Shown piece after piece: positions 1 through 64,000 of a DNA stretch of 64,000 bases; the first letter of the stretch is position 1, and each line of letters opens with the position of its first letter. The notes under the pieces are model-generated. The model made no database searches. It saw only the letters and a list, made by a program, of their open reading frames with translations, and was not told where the DNA came from. The DNA comes from Pectobacterium araliae (GTDB lineage Bacteria; Pseudomonadota; Gammaproteobacteria; Enterobacterales; Enterobacteriaceae), in NCBI RefSeq assembly GCF_037076465.1, contig NZ_AP028908.1, forward strand, positions 3,844,001 to 3,908,000, read 5' to 3'. The position numbers and the translations under genes were made by a program.

Positions 1-297
1 GATCAAAATTCTGAGTACCTACGCGCCGAATTGAAATCACTAGCGGACACACTGGAAGAAGTATTAAGCACCTCCAGCGATAAATCTAAAGCAGAACTCG
101 ACAAACTGCGTAGTAAGGCAGAGAGCGCACTGAAAGAAACCCGTAGTCGCCTGAGCGATACGGGTGAGCGCATCGCATCCCACACCAAAGAAGCGGTTGA
201 ATCAGCGGATGACTATGTGCGTCAGAATCCATGGACCGGTGTCGGCATTGGTGCAGCAGTCGGCGTCGTGCTTGGCGTTCTGCTGTCTCGTCGCTAA
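1..297 (+). CDS. yqjD: YqjD/ElaB-family membrane-anchored protein, 5' end cut off
   Basis: The frame is open from base 1, so the first few codons lie outside the window; 98 codons are visible, against about 101 residues in E. coli YqjD. The visible part is a charged helical region rich in Lys and Glu, followed by the family's C-terminal glycine-rich membrane anchor (ENPWTG-like motif as QNPWTG, then GVGIGAAVGVVLGVLLSRR). Members sit in the inner membrane by this tail and associate with ribosomes in stationary phase (family knowledge). yqjE follows after 14 bases and yqjK overlaps yqjE, as in E. coli, so this is the conserved yqjDEK operon. Confidence 0.93.
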   Translation, partial: DQNSEYLRAELKSLADTLEEVLSTSSDKSKAELDKLRSKAESALKETRSRLSDTGERIASHTKEAVESADDYVRQNPWTGVGIGAAVGVVLGVLLSRR

Positions 298-311
298 TTT
301 AGCGGATTGCT

Positions 312-707
312 ATGACGGATAAATCACAACAAGGCCCCGCAAGCGGGGTCATGGCTTCTGCTCAGCGCATCATCTCCATTATTGTCAGCATGGTGGAAAG
401 CCGCGTCCGATTGGCTGTAATTGAATTAGAGGAAGAGAAAGCCAATCTAATTCAGTTGCTGATCATGGTCGGCTTGACGCTGCTTTTTGCCACTTTTGGC
501 ATTATGAGCCTGATTGCGCTGATCATCTGGGGCATCGACCCACAATATCGTCTCTTTGCGTTGGGATGTATTACCGCCACATTGCTTGGGCTGGCGCTGA
601 TAGGCGGCATATGGACACTCCTAAAAGTACGTCGTTCTACCTTGCTCAAAGCAACGCGTAAGGAGCTGGCGACCGACAGATCGCTGTTGGAGGAAGAGAC
701 CAAGTGA
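312..707 (+). CDS. yqjE: YqjE-family inner membrane protein (phage holin superfamily III)
   Basis: The product has 131 residues, close to the E. coli length. After a soluble N-terminus of about 45 residues there are two hydrophobic helices (about residues 50-75 and 82-105) joined by a short polar turn, then a basic C-terminal tail. The function is unknown; the family is grouped with holin-like proteins by topology only. It is the middle gene of yqjDEK, with its stop codon overlapping the GTG start of yqjK, which indicates translational coupling. The ATG at 312 has weak upstream Shine-Dalgarno character (TTTAGCGGATTGCT), but it is the only start consistent with the family N-terminus. Confidence 0.9.
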   Translation: MTDKSQQGPASGVMASAQRIISIIVSMVESRVRLAVIELEEEKANLIQLLIMVGLTLLFATFGIMSLIALIIWGIDPQYRLFALGCITATLLGLALIGGIWTLLKVRRSTLLKATRKELATDRSLLEEETK

Positions 708-994
708 ATCAGCACCAACAGCGAGACAGAGAAAAAGCCCAGCTACTGCGCCAGATACAACAGCAGCGGCTGGATTTATCGGCAGGTAAGAAGCACTGGC
801 TGAATACCACAGCCCGTTACGATCGCGGCTGGCAAAGCCTGATGCAGTGGCGTAAATACTGGATCGTAGGTTCCAGCCTCGTGGCACTCTATGGTGTGCG
901 CCATCCCAGCCGCATGATTCGCTGGGGACGCCGCCTCGTCGGGCTTTGGGGGACATTCCGACTCGTACGCAAAACATTTGACCAACGCCCGTAA
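704..994 (+). CDS. yqjK: YqjK-like protein
   Basis: A 96-residue protein with a GTG start at 704 that overlaps the yqjE stop by four bases (GTGA). It is rich in Arg, Gln and Trp. A basic N-terminal half is followed by one weak hydrophobic segment near residues 50-62 (YWIVGSSLVALYG) and a basic tail. Length and order match YqjK, the third member of yqjDEK. No enzymatic motif is visible. It probably forms a small inner-membrane-associated unit with YqjD and YqjE; that is inferred from conserved order, not shown by the sequence. Confidence 0.86.
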   Translation: MNQHQQRDREKAQLLRQIQQQRLDLSAGKKHWLNTTARYDRGWQSLMQWRKYWIVGSSLVALYGVRHPSRMIRWGRRLVGLWGTFRLVRKTFDQRP

Positions 995-1265
995 CGCTCT
1001 CTGTTTCATCGATTATTTGCCTTCCCTATTAGACACTTCTCATCTCACTTTTTGCCTAACGCGCTCACGTTTTTACAGCGCGTTCTTGCCTAATTAACTG
1101 AACATCAATTTTTCTGAAATAAAGCAACAATTATACTCGCTGGCAGCGCAAATCATCTCTCTATACTATCTGCCCATAACCTGATGGCGGGCAACGTTTT
1201 CAGATAACACCTGCTACAACAAACACAATAGGGTCGTATAGCCCACAACAAAATCAATTGGAGAG

Positions 1266-1664
1266 ATGATGAAAAATTTAGAAAGCACTGCACTGCTGGT
1301 TGCTCGTATCTTAATGCCGATTCTGTTTATCGTTGCAGGTTACGGTAAGCTGGGTGATGCCTATGCAGGCACACAACAATACATGCAGGCGATGGGCGTA
1401 CCGACCTTCCTGCTGCCGCTGACCATTCTGCTGGAACTGGGTGGTGGTTTGGCGGTTCTGTTCGGGCTGCTGACGCGTACTGTCGCGCTGGCCACTGCGG
1501 GCTTTACACTGCTGACTGCACTGCTTTTCCACTCTAACTTTGCGGAAGGCATGAACCAACTGATGTTCATGAAAAACCTGACCATCGCTGGTGGTTACCT
1601 CCTGCTGGCTGTCACTGGCCCAGGCGCATTCAGCATCGACCGCCTGCTGGGCAAAAAGTGGTAA
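1266..1664 (+). CDS. yqjF: DoxX-family membrane protein YqjF
   Basis: A 132-residue protein with four predicted membrane helices, typical of the DoxX family (quinone- or thiol-linked redox membrane proteins). Conserved stretches include LMPILFIVAGYGKL near the N-terminus, LLELGGGLAVLFG in the second helix and FHSNFAEG in the loop before helix four. The ATG at 1266 follows GGAGAG directly; a second ATG at 1269 is possible. The following hairpin at 1715 and then yqjG match the E. coli pairing of yqjF with the glutathionyl-hydroquinone reductase, and both are linked in the literature to the YhaJ regulator encoded just downstream. A role in aromatic or quinone stress is therefore likely. Confidence 0.93.
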   Translation: MMKNLESTALLVARILMPILFIVAGYGKLGDAYAGTQQYMQAMGVPTFLLPLTILLELGGGLAVLFGLLTRTVALATAGFTLLTALLFHSNFAEGMNQLMFMKNLTIAGGYLLLAVTGPGAFSIDRLLGKKW

Positions 1665-1714
1665 GGCGAACCTTTTCCGGTTTGTACTACACTTAATCAT
1701 CAAATAATGAATGA

Positions 1715-1749
1715 GACGGCAAGCACACAAAGCTTGCCGTCGTTTTATC
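1715..1749 (+). terminator. Rho-independent terminator or attenuator between yqjF and yqjG
   Basis: A perfect 10-bp stem, GACGGCAAGC / GCTTGCCGTC, with a 7-base loop is followed by GTTTTATC. It lies after the yqjF stop and before the yqjG ribosome-binding site, so it either ends yqjF transcripts or lowers readthrough into yqjG. Confidence 0.8.
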
Positions 1750-1768
1750 ATCACTCACGGGAGGATTT

Positions 1769-2764
1769 ATGGGACAACTGGTTGACGGCGTATGGCACGA
1801 TACCTGGTATGAAACCAAATCTACCGGCGGTCACTTTAAACGTTCAGAATCTGTATTCCGTAATTGGGTAACGCCTGATGGCTCTCCCGGCCTCACTGGC
1901 AAAGGCGGCTTTCCCGCTCAGTCTGGCCGTTATCACTTGTATGTTTCACTCGCCTGTCCGTGGGCACATCGCACACTATTAATGCGACAGTTGAAAGGGT
2001 TAGCAGATCACATCGCCGTTTCGGTGGTTCATCCGCTCATGCTCGATCATGGCTGGACGTTCGGTACCGATTTTGAGGCCACGACGGGTGACTCGCTCTA
2101 TCAACACGAATTTCTCTACCAACTCTACCTTCATGCCAAACCAGACTACAGCGGTCGTGTGACGGTTCCCGTCCTGTGGGACACCGAGCAACACACGATC
2201 GTCAGTAACGAATCTGCCGATATCATCCGTATGCTGAACCGCGCTTTTGATGGTGTGGGCGCAACAGCCGGAGATTACTACCCAGAAGCGCGACGAGATC
2301 AGATTGATGAATTGAATGGCTGGATTTACGACAAGATCAACAACGGTGTTTACAAAGCGGGTTTTGCGACAAGCCAATCAGCCTATGATGAATCCGCCAC
2401 GACCGTTTTCGCCGCGCTCTCCGATCTGGAAGCCATTCTGGCAAAACAGCGTTATCTGACTGGCGAACAGTTAACCGAGGCCGATCTGCGGCTGTGGACA
2501 ACGTTGATCCGTTTCGATCCGGTCTATCACACGCATTTTAAATGCGATAAATATCGCCTGAGCGATTATCCGAATCTGTTCGGCTTTCTGCGTGATATTT
2601 ATCAGATGCCCGGCATCGCCGATACCGTCGATATGGCGCACATTCGCCACCACTACTATCGCAGCCACAGTACGATTAATCCGCACGGTGTGATTTCTCT
2701 GGGTCCAGAGCAAGATTTAAACCAGCCTCATCAGCGTGATAAGACGTTTGTCGATTTACGCTAA
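1769..2764 (+). CDS. yqjG: Glutathionyl-hydroquinone reductase YqjG (Xi-class GST)
   Basis: A 331-residue cytosolic enzyme of the Xi-class glutathione transferases, which reduce glutathionyl-hydroquinones to free hydroquinones using glutathione. The N-terminal thioredoxin-fold domain has the family CPWAHR motif with catalytic Cys63. The all-helical C-terminal domain (about residues 170-290) includes YLTGEQLTEADLRLW, the usual GST N-capping region. The length equals the E. coli protein within a few residues. The start ATG is preceded by GGGAGGA at proper spacing. It lies downstream of yqjF and convergent with yhaJ, whose E. coli homologue is reported to regulate this pair. Confidence 0.96.
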   Translation: MGQLVDGVWHDTWYETKSTGGHFKRSESVFRNWVTPDGSPGLTGKGGFPAQSGRYHLYVSLACPWAHRTLLMRQLKGLADHIAVSVVHPLMLDHGWTFGTDFEATTGDSLYQHEFLYQLYLHAKPDYSGRVTVPVLWDTEQHTIVSNESADIIRMLNRAFDGVGATAGDYYPEARRDQIDELNGWIYDKINNGVYKAGFATSQSAYDESATTVFAALSDLEAILAKQRYLTGEQLTEADLRLWTTLIRFDPVYHTHFKCDKYRLSDYPNLFGFLRDIYQMPGIADTVDMAHIRHHYYRSHSTINPHGVISLGPEQDLNQPHQRDKTFVDLR

Positions 2765-2782
2765 ACGGCAATGAATACAAAA

Positions 2783-2808
2783 GGCAAGATGTGGAACCAC
2801 ACCTTGCC
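2783..2808. terminator. Hairpin between convergent yqjG and yhaJ
   Basis: An imperfect stem, GGCAAGATGTGG / CCACACCTTGCC, with an AA loop lies between the two stop codons. There is no strong T-run, so this is a modest bidirectional terminator candidate. Confidence 0.6.
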
Positions 2809-2824
2809 GCAGAAAATGCAGAAT

Positions 2825-3733
2825 TTAGGGCTGGTTCAGCAGTTTGGGAATTTCACGCAGGAACCAGGATTTCGCTTCGCCCATGCTGTCTCGCCGCCAC
2901 GCCATAATAATCTGACTTTCCATCTGGTGTTCTGGCCCAATCACCAGTAAACGCCCTTCGGCAATATCCTGCGCGACCATCGGATACGGCATGGTTGCGA
3001 CGCCTAATCCAGCCAGCAGCGCACGCCGTTTATCATCTAGCGAACTCACCGTCAAACGCTGCTGCTTATCCAATAGTTGTACTGTCAGCACCGGGCGTTC
3101 ACGCGCGGTATCCGCCATAGCAATCCCACGATATTTCACTCGGGTCGCATCCGACAGCGGTTCAGGCTCCTGATGAATGGGATGCTCCGGGCTGGCGACA
3201 TAAACGTTATTCATCGTGTACAGCTTACGGGTATTCATTTCGGAAGAGGCACGAAAATGCATGTCCGGCGCAATCACGATATCGGCACGCCCTTGTTCAA
3301 GACGTTCCCACGCCCCTGCCAGCACTTCAGTCAGAATCGATACCTGCGTATTTGCTTTGAGCGCCAGTTTATCGATCAAGGGAAAAATTCGCTGAGTTGG
3401 AATCAGGGCTTCGGTCACAATCGTCAGGTGCGTTTCCCAACCGCGAGCCAGCGCTTCCGCATCCGTGGTGAGTTTATCTGCGGCTTCCAGCAGAATACGC
3501 CCACGTTCCAACAACATTCGTCCGACATTCGTGAATTTAGTTCGATGCCCGGAACGATCGAACAACACCACATCTAATTCTTCTTCTAGTTTCTGCATGG
3601 TATAGCTCAGTGCCGAAGGCACCCTACCCAACTCGTCTGCCGCAGCGGCAAAGCTGCCACGACGATCGATCGCATCCATCACCCTCAAGGCTTCCAGCGT
3701 CAATGCTCGTTCTCTCGCCATCTTGGTACTCAT
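2825..3733 (-). CDS. yhaJ: LysR-family transcriptional regulator YhaJ
   Basis: A LysR-type regulator of 302 residues. The N-terminal winged helix-turn-helix is complete (LRVMDAIDRRGSFAAAADEL, then a recognition helix near SALSYTMQKLEEELD). The substrate-binding domain ends in the YhaJ-characteristic tail with MAWRRDSMGEAKSW. In E. coli, YhaJ senses aromatic breakdown products and activates yqjF and the quinone-reductase neighbours, which fits its place here. The family N-terminus suggests the true start may be the internal Met at 3721 (M-A-R-E-R-A-L), four codons in; neither start has a clear Shine-Dalgarno. yhaK is divergent from a shared intergenic region of about 100 bases. Confidence 0.94.
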   Translation of the reverse strand: MSTKMARERALTLEALRVMDAIDRRGSFAAAADELGRVPSALSYTMQKLEEELDVVLFDRSGHRTKFTNVGRMLLERGRILLEAADKLTTDAEALARGWETHLTIVTEALIPTQRIFPLIDKLALKANTQVSILTEVLAGAWERLEQGRADIVIAPDMHFRASSEMNTRKLYTMNNVYVASPEHPIHQEPEPLSDATRVKYRGIAMADTARERPVLTVQLLDKQQRLTVSSLDDKRRALLAGLGVATMPYPMVAQDIAEGRLLVIGPEHQMESQIIMAWRRDSMGEAKSWFLREIPKLLNQP

Positions 3734-3833
3734 TCAGGAATTTTGAATATACTGACCAGATTAACTAGCTAACAATCCAACGTCCACACAATTACTATCG
3801 GTTTAAGAAATAATTCTCTGGGGGATAAAAATT

Positions 3834-4532
3834 ATGATCACACGAAGAGCAGCCGGGCAATGCGGCCAGGCCGATTATGGCTGGTTGCAGGCACGCTATA
3901 CCTTCTCTTTCGGTCACTATTTTGACCCCCAGTTGCTGGGTTATGCTTCTCTCCGTGTGCTCAATCAGGAAGTACTGGCACCGGGGGCATCATTCCAGCC
4001 GCGAACTTACCCACGGGTTGATATCCTGAACATTATTCTTCAGGGGGAAGCAGAATACCGTAACAGCAATGGCGGCCATATTCAGGCCAAAGCGGGCGAT
4101 GTGTTGTTGCTTGCCACTCAACCAAACGTTAGCTACAGCGAACATAATACCAACCCCAGCAAGCCGTTGACACGCCTGCAATTATGGCTGAACGCCTGCC
4201 AAACCAGAGAGAACAGCCCGCTGCAACGCATGGGACTCAATACATCACCTCATACTTTGCTTGCGTCACCGGAAGGCGAACAAGAAAGCCTGCAACTGCG
4301 TCAACAGGTCTGGATTCACCATGTCGATCTCCAGCCGAATGAACAAAGCACGATAGTGCTACAGGGAAATCAGGCCTATCTCCAGTTGATTCACGGTTCA
4401 ATGGTGGTGAAAGGCGATCAGCACAGTGAAGCATTACACTGCGGCGATGGTGCCTTCATCAAGGAAGAAAACACGTTGGCGCTACAGGCAGAATCTCCGT
4501 TGCGAGCACTGCTCATCGATCTGGTTGTGTAG
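3834..4532 (+). CDS. yhaK: Pirin-like bicupin YhaK
   Basis: A 232-residue cytosolic bicupin of the pirin family (E. coli YhaK has 233). The N-terminal cupin contains the pirin pattern RTYPRVDILNIILQGEAEY, and the C-terminal half is a second, degenerate cupin. In E. coli the protein responds to nitrosative and oxidative stress, and some pirins act as quercetinases; the actual substrate is unknown. The ATG follows GGGGGAT at good spacing. It is divergent from yhaJ, so regulation by YhaJ from the shared intergenic region is plausible. A terminator hairpin follows the stop. Confidence 0.93.
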   Translation: MITRRAAGQCGQADYGWLQARYTFSFGHYFDPQLLGYASLRVLNQEVLAPGASFQPRTYPRVDILNIILQGEAEYRNSNGGHIQAKAGDVLLLATQPNVSYSEHNTNPSKPLTRLQLWLNACQTRENSPLQRMGLNTSPHTLLASPEGEQESLQLRQQVWIHHVDLQPNEQSTIVLQGNQAYLQLIHGSMVVKGDQHSEALHCGDGAFIKEENTLALQAESPLRALLIDLVV

Positions 4533-4558
4533 TTTCTCTTCCCATCGTCTTCGCAGGA

Positions 4559-4585
4559 AAACGCCACTCGCTCGGCGTTTTTATT
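4559..4585 (+). terminator. Rho-independent terminator after yhaK
   Basis: The stem AAACGCC / GGCGTTT with an 8-base loop is followed by TTTTTATT, immediately downstream of yhaK and upstream of zur. Confidence 0.8.
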
Positions 4586-4637
4586 CAGCCGTGGTAAGAT
4601 ATCCGTCTTGTTCCTCAATGTGTCAGGTGATATGACA

Positions 4638-5147
4638 ATGGATTCAACCAAACAGGACAAACTTCTTGCCCAGGCTGAACAGATTTGTCAGCAGCGCGCT
4701 GTGCGTCTAACACCACAGCGGTTGGAGGTTCTACGCCTCATGGCACAACAAACGGGTGCGATCAGCGCTTATGACCTGCTGGATCTTCTGCGACTCACTG
4801 AACCTCAGGCCAAACCGCCTACGGTGTATCGCGCACTGGACTTTCTGCTGGAACAGGGCTTTATTCATCGCGTTGAATCAAACAACAGCTACGTGTTGTG
4901 CCACCATATAGAAGACCACAGCCATACGTCTGCCCTTTTCATCTGCGACCGCTGTCGGCAAGTCACTGAACGCCAAACCGAAGGTGTAGAAGAAACGCTA
5001 CGCAGTCTGGCGCAGCAGTCAGGATTTACACTGCGTCACAGCGTGGTGGAAGCACATGGGTTGTGTGGTGACTGTCAGGAAGTAGCATCATGCAAACAGC
5101 CGGATCATTGCGATCACGACCATACGGTCCCAATTAAAAAACGATAG
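4638..5147 (+). CDS. zur: Zinc uptake regulator Zur (Fur family)
   Basis: A 169-residue Fur-family repressor that senses zinc and represses zinc uptake genes. The DNA-binding domain has the conserved VRLTPQRLEVLRLM and PPTVYRALDFLLEQGF segments. Metal-site residues include Cys in CHHIEDHSH, the CDRC pair, and the GLCGDC pair near the C-terminus, followed by a His-rich end (DHCDHDH). I chose ATG 4638 because AGGTGA ends 7 bases upstream and the N-terminus then aligns residue by residue with E. coli Zur. ATG 4632 and an upstream TTG are in frame but less likely. A hairpin overlapping the stop separates it from convergent yjbJ. Confidence 0.95.
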   Translation: MDSTKQDKLLAQAEQICQQRAVRLTPQRLEVLRLMAQQTGAISAYDLLDLLRLTEPQAKPPTVYRALDFLLEQGFIHRVESNNSYVLCHHIEDHSHTSALFICDRCRQVTERQTEGVEETLRSLAQQSGFTLRHSVVEAHGLCGDCQEVASCKQPDHCDHDHTVPIKKR

Positions 5148-5162
5148 CCCCGAAGGCTATCG
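5142..5162. terminator. Bidirectional terminator between zur and yjbJ
   Basis: A perfect 8-bp stem, CGATAGCC / GGCTATCG, with a 5-base loop is flanked by A5 on the left and TCTCTTTC on the right. It overlaps the zur stop codon and serves both convergent genes. Confidence 0.8.
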
Positions 5163-5191
5163 TCTCTTTCAGCGAAGAAGCATCACGTCCA

Positions 5192-5401
5192 CTACCAGTG
5201 ATATTTGTGGTGCTCTTCCCAGAGTTTCACTTCTTTCTCTGCCGCTTCTTTTGCGTACCCGTAACGCTCTTGGATTCTCCCCACAAGTTGGTCACGTTTA
5301 CCTTCGATGACCGTCAGATCGTCATCCGTTAATTTGCCCCATTGCTCTTTCGCTTTACCTTTAAACTGTTTCCAGTTACCGCTGGCTTGGTCTTTATTCA
5401 T
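5192..5401 (-). CDS. yjbJ: CsbD-family stress protein YjbJ
   Basis: A 69-residue protein identical in length to E. coli YjbJ. It contains the CsbD-family pattern NWKQFKGKAKEQWGKLTDDD, followed by EGKRDQLVGRIQERYGYAKE. These small, highly charged proteins are abundant in stationary phase and osmotic stress; their molecular function is unknown. The ATG follows AGGGAG in the upstream reverse complement (agggagattctt). It converges with zur over a shared hairpin. Confidence 0.95.
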   Translation of the reverse strand: MNKDQASGNWKQFKGKAKEQWGKLTDDDLTVIEGKRDQLVGRIQERYGYAKEAAEKEVKLWEEHHKYHW

Positions 5402-5651
5402 AAGAATCTCCCTACCTTAGGTGAATTGCGCATAAAAAATCGTGACTACCGACTTATGCGTCAGTTTCAGATAAATAGATTTATTCAATAAGCAGCATCA
5501 TAGCTATGTGAACCATGACGGTGCTCTTCGCCACTGTCTGCCTTGATTACCGGGTTATCTACATGTGATGGCTAATGATCAATCGACAAACGAGCAATCA
5601 AGATAAAAATGCTCACCTTGATAAAAATTATAGCCGAATATTTCACTCAAC

Positions 5652-5792
5652 ATGAAAAACAAAGAATCTGTGACTAAAGCAGGCGTTGGGAAAGAGAAAA
5701 TCACTGCAAAAAACAGTGAAGAAACAGAGGGTAATGAGGATCGTAGAAAACGCGCGCGAAATGTAACTAAATATATGCAACGAGCAGATTAA
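5652..5792 (+). CDS. Possible small charged protein (46 residues)
   Basis: This ATG-initiated frame lies in the 461-base gap between yjbJ and lexA. It encodes a Lys/Glu-rich peptide beginning MKNKESVTKAG and ending TKYMQRAD. No Shine-Dalgarno is visible, and an overlapping antisense frame of similar size exists, so coding status is uncertain. Sequence conservation in related genomes would be needed to accept it. The rest of the gap (5402-5640) shows no feature I can support. Confidence 0.25.
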   Translation: MKNKESVTKAGVGKEKITAKNSEETEGNEDRRKRARNVTKYMQRAD

Positions 5793-5862
5793 CACGCTAA
5801 ACGATGAATACAGAACATGATGCACTGACCCAGACAGACGAGCAGTGCATCTCTGTGAACGG

Positions 5863-6471
5863 TTAGCTCCAATCGCTGTTACGAATCACGCCAACCGCTA
5901 AACCTTCTATCGAAAAGCTTTGCTGACGTAGATCGACAATAATAGGGGCAAACTCTTCATTTTCAGCGAGGAGGTGCACTGTATTGCCCTGCTTCTTCAG
6001 GCGCTTCACCGTCACTTCATCGTCGATACGCGCCACCACAATCTGACCGTTGCGCACATCTTCGGTTTTATGTACGGCCAGCAAATCGCCATCCATAATA
6101 CCAATGTTTTTCATCGACATCCCACTCACCCGCAGCAAGAAATCAGCGCTGGGTTTGAACATCGCAGGGTCAACCTGATAGTGACATTCGATATGTTCCT
6201 GCGCCAGCAGCGGTTCACCTGCGGCCACGCGCCCCACCAGAGGAATCCCCGTCTCTTCTTCCATCAGCAGACGAATACCACGAGAAGCGCCCGAGACAAT
6301 TTCAATCACGCCTTTACGCGCCAGCGCTTTCAGATGTTCTTCAGCCGCATTGGGAGAGCGGAACCCCAATTGTTGGGCAATTTCCGCCCGTGTTGGCGGC
6401 ATTCCGGTTTGCGCAATATGATCGCGGATCAGGTCATAAACCTGCTGCTGCCTTGCTGTTAATACTTTCAT
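5863..6471 (-). CDS. lexA: LexA repressor
   Basis: LexA is the SOS-regulon repressor that self-cleaves when stimulated by RecA filaments. The product is 202 residues, the same as E. coli. The N-terminal winged helix (residues 1-70) is followed by the Ala84-Gly85 cleavage site in [10 protein letters not shown], catalytic Ser119 in SGMSM, and Lys156 in EVTVKRL. The frame extends 18 codons upstream to 6525, but the start at 6471 follows GGGGGCGG and gives the canonical [10 protein letters not shown]-terminus; the longer form would read through the operators. Two SOS boxes lie just upstream, so it is autoregulated. Confidence 0.97.
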
Positions 6472-6479
6472 TCCGCCCC

Positions 6480-6516
6480 CTGGTTGTTTATACAGTCTTG
6501 CTGTGAGTATATACAG
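6480..6516 (-). promoter_or_regulatory. Two SOS boxes (LexA operators) of lexA
   Basis: Read on the minus strand, the distal box is CTGTATATACTCACAG (6501-6516) and the proximal box is CTGTATAAACAACCAG (6480-6495). Both keep the CTGT...CAG half-sites and the arrangement known from E. coli lexA. Confidence 0.93.
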
Positions 6517-6581
6517 GTAAGGCACAATTGGGAATGAAGATATCGGTAAAGCCCCTGACTTTTACTCATTTATGCGTGCCG

Positions 6582-6947
6582 TCAGGCAAAATGTTGCCAG
6601 AGGATACTGCCCCACACAACAACGGCTAACAAGATAGCCACAAAGACAGCGGCCGACCCAATATCTTTCGCCCGACCAGATAATTCGTGATGTTCGAGGC
6701 CAATGCGATCGACAACCGCTTCAATGGCGCTATTAGCCAACTCAAACAGCATAATCAATACCACAGACCCGATCAGCAGCAGTTTTTCGACCAGCGTAAC
6801 TGGCAGTAAACACGCGATAATGACGCCGACCAGGGTCAGTATCGTCTCCTGACGAAATGCCGCCTCATGCTGCCACGCCTGCTTCAGCCCCTTAAAGGAA
6901 TAACCGGTTGCCTTAATAATCCGGGTCACCCCCGTTGCTTTATTCAT
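6582..6947 (-). CDS. dgkA: Diacylglycerol kinase DgkA
   Basis: A 121-residue trimeric inner-membrane kinase that phosphorylates diacylglycerol from membrane-derived oligosaccharide turnover to phosphatidic acid. There are three membrane helices. The catalytic region includes the conserved Glu in AAFRQE near residue 30 and the signature [15 protein letters not shown]. The start ATG follows GGAGGATAA. It is divergent from plsB, which makes lysophosphatidic acid, so the two genes feed the same phospholipid pathway from opposite ends of a short intergenic region. Confidence 0.97.
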
Positions 6948-7074
6948 TTATCCTCCGCTATTTATGCAAAATAGTTCGCATTTTAACGCACCTACGTTGT
7001 CTCATCACCACAGATCTCCGGCGCAGTTTCTGGTATCCTTGCGGCGCATTGCTAACAAGAGGCTCCACGTTGTT

Positions 7075-9525
7075 ATGTCAGGTTGGCGTAAAATTTACTA
7101 TAAATTATTGAATCTACCACTGAAATTGCTGGTAAAAAGCAAAGTTATTCCCGCAGATCCAGTGGTCGAGTTGGGGTTAGATCCCTCACGTCCTATACTC
7201 TATGTTCTGCCTTATAACTCTCAGGCGGATCTCTTGACGCTACGTGCGAAATGCTTGGCATTGGGGCTATCCGATCCTTCGTTATCGTTCGAATTCAATG
7301 GCGTCGAACTTCCTAGCCACGTCTTTATTAATGACGGGCCGCGCGTCTTCCGCTATTACGTTCCCAAGCAGAAATCCGTCAAACTGTTCCACGACTATCT
7401 GGACCTGCATCGTGCCAATCCAGATTTAGACGTACAGATGGTGCCGGTTTCCGTGATGTTTGGGCGCTCCCCGGGTCGGGAAGGCCACTCTCAGGCCGCA
7501 CCACACCTGAGATTGCTCAACGGTATAGAGAAATTCTTCGCCGTCCTGTGGCTAGGTCGCGACAGCTTTGTCCGCTTCTCCAGCCCGGTGTCGCTGCGCT
7601 ATATGGCGACCGAGCACGGCACTGACAAAACCATAGCCCACAAACTGGCGCGTGTCGCACGTATGCATTTCTCCCGCCAGCGTTTGGCGGCAGTTGGGCC
7701 ACGCTTGCCGGTGCGTCAGGAACTATTTAACAAGCTGCTGGACTCCAAAGCGATCAAGAAAGCCGTAGACGATGAGGCACGCAGTAAGAAGATTTCCCAC
7801 GAGAAAGCGCAGCAAAATGCCATCGAGCTGATGGAAGAAATCGCTGCCGACTTCTCCTACGAAGCGGTGCGTCTGTCAGATCGCGTCTTGAGTTGGACGT
7901 GGAACCGTCTTTATCAGGGGATTAACGTCCATAACGCCGAACGCGTGCGGCAACTGGCGCAGGATGGTCATGGCATTGTCTATGTGCCCTGCCACCGCAG
8001 CCATATGGATTACCTGCTGCTGTCCTACGTCTTGTACCATCAGGGTTTAGTGCCGCCGCACATCGCCGCAGGTATCAATCTTAATTTCTGGCCAGCGGGA
8101 CCGATCTTCCGCCGTCTTGGTGCGTTCTTTATTCGCCGAACCTTCAAAGGTAACAAACTTTATTCCACCATTTTCCGCGAATACCTGGGCGAGCTATTTG
8201 CCCGTGGTTATTCCGTTGAATACTTCATGGAAGGCGGGCGTTCGCGCACGGGTCGTCTGTTAGAGCCGAAAACCGGTACGCTGGCGATGACCATCCAAGC
8301 CATGCTCAGAGGCGGTACACGCCCTATCACGCTGGTGCCGATTTATGTCGGTTACGAACACGTGATGGAAGTCGGTACCTATGCGAAAGAGCTACGCGGC
8401 GCGGTGAAAGAAAAAGAAGGCTTTATGCAGATGGTGCGTGGCTTACGTAAGCTGCGTAATCTGGGTCAGGGCTATGTGAACTTCGGCGAACCACTTCCGC
8501 TGACAACCTATCTGAACCAGCATGTGCCGCAATGGCGTGACGCGATTGATCCGATTGAAGCGCAACGCCCAAGCTGGCTAACGCCGACGGTGCAGGATAT
8601 CTCCATGGATATCATGGTGCGCATCAATAATGCTGCGGCAGCGAACGCAATGAACCTATGTTCCACCGCCCTGTTAGCATCGCGCCAGCGTTCTCTGACC
8701 CGCGAGCAAATGCATGAACAGCTAGATTGCTACCTGCAACTGCTGCGTCAGGTTCCTTACCACAAAGATATTACAGCGCCTAAGAAGACAGCGGATGAAC
8801 TGTTGGAACACGCGCTGGGCATGAACAAGTTTGAAGTAGAGAAGGACAGTATTGGCGACATCATCATTCTGCCGCGCGAGCAGGCCGTTCTGATGACGTA
8901 TTATCGCAATAACATCCAGCACCTGTTGGTCTTGCCGTCGCTGATCGCCAGCATCGTCATCCATCATCGTCGGATTACACTTGCCGACGTCGTGCAACAA
9001 ATCACGCTCATCTATCCACTGCTGCAAGCAGAATTGTTCTTACATTATTCCGAAGACCAATTACCAGGTGTGCTGGAAACCTTGGCTAATGAACTGATTC
9101 GACAACAGTTACTGTGTAGCCGTGACGGCGGGCTAGCCATTAATCCACCACGCATCCGTACGCTGCAACTGTTGTCAGCTGGCGTGCGCGAGACGCTGCA
9201 ACGTTATGCGATTACGCTGTCCTTGCTATGCGCAAATCCAGAAATTAACCGAGGAACGCTGGAGAAAGAAAGCCGGAATATGGCACAGCGTCTGTCTGTT
9301 CTGCACGGAATTAATGCGCCGGAGTTTTTCGATAAAGCGGTGTTCTCCACGCTGGTTGCGACGTTACGTACAGCCGGATATATCACCGACAGTGCAGAAG
9401 CGGCGCAAGGCGATATCGTGGCAATCTACAACATCCTTGGCGATCTGATCACCCCGGAAGTTAAGTTGACTATCGAAAGTGCCAGCTCATCTGCCGAAAT
9501 GGAAACAAACAGCCAGACGGTGTAA
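7075..9525 (+). CDS. plsB: Glycerol-3-phosphate acyltransferase PlsB
   Basis: An 816-residue membrane-bound enzyme that acylates glycerol-3-phosphate at position 1, the first step of phospholipid synthesis. The acyltransferase block I motif HRSHMDYLL (HX4D), the [14 protein letters not shown] segment, the block [12 protein letters not shown], and a later [12 protein letters not shown] motif are all present. The frame is open back to 6964, but the family N-terminus [19 protein letters not shown] fixes the start at 7075, with AAGAGG about 12 bases upstream. It is divergent from dgkA. Confidence 0.96.
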
Positions 9526-9627
9526 GAGGCAAAGCAGGAATAATAAGCCGGGGAAATGGCGGATAACATGCCGCCATCAAGCCGTGGACACGTTTAGCAT
9601 GACAAACGAACCCGACATTCCGTCATA

Positions 9628-9657
9628 AAAAAAGCAGCGAGAAATCGCTGCTTTTTT
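9628..9657. terminator. Bidirectional terminator between plsB and ubiA
   Basis: A 13-bp stem, AAAAAAGCAGCGA / TCGCTGCTTTTTT, with a GAAA tetraloop lies between the convergent genes. A and T runs on both sides make it work in either direction. Confidence 0.92.
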
Positions 9658-9674
9658 GTCTCTGACGATAAGCT

Positions 9675-10538
9675 CTACAAGCCAAACAGCACGCCAATAA
9701 ATATCGCCATACCCGCGTACTTATTATTGTGGAATGCTTTGAAACAAGCATCACGTTCACGCCTGGCAGTCAATATTTGCTGATAGACAAACATCGCGCC
9801 AGCTACCAGCAGCGAAATGTAGTAGGGAATTGCCAGTCCGGTAATGCTTCCCAAAGCCAGTAGCAACAGCAGCATACTGAACTGCAATAACCCGATGATG
9901 ATATTGTCAAAACGGCCAAATAAGATCGCTGTGGATTTCACGCCGATCTTCAAGTCGTCATCACGATCTACCATCGCATATTGCGTATCGTAAGCCACCG
10001 TCCAGCAAATATACGCCAAAAACATCATCCAGCAGGTCACCGGCAAGCTTTCACTGACCGCAGCGTAGGCCATCGGAATCGACCAGCCAAACGCCGCCCC
10101 CAGCACGAACTGAGGCAGATGGCTGACCCGTTTCATAAACGGATAAACCCACGCCAGAGCCAGCCCGGCGACAGACAATAAGATAGTCATCTTATTCAGC
10201 GTCAACACCAGACCAAACGCCAACAAGACCAGCACCACAAACAGAACTTTGGCAGATTGCTCGCTCACCTCACCGCTGGGCAAGGGGCGAGAAGCCGTAC
10301 GTTTTACATGGCCGTCAAAATGCCTGTCGGCATAATCATTAATGACGCAACCCGCCGCACGCATAAGGAAAACACCTGCGACAAAAACAATGAGCGTCCA
10401 CGGTGCAGGTGTTCCTCCTCCCGCCAGCCACAGCGCCCATAGCGTCGGCCACAGCAGTAACAGAGAACCTACCGGTTTATCAATCCGCATCAAGCGACAA
10501 TAAGCCAGCCATTTCCCTGCGGTAACACTTCTTTCCAA
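9675..10538 (-). CDS. ubiA: 4-hydroxybenzoate octaprenyltransferase UbiA
   Basis: A 287-residue integral membrane prenyltransferase that attaches the polyprenyl tail to 4-hydroxybenzoate in ubiquinone synthesis. The two Asp-rich magnesium-diphosphate motifs are visible: NDYADRHFD near residue 68 and [12 protein letters not shown] near residue 185. They are separated by several membrane helices. It lies 12 bases downstream of ubiC, which makes its substrate; this is the conserved ubiCA operon. Confidence 0.96.
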
Positions 10539-10550
10539 GGATTTATCTCC

Positions 10551-11084
10551 TCAAATTACCTGCCAACCTTCATCACCTGGTGTGTAATAAACGGGTGATT
10601 CCGGTAAGAAAAGCTCAGTCAACAGTAACGGATGACCAGAAAGACACAGGCGGGAACGCCGAGCCCATAAGCCTTCACTGCACCCGGTATGAATATAATC
10701 ACGCGTCAGCGATTTTTGCTCAAACAGATAACGACCTAACGGCTGATGGCCTATTTTCGTCAACGCTGCACCTGAACCATCGAGCGTCTGTTGCGGAACA
10801 ATCGTTCTGCCGAAAAGCCAAGGGCGATCGTCACCATACAGCACCACTTCACGCAGCCAGTAACGTTCATCGAGAGGGAGTTGATCGCGCTCTTCGCCCA
10901 ACACCTGTGACGTAATGACCCCCTCACGACAAAGCGTGACCCTCAGTTGGGCACAGTATTTTTCAAGCCGCTGCGTCATGGAACTGGTTTCCATCAGCCA
11001 GTCACCAATGTGTTCAGGTAATACCGAAGGGGGTTCAGTAAACCAGGATATGGTGCGTAGAAGCGTTGACGCATCGTCAGACAT
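10551..11084 (-). CDS. ubiC: Chorismate pyruvate-lyase UbiC
   Basis: A 177-residue cytosolic enzyme that splits chorismate into 4-hydroxybenzoate and pyruvate, the committed step of ubiquinone synthesis. Family elements include WLREVVLYGDDRPWLFGRTI (substrate-binding Arg) and the C-terminal TELFLPESPVY with the conserved Glu. It is slightly longer than the 165-residue E. coli enzyme. It is first in the ubiCA operon, with ubiA 12 bases downstream. Confidence 0.94.
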   Translation of the reverse strand: MSDDASTLLRTISWFTEPPSVLPEHIGDWLMETSSMTQRLEKYCAQLRVTLCREGVITSQVLGEERDQLPLDERYWLREVVLYGDDRPWLFGRTIVPQQTLDGSGAALTKIGHQPLGRYLFEQKSLTRDYIHTGCSEGLWARRSRLCLSGHPLLLTELFLPESPVYYTPGDEGWQVI

Positions 11085-11350
11085 TGTCCCGACTCCAAAC
11101 AGGGTTGCTTATCGATAAAGCATTCGTAAATAAAGTAAGCGCACCTATTGTAGCGCAGAATGCTTCCCCGATAACACGCTATAACCCAATTCATCCCTGA
11201 TGTGGCAACATTTCAGCAATGGGACTAAATGTGTCACGTCCATCGCGATGTTTCAGTAACCATTCATTAGATAATCTGGCGAAAAATCAGCCAAAAGAAA
11301 CGACTACCTCAATAATCCATTGAATTGATTAAATAGAAATGGGGCGCATA
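11085..11350. other. Intergenic region upstream of ubiC
   Basis: The gap between ubiC and the groL terminator should hold the ubiC promoter on the minus strand. No open frame, repeat or recognisable operator is convincing here. Confidence 0.5.
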
Positions 11351-11390
11351 AAAAAAGCACCACCCAGTATCGCGACCGGATAGTGCTCTT
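11351..11390 (-). terminator. Terminator of the groSL operon
   Basis: On the minus strand a stem of about 12 bp (AGCACTATCCGG paired, with some G-T, to CTGGGTGGTGCT) is followed by seven T residues. It lies about 75 bases after the groL stop. Confidence 0.85.
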
Positions 11391-11466
11391 TAAAGGACAG
11401 AAAGACGAGCTTCTGTAATCGACGCCCTGTCACCGGAAAACGGCTTCTGGTGGCAGGAGTGTCACA

Positions 11467-13125
<1,659 letters not shown>

Positions 13126-13158
13126 TTAAATTCGTTCAGTTCAGATGATTACGCGCAA

Positions 13159-13485
<327 letters not shown>

Positions 13486-13550
13486 TTAGGATAAACGCCG
13501 ACGATGTTTTCATAACGACTATGCTTTTCATAATCGGCCTTGTGGTGTTC

Positions 13551-13582
13551 TAAGTGGGGGCGTTTCGCTGCCCTTCAAGGGA
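13551..13582 (-). promoter_or_regulatory. Heat-shock (sigma-32) promoter of groSL
   Basis: Read on the minus strand, CCCTTGAAGGG is followed 13 bases later by CCCCCACTTA. This matches the sigma-32 consensus (CTTGAAA, 13-14 base spacer, CCCCATNT) and resembles the known groE promoter. Confidence 0.9.
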
Positions 13583-13637
13583 GAAAATTCATTTTTTTTG
13601 CGTTAGGCGGTTACATGTAACCGATGCCAGATAAAAA

Positions 13638-13666
13638 ATAAGGATTATCAACATGATAATCCTTAT
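13638..13666. terminator. Hairpin terminator downstream of fxsA
   Basis: A perfect 13-bp stem, ATAAGGATTATCA / TGATAATCCTTAT, with an ACA loop has T-rich sequence on both flanks (CTGTTTTT to the right; TTTTTTATC on the minus strand). It lies just after the minus-strand fxsA stop. Confidence 0.88.
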
Positions 13667-13689
13667 CTGTTTTTCAGGCAGTCGCGACG

Positions 13690-14160
13690 TTAGCGCTCGT
13701 CCCGATCGTCGCGGTGTTCAATATTTCCGCGCCCACCGTCCTTGCGCTGATATTCACCTTCAAAAGTATTCCCGCCAGAAGGCGGTGCGTCGGAACCGGA
13801 ACGCCAAATGTGTAAGTGAGGCATCAGTTTGAGCGTCAGGCTTTTCTGTACTGGCGGCAGTAACAACAACAGCCCCAGAAAGTCGGTCAGGAAACCCGGA
13901 ATCAGGAGCAGGAAGCCAGCCAGCACCAGTGAAACGCTTTTAACCATTTCAGCCGCAGGGCTTTCACCTGCCGCCATTTTCTGCTGCATCTGCACCAGCG
14001 TTTTCATTCCCTGATTACGCACCAGCGAGACGCCCACGCAGGACGTGAAGACCACCAGCAGCAGAGCCATGGCGACACCCAATACTTCAGCCACTTGAAT
14101 AAACAGCGATATCTCGATGTATGCTAAAAGAAAAATCAGTAATAACGGTAACCAGCGCAC
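13690..14160 (-). CDS. fxsA: FxsA family membrane protein
   Basis: A 156-residue inner membrane protein of the FxsA/UPF0716 family. Overproduction of E. coli FxsA relieves F-plasmid exclusion of phage T7; its normal role is unknown. The N-terminal helices (LLLIFLLAYIEISLFIQVAE), a second pair around residues 75-105 (including LIPGFLTDFLGLLLLLPP) and a charged, disordered C-terminus rich in Arg, Asp and Gly are visible. It lies between groS and aspA as in E. coli. Confidence 0.93.
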   Translation of the reverse strand: MRWLPLLLIFLLAYIEISLFIQVAEVLGVAMALLLVVFTSCVGVSLVRNQGMKTLVQMQQKMAAGESPAAEMVKSVSLVLAGFLLLIPGFLTDFLGLLLLLPPVQKSLTLKLMPHLHIWRSGSDAPPSGGNTFEGEYQRKDGGRGNIEHRDDRDER

Positions 14161-14640
14161 CCGGTTCTCCTGTGTTTTTTTAACGCGTACTGTCGTTAAT
14201 AAGAACGTGTGTTAATGAAAACGTGTTAAGCCATCACGATTGAAAATCCAGATACGCTTTACTCCCAATGGATTAGGTGAGACACGCGCTCTGCCCTGCA
14301 ATCCGGCACATCATGATTTAGTTAAATGGGTGTGCCTTTGCACGTTTTCAAGCCGCCACGCTACGATTATTGTTCTAAAATAATGACTCGTGACTACAAT
14401 CACAGTTCATTTACTGTAACGGTAGAGAGCACCAGTATAGTGATCTAAACACCTGTTTTTCACTGCCATAACGACATATCCTCACGGCAATGGATATATG
14501 GTTGGTCAAACATCCCAATACTATTGCCGAGAGAAGACGGTTTATCCGTAGTCGCTCTATTTTCCGAAGTAAAGCCATCTGAAAAACCAGCCCACAACGT
14601 CTAGTCACCTCACTAGTCGTACAACAGGATAGGAATTTTC
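14161..14640. other. fxsA-aspA divergent intergenic region
   Basis: This 480-base non-coding stretch should hold the aspA promoter and leader. Apart from a good CRP-like site (separate entry) I see no open frame with coding character. A 65-codon antisense frame here has no start signal and is ignored. Confidence 0.6.
14389..14404 (+). promoter_or_regulatory. Probable CRP-binding site upstream of aspA
   Basis: CGTGACTACAATCACA matches the CRP consensus TGTGA-N6-TCACA at nine of ten core bases. E. coli aspA is activated by CRP and FNR (established knowledge), which supports the call. The site is about 235 bases from the start codon, so the transcript leader would be long or other sites also exist. 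Confidence 0.65.
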
Positions 14641-16080
14641 ATGTCAGAAAACATCCGTATTGAAGAAGACCTGTTAGGCACCCGAGAAGTTCCCGCAGAC
14701 GCGTATTATGGTGTTCATACGCTGCGCGCCGTCGAAAACTTCTATATCAGTAACAATAAAGTCAGCGACATTCCCGAGTTCGTGCGCGGCATGGTCATGG
14801 TGAAGAAAGCCGCCGCGCTGGCGAACAAAGAACTGCAAACTATCCCGAAAAAAATCGCCGACGTCATCATCCGCGCCTGTGATGAAGTGCTGAATAACGG
14901 CAAATGCATGGATCAGTTCCCGGTAGATGTCTATCAAGGGGGCGCGGGCACGTCGGTGAATATGAATACCAACGAAGTATTAGCCAATATTGGTCTGGAG
15001 TTGATGGGCCACCAGAAAGGCGAATACCAGTATCTGAACCCCAACGATCACCTGAATAAATGCCAATCCACCAATGATGCCTACCCCACCGGATTTCGTA
15101 TCGCGGTCTACGCGGCCGTACTGAAGCTGACGGAAGCGATAGCGAAGTTGAGTGAGGGTTTCGAACGCAAAGCTAAAGAGTTTGAAGACGTTCTGAAGAT
15201 GGGCCGCACCCAGTTGCAGGACGCGGTGCCGATGACGCTCGGACAAGAATTTCATGCGTTCAACGTGCTGTTGCAGGAAGAAATCAAAAACCTGTTGCGC
15301 ACGGCGGAACTGCTGCTTGAAGTCAATCTGGGCGCGACTGCAATCGGTACGCGCTTGAACACGCCAGACGGCTACCAGCAACTGGCGGTACAGCGTTTGG
15401 CGGAAGTCAGCGGCCTGCCGTGCGTGCCCGCAGAAGATTTGATCGAGGCGACGTCAGACTGCGGTGCCTATGTGATGGTGCACAGTTCGCTGAAACGTCT
15501 GGCCGTGAAACTGTCGAAGATCTGTAATGACTTGCGTCTGCTCTCTTCAGGCCCGCGCGCTGGCCTGAATGAAATCAACCTGCCGGAGTTACAGGCAGGC
15601 TCTTCGATCATGCCAGCCAAGGTTAACCCCGTGGTGCCGGAAGTGGTCAATCAGGTGTGCTTCAAGGTCATCGGTAACGACACCTGCGTCACCATGGCAT
15701 CGGAAGCTGGACAATTACAGTTGAACGTGATGGAACCGGTTATCGGCCAGGCGATGTTTGAATCGACCCATATCCTGACCAACGCTTGCTACAACCTGCT
15801 GGAGAAATGCGTCAACGGCATCACCGCCAATAAAGGTGTCTGCGAAGCCTATGTTTTCAACTCTATCGGCATTGTGACGTACCTGAACCCGTTCATCGGC
15901 CACCACAACGGCGATATCGTCGGCAGAATCTGCGCCGAAACAGGCAAAAGCGTGCGTGAAGTCGTACTGGAGCGCGGTCTACTGACAGAAGCCGAGCTGG
16001 ATGACATTTTCTCCATCCAGAACTTGATGCATCCGGCGTACAAAGCCAAACGCTATACCGATGAAAACGAGCTTCCCTAA
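14641..16080 (+). CDS. aspA: Aspartate ammonia-lyase AspA
   Basis: A 479-residue cytosolic tetrameric enzyme that deaminates L-aspartate to fumarate and ammonia. The fumarase/aspartase signature [11 protein letters not shown] is intact, and the catalytic-loop Ser lies in this segment. The N-terminal substrate-binding segment [13 protein letters not shown] (QSTNDAYPT) and [10 protein letters not shown] are also present. Its fumarate product can feed anaerobic respiration through the C4-dicarboxylate antiporter encoded next, dcuA. A terminator or attenuator hairpin separates the two genes. Confidence 0.97.
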
Positions 16081-16100
16081 TACCGACATCTAATTCCAAC

Positions 16101-16140
16101 AGGCACGTCCGTTCACGAAGAACAGCGTGCCTTTATTTTT
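16101..16140 (+). terminator. Terminator between aspA and dcuA
   Basis: The stem AGGCACG / CGTGCCT is extended after an internal loop by GTTC / GAAC, and is followed by TTATTTTTT. In E. coli dcuA is partly co-transcribed with aspA, so some readthrough is likely. Confidence 0.85.
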
Positions 16141-16201
16141 TGCTGCATACAGCCATAAGAATAAGTTATGAAATTTTTATTATTAATTAAGGAGCGCAGT
16201 C

Positions 16202-17503
16202 ATGCTTGGTCTTGAGTTACTCATCGTTCTGCTCGCCATCTATTTGGGGGCTCGACTGGGAGGCATCGGCATTGGTTTCGCTGGTGGCCTAGGGGTGCTC
16301 ATACTTACGCTAGGGTTTCAGATCAAACCCGGCGTCATCCCTTTTGATGTCATTGAAATTATCATGGCCGTTATCGCCGCCATCGCCGCCATGCAGGTGG
16401 CGGGCGGAATGGATTATTTGGTCAGCCTAGCGGAAAAACTGCTGCGTACGCACCCGAAATACGTCACCTTTCTCGCGCCACTGGTCACTTACTTCATGAC
16501 GATTCTGGCGGGAACCGGACACACCGCGTTCTCCACTCTGCCAGTTATCGCCGAAGTTGCCAAAGAGCAAGGGATTCGCCCGTCTCGCCCGCTCTCTATC
16601 GCCGTTGTCGCGTCGCAAATCGCGATTACCGCGTCCCCCATCTCTGCGGCGGTGGTGTTTGTCGCCGGTATTCTTGAGCCGCACGGGGTCAGCTACCTGC
16701 TGCTGTTAGGGATTTGTATTCCTACCACGCTCGCAGCGATTATGCTGACAGCGATTGTGACCAATTTCCTGGGCAAAGAGCTAAAAGATGATCCGATTTA
16801 TCAGGAACGGCTGAAAAAAGGTGAAACCACGCTGCGCGGTAATAGCCAGCATGAGATCAAACCGGGAGCCAAGCTGTCTGTGCTGCTGTTTCTAATCGGC
16901 ATCGTCGCTGTCGTTCTGTATGCCACGGCAATCAGCGGCACCGTTGGGCTGATTCAAAACCCGGTACTGCCACGCAACGAAGCGATTGTGGTCTTCATGC
17001 TGACCATCGCCACGCTGATTTGCCTCACCTGCAAAATCGACACCTCGCGCATCCTCTCTGCCAGCACGTTTAAATCTGGCATGAGCGCCTGTATCTGCGT
17101 AATGGGCGTGGCCTGGCTGGGCGATACCTTTGTTAAAGCCCACATTTCCGATATTCAGGACACCGCAGGCGCACTGCTGCAAAGCTACCCGTGGATGCTG
17201 GCCGTCGTGCTGTTCTTCGCCGCTACACTGCTTTACTCTCAGGCGGCAACAGCGAAGGCGCTGATGCCTGCGGCGCTGCTGCTGGGTGTGTCTCCGGTCA
17301 CAGCGGTAGCGTCTTTTGCTGCCGTTTCCGCCCTGTTCGTTCTGCCGACCTACCCGACCCTACTCGCAGCAGTGGAGATGGACGACACCGGCTCAACACG
17401 CATTGGCAAGTTTGTGTTTAACCACTCCTTTCTGATCCCCGGCGTGATAGCGATTACGCTGTCGGTAATATTTGGCTTCATCCTCGGTAGCATCCTGATC
17501 TAA
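16202..17503 (+). CDS. dcuA: Anaerobic C4-dicarboxylate antiporter DcuA
   Basis: A 433-residue inner membrane transporter with ten or more hydrophobic helices. It exchanges fumarate, aspartate or malate for succinate. The sequence begins MLGLELLIVLLAIYLGARLGG and has the Dcu-family stretches AGTGHTAFSTLPVIAEVAKE and PERPLS-type PSRPLSIAVVASQ. The start ATG follows AAGGAGCG. It is paired with aspA, which supplies intracellular fumarate. Confidence 0.96.
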   Translation: MLGLELLIVLLAIYLGARLGGIGIGFAGGLGVLILTLGFQIKPGVIPFDVIEIIMAVIAAIAAMQVAGGMDYLVSLAEKLLRTHPKYVTFLAPLVTYFMTILAGTGHTAFSTLPVIAEVAKEQGIRPSRPLSIAVVASQIAITASPISAAVVFVAGILEPHGVSYLLLLGICIPTTLAAIMLTAIVTNFLGKELKDDPIYQERLKKGETTLRGNSQHEIKPGAKLSVLLFLIGIVAVVLYATAISGTVGLIQNPVLPRNEAIVVFMLTIATLICLTCKIDTSRILSASTFKSGMSACICVMGVAWLGDTFVKAHISDIQDTAGALLQSYPWMLAVVLFFAATLLYSQAATAKALMPAALLLGVSPVTAVASFAAVSALFVLPTYPTLLAAVEMDDTGSTRIGKFVFNHSFLIPGVIAITLSVIFGFILGSILI

Positions 17504-17528
17504 AGATTTCCCTTCAGATAGGCCTCGC

Positions 17529-17551
17529 GGATCGACCTGACAGGTCGATCC
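17529..17551 (+). terminator. Hairpin after dcuA
   Basis: A near-perfect palindrome, GGATCGACCTGACAGGTCGATCC, lies 26 bases after the dcuA stop. There is no T-run beyond short pyrimidines, so termination is only probable. Confidence 0.55.
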
Positions 17552-17631
17552 GTATCATTTCCTCACGCAAATAAAGCAAGGTATAGTGTGGTTCTGGTTG
17601 TCTGGGATTTTGCTCATCTGACACGGAGGAT

Positions 17632-17940
17632 ATGATGTCTGACCGCCCGCTTTGCGACGCTGTCGTCATATTATGTACCGCACCTGACGATGCCTGTGCG
17701 CAACAGCTTGCCAACGCGCTGCTGGAAGCGCGGCTTGCAGCCTGCATCACTCTGCTGCCCGGCGCACGTTCGCTCTACTACTGGGAAGGAAAGCTCGAAC
17801 AGCAATCAGAAGTACAAATGCTGATAAAAAGCGATATCTCACATCAGCAAGCGCTGCTGACCCACCTGAAACAACAACACCCTTATGATACGCCGGAACT
17901 GTTAGTCCTGCCGGTATCCGGGGCGACGGCGATTATCTGA
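17632..17940 (+). pseudogene. cutA: CutA divalent-cation tolerance protein with C-terminal frameshift
   Basis: The product begins like CutA, a trimeric periplasmic or cytosolic copper-tolerance protein, and keeps [28 protein letters not shown] and [15 protein letters not shown]. After that the frame ends early (102 residues) with A-T-A-I-I. The normal C-terminus, [14 protein letters not shown], is encoded in the next frame and stops at 17966, overlapping dsbD by 25 bases as in E. coli. One extra G in the G-run at 17920-17923 would restore it. Either a real frameshift or a sequencing error is possible; the lost strand belongs to the trimer interface. Confidence 0.85.
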
Positions 17941-17941
17941 C

Positions 17942-19675
17942 ATGGCTCAACGCATCTTTACGCTGATTTTCCTGTTATGGACAGCTGTCGGCACACCCAG
18001 TGTGGCCGCCTCTTCTTTTGGTCAGAAGCTATTTGGCAACAGTACGACGTCACGCTTTCTACCAGTCGATGGGGCTTTCGCCTTTGAGTTTCATCAGCAG
18101 GATAACCAGCTCAACCTGCGCTGGGATATCCATCCCGATTACTACCTGTACCGCGCGCAAATCAAGATCGAGGGAAACGGTGCCACGCTTGGCAAGGTGG
18201 AACTGCCACAGGGAGAAAGCCATAACGACGAGTTCTTCGGTCAGGTCTTTATTCTGCGGGATCGATTGGCGCTAACGGTCCCGATTGAACAGGCCGAAAA
18301 CAGCACGACCGTCAAAGTAACCTATCAAGGCTGCGCTGATGCAGGTTTCTGCTATCCGCCGGAAACCCGTGTCGTTCCTCTCAGTCAGGTGTTGACTAAC
18401 GCAGGCACAGGAGCGCCGCTCAATACCACATCAAACCAAAGCGCACCGCCGCAGAACACACCGATGCCCTTCTCACCATGGTGGGCGCTGTTGATTGGTA
18501 TCGGCGTCGCCTTTACCCCCTGCGTCCTGCCGATGTACCCGTTGATTGCCAGTCTGGTGCTGGGCAGAAAAGAACAGCTGACACCGCGCCGCACGCTGCT
18601 ACTGTCGATGACCTATGTTCAAGGCATGGCCTTGACCTACACACTTCTCGGGCTGGTTGTCGCCGCAGCCGGATTACGCTTTCAGGCCGCGCTCCAGCAT
18701 CCGTACATTCTGATTAGCCTGTCGGTGATGTTTGTCGCACTGGCGCTTTCAATGTTTGGCCTTTATACGCTACAACTCCCGTCATCCGTACAGACTCGGC
18801 TGACAGAGTGGAGCAACCGCCAGCAAGGCGGCTCCGTCACTGGCGTATTCTTCATGGGCGCGCTGGCAGGGCTGATTTGTTCCCCCTGCACCACCGCCCC
18901 GCTCAGTGCCATCCTGCTTTACATCGCCCAGAGCGGCAACATGCTGGCAGGCGGCGGCACGCTCTATCTCTACGCACTCGGAATGGGTTTACCGCTCATT
19001 CTGGTCACGCTGTTTGGCAACAAACTGCTGCCGCGCAGCGGCCCGTGGATGCAGTACGTTAAGGAAGCGTTTGGCTTCATTATTCTGGCACTGCCCGTCT
19101 TTCTGCTGGAACGCATTCTGGGCGAAACGTGGGGAATGCGTATGTGGAGCACACTCGGCATCGCCTTCTTCGGCTGGGCGCTCATGCTGACGTTGCGTAG
19201 CAGCAAAGGCTGGATGCGCGGCGTACAGTTGCTGCTGCTGGCAGGCGTAGTGATCAGCGCTAAACCGCTGCAAGACTGGGTATTCCCCCCAACTGGCGTG
19301 GCGCAAACCCACACCTCGGCACTGAACTTCTCCCCAGTCGCCAACATTGCCGATCTCAACAGCGCGCTGGCAAAGAGCGCTCAGCCTGTTATGCTCGATC
19401 TTTACGCTGACTGGTGCGTGGCCTGCAAAGAGTTCGAGAAATACACGTTCAGCGACCCAGCGGTGCAAAACCATCTGTCGCGCATCACGTTACTACAAGC
19501 GGACGTCACCGCTAACCGCGAAGAACAAAACGCGTTGCTGAAAAAGCTACAGGTTTTAGGGCTGCCGACCATCGTCTTTTTTGACGCTCAGGGGAAAGAG
19601 ATCCCCGGCTCGCGCGTCACTGGCTTTATGAACGCTGAACAATTTCAGGCACATTTGCAGAAATTCAGCCCATAA
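17942..19675 (+). CDS. dsbD: Thiol:disulfide interchange protein DsbD
   Basis: A 577-residue inner membrane electron conduit that carries reducing power from cytoplasmic thioredoxin to periplasmic DsbC, DsbG and cytochrome maturation. A signal peptide (residues 1-22) is followed by the periplasmic alpha domain with the GCADAGFC cysteine pair. An eight-helix domain has its Cys pair in FTPCVLP and CSPCTTAP, and a periplasmic thioredoxin-like gamma domain has the active site WCVACK. All six catalytic cysteines are present. The start lies inside the ancestral cutA C-terminus. Confidence 0.97.
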
Positions 19676-19709
19676 ACAACACGATATATGTGCTTCTGGA
19701 GGAGACTTA

Positions 19710-20285
19710 ATGCAACGGGAAGACGTTCTTGAACATGCGCTTACTCTGCTGGAGCAGCACGGATTTGCCATGACGACGCTGGATATGCTGGCGGAAAAAC
19801 TGGGGGTTTCGGTAGAGGAACTGACGCCATTCTGGCCGGATCGGGAGGCGCTGCTGTACGACGGCCTGCGTCACCACAGCCAGCAGGTCGATACCTGGCG
19901 GCGTCAGCTATTATTGGATGACGAGAGAAGCATCGAGCAAAAGCTGCTGGCGCGCTATCAGGTTTTACATGAGTCGGTGAACAAACAGCGCTATCCAGGC
20001 TGTTTGTTTATTGCGGCGTGCAGCTTCTTCCCCGATATCAACCACCCTATTCACCAGATTGCGGAACAGCAGAAGCTGGCGTCTTACCAGTACACTCGCG
20101 ATTTACTGGAAGAACTGGAAACGGACGATCCCGAGATGGTGGCACAGCAGATGGAGTTGATTCTGGAAGGCTGCCTGAGCAACCTGCTGGTCAAGCATCA
20201 GGCCGCCAGCATCGCCACCGCCCAGCGGCTGGCAGAAGATGTCTTACGCTTTGCGCTGTGCCGCAAAAATGGCGCACTCACCTGA
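19710..20285 (+). CDS. yjdC: TetR-family regulator YjdC
   Basis: A 191-residue TetR-type regulator, the same length as E. coli YjdC. The N-terminal helix-turn-helix covers residues 8-48 ([22 protein letters not shown]), and a C-terminal ligand or dimer domain includes [19 protein letters not shown]. Ligand and targets are unknown. The ATG follows GGAGGAG. It lies between dsbD and tRNA-Phe, exactly as at the E. coli pheU locus. A terminator hairpin follows. Confidence 0.93.
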
Positions 20286-20295
20286 TTTCAGAAAC

Positions 20296-20322
20296 AAAAT
20301 GCGGTAAAGCCCGCATTTTGGC
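20296..20322 (+). terminator. Terminator after yjdC
   Basis: The stem AAAATGCGG / CCGCATTTT with a short loop lies just after the yjdC stop; the T-run forms part of the stem. Confidence 0.78.
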
Positions 20323-20411
20323 TGAAAAGTCGGCAGTCAGCAGGGTTTTCCGCGCTTTCGTTGATAAACCCGTTGACGCCGTGCGGCCAATACGGTTTAA
20401 TGCGCCCCGTT

Positions 20412-20487
20412 GCCCGGATAGCTCAGTCGGTAGAGCAGAGGATTGAAAATCCTCGTGTCCTTGGTTCGATTCCGAGTCCGGGCACCA
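20412..20487 (+). tRNA. pheU: tRNA-Phe (GAA anticodon), pheU locus
   Basis: A 76-base tRNA starting GCCCGGATAGCTCAGTCGG, with anticodon loop ATTGAAAAT (anticodon GAA), T-loop GGTTCGATTCC, acceptor strand TCCGGGC and an encoded CCA end. All stems pair. The 3' end is the integration site of the downstream island. Confidence 0.98.
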
Positions 20488-20645
20488 TCTTTCCTTTTTT
20501 ATGCTTCCTTATCAATCCCTATATTGTTGCGATTCAATAAGTTGGCGTGAAAATCTTTTCCGATGCGTTTTGATTTATCCCTTCGTATCGGGGAATTTGT
20601 GGGTCAGATTGCGGGTCATTCAGTTCGATGAACGGGAGTGACCCT
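20472..20645. repeat. Left copy of island direct repeat (attL plus integrase leader)
   Basis: The repeat begins inside the tRNA-Phe 3' end (CCGAGTCCGGGCACCA) and runs to four bases before the integrase start codon. A second copy at 38888-39060 differs at about seven positions, including one missing G in the CCGGG of the att core. The repeat is much longer than a normal att core, so the right copy is probably the start of another related island rather than only attR. Confidence 0.9.
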
Positions 20646-20648
20646 CAC

Positions 20649-21908
20649 ATGTTAACTGACAGCAAAGTCCGATCCGCGAAACCTCTCGCAAAATCTTACA
20701 AGCTCACCGACTCGCAAGGCTTATACCTGACGGTATCCACCAGCGGCGCTAAGCTATGGTATTTCCGCTACCGTTTCGGCGGTAAAGAAAACCGTCTGGC
20801 TTTTGGCCCCTACCCGCAAACTACACTGGCGGAAGCCCGTGAAAAGCGCGATGCAGCGCGTAAGCTGCTGGCATCCGGCATCAGCCCTTCTCAGCTTCGC
20901 AAAACGAACAACCCCGCCGTTGATGAATCCCGCACCTTTCAGTATGTCGCTCAGACGTGGCACACCAGCAGCCTGAAACTCTGGTCGGACGCGCACGCCG
21001 ATAAAATTCTCACCTGCCTGAAACGCTACGTTTTCCCGTCCATTGGTGCGATGGATATCGCGCAGGTTGAAACCCGCCATCTGGCGCAGTTGGTTAAGGC
21101 AATTGACGATAAAGGCGTGCATGACGTCGCCGGACGGGTACGCCAGCATCTGACCAAAATCATGCGTCACGCCGTCCAGCAGGGTGTCATCAAATACAAT
21201 CCGGCTTACGATTTAGATGGCGTCGTGACCCCGGTTGTGACCCAACATCACCCCGCCCTGCCGCTGAAACGCCTGCCTGAACTGCTGGCGAAGATTGACA
21301 GCTACAAAGGCCGGATGCTCACCCGTCTGGCGCTGGAGCTGAATCTGCATGTTTTCTTGCGATCCAGTGAACTGCGTTTTGCCCGCTGGGATGAATTCAA
21401 CCTGAAAGCGCATATCTGGAGCGTACCCGCCCAGCGCGAACCGGTAAACGGCGTGAGATTTTCAGAGCGTGGCGCAAAGATGAAAGATGAACATCTGGTG
21501 CCGCTGTCACGGCAGGCGGTCGCCCTGCTGAAACAGATTCAGGCGCTTTCCGGCGAATCGGTCTTCGTTTTTCCGGGCGCACATACGCTGAACAAGCCGA
21601 TGAGTGAAAACACCATCAACAAGGCGCTGCGCGTGATTGGCTACGACACCAAAACCGAAATCTGTGGGCATGGTTTCAGAACCATGGCCTGTAGCGCCCT
21701 GAACGAGTCCGGACGCTGGTCAAAAGACGCCATTGAGCGACAGATGAGCCACAAAGAGCGCAACGGCGTGCGGGCGGCTTACGTGCATAAAGCGGAGCAT
21801 CTGGAAGCCAGAATCGAAATGATGCAGTGGTGGTCGGATTATCTGGACGTCAACCGCGAAGGATATGTCGCGCCGTATATCTATGCGCGGAGTCATTCGG
21901 CAGACTAA
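20649..21908 (+). CDS. intS-like: P4-type tyrosine integrase of the tRNA-Phe island
   Basis: A 419-residue tyrosine recombinase of the P4 family. The N-terminal DUF4102 domain (LTDSKVRSAKPLAKSYKL, then GLYLTVSTSGAKLW) is followed by the SAM-like core-binding domain and the catalytic domain. Catalytic residues include Arg in LFLRSSELRFARW-type (VFLRSSELRF), the HGFR box and Tyr in GVRAAYVHK. The start at 20649 gives the usual M-L-T-D-S-K N-terminus, with GGGAG about ten bases upstream; an in-frame ATG at 20628 is less likely. It lies immediately next to its att site. Confidence 0.95.
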   Translation: MLTDSKVRSAKPLAKSYKLTDSQGLYLTVSTSGAKLWYFRYRFGGKENRLAFGPYPQTTLAEAREKRDAARKLLASGISPSQLRKTNNPAVDESRTFQYVAQTWHTSSLKLWSDAHADKILTCLKRYVFPSIGAMDIAQVETRHLAQLVKAIDDKGVHDVAGRVRQHLTKIMRHAVQQGVIKYNPAYDLDGVVTPVVTQHHPALPLKRLPELLAKIDSYKGRMLTRLALELNLHVFLRSSELRFARWDEFNLKAHIWSVPAQREPVNGVRFSERGAKMKDEHLVPLSRQAVALLKQIQALSGESVFVFPGAHTLNKPMSENTINKALRVIGYDTKTEICGHGFRTMACSALNESGRWSKDAIERQMSHKERNGVRAAYVHKAEHLEARIEMMQWWSDYLDVNREGYVAPYIYARSHSAD

Positions 21909-21924
21909 CGCGCTGCGCTTGTTG

Positions 21925-21967
21925 GCTCCTGACGGGCTTTCTATGTGATAGAAAACCCGTCAGGAGC
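21925..21967. terminator. Long hairpin after the integrase
   Basis: GCTCCTGACGGG and CTTTCTAT pair almost perfectly with ATAGAAAA and CCCGTCAGGAGC, a stem of about 20 bp with a GTG loop. There is no T-run, but the strength and position after the integrase stop suggest termination in both directions. Confidence 0.7.
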
Positions 21968-22013
21968 GTTGTCGTAAAACCATTCGAGCATTCTGCCAAA
22001 TGTTTCTTATACG

Positions 22014-22208
22014 TCAGGGTTTCACAGGCTTGTCGCGTTTTGGCGCTGCCAGTTTTCGGTTGCAAGCATCCAGAACCCAGGCTGAGAAATTAGCATCGGG
22101 ATCTTCCGTTTTCTCCTGCGCAACGCTGGCGTTTATTTCTTCGATAAGCTCATGCGGGAAGCGGATTCCCTTCGTGGTCGAACGCTTGTTTTTAGAACCT
22201 GTAGGCAT
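22014..22208 (-). CDS. YlcI/YnfO-type small DNA-binding protein
   Basis: A 64-residue protein starting MPTGSKNKRSTTKGIRFP, with GGAAAA upstream. The pattern of a basic start, then R-F-P-H-E-L-I-E-E-I, then F-S-A-W-V-L-D-A-C resembles the ribbon-helix-helix-like YlcI/YnfO proteins common in prophages and P4-like islands. A regulatory role is likely but not shown. The frame continues 12 codons upstream to 22244; that longer start lacks a Shine-Dalgarno. Confidence 0.65.
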   Translation of the reverse strand: MPTGSKNKRSTTKGIRFPHELIEEINASVAQEKTEDPDANFSAWVLDACNRKLAAPKRDKPVKP

Positions 22209-22393
22209 GCCGTTTTCCTTTCTCGCTGAACGCATACTATACAAGGAAAAATATTTTTAAACACGTTGACGTGTATGTGCACCTAGCGTTAAGGTGTATG
22301 AACACCAAGAGTGAATTCATGGTGAAAAACGAAACCCGGCAGTGCGCCAACACTAACCGGGCTTCTGACCACAACATTATGAGGACTAATGCT

Positions 22394-22735
22394 ATGGCTG
22401 ACACCAATAGTAACACGGGCGCGTCTTATCAATCACTGCCGGATTATGAGAACCGTTACTCTGCCATGAGTGCCGCGCTGGCTCGTCTGGACTTTTCACA
22501 CATGGACAATGACGAACTTTCGCTGGTCACTGAATATTGCGCCGAAACGCAGGCAGGACTTTGCCATTGCCTGAATTTCATTGGCGATGCGCTAATTACC
22601 TTTGCCGATAATGACGTGTGCGAATCGACACCGGAAAGCCTGTGCCAGTTGGGACATGGACTAACCGCAATCAGTTTACTCATCCCTGCACTTACCGATA
22701 TGCAAAAACGCGCACATTCACTCACCGCCAGATAG
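22394..22735 (+). CDS. Island hypothetical protein (113 residues)
   Basis: I do not recognise a function. The ATG at 22394 follows GAGGACTAAT. Upstream in-frame ATGs (22320, 22379) would add a polar Asn/Arg-rich leader. The protein is helical, with a Cys/His-containing segment (YCAETQAGLCHCLNFIGDAL) and no membrane helix or signal. Proteins of this size and character follow the integrase in many P4-like islands. A strong terminator follows at 22761. Confidence 0.6.
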   Translation: MADTNSNTGASYQSLPDYENRYSAMSAALARLDFSHMDNDELSLVTEYCAETQAGLCHCLNFIGDALITFADNDVCESTPESLCQLGHGLTAISLLIPALTDMQKRAHSLTAR

Positions 22736-22760
22736 CCATCTGAATATAGACTGCCTGATT

Positions 22761-22799
22761 AAAGCTCTGCCGTTGTTGACTCACGGTCAGAGCTTTTTT
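22761..22799 (+). terminator. Rho-independent terminator
   Basis: The stem AAAGCTCTG-CCGT / ACGG-TCAGAGCTTT ends in a T6 run, directly after the 22394-22735 gene. Confidence 0.85.
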
Positions 22800-22911
22800 G
22801 CTTTTGTGGCTGAATAACAATAATTCTTCCCATCCGATATTGAGTTGTTTGCAGGCAACATCGCCCTTTCCCTGTAGCCTTCCCTACTGGCTGATTTCAG
22901 TGGGGATAGAT

Positions 22912-23592
22912 ATGCCAGCACGTTTTATTTTCGCAACGCTGACCGCGCTCAACAGACCATTCAGCCACGATGCAGGACGCGACGGGGTTAGGCGATTGAA
23001 TGCCTGCGCCTCACGCGCATTAAACCGTGGCGTGAGGCGAGTAAATGCCATTTCGCAGAAAGGGCACATTTGCGTCGCCCGAACCCACCTGCGAGCGCTT
23101 CCCCCAAGGGAAACCGAGCAGGCCGGGGGGAGCCGAATAAATTTTGCCGCCCCAGCGAGCAAAAAGACGCGCCCACGCGTCGGTTTATTTGGGGGGCTTC
23201 AGCCCCGCACACCGTCGCGGCTAAGTCTCCGGCCACAAGCCGGTAGCGAGGCGCGACTACCCGCTTTGAAGGCGTTTTCCCATTTTTTCGCTGACCGGAA
23301 CGGGCAAAAGAAAAAGTGGGCTAAAAACGGCGTATCAAAGGGGGTAGTCGCGCGTAGCGCGCGACGGTGTGCCGCTGTTGACGTTGGGGGTTTTGGCGTG
23401 GCGTCCAGCAGCGACATTACCCCCATGCGACAGGCAATAAGGGCGTCCAGCCCGCATGAACTGGCGCACGCCGTTCTGTGCCGGGAAATGTATTTTCCGG
23501 CGCATGGCTGCAAAGCTGCCACCTCTTTATCCCCACAAGATCGCCTCATGACGTCGACTCATGCCAGTACCCCAAGGTATGCGCCCATGTAA
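22912..23592 (+). CDS. Doubtful ORF (226 codons) covering a large palindrome
   Basis: The frame starts MPARFIFATLTALNRPF after GGGGATAGAT and stays open to 23592. It is Arg/Ala-rich and runs straight through the nested palindrome at 23207-23372, and two antisense frames are also open here because of base composition. The first 20 or so residues resemble leaders of phage-island proteins. I would not trust the rest as a protein; the DNA or RNA structure may be the conserved feature. Confidence 0.28.
   Translation: MPARFIFATLTALNRPFSHDAGRDGVRRLNACASRALNRGVRRVNAISQKGHICVARTHLRALPPRETEQAGGSRINFAAPASKKTRPRVGLFGGLQPRTPSRLSLRPQAGSEARLPALKAFSHFFADRNGQKKKWAKNGVSKGVVARSARRCAAVDVGGFGVASSSDITPMRQAIRASSPHELAHAVLCREMYFPAHGCKAATSLSPQDRLMTSTHASTPRYAPM
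23207..23372. repeat. Nested 166-nt imperfect palindrome in the island
   Basis: The outer arms GCACACCGTCGCG (23207-23219) and CGCGACGGTGTGC (23360-23372) match perfectly. The inner arms GCGCGACTACCCGCTTTGA (23251-23269) and TCAAAGGGGGTAGTCGCGC (23335-23353) match at 18 of 19. Between them, GGCGTTTTCCC-type and its rough complement GGGCTAAAAACGGCG continue the pairing, leaving a loop near 23290-23315. As RNA this would be a long rod. Candidates are a structured ncRNA or a replication or transfer site. Confidence 0.75.
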
Positions 23593-23646
23593 TGAGGCGA
23601 TAAAGCCGAAAGAACGAACACCCCAGTAAAATGCGAAGGAGGAACC

Positions 23647-24390
23647 ATGCTGATTTCTGATTACCGTGAACGCCGGGCGCGTAGTCACGAAAAAATGCGA
23701 CTTCTGCTCACCTTTCTGAAAGAAGAAACCTACAGCGACTTTAAAACGTTAATGCTGCTTTTTGATTATAAAAATCACAAGCCGCTTTATCTGTTGCTGG
23801 CAAAAGCCATCGACATGGGATTGATCCAAAAGTATGAAATAAACACCAGAATGGTGAAAACCTCTCTGTGGGGGATCACCAATGACGGATTATCCGTTGT
23901 TGTCACACCCCATGAGGATGGTTTTCCTGCACGGTTTGAGCCCTCGAAAGTCACTGGCTGGACGCTGATGCAGCGCCTTGATCGTCAGCTAGCACGGCTC
24001 CTTCTTGAGAAGAAAGGCGCTTATGGGTGGATCAGCGGCGCGGATTCAACATTCCGCAGCCGCTATGAGGTACATCATCGCCCGGCCGGGGTGATAACGT
24101 TACCAGACGAAACCGTCATCGCCGTTGAGACTGAACGCCATCTGAAAACCAAAGCCCGTTATCAGGCGATTATCACCCAACATTTGATAACTCGTACTCA
24201 AAAACGTTGGATGTACGTCTTCTATATCGTGCCCGATCCGCAGATAAAGCGAGCTATTGAACGGATGTTCAATAGCGTGCAATACGCCATCGTCAGCCAT
24301 CAGCGTATCCCGCTGGAAGCGAAGCACCGCAATGTTTTTCGGGTTTATACGTTTGAGGAGTTGAAGGGGTTGGATTTGAATCTTGGCTAA
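23647..24390 (+). CDS. MobC-like / replication-relaxation family protein
   Basis: A 247-residue cytosolic protein. The N-terminal half looks like a winged helix (FLKEETYSDFKTLMLLF ... LYLLLAKAIDMGLIQKYEI). The C-terminal half is a nuclease-like fold seen in replication-relaxation and MobC proteins, with the stretch HHRPAGVITLPDETVIAVE followed by TERHLKTKARYQAII. A role in mobilisation or DNA processing of the island is inferred from these family traits. The start follows AAGGAGGAACC, an excellent Shine-Dalgarno. No relaxase gene is visible beside it. Confidence 0.7.
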   Translation: MLISDYRERRARSHEKMRLLLTFLKEETYSDFKTLMLLFDYKNHKPLYLLLAKAIDMGLIQKYEINTRMVKTSLWGITNDGLSVVVTPHEDGFPARFEPSKVTGWTLMQRLDRQLARLLLEKKGAYGWISGADSTFRSRYEVHHRPAGVITLPDETVIAVETERHLKTKARYQAIITQHLITRTQKRWMYVFYIVPDPQIKRAIERMFNSVQYAIVSHQRIPLEAKHRNVFRVYTFEELKGLDLNLG

Positions 24391-24448
24391 TTGCTGAACA
24401 ACCATGCGAAGTATATACTCAGAGTGTGCATAAAAGAGGATCACTATC

Positions 24449-24667
24449 ATGAAACACCGCGTCAGCGTTACCGTAGACAAAGACAATTATCAGGTTCTGA
24501 GTGCTGCCGGAGTCAATATTTCCGGGCTGGTGAATGATGCCATTGGCAAAGAAGCCCGTCGCATTAAGGCTGAGGAGTGGAAAAAGGAAAATCGCGAAGG
24601 GATGGAGGAAGTCACCCGATTTATCGCGCAGCATGGCTCCTTTGCAGATGAAAACAGGAACTGGTGA
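24449..24667 (+). CDS. ccdA: CcdA-family antitoxin
   Basis: A 72-residue antitoxin, the same length as F-plasmid CcdA. The N-terminal ribbon-helix-helix DNA-binding part ([20 protein letters not shown]) is followed by the flexible C-terminus that wraps CcdB, ending in ARFIE-like [17 protein letters not shown]. It should repress its own promoter together with CcdB. The start follows AGAGGATC. ccdB starts two bases after the stop. Confidence 0.96.
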
Positions 24668-24669
24668 TC

Positions 24670-24975
24670 ATGCAATTCATGGTTTATCAATACAAACGAG
24701 CCAGTCACTACAAAATGTTTGTCGATGTGCAAAGCGATATTGTCGAGACACCGAAGCGGCGCATGGTCATCCCGCTTATCGAATCGCATCACCTGTCTGA
24801 GAAAGTGAATAAGACTTTGTTTCCTCTGATCCGCATCGACGGCGAAGATTATCGGCTGATGACAACTGAGCTGTCTAGTGTTCCGGCTGAGGTTATTGGT
24901 GAAGAGATCGCGGATCTTGGCGAGTATGCCGATGAGATTAAGGATGCTATTAATCTTATGTTTTGGGGGATTTGA
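24670..24975 (+). CDS. ccdB: CcdB-family gyrase toxin
   Basis: A 101-residue toxin of the CcdB family, which traps DNA gyrase on DNA. It starts [20 protein letters not shown]. It keeps the region that contacts GyrA and the C-terminal Trp99-Gly-Ile motif (INLMFWGI) essential for poisoning. Two frame-consistent codons upstream (24664) are not needed. With ccdA it forms a complete pair that would penalise island loss. Confidence 0.96.
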
Positions 24976-25069
24976 GAGGGGTTCATTGTGCTTGCATCAA
25001 GTCTTATGCATAGCGTCTCTTAAGCTGAGTACAATCAGTATGTCGGAAGAGCTCTAAAAGTGAATGCCT

Positions 25070-25093
25070 CAGCTTATTGGTATACTTACAGGC
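25070..25093 (-). other. Possible third invertase-like half-site at operon end
   Basis: Read on the minus strand, CCTGTAAGTATACCAATAAG resembles the cassette-side half of the left inversion site (CTTGTAGGTAAACCAACG): 16 of 21 bases match from 25077 versus 30988, including the central AA. The second half does not match. It overlaps the stop codon of the nuclease gene. Confidence 0.4.
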
Positions 25094-26351
25094 CATACCC
25101 AGGGTGTTTCGCAACAATTTTCCCAGTAGTATTATCCAGTCGGTACTGCGAAATAGTTCCGTCCACAATGTGCTGGATAACGGCCTGAACTGTAGCCAAT
25201 GGGACATTAAACCACTCTCTTGGAGTATAGATCTGACCATTATGGCTCTTGAGCGTAATGTTGAGCCGACGGGCAGCGAGGAAACCATGTACCAATGCCT
25301 CTAATTTTTGAGCATTGAGGTTAAAACACTGGCTGGTAGCCACAATCCTGACAGGTGCTTCAAGGAAAGTACGGTCTTTCTCGGCATGCTCAATGCGCTG
25401 CTCCACAGTTGTTTCAGTAAAACCAATTTTGTAAAGACTTTGTTTATAAGGAATAAGCGCTGGGTCTGTACTTGTGGTCGCGAGCACATAAACCAAGCCG
25501 GTCGGCACCGCAGTATCTGATGGTTGCAACGTCTTGCCATTGAGTTGCACCTTGCGCCCTTCTTTATCCCTCACCAAACCGTGAGTTAAGGATTGATAGA
25601 GCATGTTCATTTCGGTGCCATTCTCAAATATCAGTCGCAATCGGGCGTTGTAAGTACGGTACTGACCCAGACGTTCACCAGCACTATGGACATATCCCAG
25701 TAACCCATTAAGAATAAAAAAATCGCCTTCAACAATTTTCAATTTATGTGTAAAACGCTCAAGACTAAAAACCCCATTTTTTAAGCCTTTATGCAGGCTA
25801 TAAAACAAGGGCTCGAAACGCTGGAAGTCTTGACACGGCTGGCGCTGAGCAATGTCATCTGGCTGCTCTTTTTTATCAGCAGAAACATACTGTAAGCTGA
25901 AGATATCAGGCTCTGCAAAATTTAATAAACCGTCCTCATCGTCGGCAAAAATATCCTCTAAAGAAGTCACCAGTTCTGATTTGTTGGCATAGGATAATGG
26001 TGTTGGTTCAGCGGCTAGTGGGGTTCTACCATTTTCAATGTGATTTGAAGCCAGAAGCCCTCGGCAATCCAGCGTTTGCAACGAAGCACATATGTTGGGA
26101 TTTTCTTTAATGATGCGCAATCGTCTTGCTAGGCGTTTTTCATCAAGAGAAGCGGCGCTGTTTTCAGTTGGCAGACGGCCATGCCGATCGTAAAACGCGG
26201 CAATTTCAGCAAACTGATTGCCAGCCAAATCGACGGGACTCGCCTTGTGCTTCAGAGGGTGAACATCCAATAAACAGAGATCATCTTCTTCACTGAGGAT
26301 CTCATCTAATGTTGATTTGGCCGCTAATCGCGTTGTCGATAACCGGATCAT
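25086..26351 (-). CDS. GIY-YIG (T5orf172/Mug113) nuclease, YeeC-like
   Basis: A 421-residue protein, third gene of the methyltransferase-helicase-nuclease operon. The C-terminal 120 residues form a GIY-YIG-type domain of the T5orf172/Mug113 group: GLVYVLATT for the first strand, YKIGFTETTVEQRI for the second motif with the conserved Arg, EALVHGFLAARR with the Glu, and REWFNV. The N-terminal 250 residues match no domain I know. It starts one base after the helicase stop with AGGAG upstream, so the two are coupled. Architecture and order resemble Bacillus subtilis YeeC (from memory). Confidence 0.8.
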   Translation of the reverse strand: MIRLSTTRLAAKSTLDEILSEEDDLCLLDVHPLKHKASPVDLAGNQFAEIAAFYDRHGRLPTENSAASLDEKRLARRLRIIKENPNICASLQTLDCRGLLASNHIENGRTPLAAEPTPLSYANKSELVTSLEDIFADDEDGLLNFAEPDIFSLQYVSADKKEQPDDIAQRQPCQDFQRFEPLFYSLHKGLKNGVFSLERFTHKLKIVEGDFFILNGLLGYVHSAGERLGQYRTYNARLRLIFENGTEMNMLYQSLTHGLVRDKEGRKVQLNGKTLQPSDTAVPTGLVYVLATTSTDPALIPYKQSLYKIGFTETTVEQRIEHAEKDRTFLEAPVRIVATSQCFNLNAQKLEALVHGFLAARRLNITLKSHNGQIYTPREWFNVPLATVQAVIQHIVDGTISQYRLDNTTGKIVAKHPGYGL

Positions 26352-26352
26352 T

Positions 26353-28362
26353 TTACTGCTCCTGATTAGCCAACTTCTGTTGCTTCATTTTGCGGATAAA
26401 CGCCAGCGCTTCGGCATAACGCTTCTCAATCGGATCACTGGCATTCAGCGATGGCTCTCTCTGTTGTTCTCGGGTGAACTGCTTGATCTTAGGCCAAAGG
26501 ATAATTGCCTCTTCTTCGGAGACCTGCGATCGGCTGGCACTTACTGCTTCCTGAATGGTTTTCAGCATAGGCGCAGTTACCGATTTAGAGATAATTTCAT
26601 AAGCACCATGGAACGGATTCACCGCATCTATCAGGTCTATATCCAGATTATCAATACAGATGAACTTTTCACCCATCTTCAGGAACTGCTTACCTGCGAC
26701 ACTGTTTACTGACTCTTCTTCAGCGCCATTCGCCATATCCACATTGGCATCCTGCGGCAGGTCTTCCCAATCAACCACGCCCCCTTTCTGAGTGATCAAC
26801 ATACTTTGTAATACTCCTATGCGTACCTGTTCCTGCTCTTCGTCGGTCAAATCTGGGTAAAGCGTCTGAATCACAGCAGGCAAAGCCACTTGAGTGAAAG
26901 TTTCGGGGGGGATGGTTTCACTAATTGTCTCTTTGACCAACTGTTCGTTAGCCATCAGAGTCGCCATAATTTCGTTCTTGTCGCTGTTCAGAATATCCAA
27001 TACTTTCGGGGATACCGGTAAGGTTGCGGAATCATCTACAAGCAGAGTATTAGGTGGTAGTGGCTGACCGTCCCATTGAGAACGAGGCTTGAACTGGATG
27101 TTGGGAGCCAGGATCTGCTCCATCAATAACGACGTGGTGATCGCCTTAAGCATATTATTGACCGATGCCTTCACATCATCATCCTGTGCATCAGGTTGAG
27201 CGATGAGATTGGTAAACTGAGCATGCGTTTTTCCCGTACAATCTCGGGTCGCCCGGCCGATAATCTGCACAATTTCTGTCAGAGAGCTGCGATAGCCAAT
27301 CGTCAACACATGCTCACAGCAAGGCCAATCAAACCCTTCTTTCGCCATGCCTAAGGCGATGATGATGTCCATATCATCAACCGCTTTGATATTACGTAAA
27401 TACGCCTGGACTTTGGATCGTTCGTTAGGATTATCATCAACCAGATTGGCTAATTTGAGCTCACAGCCATTTTTTCCCGCAATATAATAAACCCCAGTCA
27501 GAGGATCGCGTTTTATCACGCTGCCAATCACATCAAGGATAGAATCAACTTCTCCATATTTATCTTTGGTCGATTCACCGGAATTAACATTCGGGATATG
27601 AATAATCGTTTTTTTGCTGGTATCGAGTACCGTGGGCAATGCATCAATATAACGCCCCTGATAAAAATGATAACCAATACCCAGAGATTTAAGATATTGA
27701 TAGCCATTCAACTGCTCGTAATAGGTGTATGTCACCTTAGTGAACTGCGCCTCATCCTCAGGCAACAAGATCGGCACGGTATCGCCTCGGAAATATGATC
27801 CGGTCATGGCAACGATATGCACACTCGATTTTTTTATGAGCTCATCAATAAGATTACCAAGCCGATTATCACCATCGGCAGAAACATGGTGAAACTCATC
27901 AATAGCCACCAGGCAATTATCGAAATCTGTTACCACTAATTTATCAAAGGCAAAACGCAAGGTCGCATGAGTACATATCAGAATACGTTCGTTGCCATGC
28001 ATAAAGCGTTGGAAAGCATGAACCTTACCCGCTTCCCCACCATCCACACACAGATTGTTCTCGGATGTAACACGCCAGTCAGCAAAAAAACCTTGTTCGG
28101 TTAAATTGGTCTCCTGAAAAGAGCCACCGATAGACTTTTCCGGAACGGCGACAATCACTTTTCGCACGTTCTGATTTTCCAGTTTATCCAGCCCCAGAAA
28201 CATTAACGCACGCGATTTCCCCGAAGCCGGAGGGGCCTTGATCAATAGATACTGACTATTTCGTTCAGCAAAAGCTCGGGCCTGCATTTCACGCATTCCC
28301 ATCGAATTAAGGCCGGTACTTTGCCCCGTCTGACCATACTCAACGTGCAATAAATTATTCAT
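26353..28362 (-). CDS. DEAD/DEAH-type helicase, YeeB-like
   Basis: A 669-residue superfamily 2 ATPase. Motif I is APPASGKSRA near residue 44, motif II is IDEFHH near residue 153, motif III is MTGSY, and motif VI is QIIGRATRD near residue 375. It presumably translocates on DNA and works with the methyltransferase encoded upstream and the nuclease downstream. The start ATG overlaps the end of the methyltransferase frame by eight bases, indicating a tight operon. In the present cassette orientation its promoter would be disconnected, so expression is probably low. Confidence 0.85.
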   Translation of the reverse strand: MNNLLHVEYGQTGQSTGLNSMGMREMQARAFAERNSQYLLIKAPPASGKSRALMFLGLDKLENQNVRKVIVAVPEKSIGGSFQETNLTEQGFFADWRVTSENNLCVDGGEAGKVHAFQRFMHGNERILICTHATLRFAFDKLVVTDFDNCLVAIDEFHHVSADGDNRLGNLIDELIKKSSVHIVAMTGSYFRGDTVPILLPEDEAQFTKVTYTYYEQLNGYQYLKSLGIGYHFYQGRYIDALPTVLDTSKKTIIHIPNVNSGESTKDKYGEVDSILDVIGSVIKRDPLTGVYYIAGKNGCELKLANLVDDNPNERSKVQAYLRNIKAVDDMDIIIALGMAKEGFDWPCCEHVLTIGYRSSLTEIVQIIGRATRDCTGKTHAQFTNLIAQPDAQDDDVKASVNNMLKAITTSLLMEQILAPNIQFKPRSQWDGQPLPPNTLLVDDSATLPVSPKVLDILNSDKNEIMATLMANEQLVKETISETIPPETFTQVALPAVIQTLYPDLTDEEQEQVRIGVLQSMLITQKGGVVDWEDLPQDANVDMANGAEEESVNSVAGKQFLKMGEKFICIDNLDIDLIDAVNPFHGAYEIISKSVTAPMLKTIQEAVSASRSQVSEEEAIILWPKIKQFTREQQREPSLNASDPIEKRYAEALAFIRKMKQQKLANQEQ

Positions 28363-30988
28363 TATGGTTTCCTGCGTTGGCCGGTGTTCTGCTCTTTCTT
28401 GGTTTAGCCTGAGTTACTGTCAGTTTCTGCGTCAGTGCTTCATAACGTGCCAGCAGGCAGCTTAAGCGGTCGGCTGCATCTTTGAATGGGCGCTCACGGT
28501 AAAGTCGATCCACCGCGGTATCGAGAGCCTGATGGGCGGTTAACAGCTTTTGCGGCATCTTATCGGGATCATAGAGTTCAGCAAGTGTACGTCCTAGGAA
28601 TTCTTCACGGATTAAAATCACGTCTTCGGCGAGCATCTCGATTTGTTTGCGTTGTATGGATGTCACTTCAGGCCAAGGAAAAGGGTTGTAAACGACTGAA
28701 GCGGAATAGCGATAGTCACTTTTCAACCTACCAGCAACCAGTCTCATCCAGTCGTTATGCATTAACGAAGAAAGTATTGCGAATTCGTATAACGTGCCGT
28801 CAGGGATAATATAATTTGCATTTGTTGAAATTACTTCTGCATTAAAAAAACCAAGAGGAACATAAATACGGCGTTCAGAAGAAACACTTGGAACAAGAAT
28901 GTAACTTCCTGATGCTGGATGTCTGTTTTCGTCAAACAGATGCGGGCTATTCGATTTTTTTCTTGTGCCAGATTTGGAGCTTTTAAGACGGGCATTTTTA
29001 ACAGCAAGAACCCTTTTCCCGACTAATGGCATTGATTCTAAATCAGCAACACTCGCCTCAACCAACCATAAGCACCAACGTTCTTTTCCATTAAAAAACT
29101 CATCGGCGCCTAATACCTTTTTGAGCCAGCGTTCAGCTTGCGGTTCTTGTTTGAGTAATTCATCACGTTCAAAACGATCTAACAGTAGATAACCACCATC
29201 AGTAGGTTTATTTCCAAAAAATAATGGAGGTACACCTTTTATTAACGGGGAGTTTCGTGGAATAATTGCCAGCCGGCTTCCTTCTACTAAGTATGGGCTG
29301 ATATTGTCGACCATTTTGCAATGCCATTCGCCTTGTACGTATTGATAAAGTCTGCTCTTTTCTGAACTCGCTGAAAGCCCAATAATGATTACATGTACCG
29401 CCGCTTTATCACGGGCATTATTTGCCCATGGAAATGTTGGGTATGCAAAATGGATATTTAGCCCGAGGGAAAAAATTGGCGGCCACAGTGTCGCAACCTG
29501 CTCTCCCTGACAAATGGAATTGGTTGCTACCAGAGCCAGCTCAGCACGTGAATTTTGAATATATTGCGCCCCTTTCCAGAACCAGCAAGCAACAAAATCT
29601 AAGGTTCCTAACGCTTTGAAGTCGCTAAATACAGCCTGCATATCAGCACGTTGCTCATCTGAACGTCCCAGTGTTCCTAAAAATGGCGGGTTACCGATTA
29701 CATACACTTCGTCATCAGCTTGCTTAGGACAGACCTGATGCCAGTCAAGACGCAAACTATTACCACTATGAATATTTCCACTTTCACGTAACGGCAATGC
29801 CGGTGGCGCGAAACCAAACGCTTTTTCCCACTGACAATTCACCTGGTGCTCCGCCAGCCAGAGGGATAACCGAGCAATCTGGCAGGCGAAATCATCAATC
29901 TCAATGCCGTAAAACTGTGACAGGTGAAGACCGCTCATTGAAAATGTTTGAGGTTCCAGCTCACGCAGAGCCTCAATCACTTCAATTTCCAGATTGCGTA
30001 ACGCTTTGTAGGCCACAATCAGGAAATTACCGGATCCACATGCAGGATCGAATACTTTGATCTTGCCGAGTCGCACCAGTAACGCTTTAAGCCCCTTGGC
30101 ATTGTTACGTTGTTTATCCAGTTCAACGCGTAACGGATCAAGAAACAGGGGCTGAATCACCTTCATGATATTGCGATATGAGGTGTAGTGCTGCCCTAAG
30201 CGGCTGCGCTGTTCCACATCAATCACGGCCTGGAACATGCTGCCGAAAATGTCTGGGTTAATCTCACTCCAATTCATGGTTCCGCATTCGAGTAAGATCT
30301 TGCGCCCCTTTTTGCGCAGTTCGGGAACCGGTTCATCGCTGGCAAACAATCCACCATTTACATACGGAAATGCTGCAAGATGGGCGGGTAGCCTTTGTCG
30401 CTGCGGGCTGTCAGGCTTCTCATCTAACACACCAAATAACTGATAAAGAAATGAATCCAGATCGCTGCCATCTTCTTCGGTGAAACTTTTGACAGCAGAC
30501 GTGAACTGGGCGAGGGCAAAAATACCGGTGTCTTCGGCAAAAAGGCAAAATAACAAGCGAGTCAGGAAGACGTTAAGGGCATGGATATCTTCCGACTTAC
30601 TGAGGTCATTGTGGACTCGGATGAGGTCAAACAATCTCCCCATCTTCTCGGCGGCCTTCACATCAGCAGGGTTTTCACTGCTGATAATGGCTTTCTCAAG
30701 GCCCACTAACGGCAAAAAGAAACCATAGTTGCTATGTAACTCGTCCATTTCAATGTCGAGCCGCTCTTTACTTGCGGTATCCCAAGCCAGAAAGCGAGTA
30801 AAATCAGTGATCAGCACGAAGCGGATCTTATTTTTAGCTATCGCTGGGTCATCAATGCACTGATTTAGCAGAGTCTCAAGCTCTTCTCCTTCCGCAGCAG
30901 ACTGAAACCAGAGTTTATTCTTGATACCGACCTGACCAGGCTCTTTAGCGATGTTACGGCTACTGCCCTGACGCACCTGTGTAATCGT
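28355..30988 (-). CDS. Body of YeeA-like DNA methyltransferase, severed from its start (phase OFF)
   Basis: This frame encodes 877 residues of a class I adenine-type DNA methyltransferase of the YeeA/type IIG group. Motif I is VFDPACGSGNF and motif IV is GNPPF; the target-recognition region and a C-terminal helical part follow. The nearest usable start is a GTG at 30976 inside conserved sequence, and the frame runs into a stop at about 31033 upstream. The missing N-terminus (start codon and 37 codons) lies on the plus strand at 31054-31164. Inversion at the AA cores would give ...F-P-K-S joined to T-I-T-Q-V-R-Q, in frame, for a 914-residue protein. Confidence 0.88.
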   Translation of the reverse strand, partial: TITQVRQGSSRNIAKEPGQVGIKNKLWFQSAAEGEELETLLNQCIDDPAIAKNKIRFVLITDFTRFLAWDTASKERLDIEMDELHSNYGFFLPLVGLEKAIISSENPADVKAAEKMGRLFDLIRVHNDLSKSEDIHALNVFLTRLLFCLFAEDTGIFALAQFTSAVKSFTEEDGSDLDSFLYQLFGVLDEKPDSPQRQRLPAHLAAFPYVNGGLFASDEPVPELRKKGRKILLECGTMNWSEINPDIFGSMFQAVIDVEQRSRLGQHYTSYRNIMKVIQPLFLDPLRVELDKQRNNAKGLKALLVRLGKIKVFDPACGSGNFLIVAYKALRNLEIEVIEALRELEPQTFSMSGLHLSQFYGIEIDDFACQIARLSLWLAEHQVNCQWEKAFGFAPPALPLRESGNIHSGNSLRLDWHQVCPKQADDEVYVIGNPPFLGTLGRSDEQRADMQAVFSDFKALGTLDFVACWFWKGAQYIQNSRAELALVATNSICQGEQVATLWPPIFSLGLNIHFAYPTFPWANNARDKAAVHVIIIGLSASSEKSRLYQYVQGEWHCKMVDNISPYLVEGSRLAIIPRNSPLIKGVPPLFFGNKPTDGGYLLLDRFERDELLKQEPQAERWLKKVLGADEFFNGKERWCLWLVEASVADLESMPLVGKRVLAVKNARLKSSKSGTRKKSNSPHLFDENRHPASGSYILVPSVSSERRIYVPLGFFNAEVISTNANYIIPDGTLYEFAILSSLMHNDWMRLVAGRLKSDYRYSASVVYNPFPWPEVTSIQRKQIEMLAEDVILIREEFLGRTLAELYDPDKMPQKLLTAHQALDTAVDRLYRERPFKDAADRLSCLLARYEALTQKLTVTQAKPRKSRTPANAGNHNE

Positions 30989-31001
30989 TGGTTTACCTAC
31001 A
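30976..31001 (-). other. Left inversion site (Hin-like crossover site)
   Basis: On the minus strand, GTAAACC-AA-CGATTAC is an imperfect dyad around an AA core at 30988-30989, like hix/gix sites. It is inverted relative to the matching site at 31152-31177. Confidence 0.8.
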
Positions 31002-31165
31002 AGCGGTATATAGTTATGGCAAAAAACAAGTTATGCATTCTGAAGGATCATGTATGGCAGTGAATCAGGCGAGGATTTTCGAGCAGCTTGAACAGATAAC
31101 CCACGAGCTGAATCGTGATGAATTTATTTATGGTTTTATGGCCGCTTTTGATTTTCCTAAATCAA
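30988..31165. promoter_or_regulatory. Invertible cassette with promoter side and methyltransferase N-terminus
   Basis: About 176 bp lie between the two inverted sites. The cassette carries a leader, AAGGA at 31043-31047, ATG 31054 and codons 1-37 of the methyltransferase on the plus strand, pointing away from the body. I could not fix a -35/-10 pair with confidence. Flipping would connect this start to the minus-strand operon. Confidence 0.85.
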
Positions 31166-31266
31166 CAATTATGCAGATGAGCGTTATCTGGCGATCTGGC
31201 ATTCTCCGTGCTTTTAGCAGGAGGAAATGGCGTGTTAATAGGCTATGTCAGGGTATCAACAAATGA
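31054..31266 (+). CDS. Methyltransferase N-terminal stub in OFF orientation
   Basis: ATG 31054 with AAGGA six bases upstream opens a 70-codon frame. Residues 1-37 (MAVNQARIFEQLEQ ... AAFDFPKS) are the typical N-terminus of YeeA-like methyltransferases, and residues after the crossover (I-M-Q-M-S-V-I-W) are unrelated. In this orientation the frame ends at 31266, overlapping the GTG start of the invertase at 31232, so translation of the stub may be coupled to the invertase. In the other orientation the same codons become the start of the full enzyme. Confidence 0.85.
   Translation: MAVNQARIFEQLEQITHELNRDEFIYGFMAAFDFPKSTIMQMSVIWRSGILRAFSRRKWRVNRLCQGINK
31152..31177 (+). other. Right inversion site (Hin-like crossover site)
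   Basis: TAAATC-AA-CAATTA is an imperfect dyad with its AA core at 31164-31165. About 17 of 22 bases match the left site read on the other strand (TAAAYCAACRATTAYRCAGRTG). Confidence 0.8.
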
Positions 31267-31801
31267 CCAAAACACCGATTTACAACGCGAAGCGTTGGAA
31301 CGGCTAGGATGTGAACAGATATTTGAAGAGAAAATCAGTGGGACTACAGAGAAAAAACCGAAACTCAATAGTGCTCTGAAGGCATTACAGGCGGGGGATA
31401 CGCTCGCGGTGTGGAAACTGGATCGATTGGGACGAAGCATGAGACAACTTGTCAAATTAATGGACACGTTGCAACAACGCGGGATTCATTTTCGTAGTGT
31501 GACCGATTCCATAGATACCGCCACGCCAATGGGAAGGTTTGTTTTTCACATTATGGGGGCGATGGCTGAAATGGAACGAGAACTTATTGTCGAGCGAACC
31601 CGCGCAGGTTTGGCTGCCGCTAGGGCTAAAGGACGTATAGGCGGACGCAGACCCAAGCTGACGCCGGAGCAATGGGCGCAAGCCGGACATCTTCTGGCTA
31701 ATGGCGTCCCGCGACAGCAGGTGGCACTGATTTATGACGTAGCAGTAGATACCTTATATCGAAAATTCCCTGTCGGCAGAAAACTGAGTGCCAAAACGTA
31801 A
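31232..31801 (+). CDS. Serine recombinase (Hin/Pin-type DNA invertase)
   Basis: A 189-residue small serine recombinase. The catalytic Ser is in YVRVSTNDQNTDLQ; the Arg residues lie in WKLDRLGRSMRQL and in the MERELIVERTRAG segment. A C-terminal helix-turn-helix (RQQVALIYDVAVDTLYRK) follows GRIGGRRPKL. The GTG at 31232 follows AGGAGGAAA and gives the classical M-L-I-G-Y-V start; a longer frame from 31208 is not needed. Its position next to a pair of Hin-like inverted sites indicates that it flips the neighbouring cassette. A strong terminator lies downstream. Confidence 0.95.
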   Translation: MLIGYVRVSTNDQNTDLQREALERLGCEQIFEEKISGTTEKKPKLNSALKALQAGDTLAVWKLDRLGRSMRQLVKLMDTLQQRGIHFRSVTDSIDTATPMGRFVFHIMGAMAEMERELIVERTRAGLAAARAKGRIGGRRPKLTPEQWAQAGHLLANGVPRQQVALIYDVAVDTLYRKFPVGRKLSAKT

Positions 31802-31829
31802 CGTTGAAAAGATTAAGTAATCTATTTTT

Positions 31830-31865
31830 GGTAAACCTGTCTTCCAGCAGAGAGACAGGTTTACC
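31830..31865. terminator. Bidirectional terminator between invertase and res
   Basis: A perfect 13-bp stem, GGTAAACCTGTCT / AGACAGGTTTACC, has a 10-base loop and ATTTTT on its left. It lies between the convergent invertase and type III res genes. Confidence 0.82.
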
Positions 31866-31917
31866 ACACTGATTATCCGGCCAATTCACCACGAGCCCAT
31901 ACCGCTACAGCAGATAG

Positions 31918-34900
31918 TCAGATATTCCACTGTTCAGGTACTGAAACCGCATACTCGATACCAATTTCTCTAAAGTGTGCCTCGGCAGACTTGATTTTGG
32001 CATTTTCGGAGGGTCTCCTTTTTTGTTCATCCATAGTGCTCTTGGTTTCACGCACCATGTAGATTCGATCCTCACCTTCTTCGGATTTGATGATGGCCCA
32101 GTCGGGGTTATAAGGGCCAACTGGCGTGTCGATCTGGAATCTTGGCGGTAGCTTCATAAACAGCCTGATATCCTCGCGGTGATCGAGAAACTCGGCGAAC
32201 TTCCGCTCCGGGCTGTCCGGCCCGCCATCAAACACGACGTAATCAAAATCGGTTTTCTCGGGGTGTTCGACACGGTACAAATGCTCTTTGAAGAAATCCT
32301 TTTCGGCAAGGCCATCGGCTTGCAACTCGCGGAGTTCATAGATGGAGCCGCCGATCTTTTCATACTGAACACCCTCCACAATGACACGCTGTAGCTCACC
32401 CTCTACGCAACGGCGTACCATCGCCATAAAGTCGTTCGGATTGGCAATGAACTCATCCAATCTTCCGCTACCAATGAGAATATCCACCAGCGTCTTGCGT
32501 GTAAGAGACGTACCTTGCTGCAACTCACCGATAATGTCCGGCAGATCATAACTGCCTTTGAGATCGACAGTTCGTGCCCCCAGTTCTAGCCCTTGCGTGC
32601 CGCCACGTAGCACCCTGACACCAGCACGAGTGACATCAATACGTAACGGCTGGATTTTCGGTTCAGCCTTGATCGCCTTTATACACGCCTCAACCAGCAT
32701 AGGGTGTTTAACTGTCACCCGATAAGTAGTTTTCTGGCTGATAGCGCTCCAAAGCTTCTCAAAATCCGGCGAGGCGTAGAGCTCTTTATTGAATTTGCGC
32801 TTAGCCCGCGCACTTACAGGTTTCACATATTTCTCAATACCCGCATTAAGGATGCACCGGATAATATCTGATTCGTAAGGCCTGAGATCATCAGGCAAAT
32901 GTAATGAGAATCCTTCTGCATCCGGCAGAAACATGGACGTTGTCTTACCATCCTTGATGAATCCTGCGTTTTCCAGATGCTTGAAGATGGCAGAAGATAC
33001 CTTAAACCCCAGCATATCATCGGTCATCACGCCATGAATATCTCGCTTCGTCAGCCTGGAGAATTCATTGGGTCGCACCTGTCCGATGGCTACGCCCGCA
33101 TCTTTGTATTCGGCTTGCAGATTCTCAGCGAAAGTAGCATAAGACTCATTAGCAACCACCGTGAGTTGTGCAACACTGCGGTCGGTAACGCGCTCATAAC
33201 CTTTTACTGTTTTCGCTACAGGCAGACGCAGACCACGCCCCAGCGTCTGTCGACGTTCCGTGTCCGCGCCCATTTCACGCAGCGTACAAATCTGAAACAC
33301 GTTGGGATTGTCCCAACCCTCGCGCAGTGCGGAATGGCTAAAGATGAAGCGCACAGGCTCATCACCATCCAGCAAGCGCTGCTTATCTTGCATGATGAGT
33401 TTGTAAGCGTCATCATCTTTGACCGTCGTACCAGATGAATCCACAAAGGTCGTGCCACCACGCATTTTCAATTGGGAAAAATACGCCCGCCGTAACTCGC
33501 CAGGATCCTGCGGCAGTAATTTTTGGTAGACGTCAGACTTGCTACGCTCTTCTCTGAACACCTCATCGAACCACTTGGTAAACTCGCCGTTTGCGTCTTC
33601 GTTATTGACCCCGTCGCCGAGAAAACTCGCCACTTTGTCTACGAAAAACAGACTCAATACTTTAATCCCCTTCGGGTGCAACATGGCTTCCTTGCGCAAA
33701 TGCTCACGCACGGTTTCCCGAATCATCTCCTTGTAAATCGCGCCCGTTGCGCCCCCGAGGGATTCGCCTTCATGCAGCAGGTTTCCGTTCGGCGTCAGTT
33801 CAATACTGGCTGGTTCACCGAAAGCGGCGATGCTCAACGCATTAATACGCCAGCCTGCATAAGCAGGATTTCCAGTGACGTCTGACAATTCCTGATGCGG
33901 TTTGACCTTTTTGCTACGACGCGCGATAGAGCCATCGGCCTTGCGGCAAGCCAGTTCAAGCTTCGCGGCTTTCGTGTCTTTCACTTCGAGCAACTTGACG
34001 TAAGGAGCCACATCCGCACCGTGCTGTGCGACTTCAGCCACGACGATCTGTTTCACCAAACCGAGATCGTGCGCGTCAACCGGATCGAGCCGATAGACCA
34101 GGTTTCGCCGCTGCTTATGCGTAGCTGAGTAGCGTAGTGTGAATACAGGATCAAAATCACCCACAGCAGACTGCGATAGCAGTGATTCCATATTTTGTGG
34201 TTCATCCATGATCACCACAGGATGCGTGCCTTTCAGGTAATCCAACGGACGCAAGCCATTGAGCTTGTCATAAGGTTTGTGAATGATGCGCGCATTCTTT
34301 TTTTCATTTTTATTCTTGTCACTACGTATCGCATCAATCGTCATCACCAGTATTTGCACGTTGGTTGCAGTAGCAAAAGCCTGTACTTCCTCGGCCTTGT
34401 CGCCTCTGTAGACATTCGCATCGAAAGGCTCCGCCGGATAGAGGCTACGGAAGTGCTCGCGCATCAGGCGAATACTGGTGTTCACGCCTTCACGAATGGC
34501 GACGCTGGGAACCAGAATGATAAATTTGGTAAAGCCATATTTCTTTGCAAGTTCGAAAACGGTACGCAGATAAACGTAAGTTTTGCCCGTACCGGTCTCC
34601 ATTTCGATGTCGAAATCCAGTTTGCCATCAACCAGCTTTTCGCTGACCTCCAACCCGTTGCGATCCTGTACCGTTTGTAAGTTAGCAAGGATAGTGCCTT
34701 CATCCAGTACCAAATTATTGCCGATAGCGCCGATCTCCTGCTCAATACCTAAATCCAGCTCACCTTCCCGTCTGGCAACGCTGCCACGCAAGGCAATCGC
34801 GAGCTTGTCGGCATCCTTTGGCTGACCATCGAACAAATCCACCACGGCGTTGATGGCATCAAGCTGATATTGCTGATGCGAATCAAATTGAAAGCCCGTA

Positions 34901-34920
34901 TTTTGAGAATGACTGTTCAT
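31918..34920 (-). CDS. res: Type III restriction enzyme, Res subunit
   Basis: A 1000-residue type III restriction subunit. The superfamily 2 helicase motif I is ETGTGKTYVY, motif II is VIMDEPQNM, motif III-like is RYSATH, and motif VI is QTLGRGLRLP. A C-terminal PD-ExK-type endonuclease is visible as NPDWAIIKSEEG followed by VRETKS. The ATG at 34920 overlaps the mod stop by one base (TGATGA); a GTG at 34923 is also in frame. With Mod it forms the cleavage complex that acts on pairs of unmethylated sites. No disabling lesion is visible. Confidence 0.94.
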   Translation of the reverse strand: MNSHSQNTGFQFDSHQQYQLDAINAVVDLFDGQPKDADKLAIALRGSVARREGELDLGIEQEIGAIGNNLVLDEGTILANLQTVQDRNGLEVSEKLVDGKLDFDIEMETGTGKTYVYLRTVFELAKKYGFTKFIILVPSVAIREGVNTSIRLMREHFRSLYPAEPFDANVYRGDKAEEVQAFATATNVQILVMTIDAIRSDKNKNEKKNARIIHKPYDKLNGLRPLDYLKGTHPVVIMDEPQNMESLLSQSAVGDFDPVFTLRYSATHKQRRNLVYRLDPVDAHDLGLVKQIVVAEVAQHGADVAPYVKLLEVKDTKAAKLELACRKADGSIARRSKKVKPHQELSDVTGNPAYAGWRINALSIAAFGEPASIELTPNGNLLHEGESLGGATGAIYKEMIRETVREHLRKEAMLHPKGIKVLSLFFVDKVASFLGDGVNNEDANGEFTKWFDEVFREERSKSDVYQKLLPQDPGELRRAYFSQLKMRGGTTFVDSSGTTVKDDDAYKLIMQDKQRLLDGDEPVRFIFSHSALREGWDNPNVFQICTLREMGADTERRQTLGRGLRLPVAKTVKGYERVTDRSVAQLTVVANESYATFAENLQAEYKDAGVAIGQVRPNEFSRLTKRDIHGVMTDDMLGFKVSSAIFKHLENAGFIKDGKTTSMFLPDAEGFSLHLPDDLRPYESDIIRCILNAGIEKYVKPVSARAKRKFNKELYASPDFEKLWSAISQKTTYRVTVKHPMLVEACIKAIKAEPKIQPLRIDVTRAGVRVLRGGTQGLELGARTVDLKGSYDLPDIIGELQQGTSLTRKTLVDILIGSGRLDEFIANPNDFMAMVRRCVEGELQRVIVEGVQYEKIGGSIYELRELQADGLAEKDFFKEHLYRVEHPEKTDFDYVVFDGGPDSPERKFAEFLDHREDIRLFMKLPPRFQIDTPVGPYNPDWAIIKSEEGEDRIYMVRETKSTMDEQKRRPSENAKIKSAEAHFREIGIEYAVSVPEQWNI

Positions 34921-36932
34921 CACGCTGTCCTCAGATCAATACCTTTGCTTCTGGCATATTGAGCAATATTGGTTTTCAATTCATCATCGCCGTGGAAAGC
35001 ATCTTCCAGAACGATCAGGCGCGTAGGTTCGGCATTCACCAGTTCCCGCAATTGTTCCAGTGTGGGCTTGGTTCGCTCGTTTAAGTAGGCCAGCAGGCGT
35101 GGCTTATCGGTATCGCCAACTATGGCATGGATGTCCAGCCCGGCGATAGTCTGCATACTGAGATGTTCGTTCAACGAATAGCCAAGTTTCAACAGCAGCT
35201 CAGTAAGCAGATCATCGAGACTGGCATCATCAACGCTACTACCACGCAGGTCGAGCAAATGCTGGGCTAGCTTGTCAGGTTCGATATCGCTGGTGACGCG
35301 CCATTTGGTGAAATTGGTGTCCGTCAGCTTATAGGCGCGAAAGCCGGTATCTATATTGCTTTCTGCAACATCGGATTTTATTTTCTCGCCCGCTAGTTCG
35401 ATGCGCTTGCGTGAGATATCAGCAATAGTGGCAAAGCCTGCCTTGCGCGCTTCTGAAGCTTCAGGAGTAGGTTCCGGCAGTTGTACCATGATAAAACGAC
35501 GTTTGCCGTTGTCTTCAGCATTAAGCTGCATTACGGCATGAGCGGTGGTGGCACTGCCAGCGAAGAAATCCAGTACAGTAAAATTATCTTTTTTTGAAGC
35601 TATAGTGAGAATGTGCTCAATTAACCGAACAGGCTTAGGACTATCAAAATAAGCTTTATCATCAAATAGAGCTTTTACTTCCTGTTTAGCTTCTTGATTA
35701 TGCCCTACATCTGAATGCATCCAGATAGTATTTGGTCTAAGTCCATCTTGAACCTCAGATAAGAAAGTTTTGAGCCTTGGTGTACCACTCCCCTCTTTAC
35801 CGAACCAAATGCGTTTACCTCTCACCAGCTCGTCGAATTTTTGTTTACTTACGCTCCAAAAACGCCCATCTGGGGGTGGGCAAACTCTACCACTAGGTGT
35901 AGTTATGTCATAGCGAAGCTTATCTGTACCTGATTTAGCAGATAAAACAACAGAGGTCCAAATCCCTCTAGGGTCGTTATCAGGATTCGAGTAACCGGCT
36001 GGTATTTCCTTTCCCCTTGGAAGTAAGTTCAGTACCCACGAATTTTCAATACTTGTCAGAGAGCTCGACTTTACATAGCACAATATATGATCATGCATTG
36101 TGGAGAAGTACCTAGCATCATTCGAACGACTAAACTTTTTTTGCCAAATTATATTTGCAACAAAATTATCCTCACCAAAGACCTCATTGCAGAGTTTCTT
36201 GAGATTATCCGCCTCATGATCATCAATACTAATAAAAATCACCCCATCATCAGCAAGCAGATTACGGGCTAACTTAAGGCGCGGATACATCATGTTCAGC
36301 CAGTTGGAGTGATAACGCCCTTCGGTCTCGCTGTTGGTGGAAACTTTCTTACCTTCCTCATTCACCTGCCGCGTCCACTCCAGATAACTGTCCAGCCCCT
36401 CCTTGTAGTTATCGGGATAAACAAAATCCTTGCCGGTGTTATAAGGGGGATCGATGTAAATCAGTTTGACCTTGTTGTGATAGTGTCGTTGCAGAATCTT
36501 TAGTACCTCAAGGTTGTCTCCCTCAATAAACGCATTCTGCGTTGTGTCCCACTCTTTCGAATTGGCGAAGTCTGGTTTCAGTGTTGCAGTCGTCGGTGCT
36601 TGTGCGGCACGCAGCGCACGCTTTTTGCCCGGCCAGAACAGGCCAAAGCGCTCGTTACTGTCAGCCACATCATCAGCCAGCAGCTCACGGAGCTTTTCAA
36701 CATCCAACTTACCATCAGCAACAGCCTCTGGAATCAGTTCGGCAAGCTGACCAGCCAGTTCGGTGCGAAAATTCGGGGTTGTGCTCGGGATCTCAAAGAG
36801 GTCGTTGCTGATATCAGAAAATGATGAACGAGACACCTTCTTCTGGCCCTCGGCCAAAGCATCAACACTGCAACGTTGTTCCGCATTTTCTTTCTGTTTA
36901 GCGCTATATTCAGTAATACGTTCATTTGCCAT
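34920..36932 (-). CDS. mod: Type III DNA methyltransferase, Mod subunit
   Basis: A 670-residue beta-class adenine methyltransferase. Motif IV is IYIDPPYNTGKDF near residue 160, and motif I, DFFAGSATTAHA, lies later, the order typical of Mod proteins. The target recognition region lies between (about residues 230-440) and is the part that usually varies. The frame extends seven codons upstream to 36953; I prefer 36932 (MANERITEYSAKQ), although neither start has a good Shine-Dalgarno. A 17-bp exact inverted repeat brackets the upstream region. No simple-sequence repeat suggestive of slippage is visible. Confidence 0.93.
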   Translation of the reverse strand: MANERITEYSAKQKENAEQRCSVDALAEGQKKVSRSSFSDISNDLFEIPSTTPNFRTELAGQLAELIPEAVADGKLDVEKLRELLADDVADSNERFGLFWPGKKRALRAAQAPTTATLKPDFANSKEWDTTQNAFIEGDNLEVLKILQRHYHNKVKLIYIDPPYNTGKDFVYPDNYKEGLDSYLEWTRQVNEEGKKVSTNSETEGRYHSNWLNMMYPRLKLARNLLADDGVIFISIDDHEADNLKKLCNEVFGEDNFVANIIWQKKFSRSNDARYFSTMHDHILCYVKSSSLTSIENSWVLNLLPRGKEIPAGYSNPDNDPRGIWTSVVLSAKSGTDKLRYDITTPSGRVCPPPDGRFWSVSKQKFDELVRGKRIWFGKEGSGTPRLKTFLSEVQDGLRPNTIWMHSDVGHNQEAKQEVKALFDDKAYFDSPKPVRLIEHILTIASKKDNFTVLDFFAGSATTAHAVMQLNAEDNGKRRFIMVQLPEPTPEASEARKAGFATIADISRKRIELAGEKIKSDVAESNIDTGFRAYKLTDTNFTKWRVTSDIEPDKLAQHLLDLRGSSVDDASLDDLLTELLLKLGYSLNEHLSMQTIAGLDIHAIVGDTDKPRLLAYLNERTKPTLEQLRELVNAEPTRLIVLEDAFHGDDELKTNIAQYARSKGIDLRTA

Positions 36933-37074
36933 ACTGATAATCCGGTGTGACATCAGTCAGAATCAGCAGGCATCCTCGCTCTGAAGTGCTAAATTAAGTT
37001 TTGCTATCGACTCAATGACTCGTAACATTCATATGTTATGTACAACAATCACTAAAACACACCGGATTATCAGT
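36933..37074. repeat. 17-bp exact inverted repeat pair upstream of mod
   Basis: ACTGATAATCCGGTGTG at 36933-36949 is repeated as its exact reverse complement at 37058-37074, enclosing 108 bp. The left arm abuts the preferred mod start. The loop contains the palindromic TAACATTCATATGTTA. Operators for a looping repressor or an invertible promoter are both possible. Confidence 0.75.
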
Positions 37075-37183
37075 GTGATATGTAAAACACGTCGTCTGGA
37101 TAGACAGTCTGATTAGTCGAGATCCCGACATAAAAAATGACGATATTTAGCTCAACATCGTCATATAAAAGTTATCTACATTG

Positions 37184-38308
37184 CTAAAGTGGGCTGATAA
37201 GAACCCTATCAACTGAATTGACTGAGATAGCGCCGGGTGGCGGAAGTCTCTTACCGTTTTTCGCTGCTATAGCCTGAAATCGAAGTAATTCCACAGAGGC
37301 AATTTTCAGGGCATCATCATGCGTTGAAGCCGTCACAGACAGGTTATCAAGATCGGAGAATTTCAATGTAACCGTTGTATCATCGACATCAATATCCGCT
37401 GGGTAAGGAACAAAGATGGAGGCGAGTTTTTTAGCCTGTTTCTTATGTGCATCCAGTTTGCTCACGAGGTGTGTTGCACGAAGGTGGGTATAGCGTTTCA
37501 ACATATTCATTGATTTATGACCTGATATCGCCGCCACTTCCATAACATTTAACGTTCCCAGTTCAAAGAATCGGCTGATTGCCTCATGTCTGAGATCGTG
37601 AAAATGTAGATCGTCGATAGCCAGAGCCTTCAAAGCCACACGCCATGCGCTTTTAAAGCCACTCGACGTGTAGCTAAAGATATAGCCATTCTCATGATGT
37701 GGCCGTTCACCTAGACCACACAGAATTTGCCGTGCTTTTGATGATAATGGAACGTCTCGCGATGTCCCATTTTTCGTCAAAGGCAAATGGGCAACGCCGA
37801 GGCGAAGATCGGTATATTCCCATCTCAACGACAAAATTTCGCCTTGCCGCATTCCGGTTTCCAATGCGATCTGAAAAATAGCCAATAATTCAGGATTTTT
37901 ATCTTTGAAGTATCTAGTTAGCTGTCGTTCTTCCTGAGTCGTTAACCTCCGGGTACGGCCTGACGATACGGTAGGTTTGCGAACATTTTCAACAGGGTTT
38001 ATAGAACATGTGCCCCACTCAACTTTTGCCAGATTATAAAGCGCCGATAACAATGCTAATTCCAGTCGTACCGTATTCGCACTTATCGGCTTTTGCGTTC
38101 TAGAGTTAAATTCCGATAATCTATTATCTCTATATTCTGCAATGTCTATGGATGAAATTTCATCCATATTTCTATTAGCCAAACGCGAACGCTTGATAAC
38201 ATTGATTCGATAGAACTCCTGCAATTCTCCTCGCTTGTGTCGAGATACCGTGGAAAAATACTTATCCAACGCTTTACTTAACAGTATCTTTTTTATACGT
38301 TTTTTCAC
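37184..38308 (-). CDS. Tyrosine recombinase with HicB-like C-terminal domain
   Basis: A 374-residue phage-type integrase. The catalytic Arg is in [15 protein letters not shown], the HxxR box is [10 protein letters not shown], and the region [14 protein letters not shown] supplies the late His and the Tyr. After residue 300 comes a non-integrase tail of about 70 residues ([22 protein letters not shown] ... [12 protein letters not shown], shown in parts) that looks like a HicB antitoxin fold. The frame runs back to a TTG at 38353; GTG 38308 with GGAAG upstream is a better start. It is a second recombinase in the island, near the right end. Confidence 0.83.
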
Positions 38309-38354
38309 TACTATTATCTTCCCTATTGGCCAAAGGGGAAGACAATACAACAAA

Positions 38355-38429
38355 TTAGAGAGCGCATTTAGGTCTCTGCTCGCATGAACCTTCCAATGCG
38401 GCGTGGGGTGGCTCAGGGGCTGAGCTCAT
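38355..38429 (-). pseudogene. Remnant of a GNAT-type toxin start
   Basis: An ATG overlaps the stop of the antitoxin remnant (ATGA) and opens [10 protein letters not shown], resembling the usual start of TacT-like GNAT toxins. The similarity then stops and the frame ends after 24 codons. Only the first ten or so codons survive. Confidence 0.5.
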
Positions 38430-38650
38430 TTTTTCTGTTCCCACGGTGCCAGTGTTTGCATGGTGTTGCAAAGTGAGGCATTTGGTGCAGGAGGCTGATC
38501 CAAGCGGACGAGGAATTCCGGATAAGCATCTGAACTTGCCATGATAAGCGGCTGATCGATCAACGTCTCCTCAGTAACAGCTTGTTCATCGGGCTCGGTA
38601 CGTAAATTTAATGCCACGCGTTTAGCAGAAACGTCTTTTGCTGCCGACAT
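38426..38650 (-). pseudogene. Truncated DUF1778 (TacA-like) antitoxin
   Basis: A 74-residue frame with GAGGGA seven bases upstream of ATG 38650. It starts as a DUF1778 antitoxin (AAKDVSAKRVALNLRTEPD) and ends like one (LIMASSDAYPEFLVRLDQPP ... TMQTLAPWEQ). About 20 residues of the ribbon-helix-helix between them, normally containing the DNA-binding helices, are missing. The toxin partner is reduced to its first codons, so this module is decayed. An ATG five codons upstream (38665) is also open. Confidence 0.7.
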
Positions 38651-38887
38651 AATGTCATCCCTCATGGTTCCCTCTGGAGAGTAATTATACAGTTTGCATA
38701 AGGCTTATATCATTACGATTTGCAGATACCATGGGAACCGAACCGAAGGAACGAACCGGGAATTTTTTATCGTATACATCCCATCATTCTGATCTATCTA
38801 TGAAAATACGGGTCAACCTACGGGTCTTGACAACAGCCACGCTTAAAATTTATGCTGTATTTCAACTTAATAGAAAGCTGAATGATC

Positions 38888-39060
38888 CCGAGTCCGGCAC
38901 CACCTTTCCTTTTTTATGCCTCCTTATCAATCCCTATATTGTTGTGATTCAATAAGTTGGCGTAAAAATCTTTTCCGATGCGTTTTGATTTATCCCTTCG
39001 TATCGAGGAATTTGTGGATCAGATTGCGGGTCATTCAGTTCGATGAACGGGAGTGACCCT
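38888..39060. repeat. Right copy of the island direct repeat
   Basis: This copy is about 96% identical to 20472-20645. It begins CCGAGTCCGGCACCA (tRNA-Phe 3' end with one G missing) and includes the whole integrase leader up to GGGAGTGACCCT, but the integrase gene itself is absent. It marks the right end of the first island and probably the left end of a second, damaged one. Confidence 0.9.
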
Positions 39061-39874
39061 TTGCCAAAAAATCAAGAAATGCCCGTAATGGTGGGATCAT
39101 TTGCCGGCGGCTGGTGTAGTACACATAAAAACCAGGGAAAGCGGGCGTCCAATCTTTTAAAAGTTGTATCAGTTGTCCATTTTCCAGAAAGGGATCGACC
39201 TGGTGTGCGAACTGATACGCTATTCCTGCACCATCCAGTGAGATTTGAGTAGGCATCGCCGGTTCATCGACTATCAGCGCACCCTTGACGTGCACTTCCA
39301 GTTGTTCACTCTGACGCTGGAATTCCCACCGGTAAACGCTGTTATCGCTTGGACGGCGATAGGTCAGACACCGGTGACGAACCAGATCCTGTGGTTTGCG
39401 TGGATACCCTGCCTTCACCAGATAAGCAGGGCTGGCAACGACTTTCATTTCCAGATCGCCGCTGAGCCTGACAGCCACCATATCACGATGCAGCTTTTCA
39501 CCAAGCCGCATCCCAGCATCGAAACGTTCGGCCACGATATCAATCAGCCGGTCATCCGTCACCACATCCACGGTGATATCCAGGAAAGCGCTAAGAAAGC
39601 CACCTAATATTGGCGCCAGGTAGTGTATTGCAGCCACTCTCGCAACGTTGAGCCGCAGTAGGCCAGACGGGCGATCTGCCTCCTGAACCGCATCGGTCAC
39701 TGCACCTTCCAGTTCTTCCAGCGCCTGCGGCACCGACACACGCACCGCCAGGCCGTCTTCGATAAACCAGCCGCCGATCCTGGCGCAATATCGTTGGCCC
39801 AGTTCCTTGGCGCTATCAAAATCGGCGCCGACCTGCCTGATATCTGCCTGCGCTGTAGGCTGCAATGGCCTCAA
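39035..39874 (-). pseudogene. LysR effector domain fused to a PLP-enzyme fragment
   Basis: From about residue 46 to the end this frame is a LysR substrate-binding domain (RPSGLLRLNVARVAAIHYLAP ... FPGFYVYYTSRRQM, in parts). There is no helix-turn-helix. Residues 8-43 instead continue the PLP-dependent enzyme of the upstream frame (ADIRQVGADFDSAKELGQRY, WFIEDGL). The last seven residues, G-H-S-R-S-S-N, are encoded by the island repeat. It is therefore a deletion fusion with a replaced end, not a working regulator. Confidence 0.82.
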
Positions 39875-40448
39875 TTTTCAGCGGGTTGGCATTTTTCGCG
39901 GCAAACACCGTCACTGGCAAGCTGGCCTTATGGCAATAGAACGCCAGCACCAGACCCCAATTGCCCGCGCTGGCGCAGACCAGCGGACGCGATTCGCTGC
40001 GGGCGAGCGCGCCGGCGATAACCAAGCCTGCGCCGCGCCCGAGCTGAGCAGATAGCTGGGGGCATTCATACTGCGGCGTATTAAGGAATACAGGATCGAT
40101 GGCATCGGGCGCCTGGCGGATATGGTCCAGGCTGAGCCGGTGCGCGGGCCGCTGTCCGTTGATCAGGGCTGAACGTTCGGCTATGGGTCGGATGGCACCA
40201 GCACTCATCGCCCGGTCGGTCATCAAGATGCCGTCGAGGTGATCGATTTCATGTTGGATCAGTTCTGGGATATCAACCTGCGGCGCGGCCATCGCCCAGC
40301 CAAAACCAGCCCTCAGGCGAAAATCCGCCAGCGTGGCCTGCAAATCGCCGATAATTCGCCGCAGTTCGGGATCGAAATCAATGACCGGATCGGCAATGCC
40401 ATGCAACCCCGGCGCGTCGTCGGTGATAATGGTGAGCACTCGGGACAT
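39816..40448 (-). pseudogene. Fused remnants of peptide deformylase and a threonine-dehydratase-like enzyme
   Basis: The first 80 residues are a peptide deformylase with an internal deletion: GFGWAMAAPQ runs straight into PELIQHEIDHLDGI, so the metal His pair (HEIDH) survives but the EGCLS cysteine region is gone. The rest is a PLP fold II enzyme (PVFLNTPQYECPQLSAQLG, CASAGNWGLVLAFY) that lacks the Lys-containing SFKGRGA-type segment. A 4-base insertion near 39845-39850 shifts the frame into the LysR fusion. It lies divergent from an intact Lrp-type gene that may once have regulated it. Confidence 0.8.
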
Positions 40449-40544
40449 CTTTTCCCCCTCCGCCGTTAGTGTTAACGTAGTTTAACGGCGTTGCAGCGCC
40501 TGGTGACGGCATATTCAGGCGCGTTCTTGCGGACTAACGAATAA

Positions 40545-41057
40545 ATGAGCGATAAAAACGCGGCTAAACTGCAACAGAACCACAGCATAACCGCTATCGA
40601 CGAGTTCGACCGCCGTATCTTGGCGCGTTACCAACGCGATACCCGCCATATTGCGCAAAGCATCGGTGAAGAGGCTGGCCTGTCGGCTGCTGCGGTGCAA
40701 CGGCGGCTTAAACGGATGCGCGAGAGCAGCAGCATCGAGCAGGAGACCGCCACGCTGGACGCCCACGTCCTCGGCTACCCGGTAACGTGCCTGGTGGGTA
40801 TCAATTTGCTTGAAGAGCGCAACGAACAGATCAAAGCGTTTAAACAAGCGATGCTTAAGCAAGCACAAGTCCAACAGTGTTATTACGTCACCGGAGAGTA
40901 TGACTTTATTTTGACGGTAGTCTGCCGCGACCTTCAGGATTATGAACGTTTTACGCAAGAGGTCATAATGGCCGAACAGAACGTACGTAGTTTTACTACC
41001 TGGGTAGTGATGGGCAAAGTAAAATCCGGCACCGCCCTGCCCCTTGCACCGGATTAA
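40545..41057 (+). CDS. Lrp/AsnC-family transcriptional regulator
   Basis: A 170-residue regulator with an N-terminal helix-turn-helix (DEFDRRILARYQRDTRHIAQ, then GLSAAAVQRRLKRM) and a C-terminal RAM ligand domain (VQQCYYVTGEYDFILTVVCR). It appears full length. Such proteins often control an adjacent amino acid enzyme; here the divergent enzyme gene is decayed, so it may be an orphan. No strong Shine-Dalgarno is visible before ATG 40545. Confidence 0.88.
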   Translation: MSDKNAAKLQQNHSITAIDEFDRRILARYQRDTRHIAQSIGEEAGLSAAAVQRRLKRMRESSSIEQETATLDAHVLGYPVTCLVGINLLEERNEQIKAFKQAMLKQAQVQQCYYVTGEYDFILTVVCRDLQDYERFTQEVIMAEQNVRSFTTWVVMGKVKSGTALPLAPD

Positions 41058-41099
41058 GCCGCACTGATGCGGGAGTCATACTTACAAACACGTCTGAGC

Positions 41100-41659
41100 A
41101 ATTTCGATAATATAATGCTAATAACATAGAAGAGTAACCCACACCGGTAACGAACTGACATACCAGCGCGACTCTCTGTGTACCGTTTTTCCCCGCTCGC
41201 CACGCTCACTCACTACTTCTATTAACGTACGGATTGTTGGCCAGCGTTGTGTTAGTTCGTCGGGAAAGTCCGCACTTATCTGCATTACCTGACGATGCTC
41301 CGCCCGCCCATGAGCCTGATTATTTTCCGTATGCGTCGCCAGCCCCTTATCGTCATAACATGAAGAAAAACGTTGCTTAACAAATTCATACAGCTTAACA
41401 GTGCCGACATCAGAGACTCGCTATCTAATGCCTTGATAATATTGGCGATACAATGACGTCTGGGAATGCCGTGAATAAAAGGGGAATGCTGCCTTAGCCA
41501 CGGGAGCTGACACTCGCCGAACTGCTGTATGGCTTTCTATCCCGATGCGCCACTGAGCACGGCAGCAAAGGTGAGGAAGATGACGTCCATCAATTCATGC
41601 TTTTTGTTCGTTTCGCAACGTGGGTTGGGTATTTCATTGATATAATTAAAGAGAGTCAT
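41100..41659 (-). pseudogene. ISAs1-family (H-repeat) transposase remnant
   Basis: Translating the minus strand from 41659 gives MTLFNYINEIPNPRCETNKK and FLTFAAVLSGASG, then a stop where a Trp is expected, then KAIQQFGECQLPWLRQHSPF and RRHCIANIIKALDSES. After a deletion, a shifted frame carries AHGRAEHRQVMQISADFPDE and QRWPTIRTLIEV. These are pieces of the H-repeat transposase. The catalytic centre is gone, so the element is dead. Confidence 0.82.
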
Positions 41660-41841
41660 TATCTTTCACTGTGTTTTGGGGGGATAAAACTCAGGACAAT
41701 GAAATCGAAATAAGTTCTCTATTTCAATAAGTAAAGTGGGATCCCGCCCTGAACCTTGACCTGATCGTTTTTGCTTTGAGAAGATTCAGGAAAATAAAAA
41801 AAGGAGAGACGCCTTATCTTAAATAATCAACATACTGGTGG

Positions 41842-42462
41842 ATGCGTTCAATAGAATTTGCAATATTCCTTCATGCTGTGCCAAAGACAACGTATATAGC
41901 CGGATTTGACTTACCCTTATCGATCACACAACACAAAGATTACATTAAACGTATTCAATCGGTCACTTTTCCTGAGCGAGAATTATTACTCGGGTTGCTT
42001 GAGTATGATCTTGATAACGGACTTTGTATAGCTAATGCAACTCCCGAGCAACGTGAAGTCACTATGGCGAAAAAGATTGAAATTGCCGTAAAACTTAGTT
42101 TTGAGTCCATCATCGTTATTTGCCATAACTTTCATGCAACGTACAACTCTTGGCTTAACTATCCTTCGCTATGCCAGATTATCGAAGACAGATTTTGTAA
42201 GAACGTTGGTATCACATCGTATGGACTCTTTTCGGAAAACATAGAGTTTATTGCCACGCCAGACGGACATTCTTTGGCAGTAAACACTGTAAAAAACACT
42301 TGCGAAAAAATTGATAGTCAAACATACAAAGTAAAAATGATATCCTCTCATTACAGAACAGAAAATAGTGATGTGATGGAGCCGATTCTTAATGCTCCTC
42401 AACATTTCGATGAATTTGTTATTTTCCCCCATGGGAAGAAACTGAACATGGAGCTTTACTGA
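41842..42462 (+). CDS. Unknown protein coupled to an ABC exporter (206 residues)
   Basis: I do not recognise this family. The start ATG has GGTGG a few bases upstream. The product is soluble, with no signal or membrane helix. It is mixed alpha/beta, with SFESIIVICHNFHATYNSW in the middle and a C-terminal half containing ATPDGHSLAVNTV and HFDEFVIFPHGKKLN. Its stop overlaps the ABC exporter start (TGATG), so the two are translated together. The pair is more AT-rich than its neighbours and lies between IS remnants, which suggests transfer. A substrate-modifying or immunity role is possible but unsupported. Confidence 0.6.
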   Translation: MRSIEFAIFLHAVPKTTYIAGFDLPLSITQHKDYIKRIQSVTFPERELLLGLLEYDLDNGLCIANATPEQREVTMAKKIEIAVKLSFESIIVICHNFHATYNSWLNYPSLCQIIEDRFCKNVGITSYGLFSENIEFIATPDGHSLAVNTVKNTCEKIDSQTYKVKMISSHYRTENSDVMEPILNAPQHFDEFVIFPHGKKLNMELY

Positions 42463-44243
42463 TGAAGAAAATGCAGGAAAAAATAAAGTTGGTGACTTAC
42501 TCACTTTCATTATTATTCAGGAAATCGCCATGGTTATCAATACTATTCATTATTCTTATCGCCTTGCAGGGATTGCTGCCGACCATGAGTGTTATAGCAA
42601 GCATCAAACTGGGAAATATTATTAGTAGCTCCGATCATTCTGAGCTAATGATGGTGGCGATATTCTGGGCGTTAACGTTTGTCTTCCCCGGGGTGCTAGC
42701 TCCCATAACAAGTACACTACAAAGTATTCTAAATCAGCATGCTACCTATCTTACTCAGAGAACAGTGATGGAAGCAGCCTGCCGTATCGAAGATTTGAAA
42801 ATTATTGAGAAATCTGATATTCACGATAATCTGGAAGTACTTTCTAGGGAGGCAGCACATCGTCCTCTTAATCTTCTGGTTAATCTCGTTGAGATATTTC
42901 GAGGTCTACTGACTCTTTTGTCACTTTCCTTTGTATTAGCTGCTGTTGTCTGGTGGCTGCCATTGGCATTTCTTCTTCCTCTTATTCCAGTAACATTTAC
43001 AGTAGCTCTATCACAAATAGATATCTTTCGCGCTTTACTCGGGAAAGGGGCAGCAGCACGTCTTATAAGATATTATCTTTCCGTTCTACTTGATGTCAAA
43101 TTAGCCAAAGAAATTCGGATCTTTAGATCTGCTACCTTCTTTTTTACTAAGCATGCACAAGCTTTTGAAGAACTTGAAGATGAACTCAACCAGGTTCGAC
43201 GTAAGCAATTGTTAAGACCTCAGCCATGGAATTTATTGTATCTCATATGTGCCTTAGGTGTCATGTACTGGTTTGTTGAATATATACAGGCAGGAAGAAT
43301 TTCTATTGGGGGGCTGTTAGGCACTATTCAGTCAATTTCATATTTTGGTCTTTCTTGCCAATGGATGGTATATTCATTTGCAAATGTAGGAGTTTGTTTT
43401 AGCTTCTTTTCTCGATTAAGAGACCTTGAAAAGGTTGCTCAAGAGATCAATTATCCATTTACTGCGATTTCTGCACTCGACGAAATCAGGTTTGAGAATG
43501 TTTCTTTTTCCTATCAGGACGGCCATCCTGTCCTCAGTAATATCAATCTTACGATCCATGCAGGTGATCATCTTTCAATTGTTGGTGAAAATGGGGCAGG
43601 TAAATCGACTCTTGTAAAATTACTCTGTCGCCTGTATCAGCCAACATCGGGCCGGATTACATGGAATGGAATAGATGTTTCCAGTATTGATATAGTGACA
43701 TGGCATCGTCGGCTTAGTGCTATTTTTCAGGATTTTGGTCACTACAACATGACCGTAAAAGATAATGTTACATTTAAAACCCATATGAATGAATTCGAGC
43801 AGCAGCGCTTTTTACTTGCTTGCCAGCAGGCTCAATTTCCACTTGAGTTCCCCCATGATTCCGACGATTTTATAGGTAAGGAATACTCAGGGACTGAACT
43901 TTCAGGGGGACAATGGCAACGCCTTGCTCTGGCACGCGCTTTGTTTTCTGATGGTGAATTGATAATACTCGATGAACCTACAAGTGCAATGGATCCGAGA
44001 ATTGAAACTGAGCTATTTACACGTTTTTCGGAGCTGATTCAGGGGCGGACATCTGTAATGGTTACTCATCGCTTGAGTGCTGTTAAAAATTCAACTCGTA
44101 TTGTGGTACTTAAACAAGATGAGATTATTGAAAGTGGAACTCCAACTGAGCTTGAAGCAAAGCAAGGAGAATACTATTCACTGCTGTGCTTACAAAGAAG
44201 TCAATATGACTCTGCCTCTGAAATAAAACATTGTGCTACATAA
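42462..44243 (+). CDS. ABC exporter (fused permease and ATPase)
   Basis: A 593-residue half-transporter of the MsbA/peptide-exporter type. Six membrane helices lie within residues 20-320. The ATPase has Walker A GENGAGKST, Q-loop AIFQDFGHYN, signature LSGGQ, Walker B LIILDEPTSA and switch His in VTHRLS. All catalytic elements are intact. There is no N-terminal C39 peptidase. The type is common next to RiPP and lantibiotic genes; no precursor peptide is evident here. It is coupled to the unknown upstream gene. Confidence 0.88.
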   Translation: MKKMQEKIKLVTYSLSLLFRKSPWLSILFIILIALQGLLPTMSVIASIKLGNIISSSDHSELMMVAIFWALTFVFPGVLAPITSTLQSILNQHATYLTQRTVMEAACRIEDLKIIEKSDIHDNLEVLSREAAHRPLNLLVNLVEIFRGLLTLLSLSFVLAAVVWWLPLAFLLPLIPVTFTVALSQIDIFRALLGKGAAARLIRYYLSVLLDVKLAKEIRIFRSATFFFTKHAQAFEELEDELNQVRRKQLLRPQPWNLLYLICALGVMYWFVEYIQAGRISIGGLLGTIQSISYFGLSCQWMVYSFANVGVCFSFFSRLRDLEKVAQEINYPFTAISALDEIRFENVSFSYQDGHPVLSNINLTIHAGDHLSIVGENGAGKSTLVKLLCRLYQPTSGRITWNGIDVSSIDIVTWHRRLSAIFQDFGHYNMTVKDNVTFKTHMNEFEQQRFLLACQQAQFPLEFPHDSDDFIGKEYSGTELSGGQWQRLALARALFSDGELIILDEPTSAMDPRIETELFTRFSELIQGRTSVMVTHRLSAVKNSTRIVVLKQDEIIESGTPTELEAKQGEYYSLLCLQRSQYDSASEIKHCAT

Positions 44244-44285
44244 GAAAATATCATGAAAAAATCGATAATGACTTAAAAGCGTTTT

Positions 44286-44821
44286 TTGACCGCCACTATT
44301 GATGTTTCCTGCCGATATTGTCAGCAAACAGAACCCGTCCGTAAGCATGGAATGGGAAAGGCAGGATTTCCCCGATATTACTGTCAACATTGTCGCCGTA
44401 CTTTCCCGATTAACTACCGCTATAACGCCCATAAGCCCGGAACAAAAGAAAAAATTGTCGATATGGTTATGAATGGAGCTGGGGTCAGAGACACGGGGCG
44501 AGTTCTGAAAATCAGTATGAACACCGTCATGAGCACATTAAAAAACTCGCACCGCGACAAGTAACAAGCAAACCCACCGTCTATGACGCTCTCATCCTGA
44601 CTTGTGAACTGAATGAACAAGGGTCATTCACGGGGAATAAAAAACAGCAGCACTGGCTTTGGTATGACAAAAAGAAAACAGGTTGTTGCCCCTGTATTTG
44701 GTCCCCGCAGCAGTTACGCGAGATGTTCGCGATACATCAATTCGATGACCTTGATAACCTGCTAGAGCAAGAACACCAGATTTGGCTGGATGACCCTAAC
44801 CTACCTTATAGCGACAATTGA
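44286..44821 (+). pseudogene. IS1-family transposase remnant (InsA plus broken InsB)
   Basis: The first frame, from a TTG at 44286, gives an InsA-like zinc-finger and helix-turn-helix protein (SCRYCQQ ... RYYCQHCRRTF, IVDMVMNGAGVRDTGRVLKI). It ends at 44564. The IS1 slippery sequence A6C is present at 44540-44546, and the minus-one frame continues as InsB (LILTCELNEQGSFTGNKKQQ, HWLWYD). A further frameshift near 44680 and an early stop remove the DDE core. No intact terminal repeats are found. Confidence 0.8.
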
Positions 44822-44977
44822 CACATTATGTTCGAAGGAACGCTATTGATATTGTCAGTTTGGTCCATTCTGTACCATGATATCTACCAAAATAAGAACC
44901 GCTAATGGGTGAAAATTCAGAGGGCCACCACGCTTTCTGACTTGGCATACATCTCAACGAAATTAAGGCAGGTCAGT

Positions 44978-45781
44978 GTGGATAGTTTCAATCGCTCAGC
45001 ACTTCGTCGTGCTTTTACGTCGCTGGCATTTTGCCTATTGGCATTTAGCGCTCATGCCCAAACTAGCGATCCGCTACTGACGCATCCTTCTCATGATAAC
45101 CAAACCTCTACCCCCGCAGACAATCAGGCGCGTGGGATTTTGGTCGCCGTCGATCAGGCCACGCTGTCCAGCGATCTGGCTGGGCGTATTGTGGAAATAC
45201 CATTTAGAGAAGGGGAAGCCTTCAAGAAAGGCGACCTATTGGTGCGGTTTGACTGCTCGGTTTACCAGGCTCAATTAGCAGCGGCTCAGGCAGCCATGCG
45301 GGCAGCGGAAGCAGAGTTAAGTCAAAATCAGCAACTGGCACAAATGAAATCGGTGGGAAGACACGCGGTATCGTTATCCGCCGCGCGCTTTGCGCAGTCT
45401 CAGGCGGAAAGTCAGGTCTATCAGATCCAGGTCAATCGCTGTCGCCTTCTGGCCCCGTTCGATGGACAAGTGGTCAAACGCCGAGCCCAAACGTATGAAA
45501 GCGTCGGCGTTGGCGTGCCGGTGCTGGATATCGTCAATAATCGCCACCTTGAGATTAACCTTCTAGTGTCCTCCCGCTGGTTGTCGGCCATTAAACCTGG
45601 CCTGATATTTACGTTTACGCCGGATGAAACCGGTAAACCACTACAGGCCAGCGTGGCCCGATTGGGCGCACGTATTGATGAGAGCAGCCAAACGCTAAGC
45701 CTGACTGGCGTTATCGAAAGCAAAGACAGCAGCCTGATGGCCGGTATGAGCGGCACGGCGCAATTTCCGGAGGCACCGTGA
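44978..45781 (+). CDS. HlyD/RND-type periplasmic adaptor, first of secretion locus
   Basis: A 267-residue adaptor. GTG 44978 with AAGGCAGG upstream gives a clean signal peptide (SLAFCLLAFSAHA, cleavage near residue 28); the frame is open further upstream to 44909. The lipoyl-like half-motifs flank a coiled coil rich in Ala, Gln and Glu (about residues 115-165), followed by CRLLAPFDGQVVKR and a beta-barrel part. It would link an inner membrane component to the TolC-like protein. It overlaps the next gene by four bases (GTGA). Confidence 0.85.
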   Translation: MDSFNRSALRRAFTSLAFCLLAFSAHAQTSDPLLTHPSHDNQTSTPADNQARGILVAVDQATLSSDLAGRIVEIPFREGEAFKKGDLLVRFDCSVYQAQLAAAQAAMRAAEAELSQNQQLAQMKSVGRHAVSLSAARFAQSQAESQVYQIQVNRCRLLAPFDGQVVKRRAQTYESVGVGVPVLDIVNNRHLEINLLVSSRWLSAIKPGLIFTFTPDETGKPLQASVARLGARIDESSQTLSLTGVIESKDSSLMAGMSGTAQFPEAP

Positions 45782-47106
45782 ACACCCCGCCTTCCGTTCT
45801 GGGCGCGCCAGTTTTCGCCCGTTTTCTTGATGTAGAGCGTCAGGCTCGCGCAGCAAAAAATAGTGAGGAGCTTGCCTATTGCATCGTTAACGACAGTCAA
45901 CCGCTGTTTGGTTTTCGCCACGCGGCGTTGATGATCCATGGTCGGATACGTGCGGTAACTGGCGTGACCCAACCCTCTCCCCATGCGCCTTTTGTCGCTT
46001 TTATCGAACGAGCCTGCACCCAGTTACTGGCGGAGCCAGACAAGAAATATCACCAGTGCACCATCATTGAGGCCTCACAGCTTGATGAGCAGAGCCACAG
46101 TGACTGGCAGGCGCTGTCGGCACCGGAAGCACTATGGGCACCGCTAAAGGATCGACAGGGAAACCTCTTCGGCGGCATCTGGTATGCTCGCGAACAACCT
46201 TGGCAATCTGCCGATCGTGTGCTGGCCGAGCAGCTTACCGACACATTCAGCCACGCCTGGTTGGCGCTGGAGCCCAAGACCGGCACCTGGCGACATCGCC
46301 GACCACTCTGGAAGATCGCCATACCGGTGCTGTTGCTGCTTGCTAGCCTGTTCATTCCGGTGCGCCAATCCGTGTTGGCACCCGCCGAAGTCATCCCTCA
46401 TCAAGGACGTGTGGTGGCCGCACCGCTAGATGGCGTTGTCCAGACGTTTGCCGTATTACCCAACCAGAGCGTGCGCACGGGTGATGTGCTGGTACGCTTT
46501 GACGCCACCAGTCTAAAAGCACAAGCTGACGTGGCAGAGCGGGCGCTGAACGTCGCGGAGGCAGAACACCGCACCAGTTCGCAACGCGCCTTCCAGGATG
46601 CCGATTCCAAGGCAAGGCTCGATTTTCTCGCCGCGCAGGTGGCGCAGAAGCGTGCCGAACGTGATTACGCCAATGCACTACTAAATCGAGCCGAGATCCG
46701 CGCCGATCGCGATGGTATTGCCGTATTCGCCGATGCCGAACGTTGGAATGGCAAGCCGGTGCGTACTGGCGAGCGATTGATGGAGCTGGCAGATCCGGCA
46801 CTCGCGGCGTTGCGCATCGAGCTGGACGTGGGTGACGCCATTCAGCTTGGTGCTAAAGCACCGATCACCCTCTTTCTTGATAGCGATCCACTCACCCCAC
46901 ACGCCGCGCTGCTGGAACGTATCGCTTATGAATCTGAACTGACACCCGCGGGTAATCTGGCCTATCGATTGGACGGGCGCTTCAGCGACGCCCCTCCTCG
47001 TATCGGTCTGCGCGGCACCGCCAAAATCTCTGGTGACTACGTGCCGCTGGCTGTCTATCTGTTTCGCCGCCCGCTGGCGGTAATCCGTCAGACCATCGGG
47101 ATATGA
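45778..47106 (+). CDS. Inner membrane HlyD-like adaptor with N-terminal GAF-like region
   Basis: A 442-residue protein. Residues 1-165 look like a cytosolic GAF-like sensor domain (CIVNDSQPLFGFRHAALMIH, then LWAPLKDRQGNLFGGIWYA). A single membrane helix follows (IAIPVLLLLASLFIPV, about residues 181-200). The periplasmic part has a biotinyl-lipoyl segment (VVAAPLDGVVQTFAVLPNQS), a short coiled coil and a second half-motif (NRAEIRADRDGIAVF). Overlapping start and stop codons on both sides place it in one operon. The N-terminal sensor is unusual for an adaptor. Confidence 0.83.
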   Translation: MNTPPSVLGAPVFARFLDVERQARAAKNSEELAYCIVNDSQPLFGFRHAALMIHGRIRAVTGVTQPSPHAPFVAFIERACTQLLAEPDKKYHQCTIIEASQLDEQSHSDWQALSAPEALWAPLKDRQGNLFGGIWYAREQPWQSADRVLAEQLTDTFSHAWLALEPKTGTWRHRRPLWKIAIPVLLLLASLFIPVRQSVLAPAEVIPHQGRVVAAPLDGVVQTFAVLPNQSVRTGDVLVRFDATSLKAQADVAERALNVAEAEHRTSSQRAFQDADSKARLDFLAAQVAQKRAERDYANALLNRAEIRADRDGIAVFADAERWNGKPVRTGERLMELADPALAALRIELDVGDAIQLGAKAPITLFLDSDPLTPHAALLERIAYESELTPAGNLAYRLDGRFSDAPPRIGLRGTAKISGDYVPLAVYLFRRPLAVIRQTIGI

Positions 47107-49208
47107 GTTCGTTGCTGCCCGCCCTGCGCGCCGACATTCAGTTGGCGGAATCTGCCACCGGGCTAAACGGCGCGCCACAGTGGATACTGTCCGATCCCGT
47201 GACCGGACGCTATTTCAACCTGACGCCCGCCGCCATCCGAATGTTGCGCCACTGGGCGCTATGCCATCCGCAGCAGGTACTGGCAGCGGCTAATAGCGAA
47301 CCCGGATTACCGCTACGGCCGAAGGATCTGGAACAATTGGTGCAATTTTTACGTCAGCACGATCTGGTCGCGGCGAGCGATCCCGATCAGCGCCAGCGCT
47401 ATATAGGCAAAGCCAACGCCATGCGCACCAGCCTGTGGAAAACCGTGCTGCACCAGTATCTGTTTTTTCGCATTTCGCTGTTTCGACCCGATCCCCTTCT
47501 CAACCTCTGTTGGCCCTGGCTACAGCGCTACGGCGGGCCGTTTCTCCGCTACCTGTTTCCTCTGTTAGTGCTGCTGGGTGCGTTTCTGGTCAGCCGCGAC
47601 TGGGTACGTTATTCCCATTCGTTTCCACACCTGTTCAGCCTGACCGGCATGGCGCTGTTTGGCTTGACGCTGATTTTCGCCAAGTTTTTCCATGAACTGG
47701 GGCATGCTTTTATGGCTAAGCGTGCGGGCTGTCGCGTGCAGAGCATGGGGGTGGCCTTTATCGTGCTGTTCCCGTTGTTTTACACCGACGTGACCGATGC
47801 CTGGAGGCTCAAGGATCACAAGGCACGGCTGCTGATCGGTGCAGGCGGTATTCTGGCCGAGCTGGTTCTGGCTGGGATCGCGCTGCTGGTGTGGGCGCTG
47901 CTGCCTGACGGCCCGGCGCGCACCGCGGCCTTTATGCTCTCTAGCGCAACCTGGCTCACCACGCTGGCAGTAAACCTGAATCCGTTGATGCGTTTCGATG
48001 GCTATTTTTTGCTGAGCGACTACTGGCGCGTCGAGAACTTGCAGGAACGGGCGTATGCACTATGCCGCTGGCACCTGCGCGAAAGTCTGTTTGGTTACGG
48101 CCACCCGCCGCCAGAAATCTGGTCACCTGCAATGCAACGTAAGCTGCTTTTCTGGGGATACGCCTCCTGGATATGGCGTTTTTTCCTGTTCTTCGGTATT
48201 GCACTGGTGGTGTATCATTTTTTTATCAAGGTAATCGGTATTGGCTTGATGCTTATTGAGATCGCTTGGTTTATTGCACTTCCTATCGTGAAAGAAATTT
48301 ACATTTGGTGGTCTATGCGCAATGCCATCCGTCCTTCAACCTTACTGCGATCCGCCCTGCTGTGCCTGATCATGTTACTGGTACTGTTTTTCCCCTGGCG
48401 AGGCAGCGTGCAAGTGCCCGCCGTGCTGGAAGCCGAAAACGTGAGCACGCTCTATGCGGCGATTCCCGCTCAGGTGAAAACACTGCATGTTAGCGACGGT
48501 CAGTTGGTAAAAGCGGGTGATACGTTGTTGGAATTGACTTCGAGCGATCTCGATTATCGGCTAGACATTGAACGTCAGCGGATTACCCTGCTGCAACAGC
48601 AGCGCCAACGCGGCGCGGCGCGTCAGGAAACCGCAAGTGAAACTCAGGTGATCGACCGTCAACTGGCGGAATCGCTGGCACGTTACCGGGGATTGGCAGC
48701 CCAGCGCCAGCGCTTGTCGATTGTGGCACCGCAGGACGGCACGGTACGCGATACCGCGCGCGACATGACTGCCGGACGCTGGCTCACCGCCGATATGCCA
48801 GTGCTACGCGTTGTAGAACCCACACGCGGCAAAGTACTGGGCTATCTGCCCGAAGATAATCTGGCGCGCGTCAAAGAGGGCATGCGTGGCGTGTTTATCG
48901 CCGATGATCCCGCCTATCCGCGTTTAGCGGTGCAACTGCATGCCATCGCCCCCACTGGCAGTGCCTATTTGCAACAAGAGATGCTAGCGTCCGATCGCCA
49001 CGGGCCTATCGCCGTACGCCGCGATAACGATCGTAATCCTCAGCCAGTGCAAGCGCAATACAGCGTGCGCTTTACCCTGGAACAGGATATTGCCTTGCCG
49101 TCTCAGCCGCTACGCGGCAGCGTCATTTTACAAGGTGAGAAAGAATCGTTATTAAGTACCGTGTGGCGTCGTATCGCGGCATTAGGCATCAGAGAAAGCG
49201 GTTTCTAG
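47103..49208 (+). CDS. M50-type membrane metalloprotease with HlyD-like C-terminus
   Basis: A 701-residue multi-pass inner membrane protein. The zinc motif HELGH lies at residues 197-201 and a second ligand motif, NPLMRFDG, has Asp299, so the site looks complete. An N-terminal region of about 120 residues precedes the helices. After residue 430 a single helix leads to a periplasmic lipoyl/HlyD-like part (LYAAIPAQVKTLHVSDGQLV, then RQRLSIVAPQDGTVRD). Related proteins are annotated as putative peptide zinc metalloproteases beside large exported repeat proteins. It starts inside the previous gene's stop (ATGA). Confidence 0.86.
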   Translation: MSSLLPALRADIQLAESATGLNGAPQWILSDPVTGRYFNLTPAAIRMLRHWALCHPQQVLAAANSEPGLPLRPKDLEQLVQFLRQHDLVAASDPDQRQRYIGKANAMRTSLWKTVLHQYLFFRISLFRPDPLLNLCWPWLQRYGGPFLRYLFPLLVLLGAFLVSRDWVRYSHSFPHLFSLTGMALFGLTLIFAKFFHELGHAFMAKRAGCRVQSMGVAFIVLFPLFYTDVTDAWRLKDHKARLLIGAGGILAELVLAGIALLVWALLPDGPARTAAFMLSSATWLTTLAVNLNPLMRFDGYFLLSDYWRVENLQERAYALCRWHLRESLFGYGHPPPEIWSPAMQRKLLFWGYASWIWRFFLFFGIALVVYHFFIKVIGIGLMLIEIAWFIALPIVKEIYIWWSMRNAIRPSTLLRSALLCLIMLLVLFFPWRGSVQVPAVLEAENVSTLYAAIPAQVKTLHVSDGQLVKAGDTLLELTSSDLDYRLDIERQRITLLQQQRQRGAARQETASETQVIDRQLAESLARYRGLAAQRQRLSIVAPQDGTVRDTARDMTAGRWLTADMPVLRVVEPTRGKVLGYLPEDNLARVKEGMRGVFIADDPAYPRLAVQLHAIAPTGSAYLQQEMLASDRHGPIAVRRDNDRNPQPVQAQYSVRFTLEQDIALPSQPLRGSVILQGEKESLLSTVWRRIAALGIRESGF

Positions 49209-49580
49209 CCACTAGTACACTTGCTAATAGGCAGACTATATTCTGCAATTCCTGCGCAAGCGGGAATCGTCTTCAGTATTAACGCATCCCGCCTATGAGA
49301 GATCTTCCGCCGCCGTGGAAGATGACAGAGTCATGTTGGAATATAGCCAGTGTCATACAGGCCATCATTGTGAGTTGGCGAGATAGGCCGCTTTGCATCC
49401 TCTTTCTTCAGAATATTGAAATTAATTATCCCGCACAGCTAACAAAATTGGTGGCCTTAGCTATGTTTCATAAATAACTAAAATTTATACAAAAAAATCA
49501 TATTAAATAATAAGTCAGATAATTAATTGACCGAGATGGTATTCCCACAACAGACAGTAAATCTATCAAGGAGAGTCGTT
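49209..49580. other. Intergenic gap before the collar-domain gene
   Basis: The last 120 bases are AT-rich and could hold a promoter for the cargo genes. I see no gene or strong hairpin. A 60-codon frame at 49295 has no start signal. Confidence 0.5.
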
Positions 49581-50381
49581 ATGAAACTTAGCAAAGCGTT
49601 ATTTGCCAAAACGGCCCTAGCATCGACGTTGGCGGTTGTCCTACTGCACACAGAAAATGCTTCAGCTTGCGCCGCCGAACCTTTAATCGGCTCGGTCTGT
49701 TTTATGGCCACCAATTATTGTCCGCAGGGATTTATACCCGCGAAAGGGCAAGTCGTACAAATCAATGCTTACCAGGCACTCTATGCGCTGGTCAGTAACA
49801 CCTATGGGGGTTCAGCGGCATCAGGCACCTTTGGTCTTCCCGATTTGCGTGGCAGAGGCGCCATCGGCACCGACCAGGGGACTGGTCTGAGCAATATAGC
49901 CCTCGGTCAAATGTTGGGGGCCGAAACCGCTACCCTCAGCATCGCGAATCTGGCCGCACACAGTCACACCGTTACCCAGACTCAACCCCCGGCAGATAAC
50001 GTGTTCATCCCTGCCGTGCCGGGCACTTTAAACGTAACAGCCAGCCTGCCACTTGCCACCACCGCGCCCGCCAGTGGCGGTGCCGCGCCAGTTAGCGGAC
50101 TTAACTACCTCACAGCCATCGCCGGCACGGTGCCCGCCGGTGCTGGCACAGCGAATGTGACCTTCAAAGGTCCCTATACGCAAACCAAACCCAGCGCCGG
50201 TGCCACCCTGCCCGCTGACGTGGTGACGACAGGAAATTCCACCATCCCAGCATTCTCGTTTAAGGTGCCGACTGTCACGGTCGGAACTACGGGTTCAAGC
50301 ACCCCCGTCGCGGTACGCGACCCGGCGTTAGGGCTGACAGCCTGCATCGCAACGCAAGGTATCTACCCACAGCATCCCTAA
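49581..50381 (+). CDS. Exported phage tail-collar domain protein
   Basis: A 266-residue protein starting at ATG 49581 after AAGGAGAG. A signal peptide (LASTLAVVLLHTENASA, cleavage near residue 28) precedes a phage tail collar domain of the microcystin-dependent-protein type (GSVCFMATNYCPQGFIPAKG, then GTFGLPDLRGRGAIG and NLAAHSHTV). The C-terminal half is Pro/Thr/Ala-rich and low complexity. The upstream frame to 49527 is not used. It is the only collar gene here and no phage genes surround it, so it is probably cargo or a surface partner of the giant protein. Confidence 0.85.
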   Translation: MKLSKALFAKTALASTLAVVLLHTENASACAAEPLIGSVCFMATNYCPQGFIPAKGQVVQINAYQALYALVSNTYGGSAASGTFGLPDLRGRGAIGTDQGTGLSNIALGQMLGAETATLSIANLAAHSHTVTQTQPPADNVFIPAVPGTLNVTASLPLATTAPASGGAAPVSGLNYLTAIAGTVPAGAGTANVTFKGPYTQTKPSAGATLPADVVTTGNSTIPAFSFKVPTVTVGTTGSSTPVAVRDPALGLTACIATQGIYPQHP

Positions 50382-50707
50382 TCAGGCACTTACGGAGTAA
50401 GTCGGTACTGATTACCGTATTTCCGACGATCGGTACCGATTATTTATCGCAGGAAAAAAATCGTCCAAAACCGAATTTTCAGGAAAAATCTCAAAAATCA
50501 ATTAAATTATTATTTAATGGTTGCAATATTAATATTTTCAATATTCGAATTTTAACTTAAGTTTACAGACAGACAACAGAAGAATCATGTCGCAATAGTT
50601 TCATTACACTTTCGCCACATGAGGTTTTCCGTCTCCCAGCAATGTTAATCCCGCTGTTTTTCACACAAGCAGCCATGCAACAAATATGATTATCGGGAGT
50701 AAAGCCT
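50382..50707. other. AT-rich intergenic region before the giant gene
   Basis: Probably the promoter region of the DUF4347 gene. It contains a perfect 12-bp palindrome, ATCGGTACCGAT (50429-50440), and a long AT-rich tract at 50490-50560. No gene is seen. Confidence 0.5.
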
Positions 50708-53700
50708 ATGCTTCGGCGCCTTTTTGCAACGTTACGCACACCTCGCCACCACACAACTGCGGCTGACGCGGCTTCATCAACACCACTCGGGTTCGCTCTG
50801 GAGGCACGCATGATGTTTGACGGAGCGGTAGCCGCCACCGCCACGCAGGCCGATGCGGCACAGAACACCAGTGAGGCGATGCAGGCAGCCAACAGCGCGG
50901 CACACGCGACGGATGACTCGCAGACCCATAACAACGATCAAACACAAAATGGGCAAGACGATCACGGCGTTACACCGGATGATGCCACCAGCAATATTGC
51001 CGTCGCCGGTGAAGCACCACGCAAAGAAGTAGTGTTTATCGATACCTCGCTCACCGATTATCAAACGCTGGTGAACAATGTGCCGAGCAGTATTGAGGTT
51101 GAACTATTTGATGGTAGTAAGGATGGCCTCAGCCAACTGGCACAGTGGGCGCAGGACCACAATGGTTATGACGCGATCCACATTCTGAGCCACGGTGCAG
51201 AAGGGGAAATTCAGCTAGGTAGCCTGAAACTGGATAGCGATACCGCTAACACCCGTGCCGCCGATCTCGCCACCTTGGGTGCCGCGCTAACTGACTCAGG
51301 CGATCTAATGATTTACGGCTGCGACGTGGCACAGGATTCCGGGCAAAGTTTTGTCACGCTGCTTGCACAGTTGACAGGAGCCGATGTCGCCGCCTCCAGC
51401 GATTCCACCGGAGCAAGCGCCCTCGGAGGAGACTGGGATCTGGAAAGCCACAGTGGCTCGATAGAAACCGGTGCGTTACAGATGGACAGCTATCGGCACA
51501 CACTGGATGTTAGCGGCACCACAGCAGATTTTGTGATTAACGGTGTTTCCTATTCCACTGGCACGGTCGGTTCTGGTGTGGAACTGTTTCTTGATGGCGG
51601 GCTCGATGTCGACAGTTCCAACTGGTACGCCGATATCGATCCCACCACTTCCACCATCACCATGACCATGCGTAACGGCATCTACGCCAGCGACGGACTG
51701 ACCTCGTTTGATTTTACCTTCTCCGGCAGCACGCTACTTGCCATTACCTCGGTCACCAAAGACAATGCGGCCACCACCAGTGCGGCAGATTTCTCTGCCA
51801 CGGTCAACGGCAACGATAAAACCATCACCTTCCATATCAACACCAATGAAACCGGTGGTGACGGCGTGCTGGTGTGGCACTTTACCTCCACCAATACCGG
51901 CGGCAGTACCGATACGGCACCTAGCGTGGTCGCCATCGGAGCCAACCCGACCTACACCGAAAACGGTGCGGCTGTCGGCCTGTTTACTGGTGTCAGCGTC
52001 GACACCCATGACACCGGACAGACCTTCGCCAGTGCAGTTTTTACGGTCAGCAACGTGGCAGGCAACACGGAATATCTGACCCTTCACGGCATCAATGTGG
52101 CACTGAGCAATGGTAACAGCGTCTCGCTCGGCAGTGGCTATGGCTCCGCCAGCGTTAGCCTGAGCGGCGGGATTGCTACGGTCAGCATCACGGGTGCAAC
52201 GCTGAGTAACAGCGACATGGGCAGCCTGTTGTCCGGCATGACGTATAGCAATAGCAGCGACAACCCCGGCAATGCCACACGCACAGTGACGCTGACGCAA
52301 CTGACCGATTCCGGCACCAGTAACAATACCGTTGCGCCGAATATCAGCAGCGCCATCACCGTGGTGCCGGTGAACGATGCACCGACCGATATTACACTCT
52401 CTGCCACCACCTTTGCGCAATCGCTCGGCAGCAATGGCACTGTCGCCACCCTGACAACGACCGATGTGGATTCCAGCGTCTTTACCTACAGTCTGGTGAG
52501 TGGCAGCGGCAGTACCGATAACGCGCTGTTCACCATTAGCGGCAACACCCTAAAAGCAGTCAACGCCACTGGCATGGCGGCGGGCACCTACTCGGTGCGC
52601 CTGCAAGTGTCTGACGGTGCCGCTACCTATGACAAAGTGGTGTCATTGGTGGTGGTGGATGATATCGCCCCCACGTTTGACCAGTCACCCAGCGTCTCCA
52701 ACGCCACCGTGGGCGGTTTTAACCTAAGCGGCAGCCTCACTGAAACTGGCAATGTGTATTATGTGGTGGTGGCTGACGGTGCCAGTGCTCCAACCGCGAC
52801 GCAAGTGATCGCCGGGCAAACCGCCACAGGCAGCAGCGCCACTGCCTCCGGCAGCCAGGTGCTGGGTTCTTCGCCATTCAACTTTAGCTTTACCTTGACC
52901 GGCCTTGCCGCCAGCACTGCGTATGATGTGTATGTGGTGGCTAGGGACAGTGCAGGTAATAATACGGTCAGTGTAGTTAAGGTTGATGCCACAACGACCA
53001 GCGCGGGCACAGCGCCGACACTCAGCGCCACCGGCAACAATCCGGTATTTATCGGCGGTATGGCGGGTTCGATTGATCTGTTCAGCGGCGTCAGCGCCAA
53101 TACCAACGACAGCAGCCAGACCTTTAGTTCGCTAACGTTGACGGTTTCCAATGCCACCGACAGCGGCGAATTTATCAACGTTGGCGGCAATAACATCAAC
53201 CTGAGCGCCAACAATTCCGGCACCCTGACCGGTATCGGTAACTATAGCGTGACACGCTCCGGTAATACCGTCACGCTGCAATTGAGCGGCATGAGCGCCA
53301 GTAACAGTGAGATGGCCGGGGTAGTAGATGGCTTGCGCTATGGTAATACCAGCGCCAGCGCCACTGCGGCTACGCGTGCTGTCACCCTGAGTGCTGTCAG
53401 CGATAGTGGCAGCAGTAACAACAGCACAGCACTCAACCTGACCTCAACGGTGAACGTGCTTGCCAGCAACAGCGCATTGTATGTGACCGCCGGGGATGAT
53501 ACTGGCGACAATGCAACTTTCGGCAGTTCGGTGCAAGAGGATGCCAATGACGGCGGCGGGCTCAGCCTGCGTGAAGCCCTGTATTGGGCGAATAACACAG
53601 CGGGTATTGACCGTATTGTGTTCCAAACCGACGTGACGCTGGCCAATTCCCTTCTGTCGCCGACCGACAGCGTGCTGATTGACGGTCAGAGTTTCACCCT

Positions 53701-56700
53701 GAACGGGGGCGGCTATTCCGGTTTCCAAATCGTTACCGGGTCGATCACCCTGGCCATCCAAAACCTGACACTGACCAATTTTACCACCGATAACAGCACC
53801 GACACCGGCGGTGTGCTGGGGCTCAGCTACAGTGCCAGCGATGTCAACTTCCGACTGTACAACGTGGATATTTCGGGCAACCGTGACACCACGTTCGGCA
53901 ATGGCGTCTTCGACCTGTACAACATTGCGCCCGGCAGCTACAACTTTGATTTCGACCGAGTGAATATTCACGACAACCTGATGGTTGGCAATTTGAATGA
54001 AGGGGTGATCAGACTGTTTGTGTCCAGAACCCAGCAAACGGTGTTCTTGTCGATCACCAATTCCGCCATCACCAACAATACCGGTATCAACTCGGCGGGC
54101 AGCACCTTCGGTGTCAGCGGGTTGTGGTTAACCGGGAACCAGGGTAACCCCACCGCTACCCACATCAGCCTGATCAACACCACCATTACCGGTCAGAACA
54201 ACGGCATCGTCTTCGAATTCATCAACAATGCCCTCAGTTGGGTCGCCAGCGTGCGCAATTCCATCATTACCGGCACCAGCCAGGATATTGTAGCCTACAC
54301 CCCAACGGGACAACCCGCCGGCGGCAGCTACACCTTGTACGGCGGCAACAACATCCTGAGTGGCAGCGTGAATCAGGTGTCGTCAACCGATCCGCGACTG
54401 GCCGCCACGGCCAGCAATGCGATTAATCAAGGCAACCGTTTCTATGTTACGGGTGAGACAGATGTGCGCGGCTTGGATAGGGTACGGCAAGGCGCCGTTG
54501 ATATTGGCGCTTATGAATCGCAGTTTGCTGCGGGTACCGCCCCGCAGGTCGATTTGAATGGCAGCACCACAGGCAATAATTACTCCACGACGGTACCCGC
54601 CGCCTCCGCCGCTACGGGTATTTCTGTGACGGATGCCTTAGCAACCCTGAGTCAAACCGACGGGGATGCCCGCCTCTGGACGCTGACGCTCAATTTGGCA
54701 GGAACGACAGACGGTAGCAGTGAGTCCTTATCCCTTTCACGGCAGGCATTGCTCGCAGCCCATGCTGCCGGCATCAACGTAACCGGTAATGGTAGCCAGA
54801 CGCTGACGCTGACAGGCGGTGCGACGCAGGAAGCCTTCCAGATCGCGCTACGTGCCATTGTGTATGCCAACGTAGCCGCTACGCCAACGGCAGGAAATCG
54901 GACCGTATCGGTAACGGCCAATGATGATGCCAGTAGCGCCGCAACCTCTACCTTGACATTGACTGCGAGTAACAACGCGTCTCCGGTAGTGTCCGGCACG
55001 ATTGCCGCGCAGAGCATCGCGCAAGGCGGCAGTCTGAGTGTCACCGTACCCGCAGGCACCTTTACCGATCCCGATGTGGGCGATACGCTGACCCTGAGCG
55101 CCACCCTTGCCAACGGTTCTCCGCTGCCAAGTTGGTTGACCTTTAACGCAGCTACCGGCACGTTCTCCGGCACACCGGCCAACGGGGATGTGGGCAACCT
55201 GACCATCAAGGTCACCGCCACCGATGGCAGCAACGCCTCGGTCAGCACCACCTTTGGCCTGACCGTTACCAACGTTAACGATGCCCCGGTGGTCTCCGGT
55301 ACCATCCCGGCGCAGAGCATTGCGCAGGGCGGTAGTCTGAGTGTCACCGTACCCGCAGGCACCTTTACCGATCCCGATGTGGGCGATACGCTGACCCTGA
55401 GCGCCACCCTTGCCAACGGTTCTCCGCTGCCAAGTTGGTTGACCTTTAACGCAGCTACCGGCACGTTCTCCGGCACACCGGCCAACGGGGATGTGGGCAA
55501 CCTGACCATCAAGGTCACCGCCACCGATGGCAGCAACGCCTCGGTCAGCACCACCTTTGGCCTGACCGTTACCAACGTTAACGATGCCCCGGTGGTCTCC
55601 GGTACCATCCCGGCGCAGAGCATTGCGCAGGGCGGTAGTCTGAATGTCACCATCCCGGCAGGTACCTTTACCGATCCCGATGGCGATACCCTGACGCTCA
55701 GTGCCACGCTGGCGGATGGCACGGCACTACCCAGTTGGCTGTCGTTTAACCCTGCCACCGGTACTTTCTCTGGCACACCTGCCAACGGGGATGTCGGCAA
55801 CCTGACCATCAAGGTCACCGCCACCGACGGCAGCAACGCCTCGGTCAGCACCACCTTTGGCCTGACCGTCACCAATGTGAATGAAGCCCCGGTGGTCTCC
55901 GGCACGATTGCCGCACAGAACATCGCGCAAGGCGGCAGTCTGAATATCACCATCCCAGCAGGCACCTTTACCGATCCGGATGGCGATACGCTGACGCTGA
56001 GCGCCACGCTGGCGGACGGCACCGCACTGCCCGCCTGGCTGTCGTTTAACCCGGCTACCGGCACCTTCTCCGGCACACCGGCCAATGGGGATGTGGGCAG
56101 CCTGACCATCAAGGTCACCGCCACCGATGGCAGCAGCGCCTCGGTCAGCACCACCTTTAGTTTGACGGTCACCACCGTTAATGAAGCCCCGGTGGTCTCC
56201 GGCACGATTGCCGCACAGAGCATCGCGCAAGGCGGTAGTCTGAATGTCACCGTACCCACCGGTACCTTTACCGATCCGGATGGCGATACCCTGACGCTCA
56301 GCGCCACGCTGGCGGACGGCACCGCGCTGCCAGCGTGGCTGACCTTTAACCCTGTCACCGGTACTTTCTCTGGCACACCGGGCAATGGGGATGTGGGCAA
56401 TCTTTCCATCAAGGTCACGGCCAGCGATGGCAATGCTACCGTCAGTACCAGCTTTAGCCTGACCGTTACCACCGCGAACGATGCGCCGGTGGTCTCCGGC
56501 ACGATTGCCGCACAGAGCATCGCGCAAGGCGGCAGTCTGAATATCACCATCCCAGCAGGCACCTTTACCGATCCGGATGGCGATACGCTGACGCTGAGCG
56601 CCACGCTGGCGGACGGCACCGCACTGCCCGCCTGGCTGTCGTTTAACCCGGCTACCGGCACCTTCTCCGGCACACCGGCCAATGGGGATGTGGGCAGCCT

Positions 56701-59488
56701 GACCATCAAGGTCACCGCCACCGATGGCAGCAGCGCCTCGGTCAGCACCACCTTTGGCCTGACCGTCACTAACATCAATGATGCGCCGATCGTCGCAACC
56801 CCAATCCCCGCGCAAAGTGTCGCGCAGGATGGCAGCCTGAACTTCACCGTGTCCGCAGGCACCTTTACCGATCCCGATGGCGATATGCTGACGCTCAGCG
56901 CCACGCTGGCGGATGGCACGGCACTGCCCAGTTGGCTGTCGTTTAACCCAGCGACCGGCACCTTCTCCGGTACGCCGGGCAATAGCGATGTCGGCAGCCT
57001 GACCATCAAGGTCACCGCCACCGACGGCAGCAGCGCCTCGGTCAGCACCACCTTTGGCCTGACCGTCACCAATGTGAACGATGCCCCAGTGGTCTCCGGC
57101 ACGATTGCCGCGCAGAGCATTGTGCAAGGTGGCAGTCTGAATGTCACCATCCCGGCAGGCACCTTTACCGATCCGGATGGCGATACGCTAACGCTCAGCG
57201 CCACGCTGGCGGACGGCACCATGCTGCCAGCCTGGCTGTCGTTTAACCCGGCCACCGGTACTTTCTCTGGCACACCTGCCAACGGGGATGTCGGCAACCT
57301 GACCATCAAGATCACCGCCACCGACGGCAGCAGCGCCTCGGTCAGCACCACCTTTGGCCTGACCGTCACCAATGTGAACGATGCCCCGGTGGTCTCCGGC
57401 ACGATTGCCGCACAGAGCATCGCGCAAGGCGGTAGTCTGAATGTCACCGTACCCACCGGTACCTTTACCGATCCCGATGGCGATACCCTGACGCTCAATG
57501 CCACGCTGGCGGACGGCGCCATGCTGCCAGCCTGGCTGTCGTTTAACCCTGCCACCGGTACTTTCTCTGGCACACCTGCCAACGGGGATGTCGGCAACCT
57601 GACCATCAAGGTCACCGCCACCGACGGCAGCAACGCCTCGGTCAGCACCACCTTTGGCCTGACGATCACCAACGTTAACGATGCGCCAGTGGTCGCCACG
57701 CCAATCCCGCCGCAAAGCGTGGTTCAGGGCAGTGGCTTCAACTTTACCGTGCCTGACGGCACCTTTAGCGATCCCGATGGTGACACGCTGACGCTGAGCG
57801 CCACCCTCGCCAACGGGTCACCGCTGCCAAGCTGGCTTCGTTTCGATCCGACCATCGGCACCTTCTCCGGCACGCCGGGCAACGCGGATGTCGGTACGTT
57901 GGTGATCAGGGTTACGGCCACCGACGGCAGTAATACATTCATCAGCACCAGTTTTGGCCTGACGGTAACTAACGTCAACGATGCACCCGTAGTCGCCACG
58001 CCAATCCCGTCGCAAAGCGTGGCTCAGGGGGGTGGCTTCAACTTTACCGTGCCTGACGGCACCTTTAGCGATCCCGATGGTGACACGCTGACGCTACGCG
58101 CCACCCTAGCCAACGGATCACCGCTGCCGAGCTGGCTGCGCTTCGATCCGGCCATCGGCACCTTCTCCGGCACGCCGGGCAATGCAGATGTCGGTACCTT
58201 GGTAATCCGGGTAACGGCCACCGACGGCAGTAATACGTCCATCAGTACCAGCTTTGGCCTGACGATCACCAACGTTAACGATGCCCCCGTGGTTGCCACG
58301 CCTATCCCGCCGCAAAACGTGGCTCAGGGGGGTGGCTTCAACTTTACCGTGCCTGACGGCACCTTTACCGATCCGGATGGCGATACCCTGATCCTCAGCG
58401 CCACCCTCGCCAACGGGTCGCCGCTGCCAAGCTGGCTGCGCTTCGATCCGACCATCGGCACTTTCTCCGGTACACCGGGCAACGCAGATGTCGGTACGTT
58501 GGTGATCAGGGTTACGGCCACCGACGGCAGTAATACCTCCATCAGCACCAGTTTTGGCCTGACGGTAACTAACGTTAACGATGCGCCAGTGGTCGCCACG
58601 CCAATCCCGCCGCAAAGCATGGCACAGGGGGGTGGCTTCAACTTTACCGTGCCTGACGGCACCTTTAGCGATCCCGATGGTGACACGCTGACGCTGAGCG
58701 CCACCCTCGCCAACGGGTCACCGCTGCCAAGCTGGCTGCGCTTCGATCCTGCTATCGGCACCTTCTCCGGCACACCGGGCAACGCAGATGTCGGTACTTT
58801 GGTGATCAGGGTTACGGCCACCGACGGCAGTAATACATCCATCAGCACCAGCTTTGGCTTGACGGTGACGAGCAGTATTGTAAGCAGCGATCCTCAGTTC
58901 AAAGCCAACGACGGTATTGGACGGACACCGTCAGCCAGCGATACACGCCAGCTGTTTACGCAGGATGCCACGATAGCACTGCCGGCATTGGATGGTCTGA
59001 TTGCCAATCCGTCGCTCGGCAGTTTCACCGTGGGTAACGACGGTGCACCGAGGTCAGTGATGTCTGCCATTTTTACTACCGGACGCCAGAACACCGAGGG
59101 AGGCACTATCCCAACTAGCCAGGTGGCTAGCACTTTCGGACGTGGAGTCGCCAGCGGCATTGGCATTAACTTCGACAGCACACTAGGTTCCTTCCCCAGC
59201 TTCAGCAAAGATCCCGCTTTAGGCGGCACCTCATCGCTGGCTAGCGTGTTCTCGGGAATCTATCTGCCTTCACTGACGCCAATGGAGGTCTTCTCCGGCG
59301 GTAGTTGGAAGGATATTCCGCTCGATAGGACGAGTAGTGCGATGAATAGCACGGATAACGGCACGGGACGCTCGGTGGCATTTACACCTTCGCTGCATCA
59401 GCAATTACAACAGATAGGTGATTCTAAACTGCAACGCCTCGCGGCCATTGAGCAAGCATTGCAGGAAAGTGGTCAGCAGCAGGGATAG
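50708..59488 (+). CDS. Giant DUF4347 repeat protein (2926 residues), putative secreted adhesin
   Basis: The N-terminus has a basic start and the motif LEARMMFDGA (about residues 31-40) seen at the start of many large exported repeat proteins. DUF4347 spans about residues 105-270, with HILSHG (His162) and MIYGCD (Cys205). A beta-sandwich region follows, then a CSLREA-like segment (GGGLSLREALYWANN, near residue 950), a beta-helix/choice-of-anchor region, and 13 tandem repeats of about 100 residues (residues 1425-2720). A unique C-terminus of about 200 residues has no RTX motif. The start follows CGGGAGTAAAGCCT. It is probably exported by the flanking HlyD/M50/TolC proteins. Confidence 0.88.
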   Translation: MLRRLFATLRTPRHHTTAADAASSTPLGFALEARMMFDGAVAATATQADAAQNTSEAMQAANSAAHATDDSQTHNNDQTQNGQDDHGVTPDDATSNIAVAGEAPRKEVVFIDTSLTDYQTLVNNVPSSIEVELFDGSKDGLSQLAQWAQDHNGYDAIHILSHGAEGEIQLGSLKLDSDTANTRAADLATLGAALTDSGDLMIYGCDVAQDSGQSFVTLLAQLTGADVAASSDSTGASALGGDWDLESHSGSIETGALQMDSYRHTLDVSGTTADFVINGVSYSTGTVGSGVELFLDGGLDVDSSNWYADIDPTTSTITMTMRNGIYASDGLTSFDFTFSGSTLLAITSVTKDNAATTSAADFSATVNGNDKTITFHINTNETGGDGVLVWHFTSTNTGGSTDTAPSVVAIGANPTYTENGAAVGLFTGVSVDTHDTGQTFASAVFTVSNVAGNTEYLTLHGINVALSNGNSVSLGSGYGSASVSLSGGIATVSITGATLSNSDMGSLLSGMTYSNSSDNPGNATRTVTLTQLTDSGTSNNTVAPNISSAITVVPVNDAPTDITLSATTFAQSLGSNGTVATLTTTDVDSSVFTYSLVSGSGSTDNALFTISGNTLKAVNATGMAAGTYSVRLQVSDGAATYDKVVSLVVVDDIAPTFDQSPSVSNATVGGFNLSGSLTETGNVYYVVVADGASAPTATQVIAGQTATGSSATASGSQVLGSSPFNFSFTLTGLAASTAYDVYVVARDSAGNNTVSVVKVDATTTSAGTAPTLSATGNNPVFIGGMAGSIDLFSGVSANTNDSSQTFSSLTLTVSNATDSGEFINVGGNNINLSANNSGTLTGIGNYSVTRSGNTVTLQLSGMSASNSEMAGVVDGLRYGNTSASATAATRAVTLSAVSDSGSSNNSTALNLTSTVNVLASNSALYVTAGDDTGDNATFGSSVQEDANDGGGLSLREALYWANNTAGIDRIVFQTDVTLANSLLSPTDSVLIDGQSFTLNGGGYSGFQIVTGSITLAIQNLTLTNFTTDNSTDTGGVLGLSYSASDVNFRLYNVDISGNRDTTFGNGVFDLYNIAPGSYNFDFDRVNIHDNLMVGNLNEGVIRLFVSRTQQTVFLSITNSAITNNTGINSAGSTFGVSGLWLTGNQGNPTATHISLINTTITGQNNGIVFEFINNALSWVASVRNSIITGTSQDIVAYTPTGQPAGGSYTLYGGNNILSGSVNQVSSTDPRLAATASNAINQGNRFYVTGETDVRGLDRVRQGAVDIGAYESQFAAGTAPQVDLNGSTTGNNYSTTVPAASAATGISVTDALATLSQTDGDARLWTLTLNLAGTTDGSSESLSLSRQALLAAHAAGINVTGNGSQTLTLTGGATQEAFQIALRAIVYANVAATPTAGNRTVSVTANDDASSAATSTLTLTASNNASPVVSGTIAAQSIAQGGSLSVTVPAGTFTDPDVGDTLTLSATLANGSPLPSWLTFNAATGTFSGTPANGDVGNLTIKVTATDGSNASVSTTFGLTVTNVNDAPVVSGTIPAQSIAQGGSLSVTVPAGTFTDPDVGDTLTLSATLANGSPLPSWLTFNAATGTFSGTPANGDVGNLTIKVTATDGSNASVSTTFGLTVTNVNDAPVVSGTIPAQSIAQGGSLNVTIPAGTFTDPDGDTLTLSATLADGTALPSWLSFNPATGTFSGTPANGDVGNLTIKVTATDGSNASVSTTFGLTVTNVNEAPVVSGTIAAQNIAQGGSLNITIPAGTFTDPDGDTLTLSATLADGTALPAWLSFNPATGTFSGTPANGDVGSLTIKVTATDGSSASVSTTFSLTVTTVNEAPVVSGTIAAQSIAQGGSLNVTVPTGTFTDPDGDTLTLSATLADGTALPAWLTFNPVTGTFSGTPGNGDVGNLSIKVTASDGNATVSTSFSLTVTTANDAPVVSGTIAAQSIAQGGSLNITIPAGTFTDPDGDTLTLSATLADGTALPAWLSFNPATGTFSGTPANGDVGSLTIKVTATDGSSASVSTTFGLTVTNINDAPIVATPIPAQSVAQDGSLNFTVSAGTFTDPDGDMLTLSATLADGTALPSWLSFNPATGTFSGTPGNSDVGSLTIKVTATDGSSASVSTTFGLTVTNVNDAPVVSGTIAAQSIVQGGSLNVTIPAGTFTDPDGDTLTLSATLADGTMLPAWLSFNPATGTFSGTPANGDVGNLTIKITATDGSSASVSTTFGLTVTNVNDAPVVSGTIAAQSIAQGGSLNVTVPTGTFTDPDGDTLTLNATLADGAMLPAWLSFNPATGTFSGTPANGDVGNLTIKVTATDGSNASVSTTFGLTITNVNDAPVVATPIPPQSVVQGSGFNFTVPDGTFSDPDGDTLTLSATLANGSPLPSWLRFDPTIGTFSGTPGNADVGTLVIRVTATDGSNTFISTSFGLTVTNVNDAPVVATPIPSQSVAQGGGFNFTVPDGTFSDPDGDTLTLRATLANGSPLPSWLRFDPAIGTFSGTPGNADVGTLVIRVTATDGSNTSISTSFGLTITNVNDAPVVATPIPPQNVAQGGGFNFTVPDGTFTDPDGDTLILSATLANGSPLPSWLRFDPTIGTFSGTPGNADVGTLVIRVTATDGSNTSISTSFGLTVTNVNDAPVVATPIPPQSMAQGGGFNFTVPDGTFSDPDGDTLTLSATLANGSPLPSWLRFDPAIGTFSGTPGNADVGTLVIRVTATDGSNTSISTSFGLTVTSSIVSSDPQFKANDGIGRTPSASDTRQLFTQDATIALPALDGLIANPSLGSFTVGNDGAPRSVMSAIFTTGRQNTEGGTIPTSQVASTFGRGVASGIGINFDSTLGSFPSFSKDPALGGTSSLASVFSGIYLPSLTPMEVFSGGSWKDIPLDRTSSAMNSTDNGTGRSVAFTPSLHQQLQQIGDSKLQRLAAIEQALQESGQQQG
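54980..58872 (+). repeat. Thirteen tandem 300-bp repeats encoding Ig/cadherin-like domains
   Basis: Units begin about every 300 bases (54986, 55289, 55592, 55892, 56192, 56489, 56789, then every 300 to 58589). Units 1 and 2 carry an extra codon (D-V-G-D) and are nearly identical. Units 1-9 share G-T-I-A-A-Q-S-I-A-Q-G-G; units 10-13 share A-T-P-I-P-P-Q and F-N-F-T-V-P-D-G. Unit 7 starts like the second type and ends like the first. Each contains a calcium-type F-T-D-P-D-G-D motif. Confidence 0.95.
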
Positions 59489-59596
59489 CCCTGCGCGACA
59501 GCGCAGCAACTGGCGATACGCAGGACGATCGCAAGAACATCCAGAACCATCACAAAAATAACATGGGTAATGATGATAATGACGAGGAGCGGAATC

Positions 59597-61105
59597 GTGT
59601 TAAAGGGTCGGAAACTATTTAGCCTTAGCGCCATCGTGCTAGCCGCCAGCGGCTGTGCCGTGACCACACAGCCGATCAGCAAGGTCGAAAGCGGGCAACG
59701 CAGCCAGCAGGACCGAGTCGCCATGTTCAGCCAGCAGGAGCCCGTCACGGCACCGATCACGCTGTATGATGCCATGGCACGTGCGCTGAAATATAACCTC
59801 GAATCACGCTTAAAAGTGATGGAATATGCGCTGAGCCAGCAGCAGGTGGAGCTAGCACGCTACGATATGTTGCCGAAACTGGCGGCATCAGCGGGCTATG
59901 TGGGGCGTAATAATATGAGTGCCTCCAGTAGCCGCAGCGTGGAAACAGGACGTACTTCTCTGGAACCTTCCACCTCACAGGATCGCGACCGAGATGTAGC
60001 CGATCTGACTATGGTGTGGAACGTGCTCGACTTTGGCGTCAGCTACGTGACCGCCCAGCAAAAATCAGATCAGCGCTGGATTGCCGAAGAGCGTAAACGC
60101 AAGGTCGTGCACACCATCCAGCAAGACGTACGCTCCGCCTACTGGCGCGCCGTGGCAGCTGAACGCTTGTTGGGGCAGATTGATGGCCTGATCGTCCGTG
60201 TCAACGCTGCGCGCGACGCGAGCGAACACATGTCGTCACAGCAGATTGGCGACCCCATTGAAGTCCTTAGCTATCAACGCGCGCTGATCGACGCCACACG
60301 CCAATTGGAAGAACAGCGTCGCGCACTGTCGCTAGCCAAGACTGAGCTGGCGACCTTGATGAACCTGCCATTGGATACGGCCTACAAGCTTGCATTGCCA
60401 CAAAGCGGTGACGAAACCGTACCGCAGCTGAATGTCGATGTGAAGGTGCTGGAAGAAGCGGCGCTGGTCAGTCGCCCAGAACTGCGCGAGCAGGATTATC
60501 AGGTCCGAATTCATGCCGCTGAAACCCGTAAAGCGCTGCTGCGTATGCTGCCCGGCGTGGAAATCAGCGCAGGTGGCCACTATGACAGCAACTCTTTTCT
60601 GGTCAACAACAGCTGGGCTGACGTCGGCGTGAAAGCCACCTGGAACCTGTTCAATCTGCTGTCCGGCCCCGCCGCGCGTAAAGCCGCTCAGGCTAACGAG
60701 TCCGTGTCGGAAGTGCAACGCCAGGCGATGTCACTGGCAATTATGGCACAGTTATACATCGCCCGAGCCAACTTCAATGAGGCGCAGCGACAATATAAAA
60801 CCAGTTCAGAATTGCGTAATCTTGACACTAAAATTGTCGAACAGCTGAGAAACCGCTATAAGGCTAACAGCATCGGTGAACTACAGTTGATTCAAGGTGA
60901 GCTGAACGCCCTCAACGCCAGTTTACGTCAGGATCTGGCCTATGCAGAACTACGCAATACCTACGGTCAGATATTCTCAACGATCGGACTGGATTTGCTA
61001 CCGAAAACCCTCCCGTCCAACAGCCTTGCAGATATCAGTCAGGCACTGCGTCAATCTGACATCAACTGGCAACAGGGTAAAATCAGTACCTTGCAATCGT
61101 TCTGA
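59597..61105 (+). CDS. TolC-family outer membrane efflux lipoprotein
   Basis: A 502-residue outer membrane factor. GTG 59597 with AGGAG seven bases upstream gives a lipoprotein-like signal (SLSAIVLAASGC); the ATG codons from 59570 lack a ribosome site. Two OEP repeats follow, with long Gln/Ala-rich coiled coils (YALSQQQVELARYDMLPKLA; then RPELREQDYQVRIHAAETRK in the second half). It would form the exit duct for the HlyD-type adaptors upstream. A perfect hairpin follows the stop. Confidence 0.9.
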   Translation: MLKGRKLFSLSAIVLAASGCAVTTQPISKVESGQRSQQDRVAMFSQQEPVTAPITLYDAMARALKYNLESRLKVMEYALSQQQVELARYDMLPKLAASAGYVGRNNMSASSSRSVETGRTSLEPSTSQDRDRDVADLTMVWNVLDFGVSYVTAQQKSDQRWIAEERKRKVVHTIQQDVRSAYWRAVAAERLLGQIDGLIVRVNAARDASEHMSSQQIGDPIEVLSYQRALIDATRQLEEQRRALSLAKTELATLMNLPLDTAYKLALPQSGDETVPQLNVDVKVLEEAALVSRPELREQDYQVRIHAAETRKALLRMLPGVEISAGGHYDSNSFLVNNSWADVGVKATWNLFNLLSGPAARKAAQANESVSEVQRQAMSLAIMAQLYIARANFNEAQRQYKTSSELRNLDTKIVEQLRNRYKANSIGELQLIQGELNALNASLRQDLAYAELRNTYGQIFSTIGLDLLPKTLPSNSLADISQALRQSDINWQQGKISTLQSF

Positions 61106-61146
61106 TACGCACTATTGTCGTGCCTGAAATATCATGTTTTACGCGA

Positions 61147-61177
61147 GTAGGAGGGGCAGCACCGCTGCCCCTCCTAC
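61147..61177. terminator. Hairpin between tolC-like gene and NRPS operon
   Basis: A perfect 14-bp stem, GTAGGAGGGGCAGC / GCTGCCCCTCCTAC, has an ACC loop. It lies between convergent stop codons, without a T-run. Confidence 0.75.
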
Positions 61178-61179
61178 GG

Positions 61180-63294
61180 TCAGACGTCCGTCAGGCGCTT
61201 GCGATCGACCTTGCCGCTGCCGGTTTTCGGCAGTTTGTCGAGTACCACAATGCGCCCTGGCACCATGTAAGCTGGTAAGAACTGATGCAACTGTTTGCGC
61301 AGCGCCAGTTTGGTCATCTCCGAGCCGGGTTTATACTCAACGTAGCCAACCAGCACCGCCTCATCCCCTTCCCTCTGAAGTTTAACAGCCGCATCCTGCA
61401 CTTGTTCGATCCGTTTCAATTGCGCCTCGATCTCCCCTAATTCGATGCGAAATCCCCGTAATTTTACCTGATCGTCGAAGCGACCAAGATACTGATAACG
61501 ATCGTCCGCTAGCAGCCGGACTTTATCGCCAGTGCGATACATCCGCTGCCCGGATTCCATCTGCTGAATAAAACGATCCTGCGTCAGATCGTCACGCTGC
61601 CAGTATCCACTGCTCAGTGCATCACCGAGAATGCACAGTTCGCCGACCATCCCTTCCTCTAACGGATGGCGATCGTCATCGATCACCAGATGCTGATAGC
61701 CTGCCAACGTGTTCCCCAGCGTGACCGTGTGCTGATTCTCCAACGCTGCGCTGTCTATCTGCGCCATCTGCGACCAAATCGTCGCTTCGGTTGGCCCATA
61801 GCAATTCCACAGCGTCCTACAACGGCTAACCAGACGCTGTGCCAGCCGCAGATCCAGCGCTTCACCGCCGCACAGCGCCACCAGATCGGGTTTGCCCTGC
61901 CAGCCCGCTTTGAACATCATGCGCCAAAACGCGGGTGTGGCCTGCAATACGTTGATTTCCGGCCGAGTCTGCAAATACGCCGCGACCGCCTGCGGATCTT
62001 TGTATTCCTCGTGCGTGGTCAGGTGCTGCACGCCACCCACCCACAGCGGCGCAAACACTTCCAGCATGGAGATATCAAACGCCAACGTGGTAATCAGCAG
62101 CCAGTTGGCTTTATCCGTTAAAGCCAGCCGCGCTACGCTGGCATGAATAAAGGTTTGCAGCGCCCGCTGACCAATCACAACGCCTTTTGGTTTCCCCGTC
62201 GAACCGGAGGTAAACATCATGTAGGCGGCCGTTTCCGGTCCACCAGCGCGCGCCAGCTGTACGCTCGCCGTGGAATCACTGGCGGCATACGGTAAATCGC
62301 AAAGGTTCAGTATCGGGCAGTCAAACGCCAGCGAACCGCCGGTATAACCGTCCTGTAAGACCGTAGCTAACGCCGCCTCCTGCTGAATCGCCTGTAGACG
62401 CTCTCCCGGAAAATCCGGCTCCAGCGGCACAAACGTCACCTGAGAAAACAGGCAAGCCAGCAGCGCCGCAACCGTATCAGGCTGACGACTCAGGTGCAGC
62501 CCCACGCGCTGACCCGCCGTCACCCCCTGTGCAGCCAGTGCCTGTTGAATTAGCGCCACGCGTTGCAGCAGTTCCCGATAGCGAATGTCACGCTCCTGAA
62601 AGACGATCGCCACACAATCCTGACGCGCTTCCTGAGTTAAGCGCGCCAGCAGTTCATCGTGCAGCGCGTGCGTCGCCGCTCGGTGCGGTAACGGCGCCAC
62701 CCGCGGACTGAGGCGGATCTGCGCCAGCCGTTCCCAGTGCGCTGCCAGCAGGCCATCAAGTAGCTGCGTGAGATGGCGGGCAATGCGCTGTAGCTGCCGA
62801 TTATCGAACTGTCCGTCAGGCGCAGTCAGAATGACCCGATCGTTTTGAACCTGTACGATCAGCGCCACGTTTTGCGCCGCTTTTTGTACTACCACAGGTA
62901 ACGATGTCATCTCCCCCACGATCAGCAGGCTGCTAAACAGCGCATGCTGGATGTCTGCTGCCAGAAGCTCTGACGCAGACTGCGGATCGCACGACGATCC
63001 CACCGCAGCGATCCACTCGCTGACGAGACGATCGCGCTGTTGAAAATGGGCGATCAGCGGCCTTACGTTATCAGGAAGATCGGCCGTGACGAGCGCGGCG
63101 CACACCTGCTCTTCACCGCTGTATTTGTACAGCAGCCAGCTCCATGCTGCGCTCACCAGCGACGCGGGATAATGCTTAATCAGCTCACTGCTGTGCCGCT
63201 GTTCACCGTGCGCGGCACCTACCCGCTGCCCGAAGGCCGTGGGCTGTTGGATATCCGCTAACGGGTTCCCAACGGCTTTATTGCACCCTGTCAT
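61180..63294 (-). CDS. NRPS adenylation protein, glycine-type specificity code
   Basis: A 704-residue protein. Residues 1-200 look like a degenerate condensation-domain half (ASLVSAAWSWLLYKYSGEEQ) without the HHxxxDG motif. The rest is a complete adenylation domain: A3 MFTSGSTGKPKGV, A4/A5 with TLAFDISMLE and NCYGPTEAT, A7 YRTGDKV, A8 GRFDDQVKLRGFRIELGEIE, A10 PKTGSGKVDR. Reading the pocket by eye gives D-I-L-Q-L-G-C-I-W-K, close to the known glycine code. There is no carrier domain at its C-terminus. It overlaps the upstream NRPS gene by four bases. Confidence 0.88.
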   Translation of the reverse strand: MTGCNKAVGNPLADIQQPTAFGQRVGAAHGEQRHSSELIKHYPASLVSAAWSWLLYKYSGEEQVCAALVTADLPDNVRPLIAHFQQRDRLVSEWIAAVGSSCDPQSASELLAADIQHALFSSLLIVGEMTSLPVVVQKAAQNVALIVQVQNDRVILTAPDGQFDNRQLQRIARHLTQLLDGLLAAHWERLAQIRLSPRVAPLPHRAATHALHDELLARLTQEARQDCVAIVFQERDIRYRELLQRVALIQQALAAQGVTAGQRVGLHLSRQPDTVAALLACLFSQVTFVPLEPDFPGERLQAIQQEAALATVLQDGYTGGSLAFDCPILNLCDLPYAASDSTASVQLARAGGPETAAYMMFTSGSTGKPKGVVIGQRALQTFIHASVARLALTDKANWLLITTLAFDISMLEVFAPLWVGGVQHLTTHEEYKDPQAVAAYLQTRPEINVLQATPAFWRMMFKAGWQGKPDLVALCGGEALDLRLAQRLVSRCRTLWNCYGPTEATIWSQMAQIDSAALENQHTVTLGNTLAGYQHLVIDDDRHPLEEGMVGELCILGDALSSGYWQRDDLTQDRFIQQMESGQRMYRTGDKVRLLADDRYQYLGRFDDQVKLRGFRIELGEIEAQLKRIEQVQDAAVKLQREGDEAVLVGYVEYKPGSEMTKLALRKQLHQFLPAYMVPGRIVVLDKLPKTGSGKVDRKRLTDV

Positions 63295-64000
63295 GACAGC
63301 GTTTCCTCATTGGCGGTAACCCTCGACTGTGCCAGATACTCGCTCAGCGCCTGCGGTGACGGGTAACGCTGCAAGAGCGCAACATTTATCGGCAGCGCTA
63401 ACGCACGGCTCAATGCCTGTGCCAGCGCAATACGCTGGAGTGAATCGACACCGCTTTCACACAGCGTCTGCGACCAGAGGCCAGGTTCACTGAGATGCAG
63501 CGTCTGCGCCCACACTCGCAGCAGCGACTGGGCTGACGGCGTATCAGGCGAGCCTGCACGGCTATCCGGCGTGACAGCCTGTCTCATCGCTGCATCTGCC
63601 ACCTTATTATGTCCAACGATCTCGGCTGGCTGCTGCGGTGAGCTATTCACCAGCGCCACCACTTCGTCATGCCAGCGCATCAGCACCCGACGCACCTGCG
63701 CACTGTCCAGCACATCGGCATCAAACTCGAAGCGCAGCAGCATGCAGCCCGCCTGCTCACGCACCACCAGATTCAGCGGCATTTCGACCTTTTCATAGGC
63801 CGCGGAGAATTCGGGAGATAGCCGATGCGGATCGTCAGCACGTTGGCCTTGCTCCGCTTTCGCGCCGGGCTGGTTTTCATAAGCAGGATAGTTTTCATAA
63901 ATAAACAGGCTGTTGAACAGACGCGGGCGTCCAGCCGTCAGCGCAATCAGCGACTGCGTGGCATGCTGATTCATCGCCATCAGCTCATTCTGCAACTGCA
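63291..64000 (-). CDS. NRPS condensation/carrier protein, 5' part outside window
   Basis: The minus-strand frame is open to the window edge. The visible 235 or so codons are the end of a condensation domain (ELMAMNQHATQSLIAL, then FNSLFIYENYPAY, and LNLVVREQAGCMLLRFEFDA) followed by a peptidyl carrier domain with the phosphopantetheine Ser in LCESGVDSLQRIALAQ. It ends with the stop overlapping the adenylation gene start (ATGA). The carrier probably receives the amino acid activated by that protein. Confidence 0.88.
   Translation of the reverse strand, partial: QLQNELMAMNQHATQSLIALTAGRPRLFNSLFIYENYPAYENQPGAKAEQGQRADDPHRLSPEFSAAYEKVEMPLNLVVREQAGCMLLRFEFDADVLDSAQVRRVLMRWHDEVVALVNSSPQQPAEIVGHNKVADAAMRQAVTPDSRAGSPDTPSAQSLLRVWAQTLHLSEPGLWSQTLCESGVDSLQRIALAQALSRALALPINVALLQRYPSPQALSEYLAQSRVTANEETLS

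Follow-up and report, generated by a model that had tools for sequence, protein, structure and literature searches.

The Din-family invertible segments of phages (gin/G of Mu, cin/C of P1, and pin of e14) are bordered by inverted sites with a central dinucleotide, and their inversion swaps the C-termini of tail-fibre genes. Invertases of this family are able to act on each other's sites. Intragenic or gene-altering invertons, in which the inversion cuts into coding sequence as it does at the locus considered here, have reportedly been described by Chanin et al. 2024 and Milman et al. 2023, both cited in PMC11892184. The operon itself has its closest counterparts in the DnmA(YeeA)-YeeB-YeeC clusters, which have the same genes in the same order (PMC9973331); the literature on phage protection by these relatives is mixed, and a Bacillus subtilis relative gave no protection against three phages tested (PMC9973331). 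On/off inversion of a restriction system (hsd) is known in Mycoplasma pulmonis, according to a reference title in PMC11892184, and PglX heterogeneity controls BREX phase variation, as stated in PMC7513527. In both M. pulmonis (hsd) and lactobacilli (PglX), it is likewise a gene for restriction or for a methyltransferase that is changed by rearrangement of the DNA.

The window, a 64,000-nt stretch of contig NZ_AP028908.1 of Pectobacterium araliae, contains a cluster of an MmeI-type methyltransferase, a superfamily 2 helicase, and a T5orf172 protein, corresponding to the DnmA(YeeA)-YeeB-YeeC composition. The coordinates of all features are listed in Table 1. The methyltransferase body lacks its first 37 codons, and these were found on the opposite strand as a separate exon running from an ATG at 31054 up to the crossover core, with a Shine-Dalgarno sequence GAAGGA at 31042-31047, as the initial annotation had proposed. 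Its statement that the body has no start codon was right for the native start, but an in-frame GTG (codon 30976-30974) opens an 873-aa ORF; no Shine-Dalgarno sequence was seen by eye before this codon. The two parts, of 37 and 877 residues, add up to 914, which is also how long P0018 is, a Klebsiella relative with a naturally joined gene. The stub matches the N-terminus of joined proteins, P0018 and P0132 sharing 36/39 residues in this part. The PD-ExK nuclease motif of MmeI and the type IIL enzymes was not matched: the E and K of MmeI IEMK (79-82), the catalytic residues, are opposite Q and S in P0018, at a position on the edge of the aligned stretch.

Table 1. Features of the switch region and the adjoining operon (positions in the window).
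Feature	Coordinates	Strand	Remarks
YeeC-like protein, T5orf172/MUG113 (GIY-YIG-type) domain	25086..26351	-	
YeeB-like helicase	26353..28362	-	8-nt overlap with the methyltransferase end
YeeA/MmeI-type methyltransferase body without native start	28355..30988	-	ORF open throughout, 30988 to 28355
Left crossover site, TGTAGGTAAACC-AA-CGATTACACAGG	30976..31001	-	outer half codes for methyltransferase
Invertible cassette between the two crossovers, 176 bp	30989..31164	.	OFF orientation in the window; identical or nearly so, in the same orientation, in four other genomes; opposite join in P0008 and P0132
TATAGT, weak -10-like element, possible cassette promoter	31009..31014	+	found by eye
Methyltransferase N-terminal exon, ATG + 37 codons (MAVNQARIFEQLEQITHELNRDEFIYGFMAAFDFPKS)	31054..31164	+	joined relatives start with the same N-terminus
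Right crossover site, TTTTCCTAAATC-AA-CAATTATGCAGA	31152..31177	+	inner half is stub coding sequence; outer half e14 pin-like
Gin/Pin-type serine invertase	31232..31801	+	ORF from GTG 31208; better start GTG 31232 behind AGGAGG
Putative enhancer stretch	31250..31321	+	positional counterpart of the enhancer annotated in cin (gene nt 19-90); role inferred

The invertase gene adjoining the cassette encodes Resolvase and HTH_7 domains. The adjacency of a serine invertase had been recognized earlier, but the assignment to the Hin type was not borne out: among solved structures the protein is closest to Gin (3uj3, E 4e-84, versus 1.4e-27 for gamma-delta resolvase). The cassette is bordered, as in the Din family, by two inverted sites of about 26 bp with a common core dinucleotide, the right one close to that of e14 pin and the left one poor. 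The AA cores lie in inverted orientation at 30988-30989 (minus strand) and 31164-31165 (plus strand), precisely where the initial annotation had placed them. With a scoring matrix built from seven half-sites of Mu, P1, and e14, the right site ranked 8th among 63,975 window positions and 2nd among the 8,502 with an AA/TT core, while the left site was weaker (score -1.85; ranks 102/63,975 and 17/8,502). The right site shares 9/12, 2/2, and 8/12 identities (half-site, core, half-site) with the e14 pin site, and the distance from its core to the invertase start is 67 nt, the same as in e14 and Mu. Unlike those of the Din-family phages, the crossover sites in the window are degenerate; one of them lies over the codons for FPKSTITQ, where TCA ACG provides the AA core, versus FPKATITQ in most of the family. 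Of the 72 positions of the putative enhancer stretch, which is also coding sequence, 53 agree with cin, and gin and pinE give the same count. A scan with a Fis motif returned nothing in 31250..31321, nor in cin itself. The hairpin at 31829-31866 does not qualify as a third site: its arms enclose no AA core, and loci L054 and L055 lack it.

The OFF arrangement, with the exon pointing away from the body, was found as DNA in all five genomes in which the module was detected (5/5), two of which belong to other genera. The ON join was observed only in database proteins, P0008 and P0132, at the predicted residue of KSTITQVRQ. The reading of the window as OFF was correct, its genome giving a single invertase match, and the earlier proposal that related genomes be searched for both orientations was answered by OFF at the DNA level but ON at the protein level only. 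As DNA, the ON arrangement was not found in a genus search (25 genomes), a family sample (392), a relatives sample (393), or the genera of genomes G038 (1 genome) and G365 (9 genomes). Two further family draws (343 and 392 genomes) returned G038 and G365 again, nothing else, and no ON DNA. Plasmids, phages, and E. coli contained no ON arrangement, viral contigs gave no matches, and a scan of genome contigs revealed three loci, none of them (0/3) with an invertase. The relatives L005, L007, L010, and L011 have, unlike the window, an uninterrupted methyltransferase gene and no invertase match in the examined DNA. These four joined relatives were rejected as hidden ON forms, since they have GA or TA, not AA, at the core position.

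The same allele appears to occur both joined and unjoined. The ON protein P0132 is identical to the OFF body P0017 (36/36 residues; 30-32/36 for ten other bodies) and to stub P0130 (39/39; 37/39 for stubs P0128 and P0129), the three identical proteins coming from different strains or species. Moreover, four database proteins end or begin where a culture of mixed orientation would break a de Bruijn assembly. P0132, with 78 residues on a 250-bp contig, matches the edge calculated for the ON orientation alone from the window sequence at k=127; the first codon of P0008 is that predicted for k=55; P0011 and P0015 begin at TITQVRQ, the edge common to both orientations. A fifth protein, P0010, misses the predicted edge, beginning one codon after it. 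The contig edges and the joined and unjoined forms of one allele indicate that the segment flips, probably within the sequenced cultures. The anatomy of the locus, both joins in related alleles, and contig edges compatible with cultures of mixed orientation are established from sequence. Inversion at the AA cores named earlier, which would yield KSTITQVRQ and a 914-residue enzyme, is supported by these joins and edges and by the distance between site and invertase.

From these results, it is concluded with a probability of about 0.85 that a Gin/Pin-type invertase is attached to a YeeA-YeeB-YeeC operon and that a reversible 176-bp inversion toggles the methyltransferase start, presumably in the service of phase-variable phage defence. 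A serine invertase of this type, with its crossover site upstream as in phages, would have become attached to the operon. The inverted cassette would carry the ribosome-binding site, the start codon, and the first 37 methyltransferase codons. In the ON state the exon would be in frame with the body and give the 914-residue enzyme; in the OFF state, as in the window, the body has neither its start nor the first half of the MmeI_N domain, and the exon faces the invertase. The neighbouring invertase is the likely catalyst, and the operon promoter may also lie in the cassette, in which case the helicase and nuclease would be silenced along with the methyltransferase. Control of the whole operon is unproven, because a consensus scan for sigma-70-type promoters gave no match in 30800-32000. 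The evidence leans slightly toward a more ambitious version: an anti-phage operon of the chromosome may have recruited a phage tail-fibre-type invertase as its dedicated on/off switch. A single short inversion would then displace the promoter and ribosome-binding site along with the start codon and half of the N-terminal domain, and the cell would lose or regain methylation, helicase, and nuclease all together; one crossover site would have arisen from conserved methyltransferase codons.

The inversion may instead be real and switch the methyltransferase N-terminus only, with a promoter outside the cassette, transcription of helicase and nuclease whichever way the cassette points, and a body that, read from its GTG, perhaps serves as a working short form. 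This agrees with a cassette in which no promoter was detected and with the 873-aa ORF, whose GTG is the annotated start of four database proteins (P0012, P0014, P0016, and P0017). It is nevertheless considered unlikely: positions 1-82 of the MmeI_N profile are absent from the body and present in P0018, residues 1-41 are as conserved as the following part (mean top-residue frequency 0.85 versus 0.79, 109 homologues), and production of the nuclease without the methylase would presumably be deleterious.

Considerably less probable is a decayed locus in which insertion of the invertase broke the gene, leaving a permanently OFF arrangement with the stub as a mere remnant. All five genomes being OFF would suit such decay, but ON joins exist for the same alleles, the contig edges fit mixed cultures, and all five genomes, as well as the Lonsdalea stub P0129, which has diverged further, retain an intact stub frame and Shine-Dalgarno sequence. 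Flipping in trans by a Din-type invertase of a prophage, with the neighbouring gene inert, is slightly more improbable still; it draws on the cross-action within the Din family and on stub P0131, which by eye runs past the core into a possible further half-site of such type, yet no second invertase match occurs in the window genome at E <= 0.001, and the right site and the invertase keep the phage spacing and occur together in five genomes. Misassembly of the window, favoured by nothing beyond the general weakness of assemblies at small inversions, was rejected on the grounds that the arrangement recurs in four other genomes and in stubs P0128, P0129, and P0130.

The initial annotation knew of no description of such an arrangement, a statement that needs narrowing. 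On/off inversion of restriction systems was already known; what appears to be new is a tail-fibre-type invertase acting on a YeeA operon, where it would flip the start codon together with half of the N-terminal domain. In the Din-family phages the C-termini of tail-fibre genes are exchanged, whereas the 176-bp segment of the window carries a methyltransferase start codon and N-terminus. To our knowledge, the M. pulmonis hsd and PglX systems involve other enzyme families and other recombinases, with neither a tail-fibre-type invertase nor a YeeA operon.

The operon is a probable phage defence system. If the proposed switch is true, the locus would be a clean molecular case of bet-hedging in phage defence, in which some of the cells leave a restriction-like operon, possibly a costly one, turned on, using a switch of the sort that phages employ for host range. 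The results also suggest a general search route to phase-variable genes, through contigs or proteins whose ends fall precisely on the crossover point of a short inversion. For soft-rot bacteria, they indicate that some YeeA methyltransferases recorded as 'truncated' or 'partial' are probably not pseudogenes.

The minus-strand methyltransferase gene was found to lack its first 37 codons, which are present as a stub on the plus strand (Table below), with a 176-bp cassette (30989-31164) between the AA-core crossover sites at 30988/30989 (left) and 31164/31165 (right). The remaining body matched the Pfam MmeI_N profile only from position 83, while the naturally joined Klebsiella relative P0018 matched from position 2; with the PADLOC type IIG model PDLC03598, the matches started at positions 68 and 17, respectively. 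Among the 120 homologues listed of 7,997 matches, the stub-encoded N-terminus was present in 110 and absent in ten (P0009 to P0017 and P0019). The body deprived of its N-terminus, with the matching stub on the other strand, is confirmed as described in the initial annotation. In the 109 joined homologues among the matches listed, conservation of residues 1-41 equalled or exceeded that of residues 42-120 (mean frequency of the top residue, 0.85 versus 0.79); therefore, translation from the internal GTG would give a body devoid of a conserved half-domain. The body at locus L003 of another genome was 89% identical overall to that of the window, with the first 90 residues identical, so that the differences between carriers fall further along the protein, probably also in the target recognition domain.

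Features of the genomic island and the split methyltransferase locus (window positions)
Feature	Position	Strand	Remark
tRNA-Phe	20412-20487		start of island
Integrase	20628-21908		within island, at tRNA-Phe end
T5orf172/MUG113 protein	25086-26351	minus	domain matches
Helicase	26353-28362	minus	domain matches
Methyltransferase body	28355-30988	minus	domain/profile matches
Stub, 37 codons	31054-31164	plus	adjoins body
Serine invertase	31232-31801	plus	adjoins stub
Type III res/mod pair	31918-36953		beyond invertase

A serine invertase does lie beside the stub, as annotated initially; however, its nearest solved structure is Gin rather than Hin. No second match to it was found in the genome; among database invertases, cluster P0140 was 98% identical and the next cluster 78%. 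The best phage and E. coli pinE-type DNA matches among those listed begin at the right site (31149 to 31157); further ones start at 31197. The right site shares 9/12, 2/2, and 8/12 positions with the e14 pin site, and the distance from the core to the invertase start is 67 nt in the window, e14, and Mu alike. In the stretch equivalent to the cin enhancer as annotated, cin, gin, and pinE each agree with the window at 53 of 72 positions. With a matrix built from the Mu, P1, and e14 half-sites, the right and left sites ranked 8 and 102 of 63,975 window positions (scores of 5.7 and -1.9, far under the 29 to 31 of the phage sites that built the matrix). Each site is in part methyltransferase coding sequence. 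The invertible alleles encode S-T (TCA ACG) at the core, whereas A-T predominates in the family (A in 78% of the 109 joined homologues among the matches listed), and in four joined relatives the core position is occupied by GA or TA; from these differences, the coding sequence appears to have acquired its AA core as an adaptation to the switch.

The OFF arrangement, with stub and body apart, was present in all five genomes found to carry the module (the window, L002, L003, L008, and L009), but the ON join was seen in database proteins only, namely in the partial P0008 (named P. versatile; N-terminus RDEFIYGFMAAFDFPKSTITQVRQ) and P0132 (named P. punjabense; N-terminus MAVNQARIFEQLEQITQELNRDEFFYGFMAAFDFPKSTITQVRQGSSRNIAKESGQVGIRNKLW). 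P0132, which carries allele-specific residues on either side of the join, was identical over 39/39 residues to P0130, an OFF stub reading on into the invertase flank (...STIMQMSVI), and over 36/36 to P0017, an OFF body named P. brasiliense, versus 30 to 32 of 36 for ten other bodies. One allele is therefore known in both arrangements, though from different strains. Searching with the stub gave 12 proteins: three with the OFF tail (P0128, P0129, and P0130), two KSTIT-type joins (P0132 and P0134), five other joined relatives (P0133, P0135, P0136, P0137, and P0139), and two with tails of another kind (P0131 and P0138). P0131, which derives from a 1,195-base metagenomic contig, reads on from the AA core of the stub into RLWQNAQ..., a tail that is neither body nor known invertase flank. 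Judged by eye, a further Din-type half-site might be encoded here, which hints at an exchange involving a third site.

A different join, MISREGISTERED, was observed in the 895-aa P0009 (named P. versatile; N-terminus MNLFMVLWPLLIFLNQPTITQ). It consists of stub DNA from the ATG at 31118, read in another frame, joined to the AA four bases upstream of the left-site core (window 31118-31165 plus 30987-30991), so that the exon is out of frame; the first 40 residues predicted in this way equal those listed. P0009 may reflect either an exchange out of register or a mistake in scaffolding.

If a culture is a mixture of the two orientations, de Bruijn assembly is expected to break the contig at the crossover. 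The ON-specific edges were computed from the window sequence, with k=127 and k=55 taken to be the assembler settings, and were compared with protein starts and listed contig sizes, the database clusters hiding their members. The k=127 edge is 250 bp long with ATG at offset 14, leaving 78 codons and 2 nt; P0132 has a listed contig of 250 bp and 78 residues. The k=55 edge starts at 31112 with R21 as the first complete codon, and P0008 starts with R21. The body edge common to both orientations starts with CAACG and reads TITQVRQ, as do the starts of P0011 and P0015 (longest contig in the cluster of the latter, 1.4 Mb). The start of P0010 (named Lonsdalea britannica) falls one codon further on and does not fit the window sequence exactly. 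These edges are strong evidence pointing to switching inside cultures, indirect because the contigs were not readable, cluster members are hidden, and the settings are presumed.

According to the most likely mechanism, the invertase would pair both sites and exchange the ends at the AA cores. In ON, exon and body would form a 914-residue methyltransferase; in OFF, as in the window, the leader and exon are directed toward the invertase, and the read-through ORF of the exon (end at 31266) takes in the invertase start. An attractive possibility is that a single cassette leader might serve for expression of the operon in ON and of the invertase in OFF, although a promoter search gave no match.

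The genome was represented by a single contig of 4.66 Mb, and the methyltransferase body, helicase, and T5orf172/MUG113 genes belong to an island that starts at the tRNA-Phe gene with an integrase. The slot beside the invertase (31825-36930) is variable: type III res/mod genes occupy it in the window, L056, and L057, whereas L054 and L055, the identity of which to the window stops at 31824, encode here a 323-aa protein and one of 631-638 aa in which methylase-like motifs were noted by eye. Between the invertase and res genes lies a perfect hairpin (31829-31866; 14-bp stem, 10-nt loop); it has no T run behind it and is missing in L054 and L055. A 2,926-aa ORF (50708-59488) with a DUF4347 start, Ig- and cadherin-like repeats, and ABC-transporter and HlyD-type genes nearby probably encodes a large protein that is secreted or surface-exposed, with the exporter encoded alongside.

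Relatives of the YeeA-YeeB-YeeC gene set are located in defence islands. The methyltransferase, helicase, and T5orf172 genes correspond to the set described for DnmA(YeeA)-YeeB-YeeC; in the same source, the B. subtilis version gave no protection against three phages and was called a relic, and V. crassostreae homologues were reported to matter for some phages (PMC9973331). In titles, abstract openings, and passages, with two surveys of gene-altering inversions outside this coverage, no account of an inversion-switched YeeA/MmeI-type operon was found. On/off inversion of restriction systems in general is already known; relative to it, and as far as the literature covered extends, what is new would be the YeeA/MmeI-type operon as the target.
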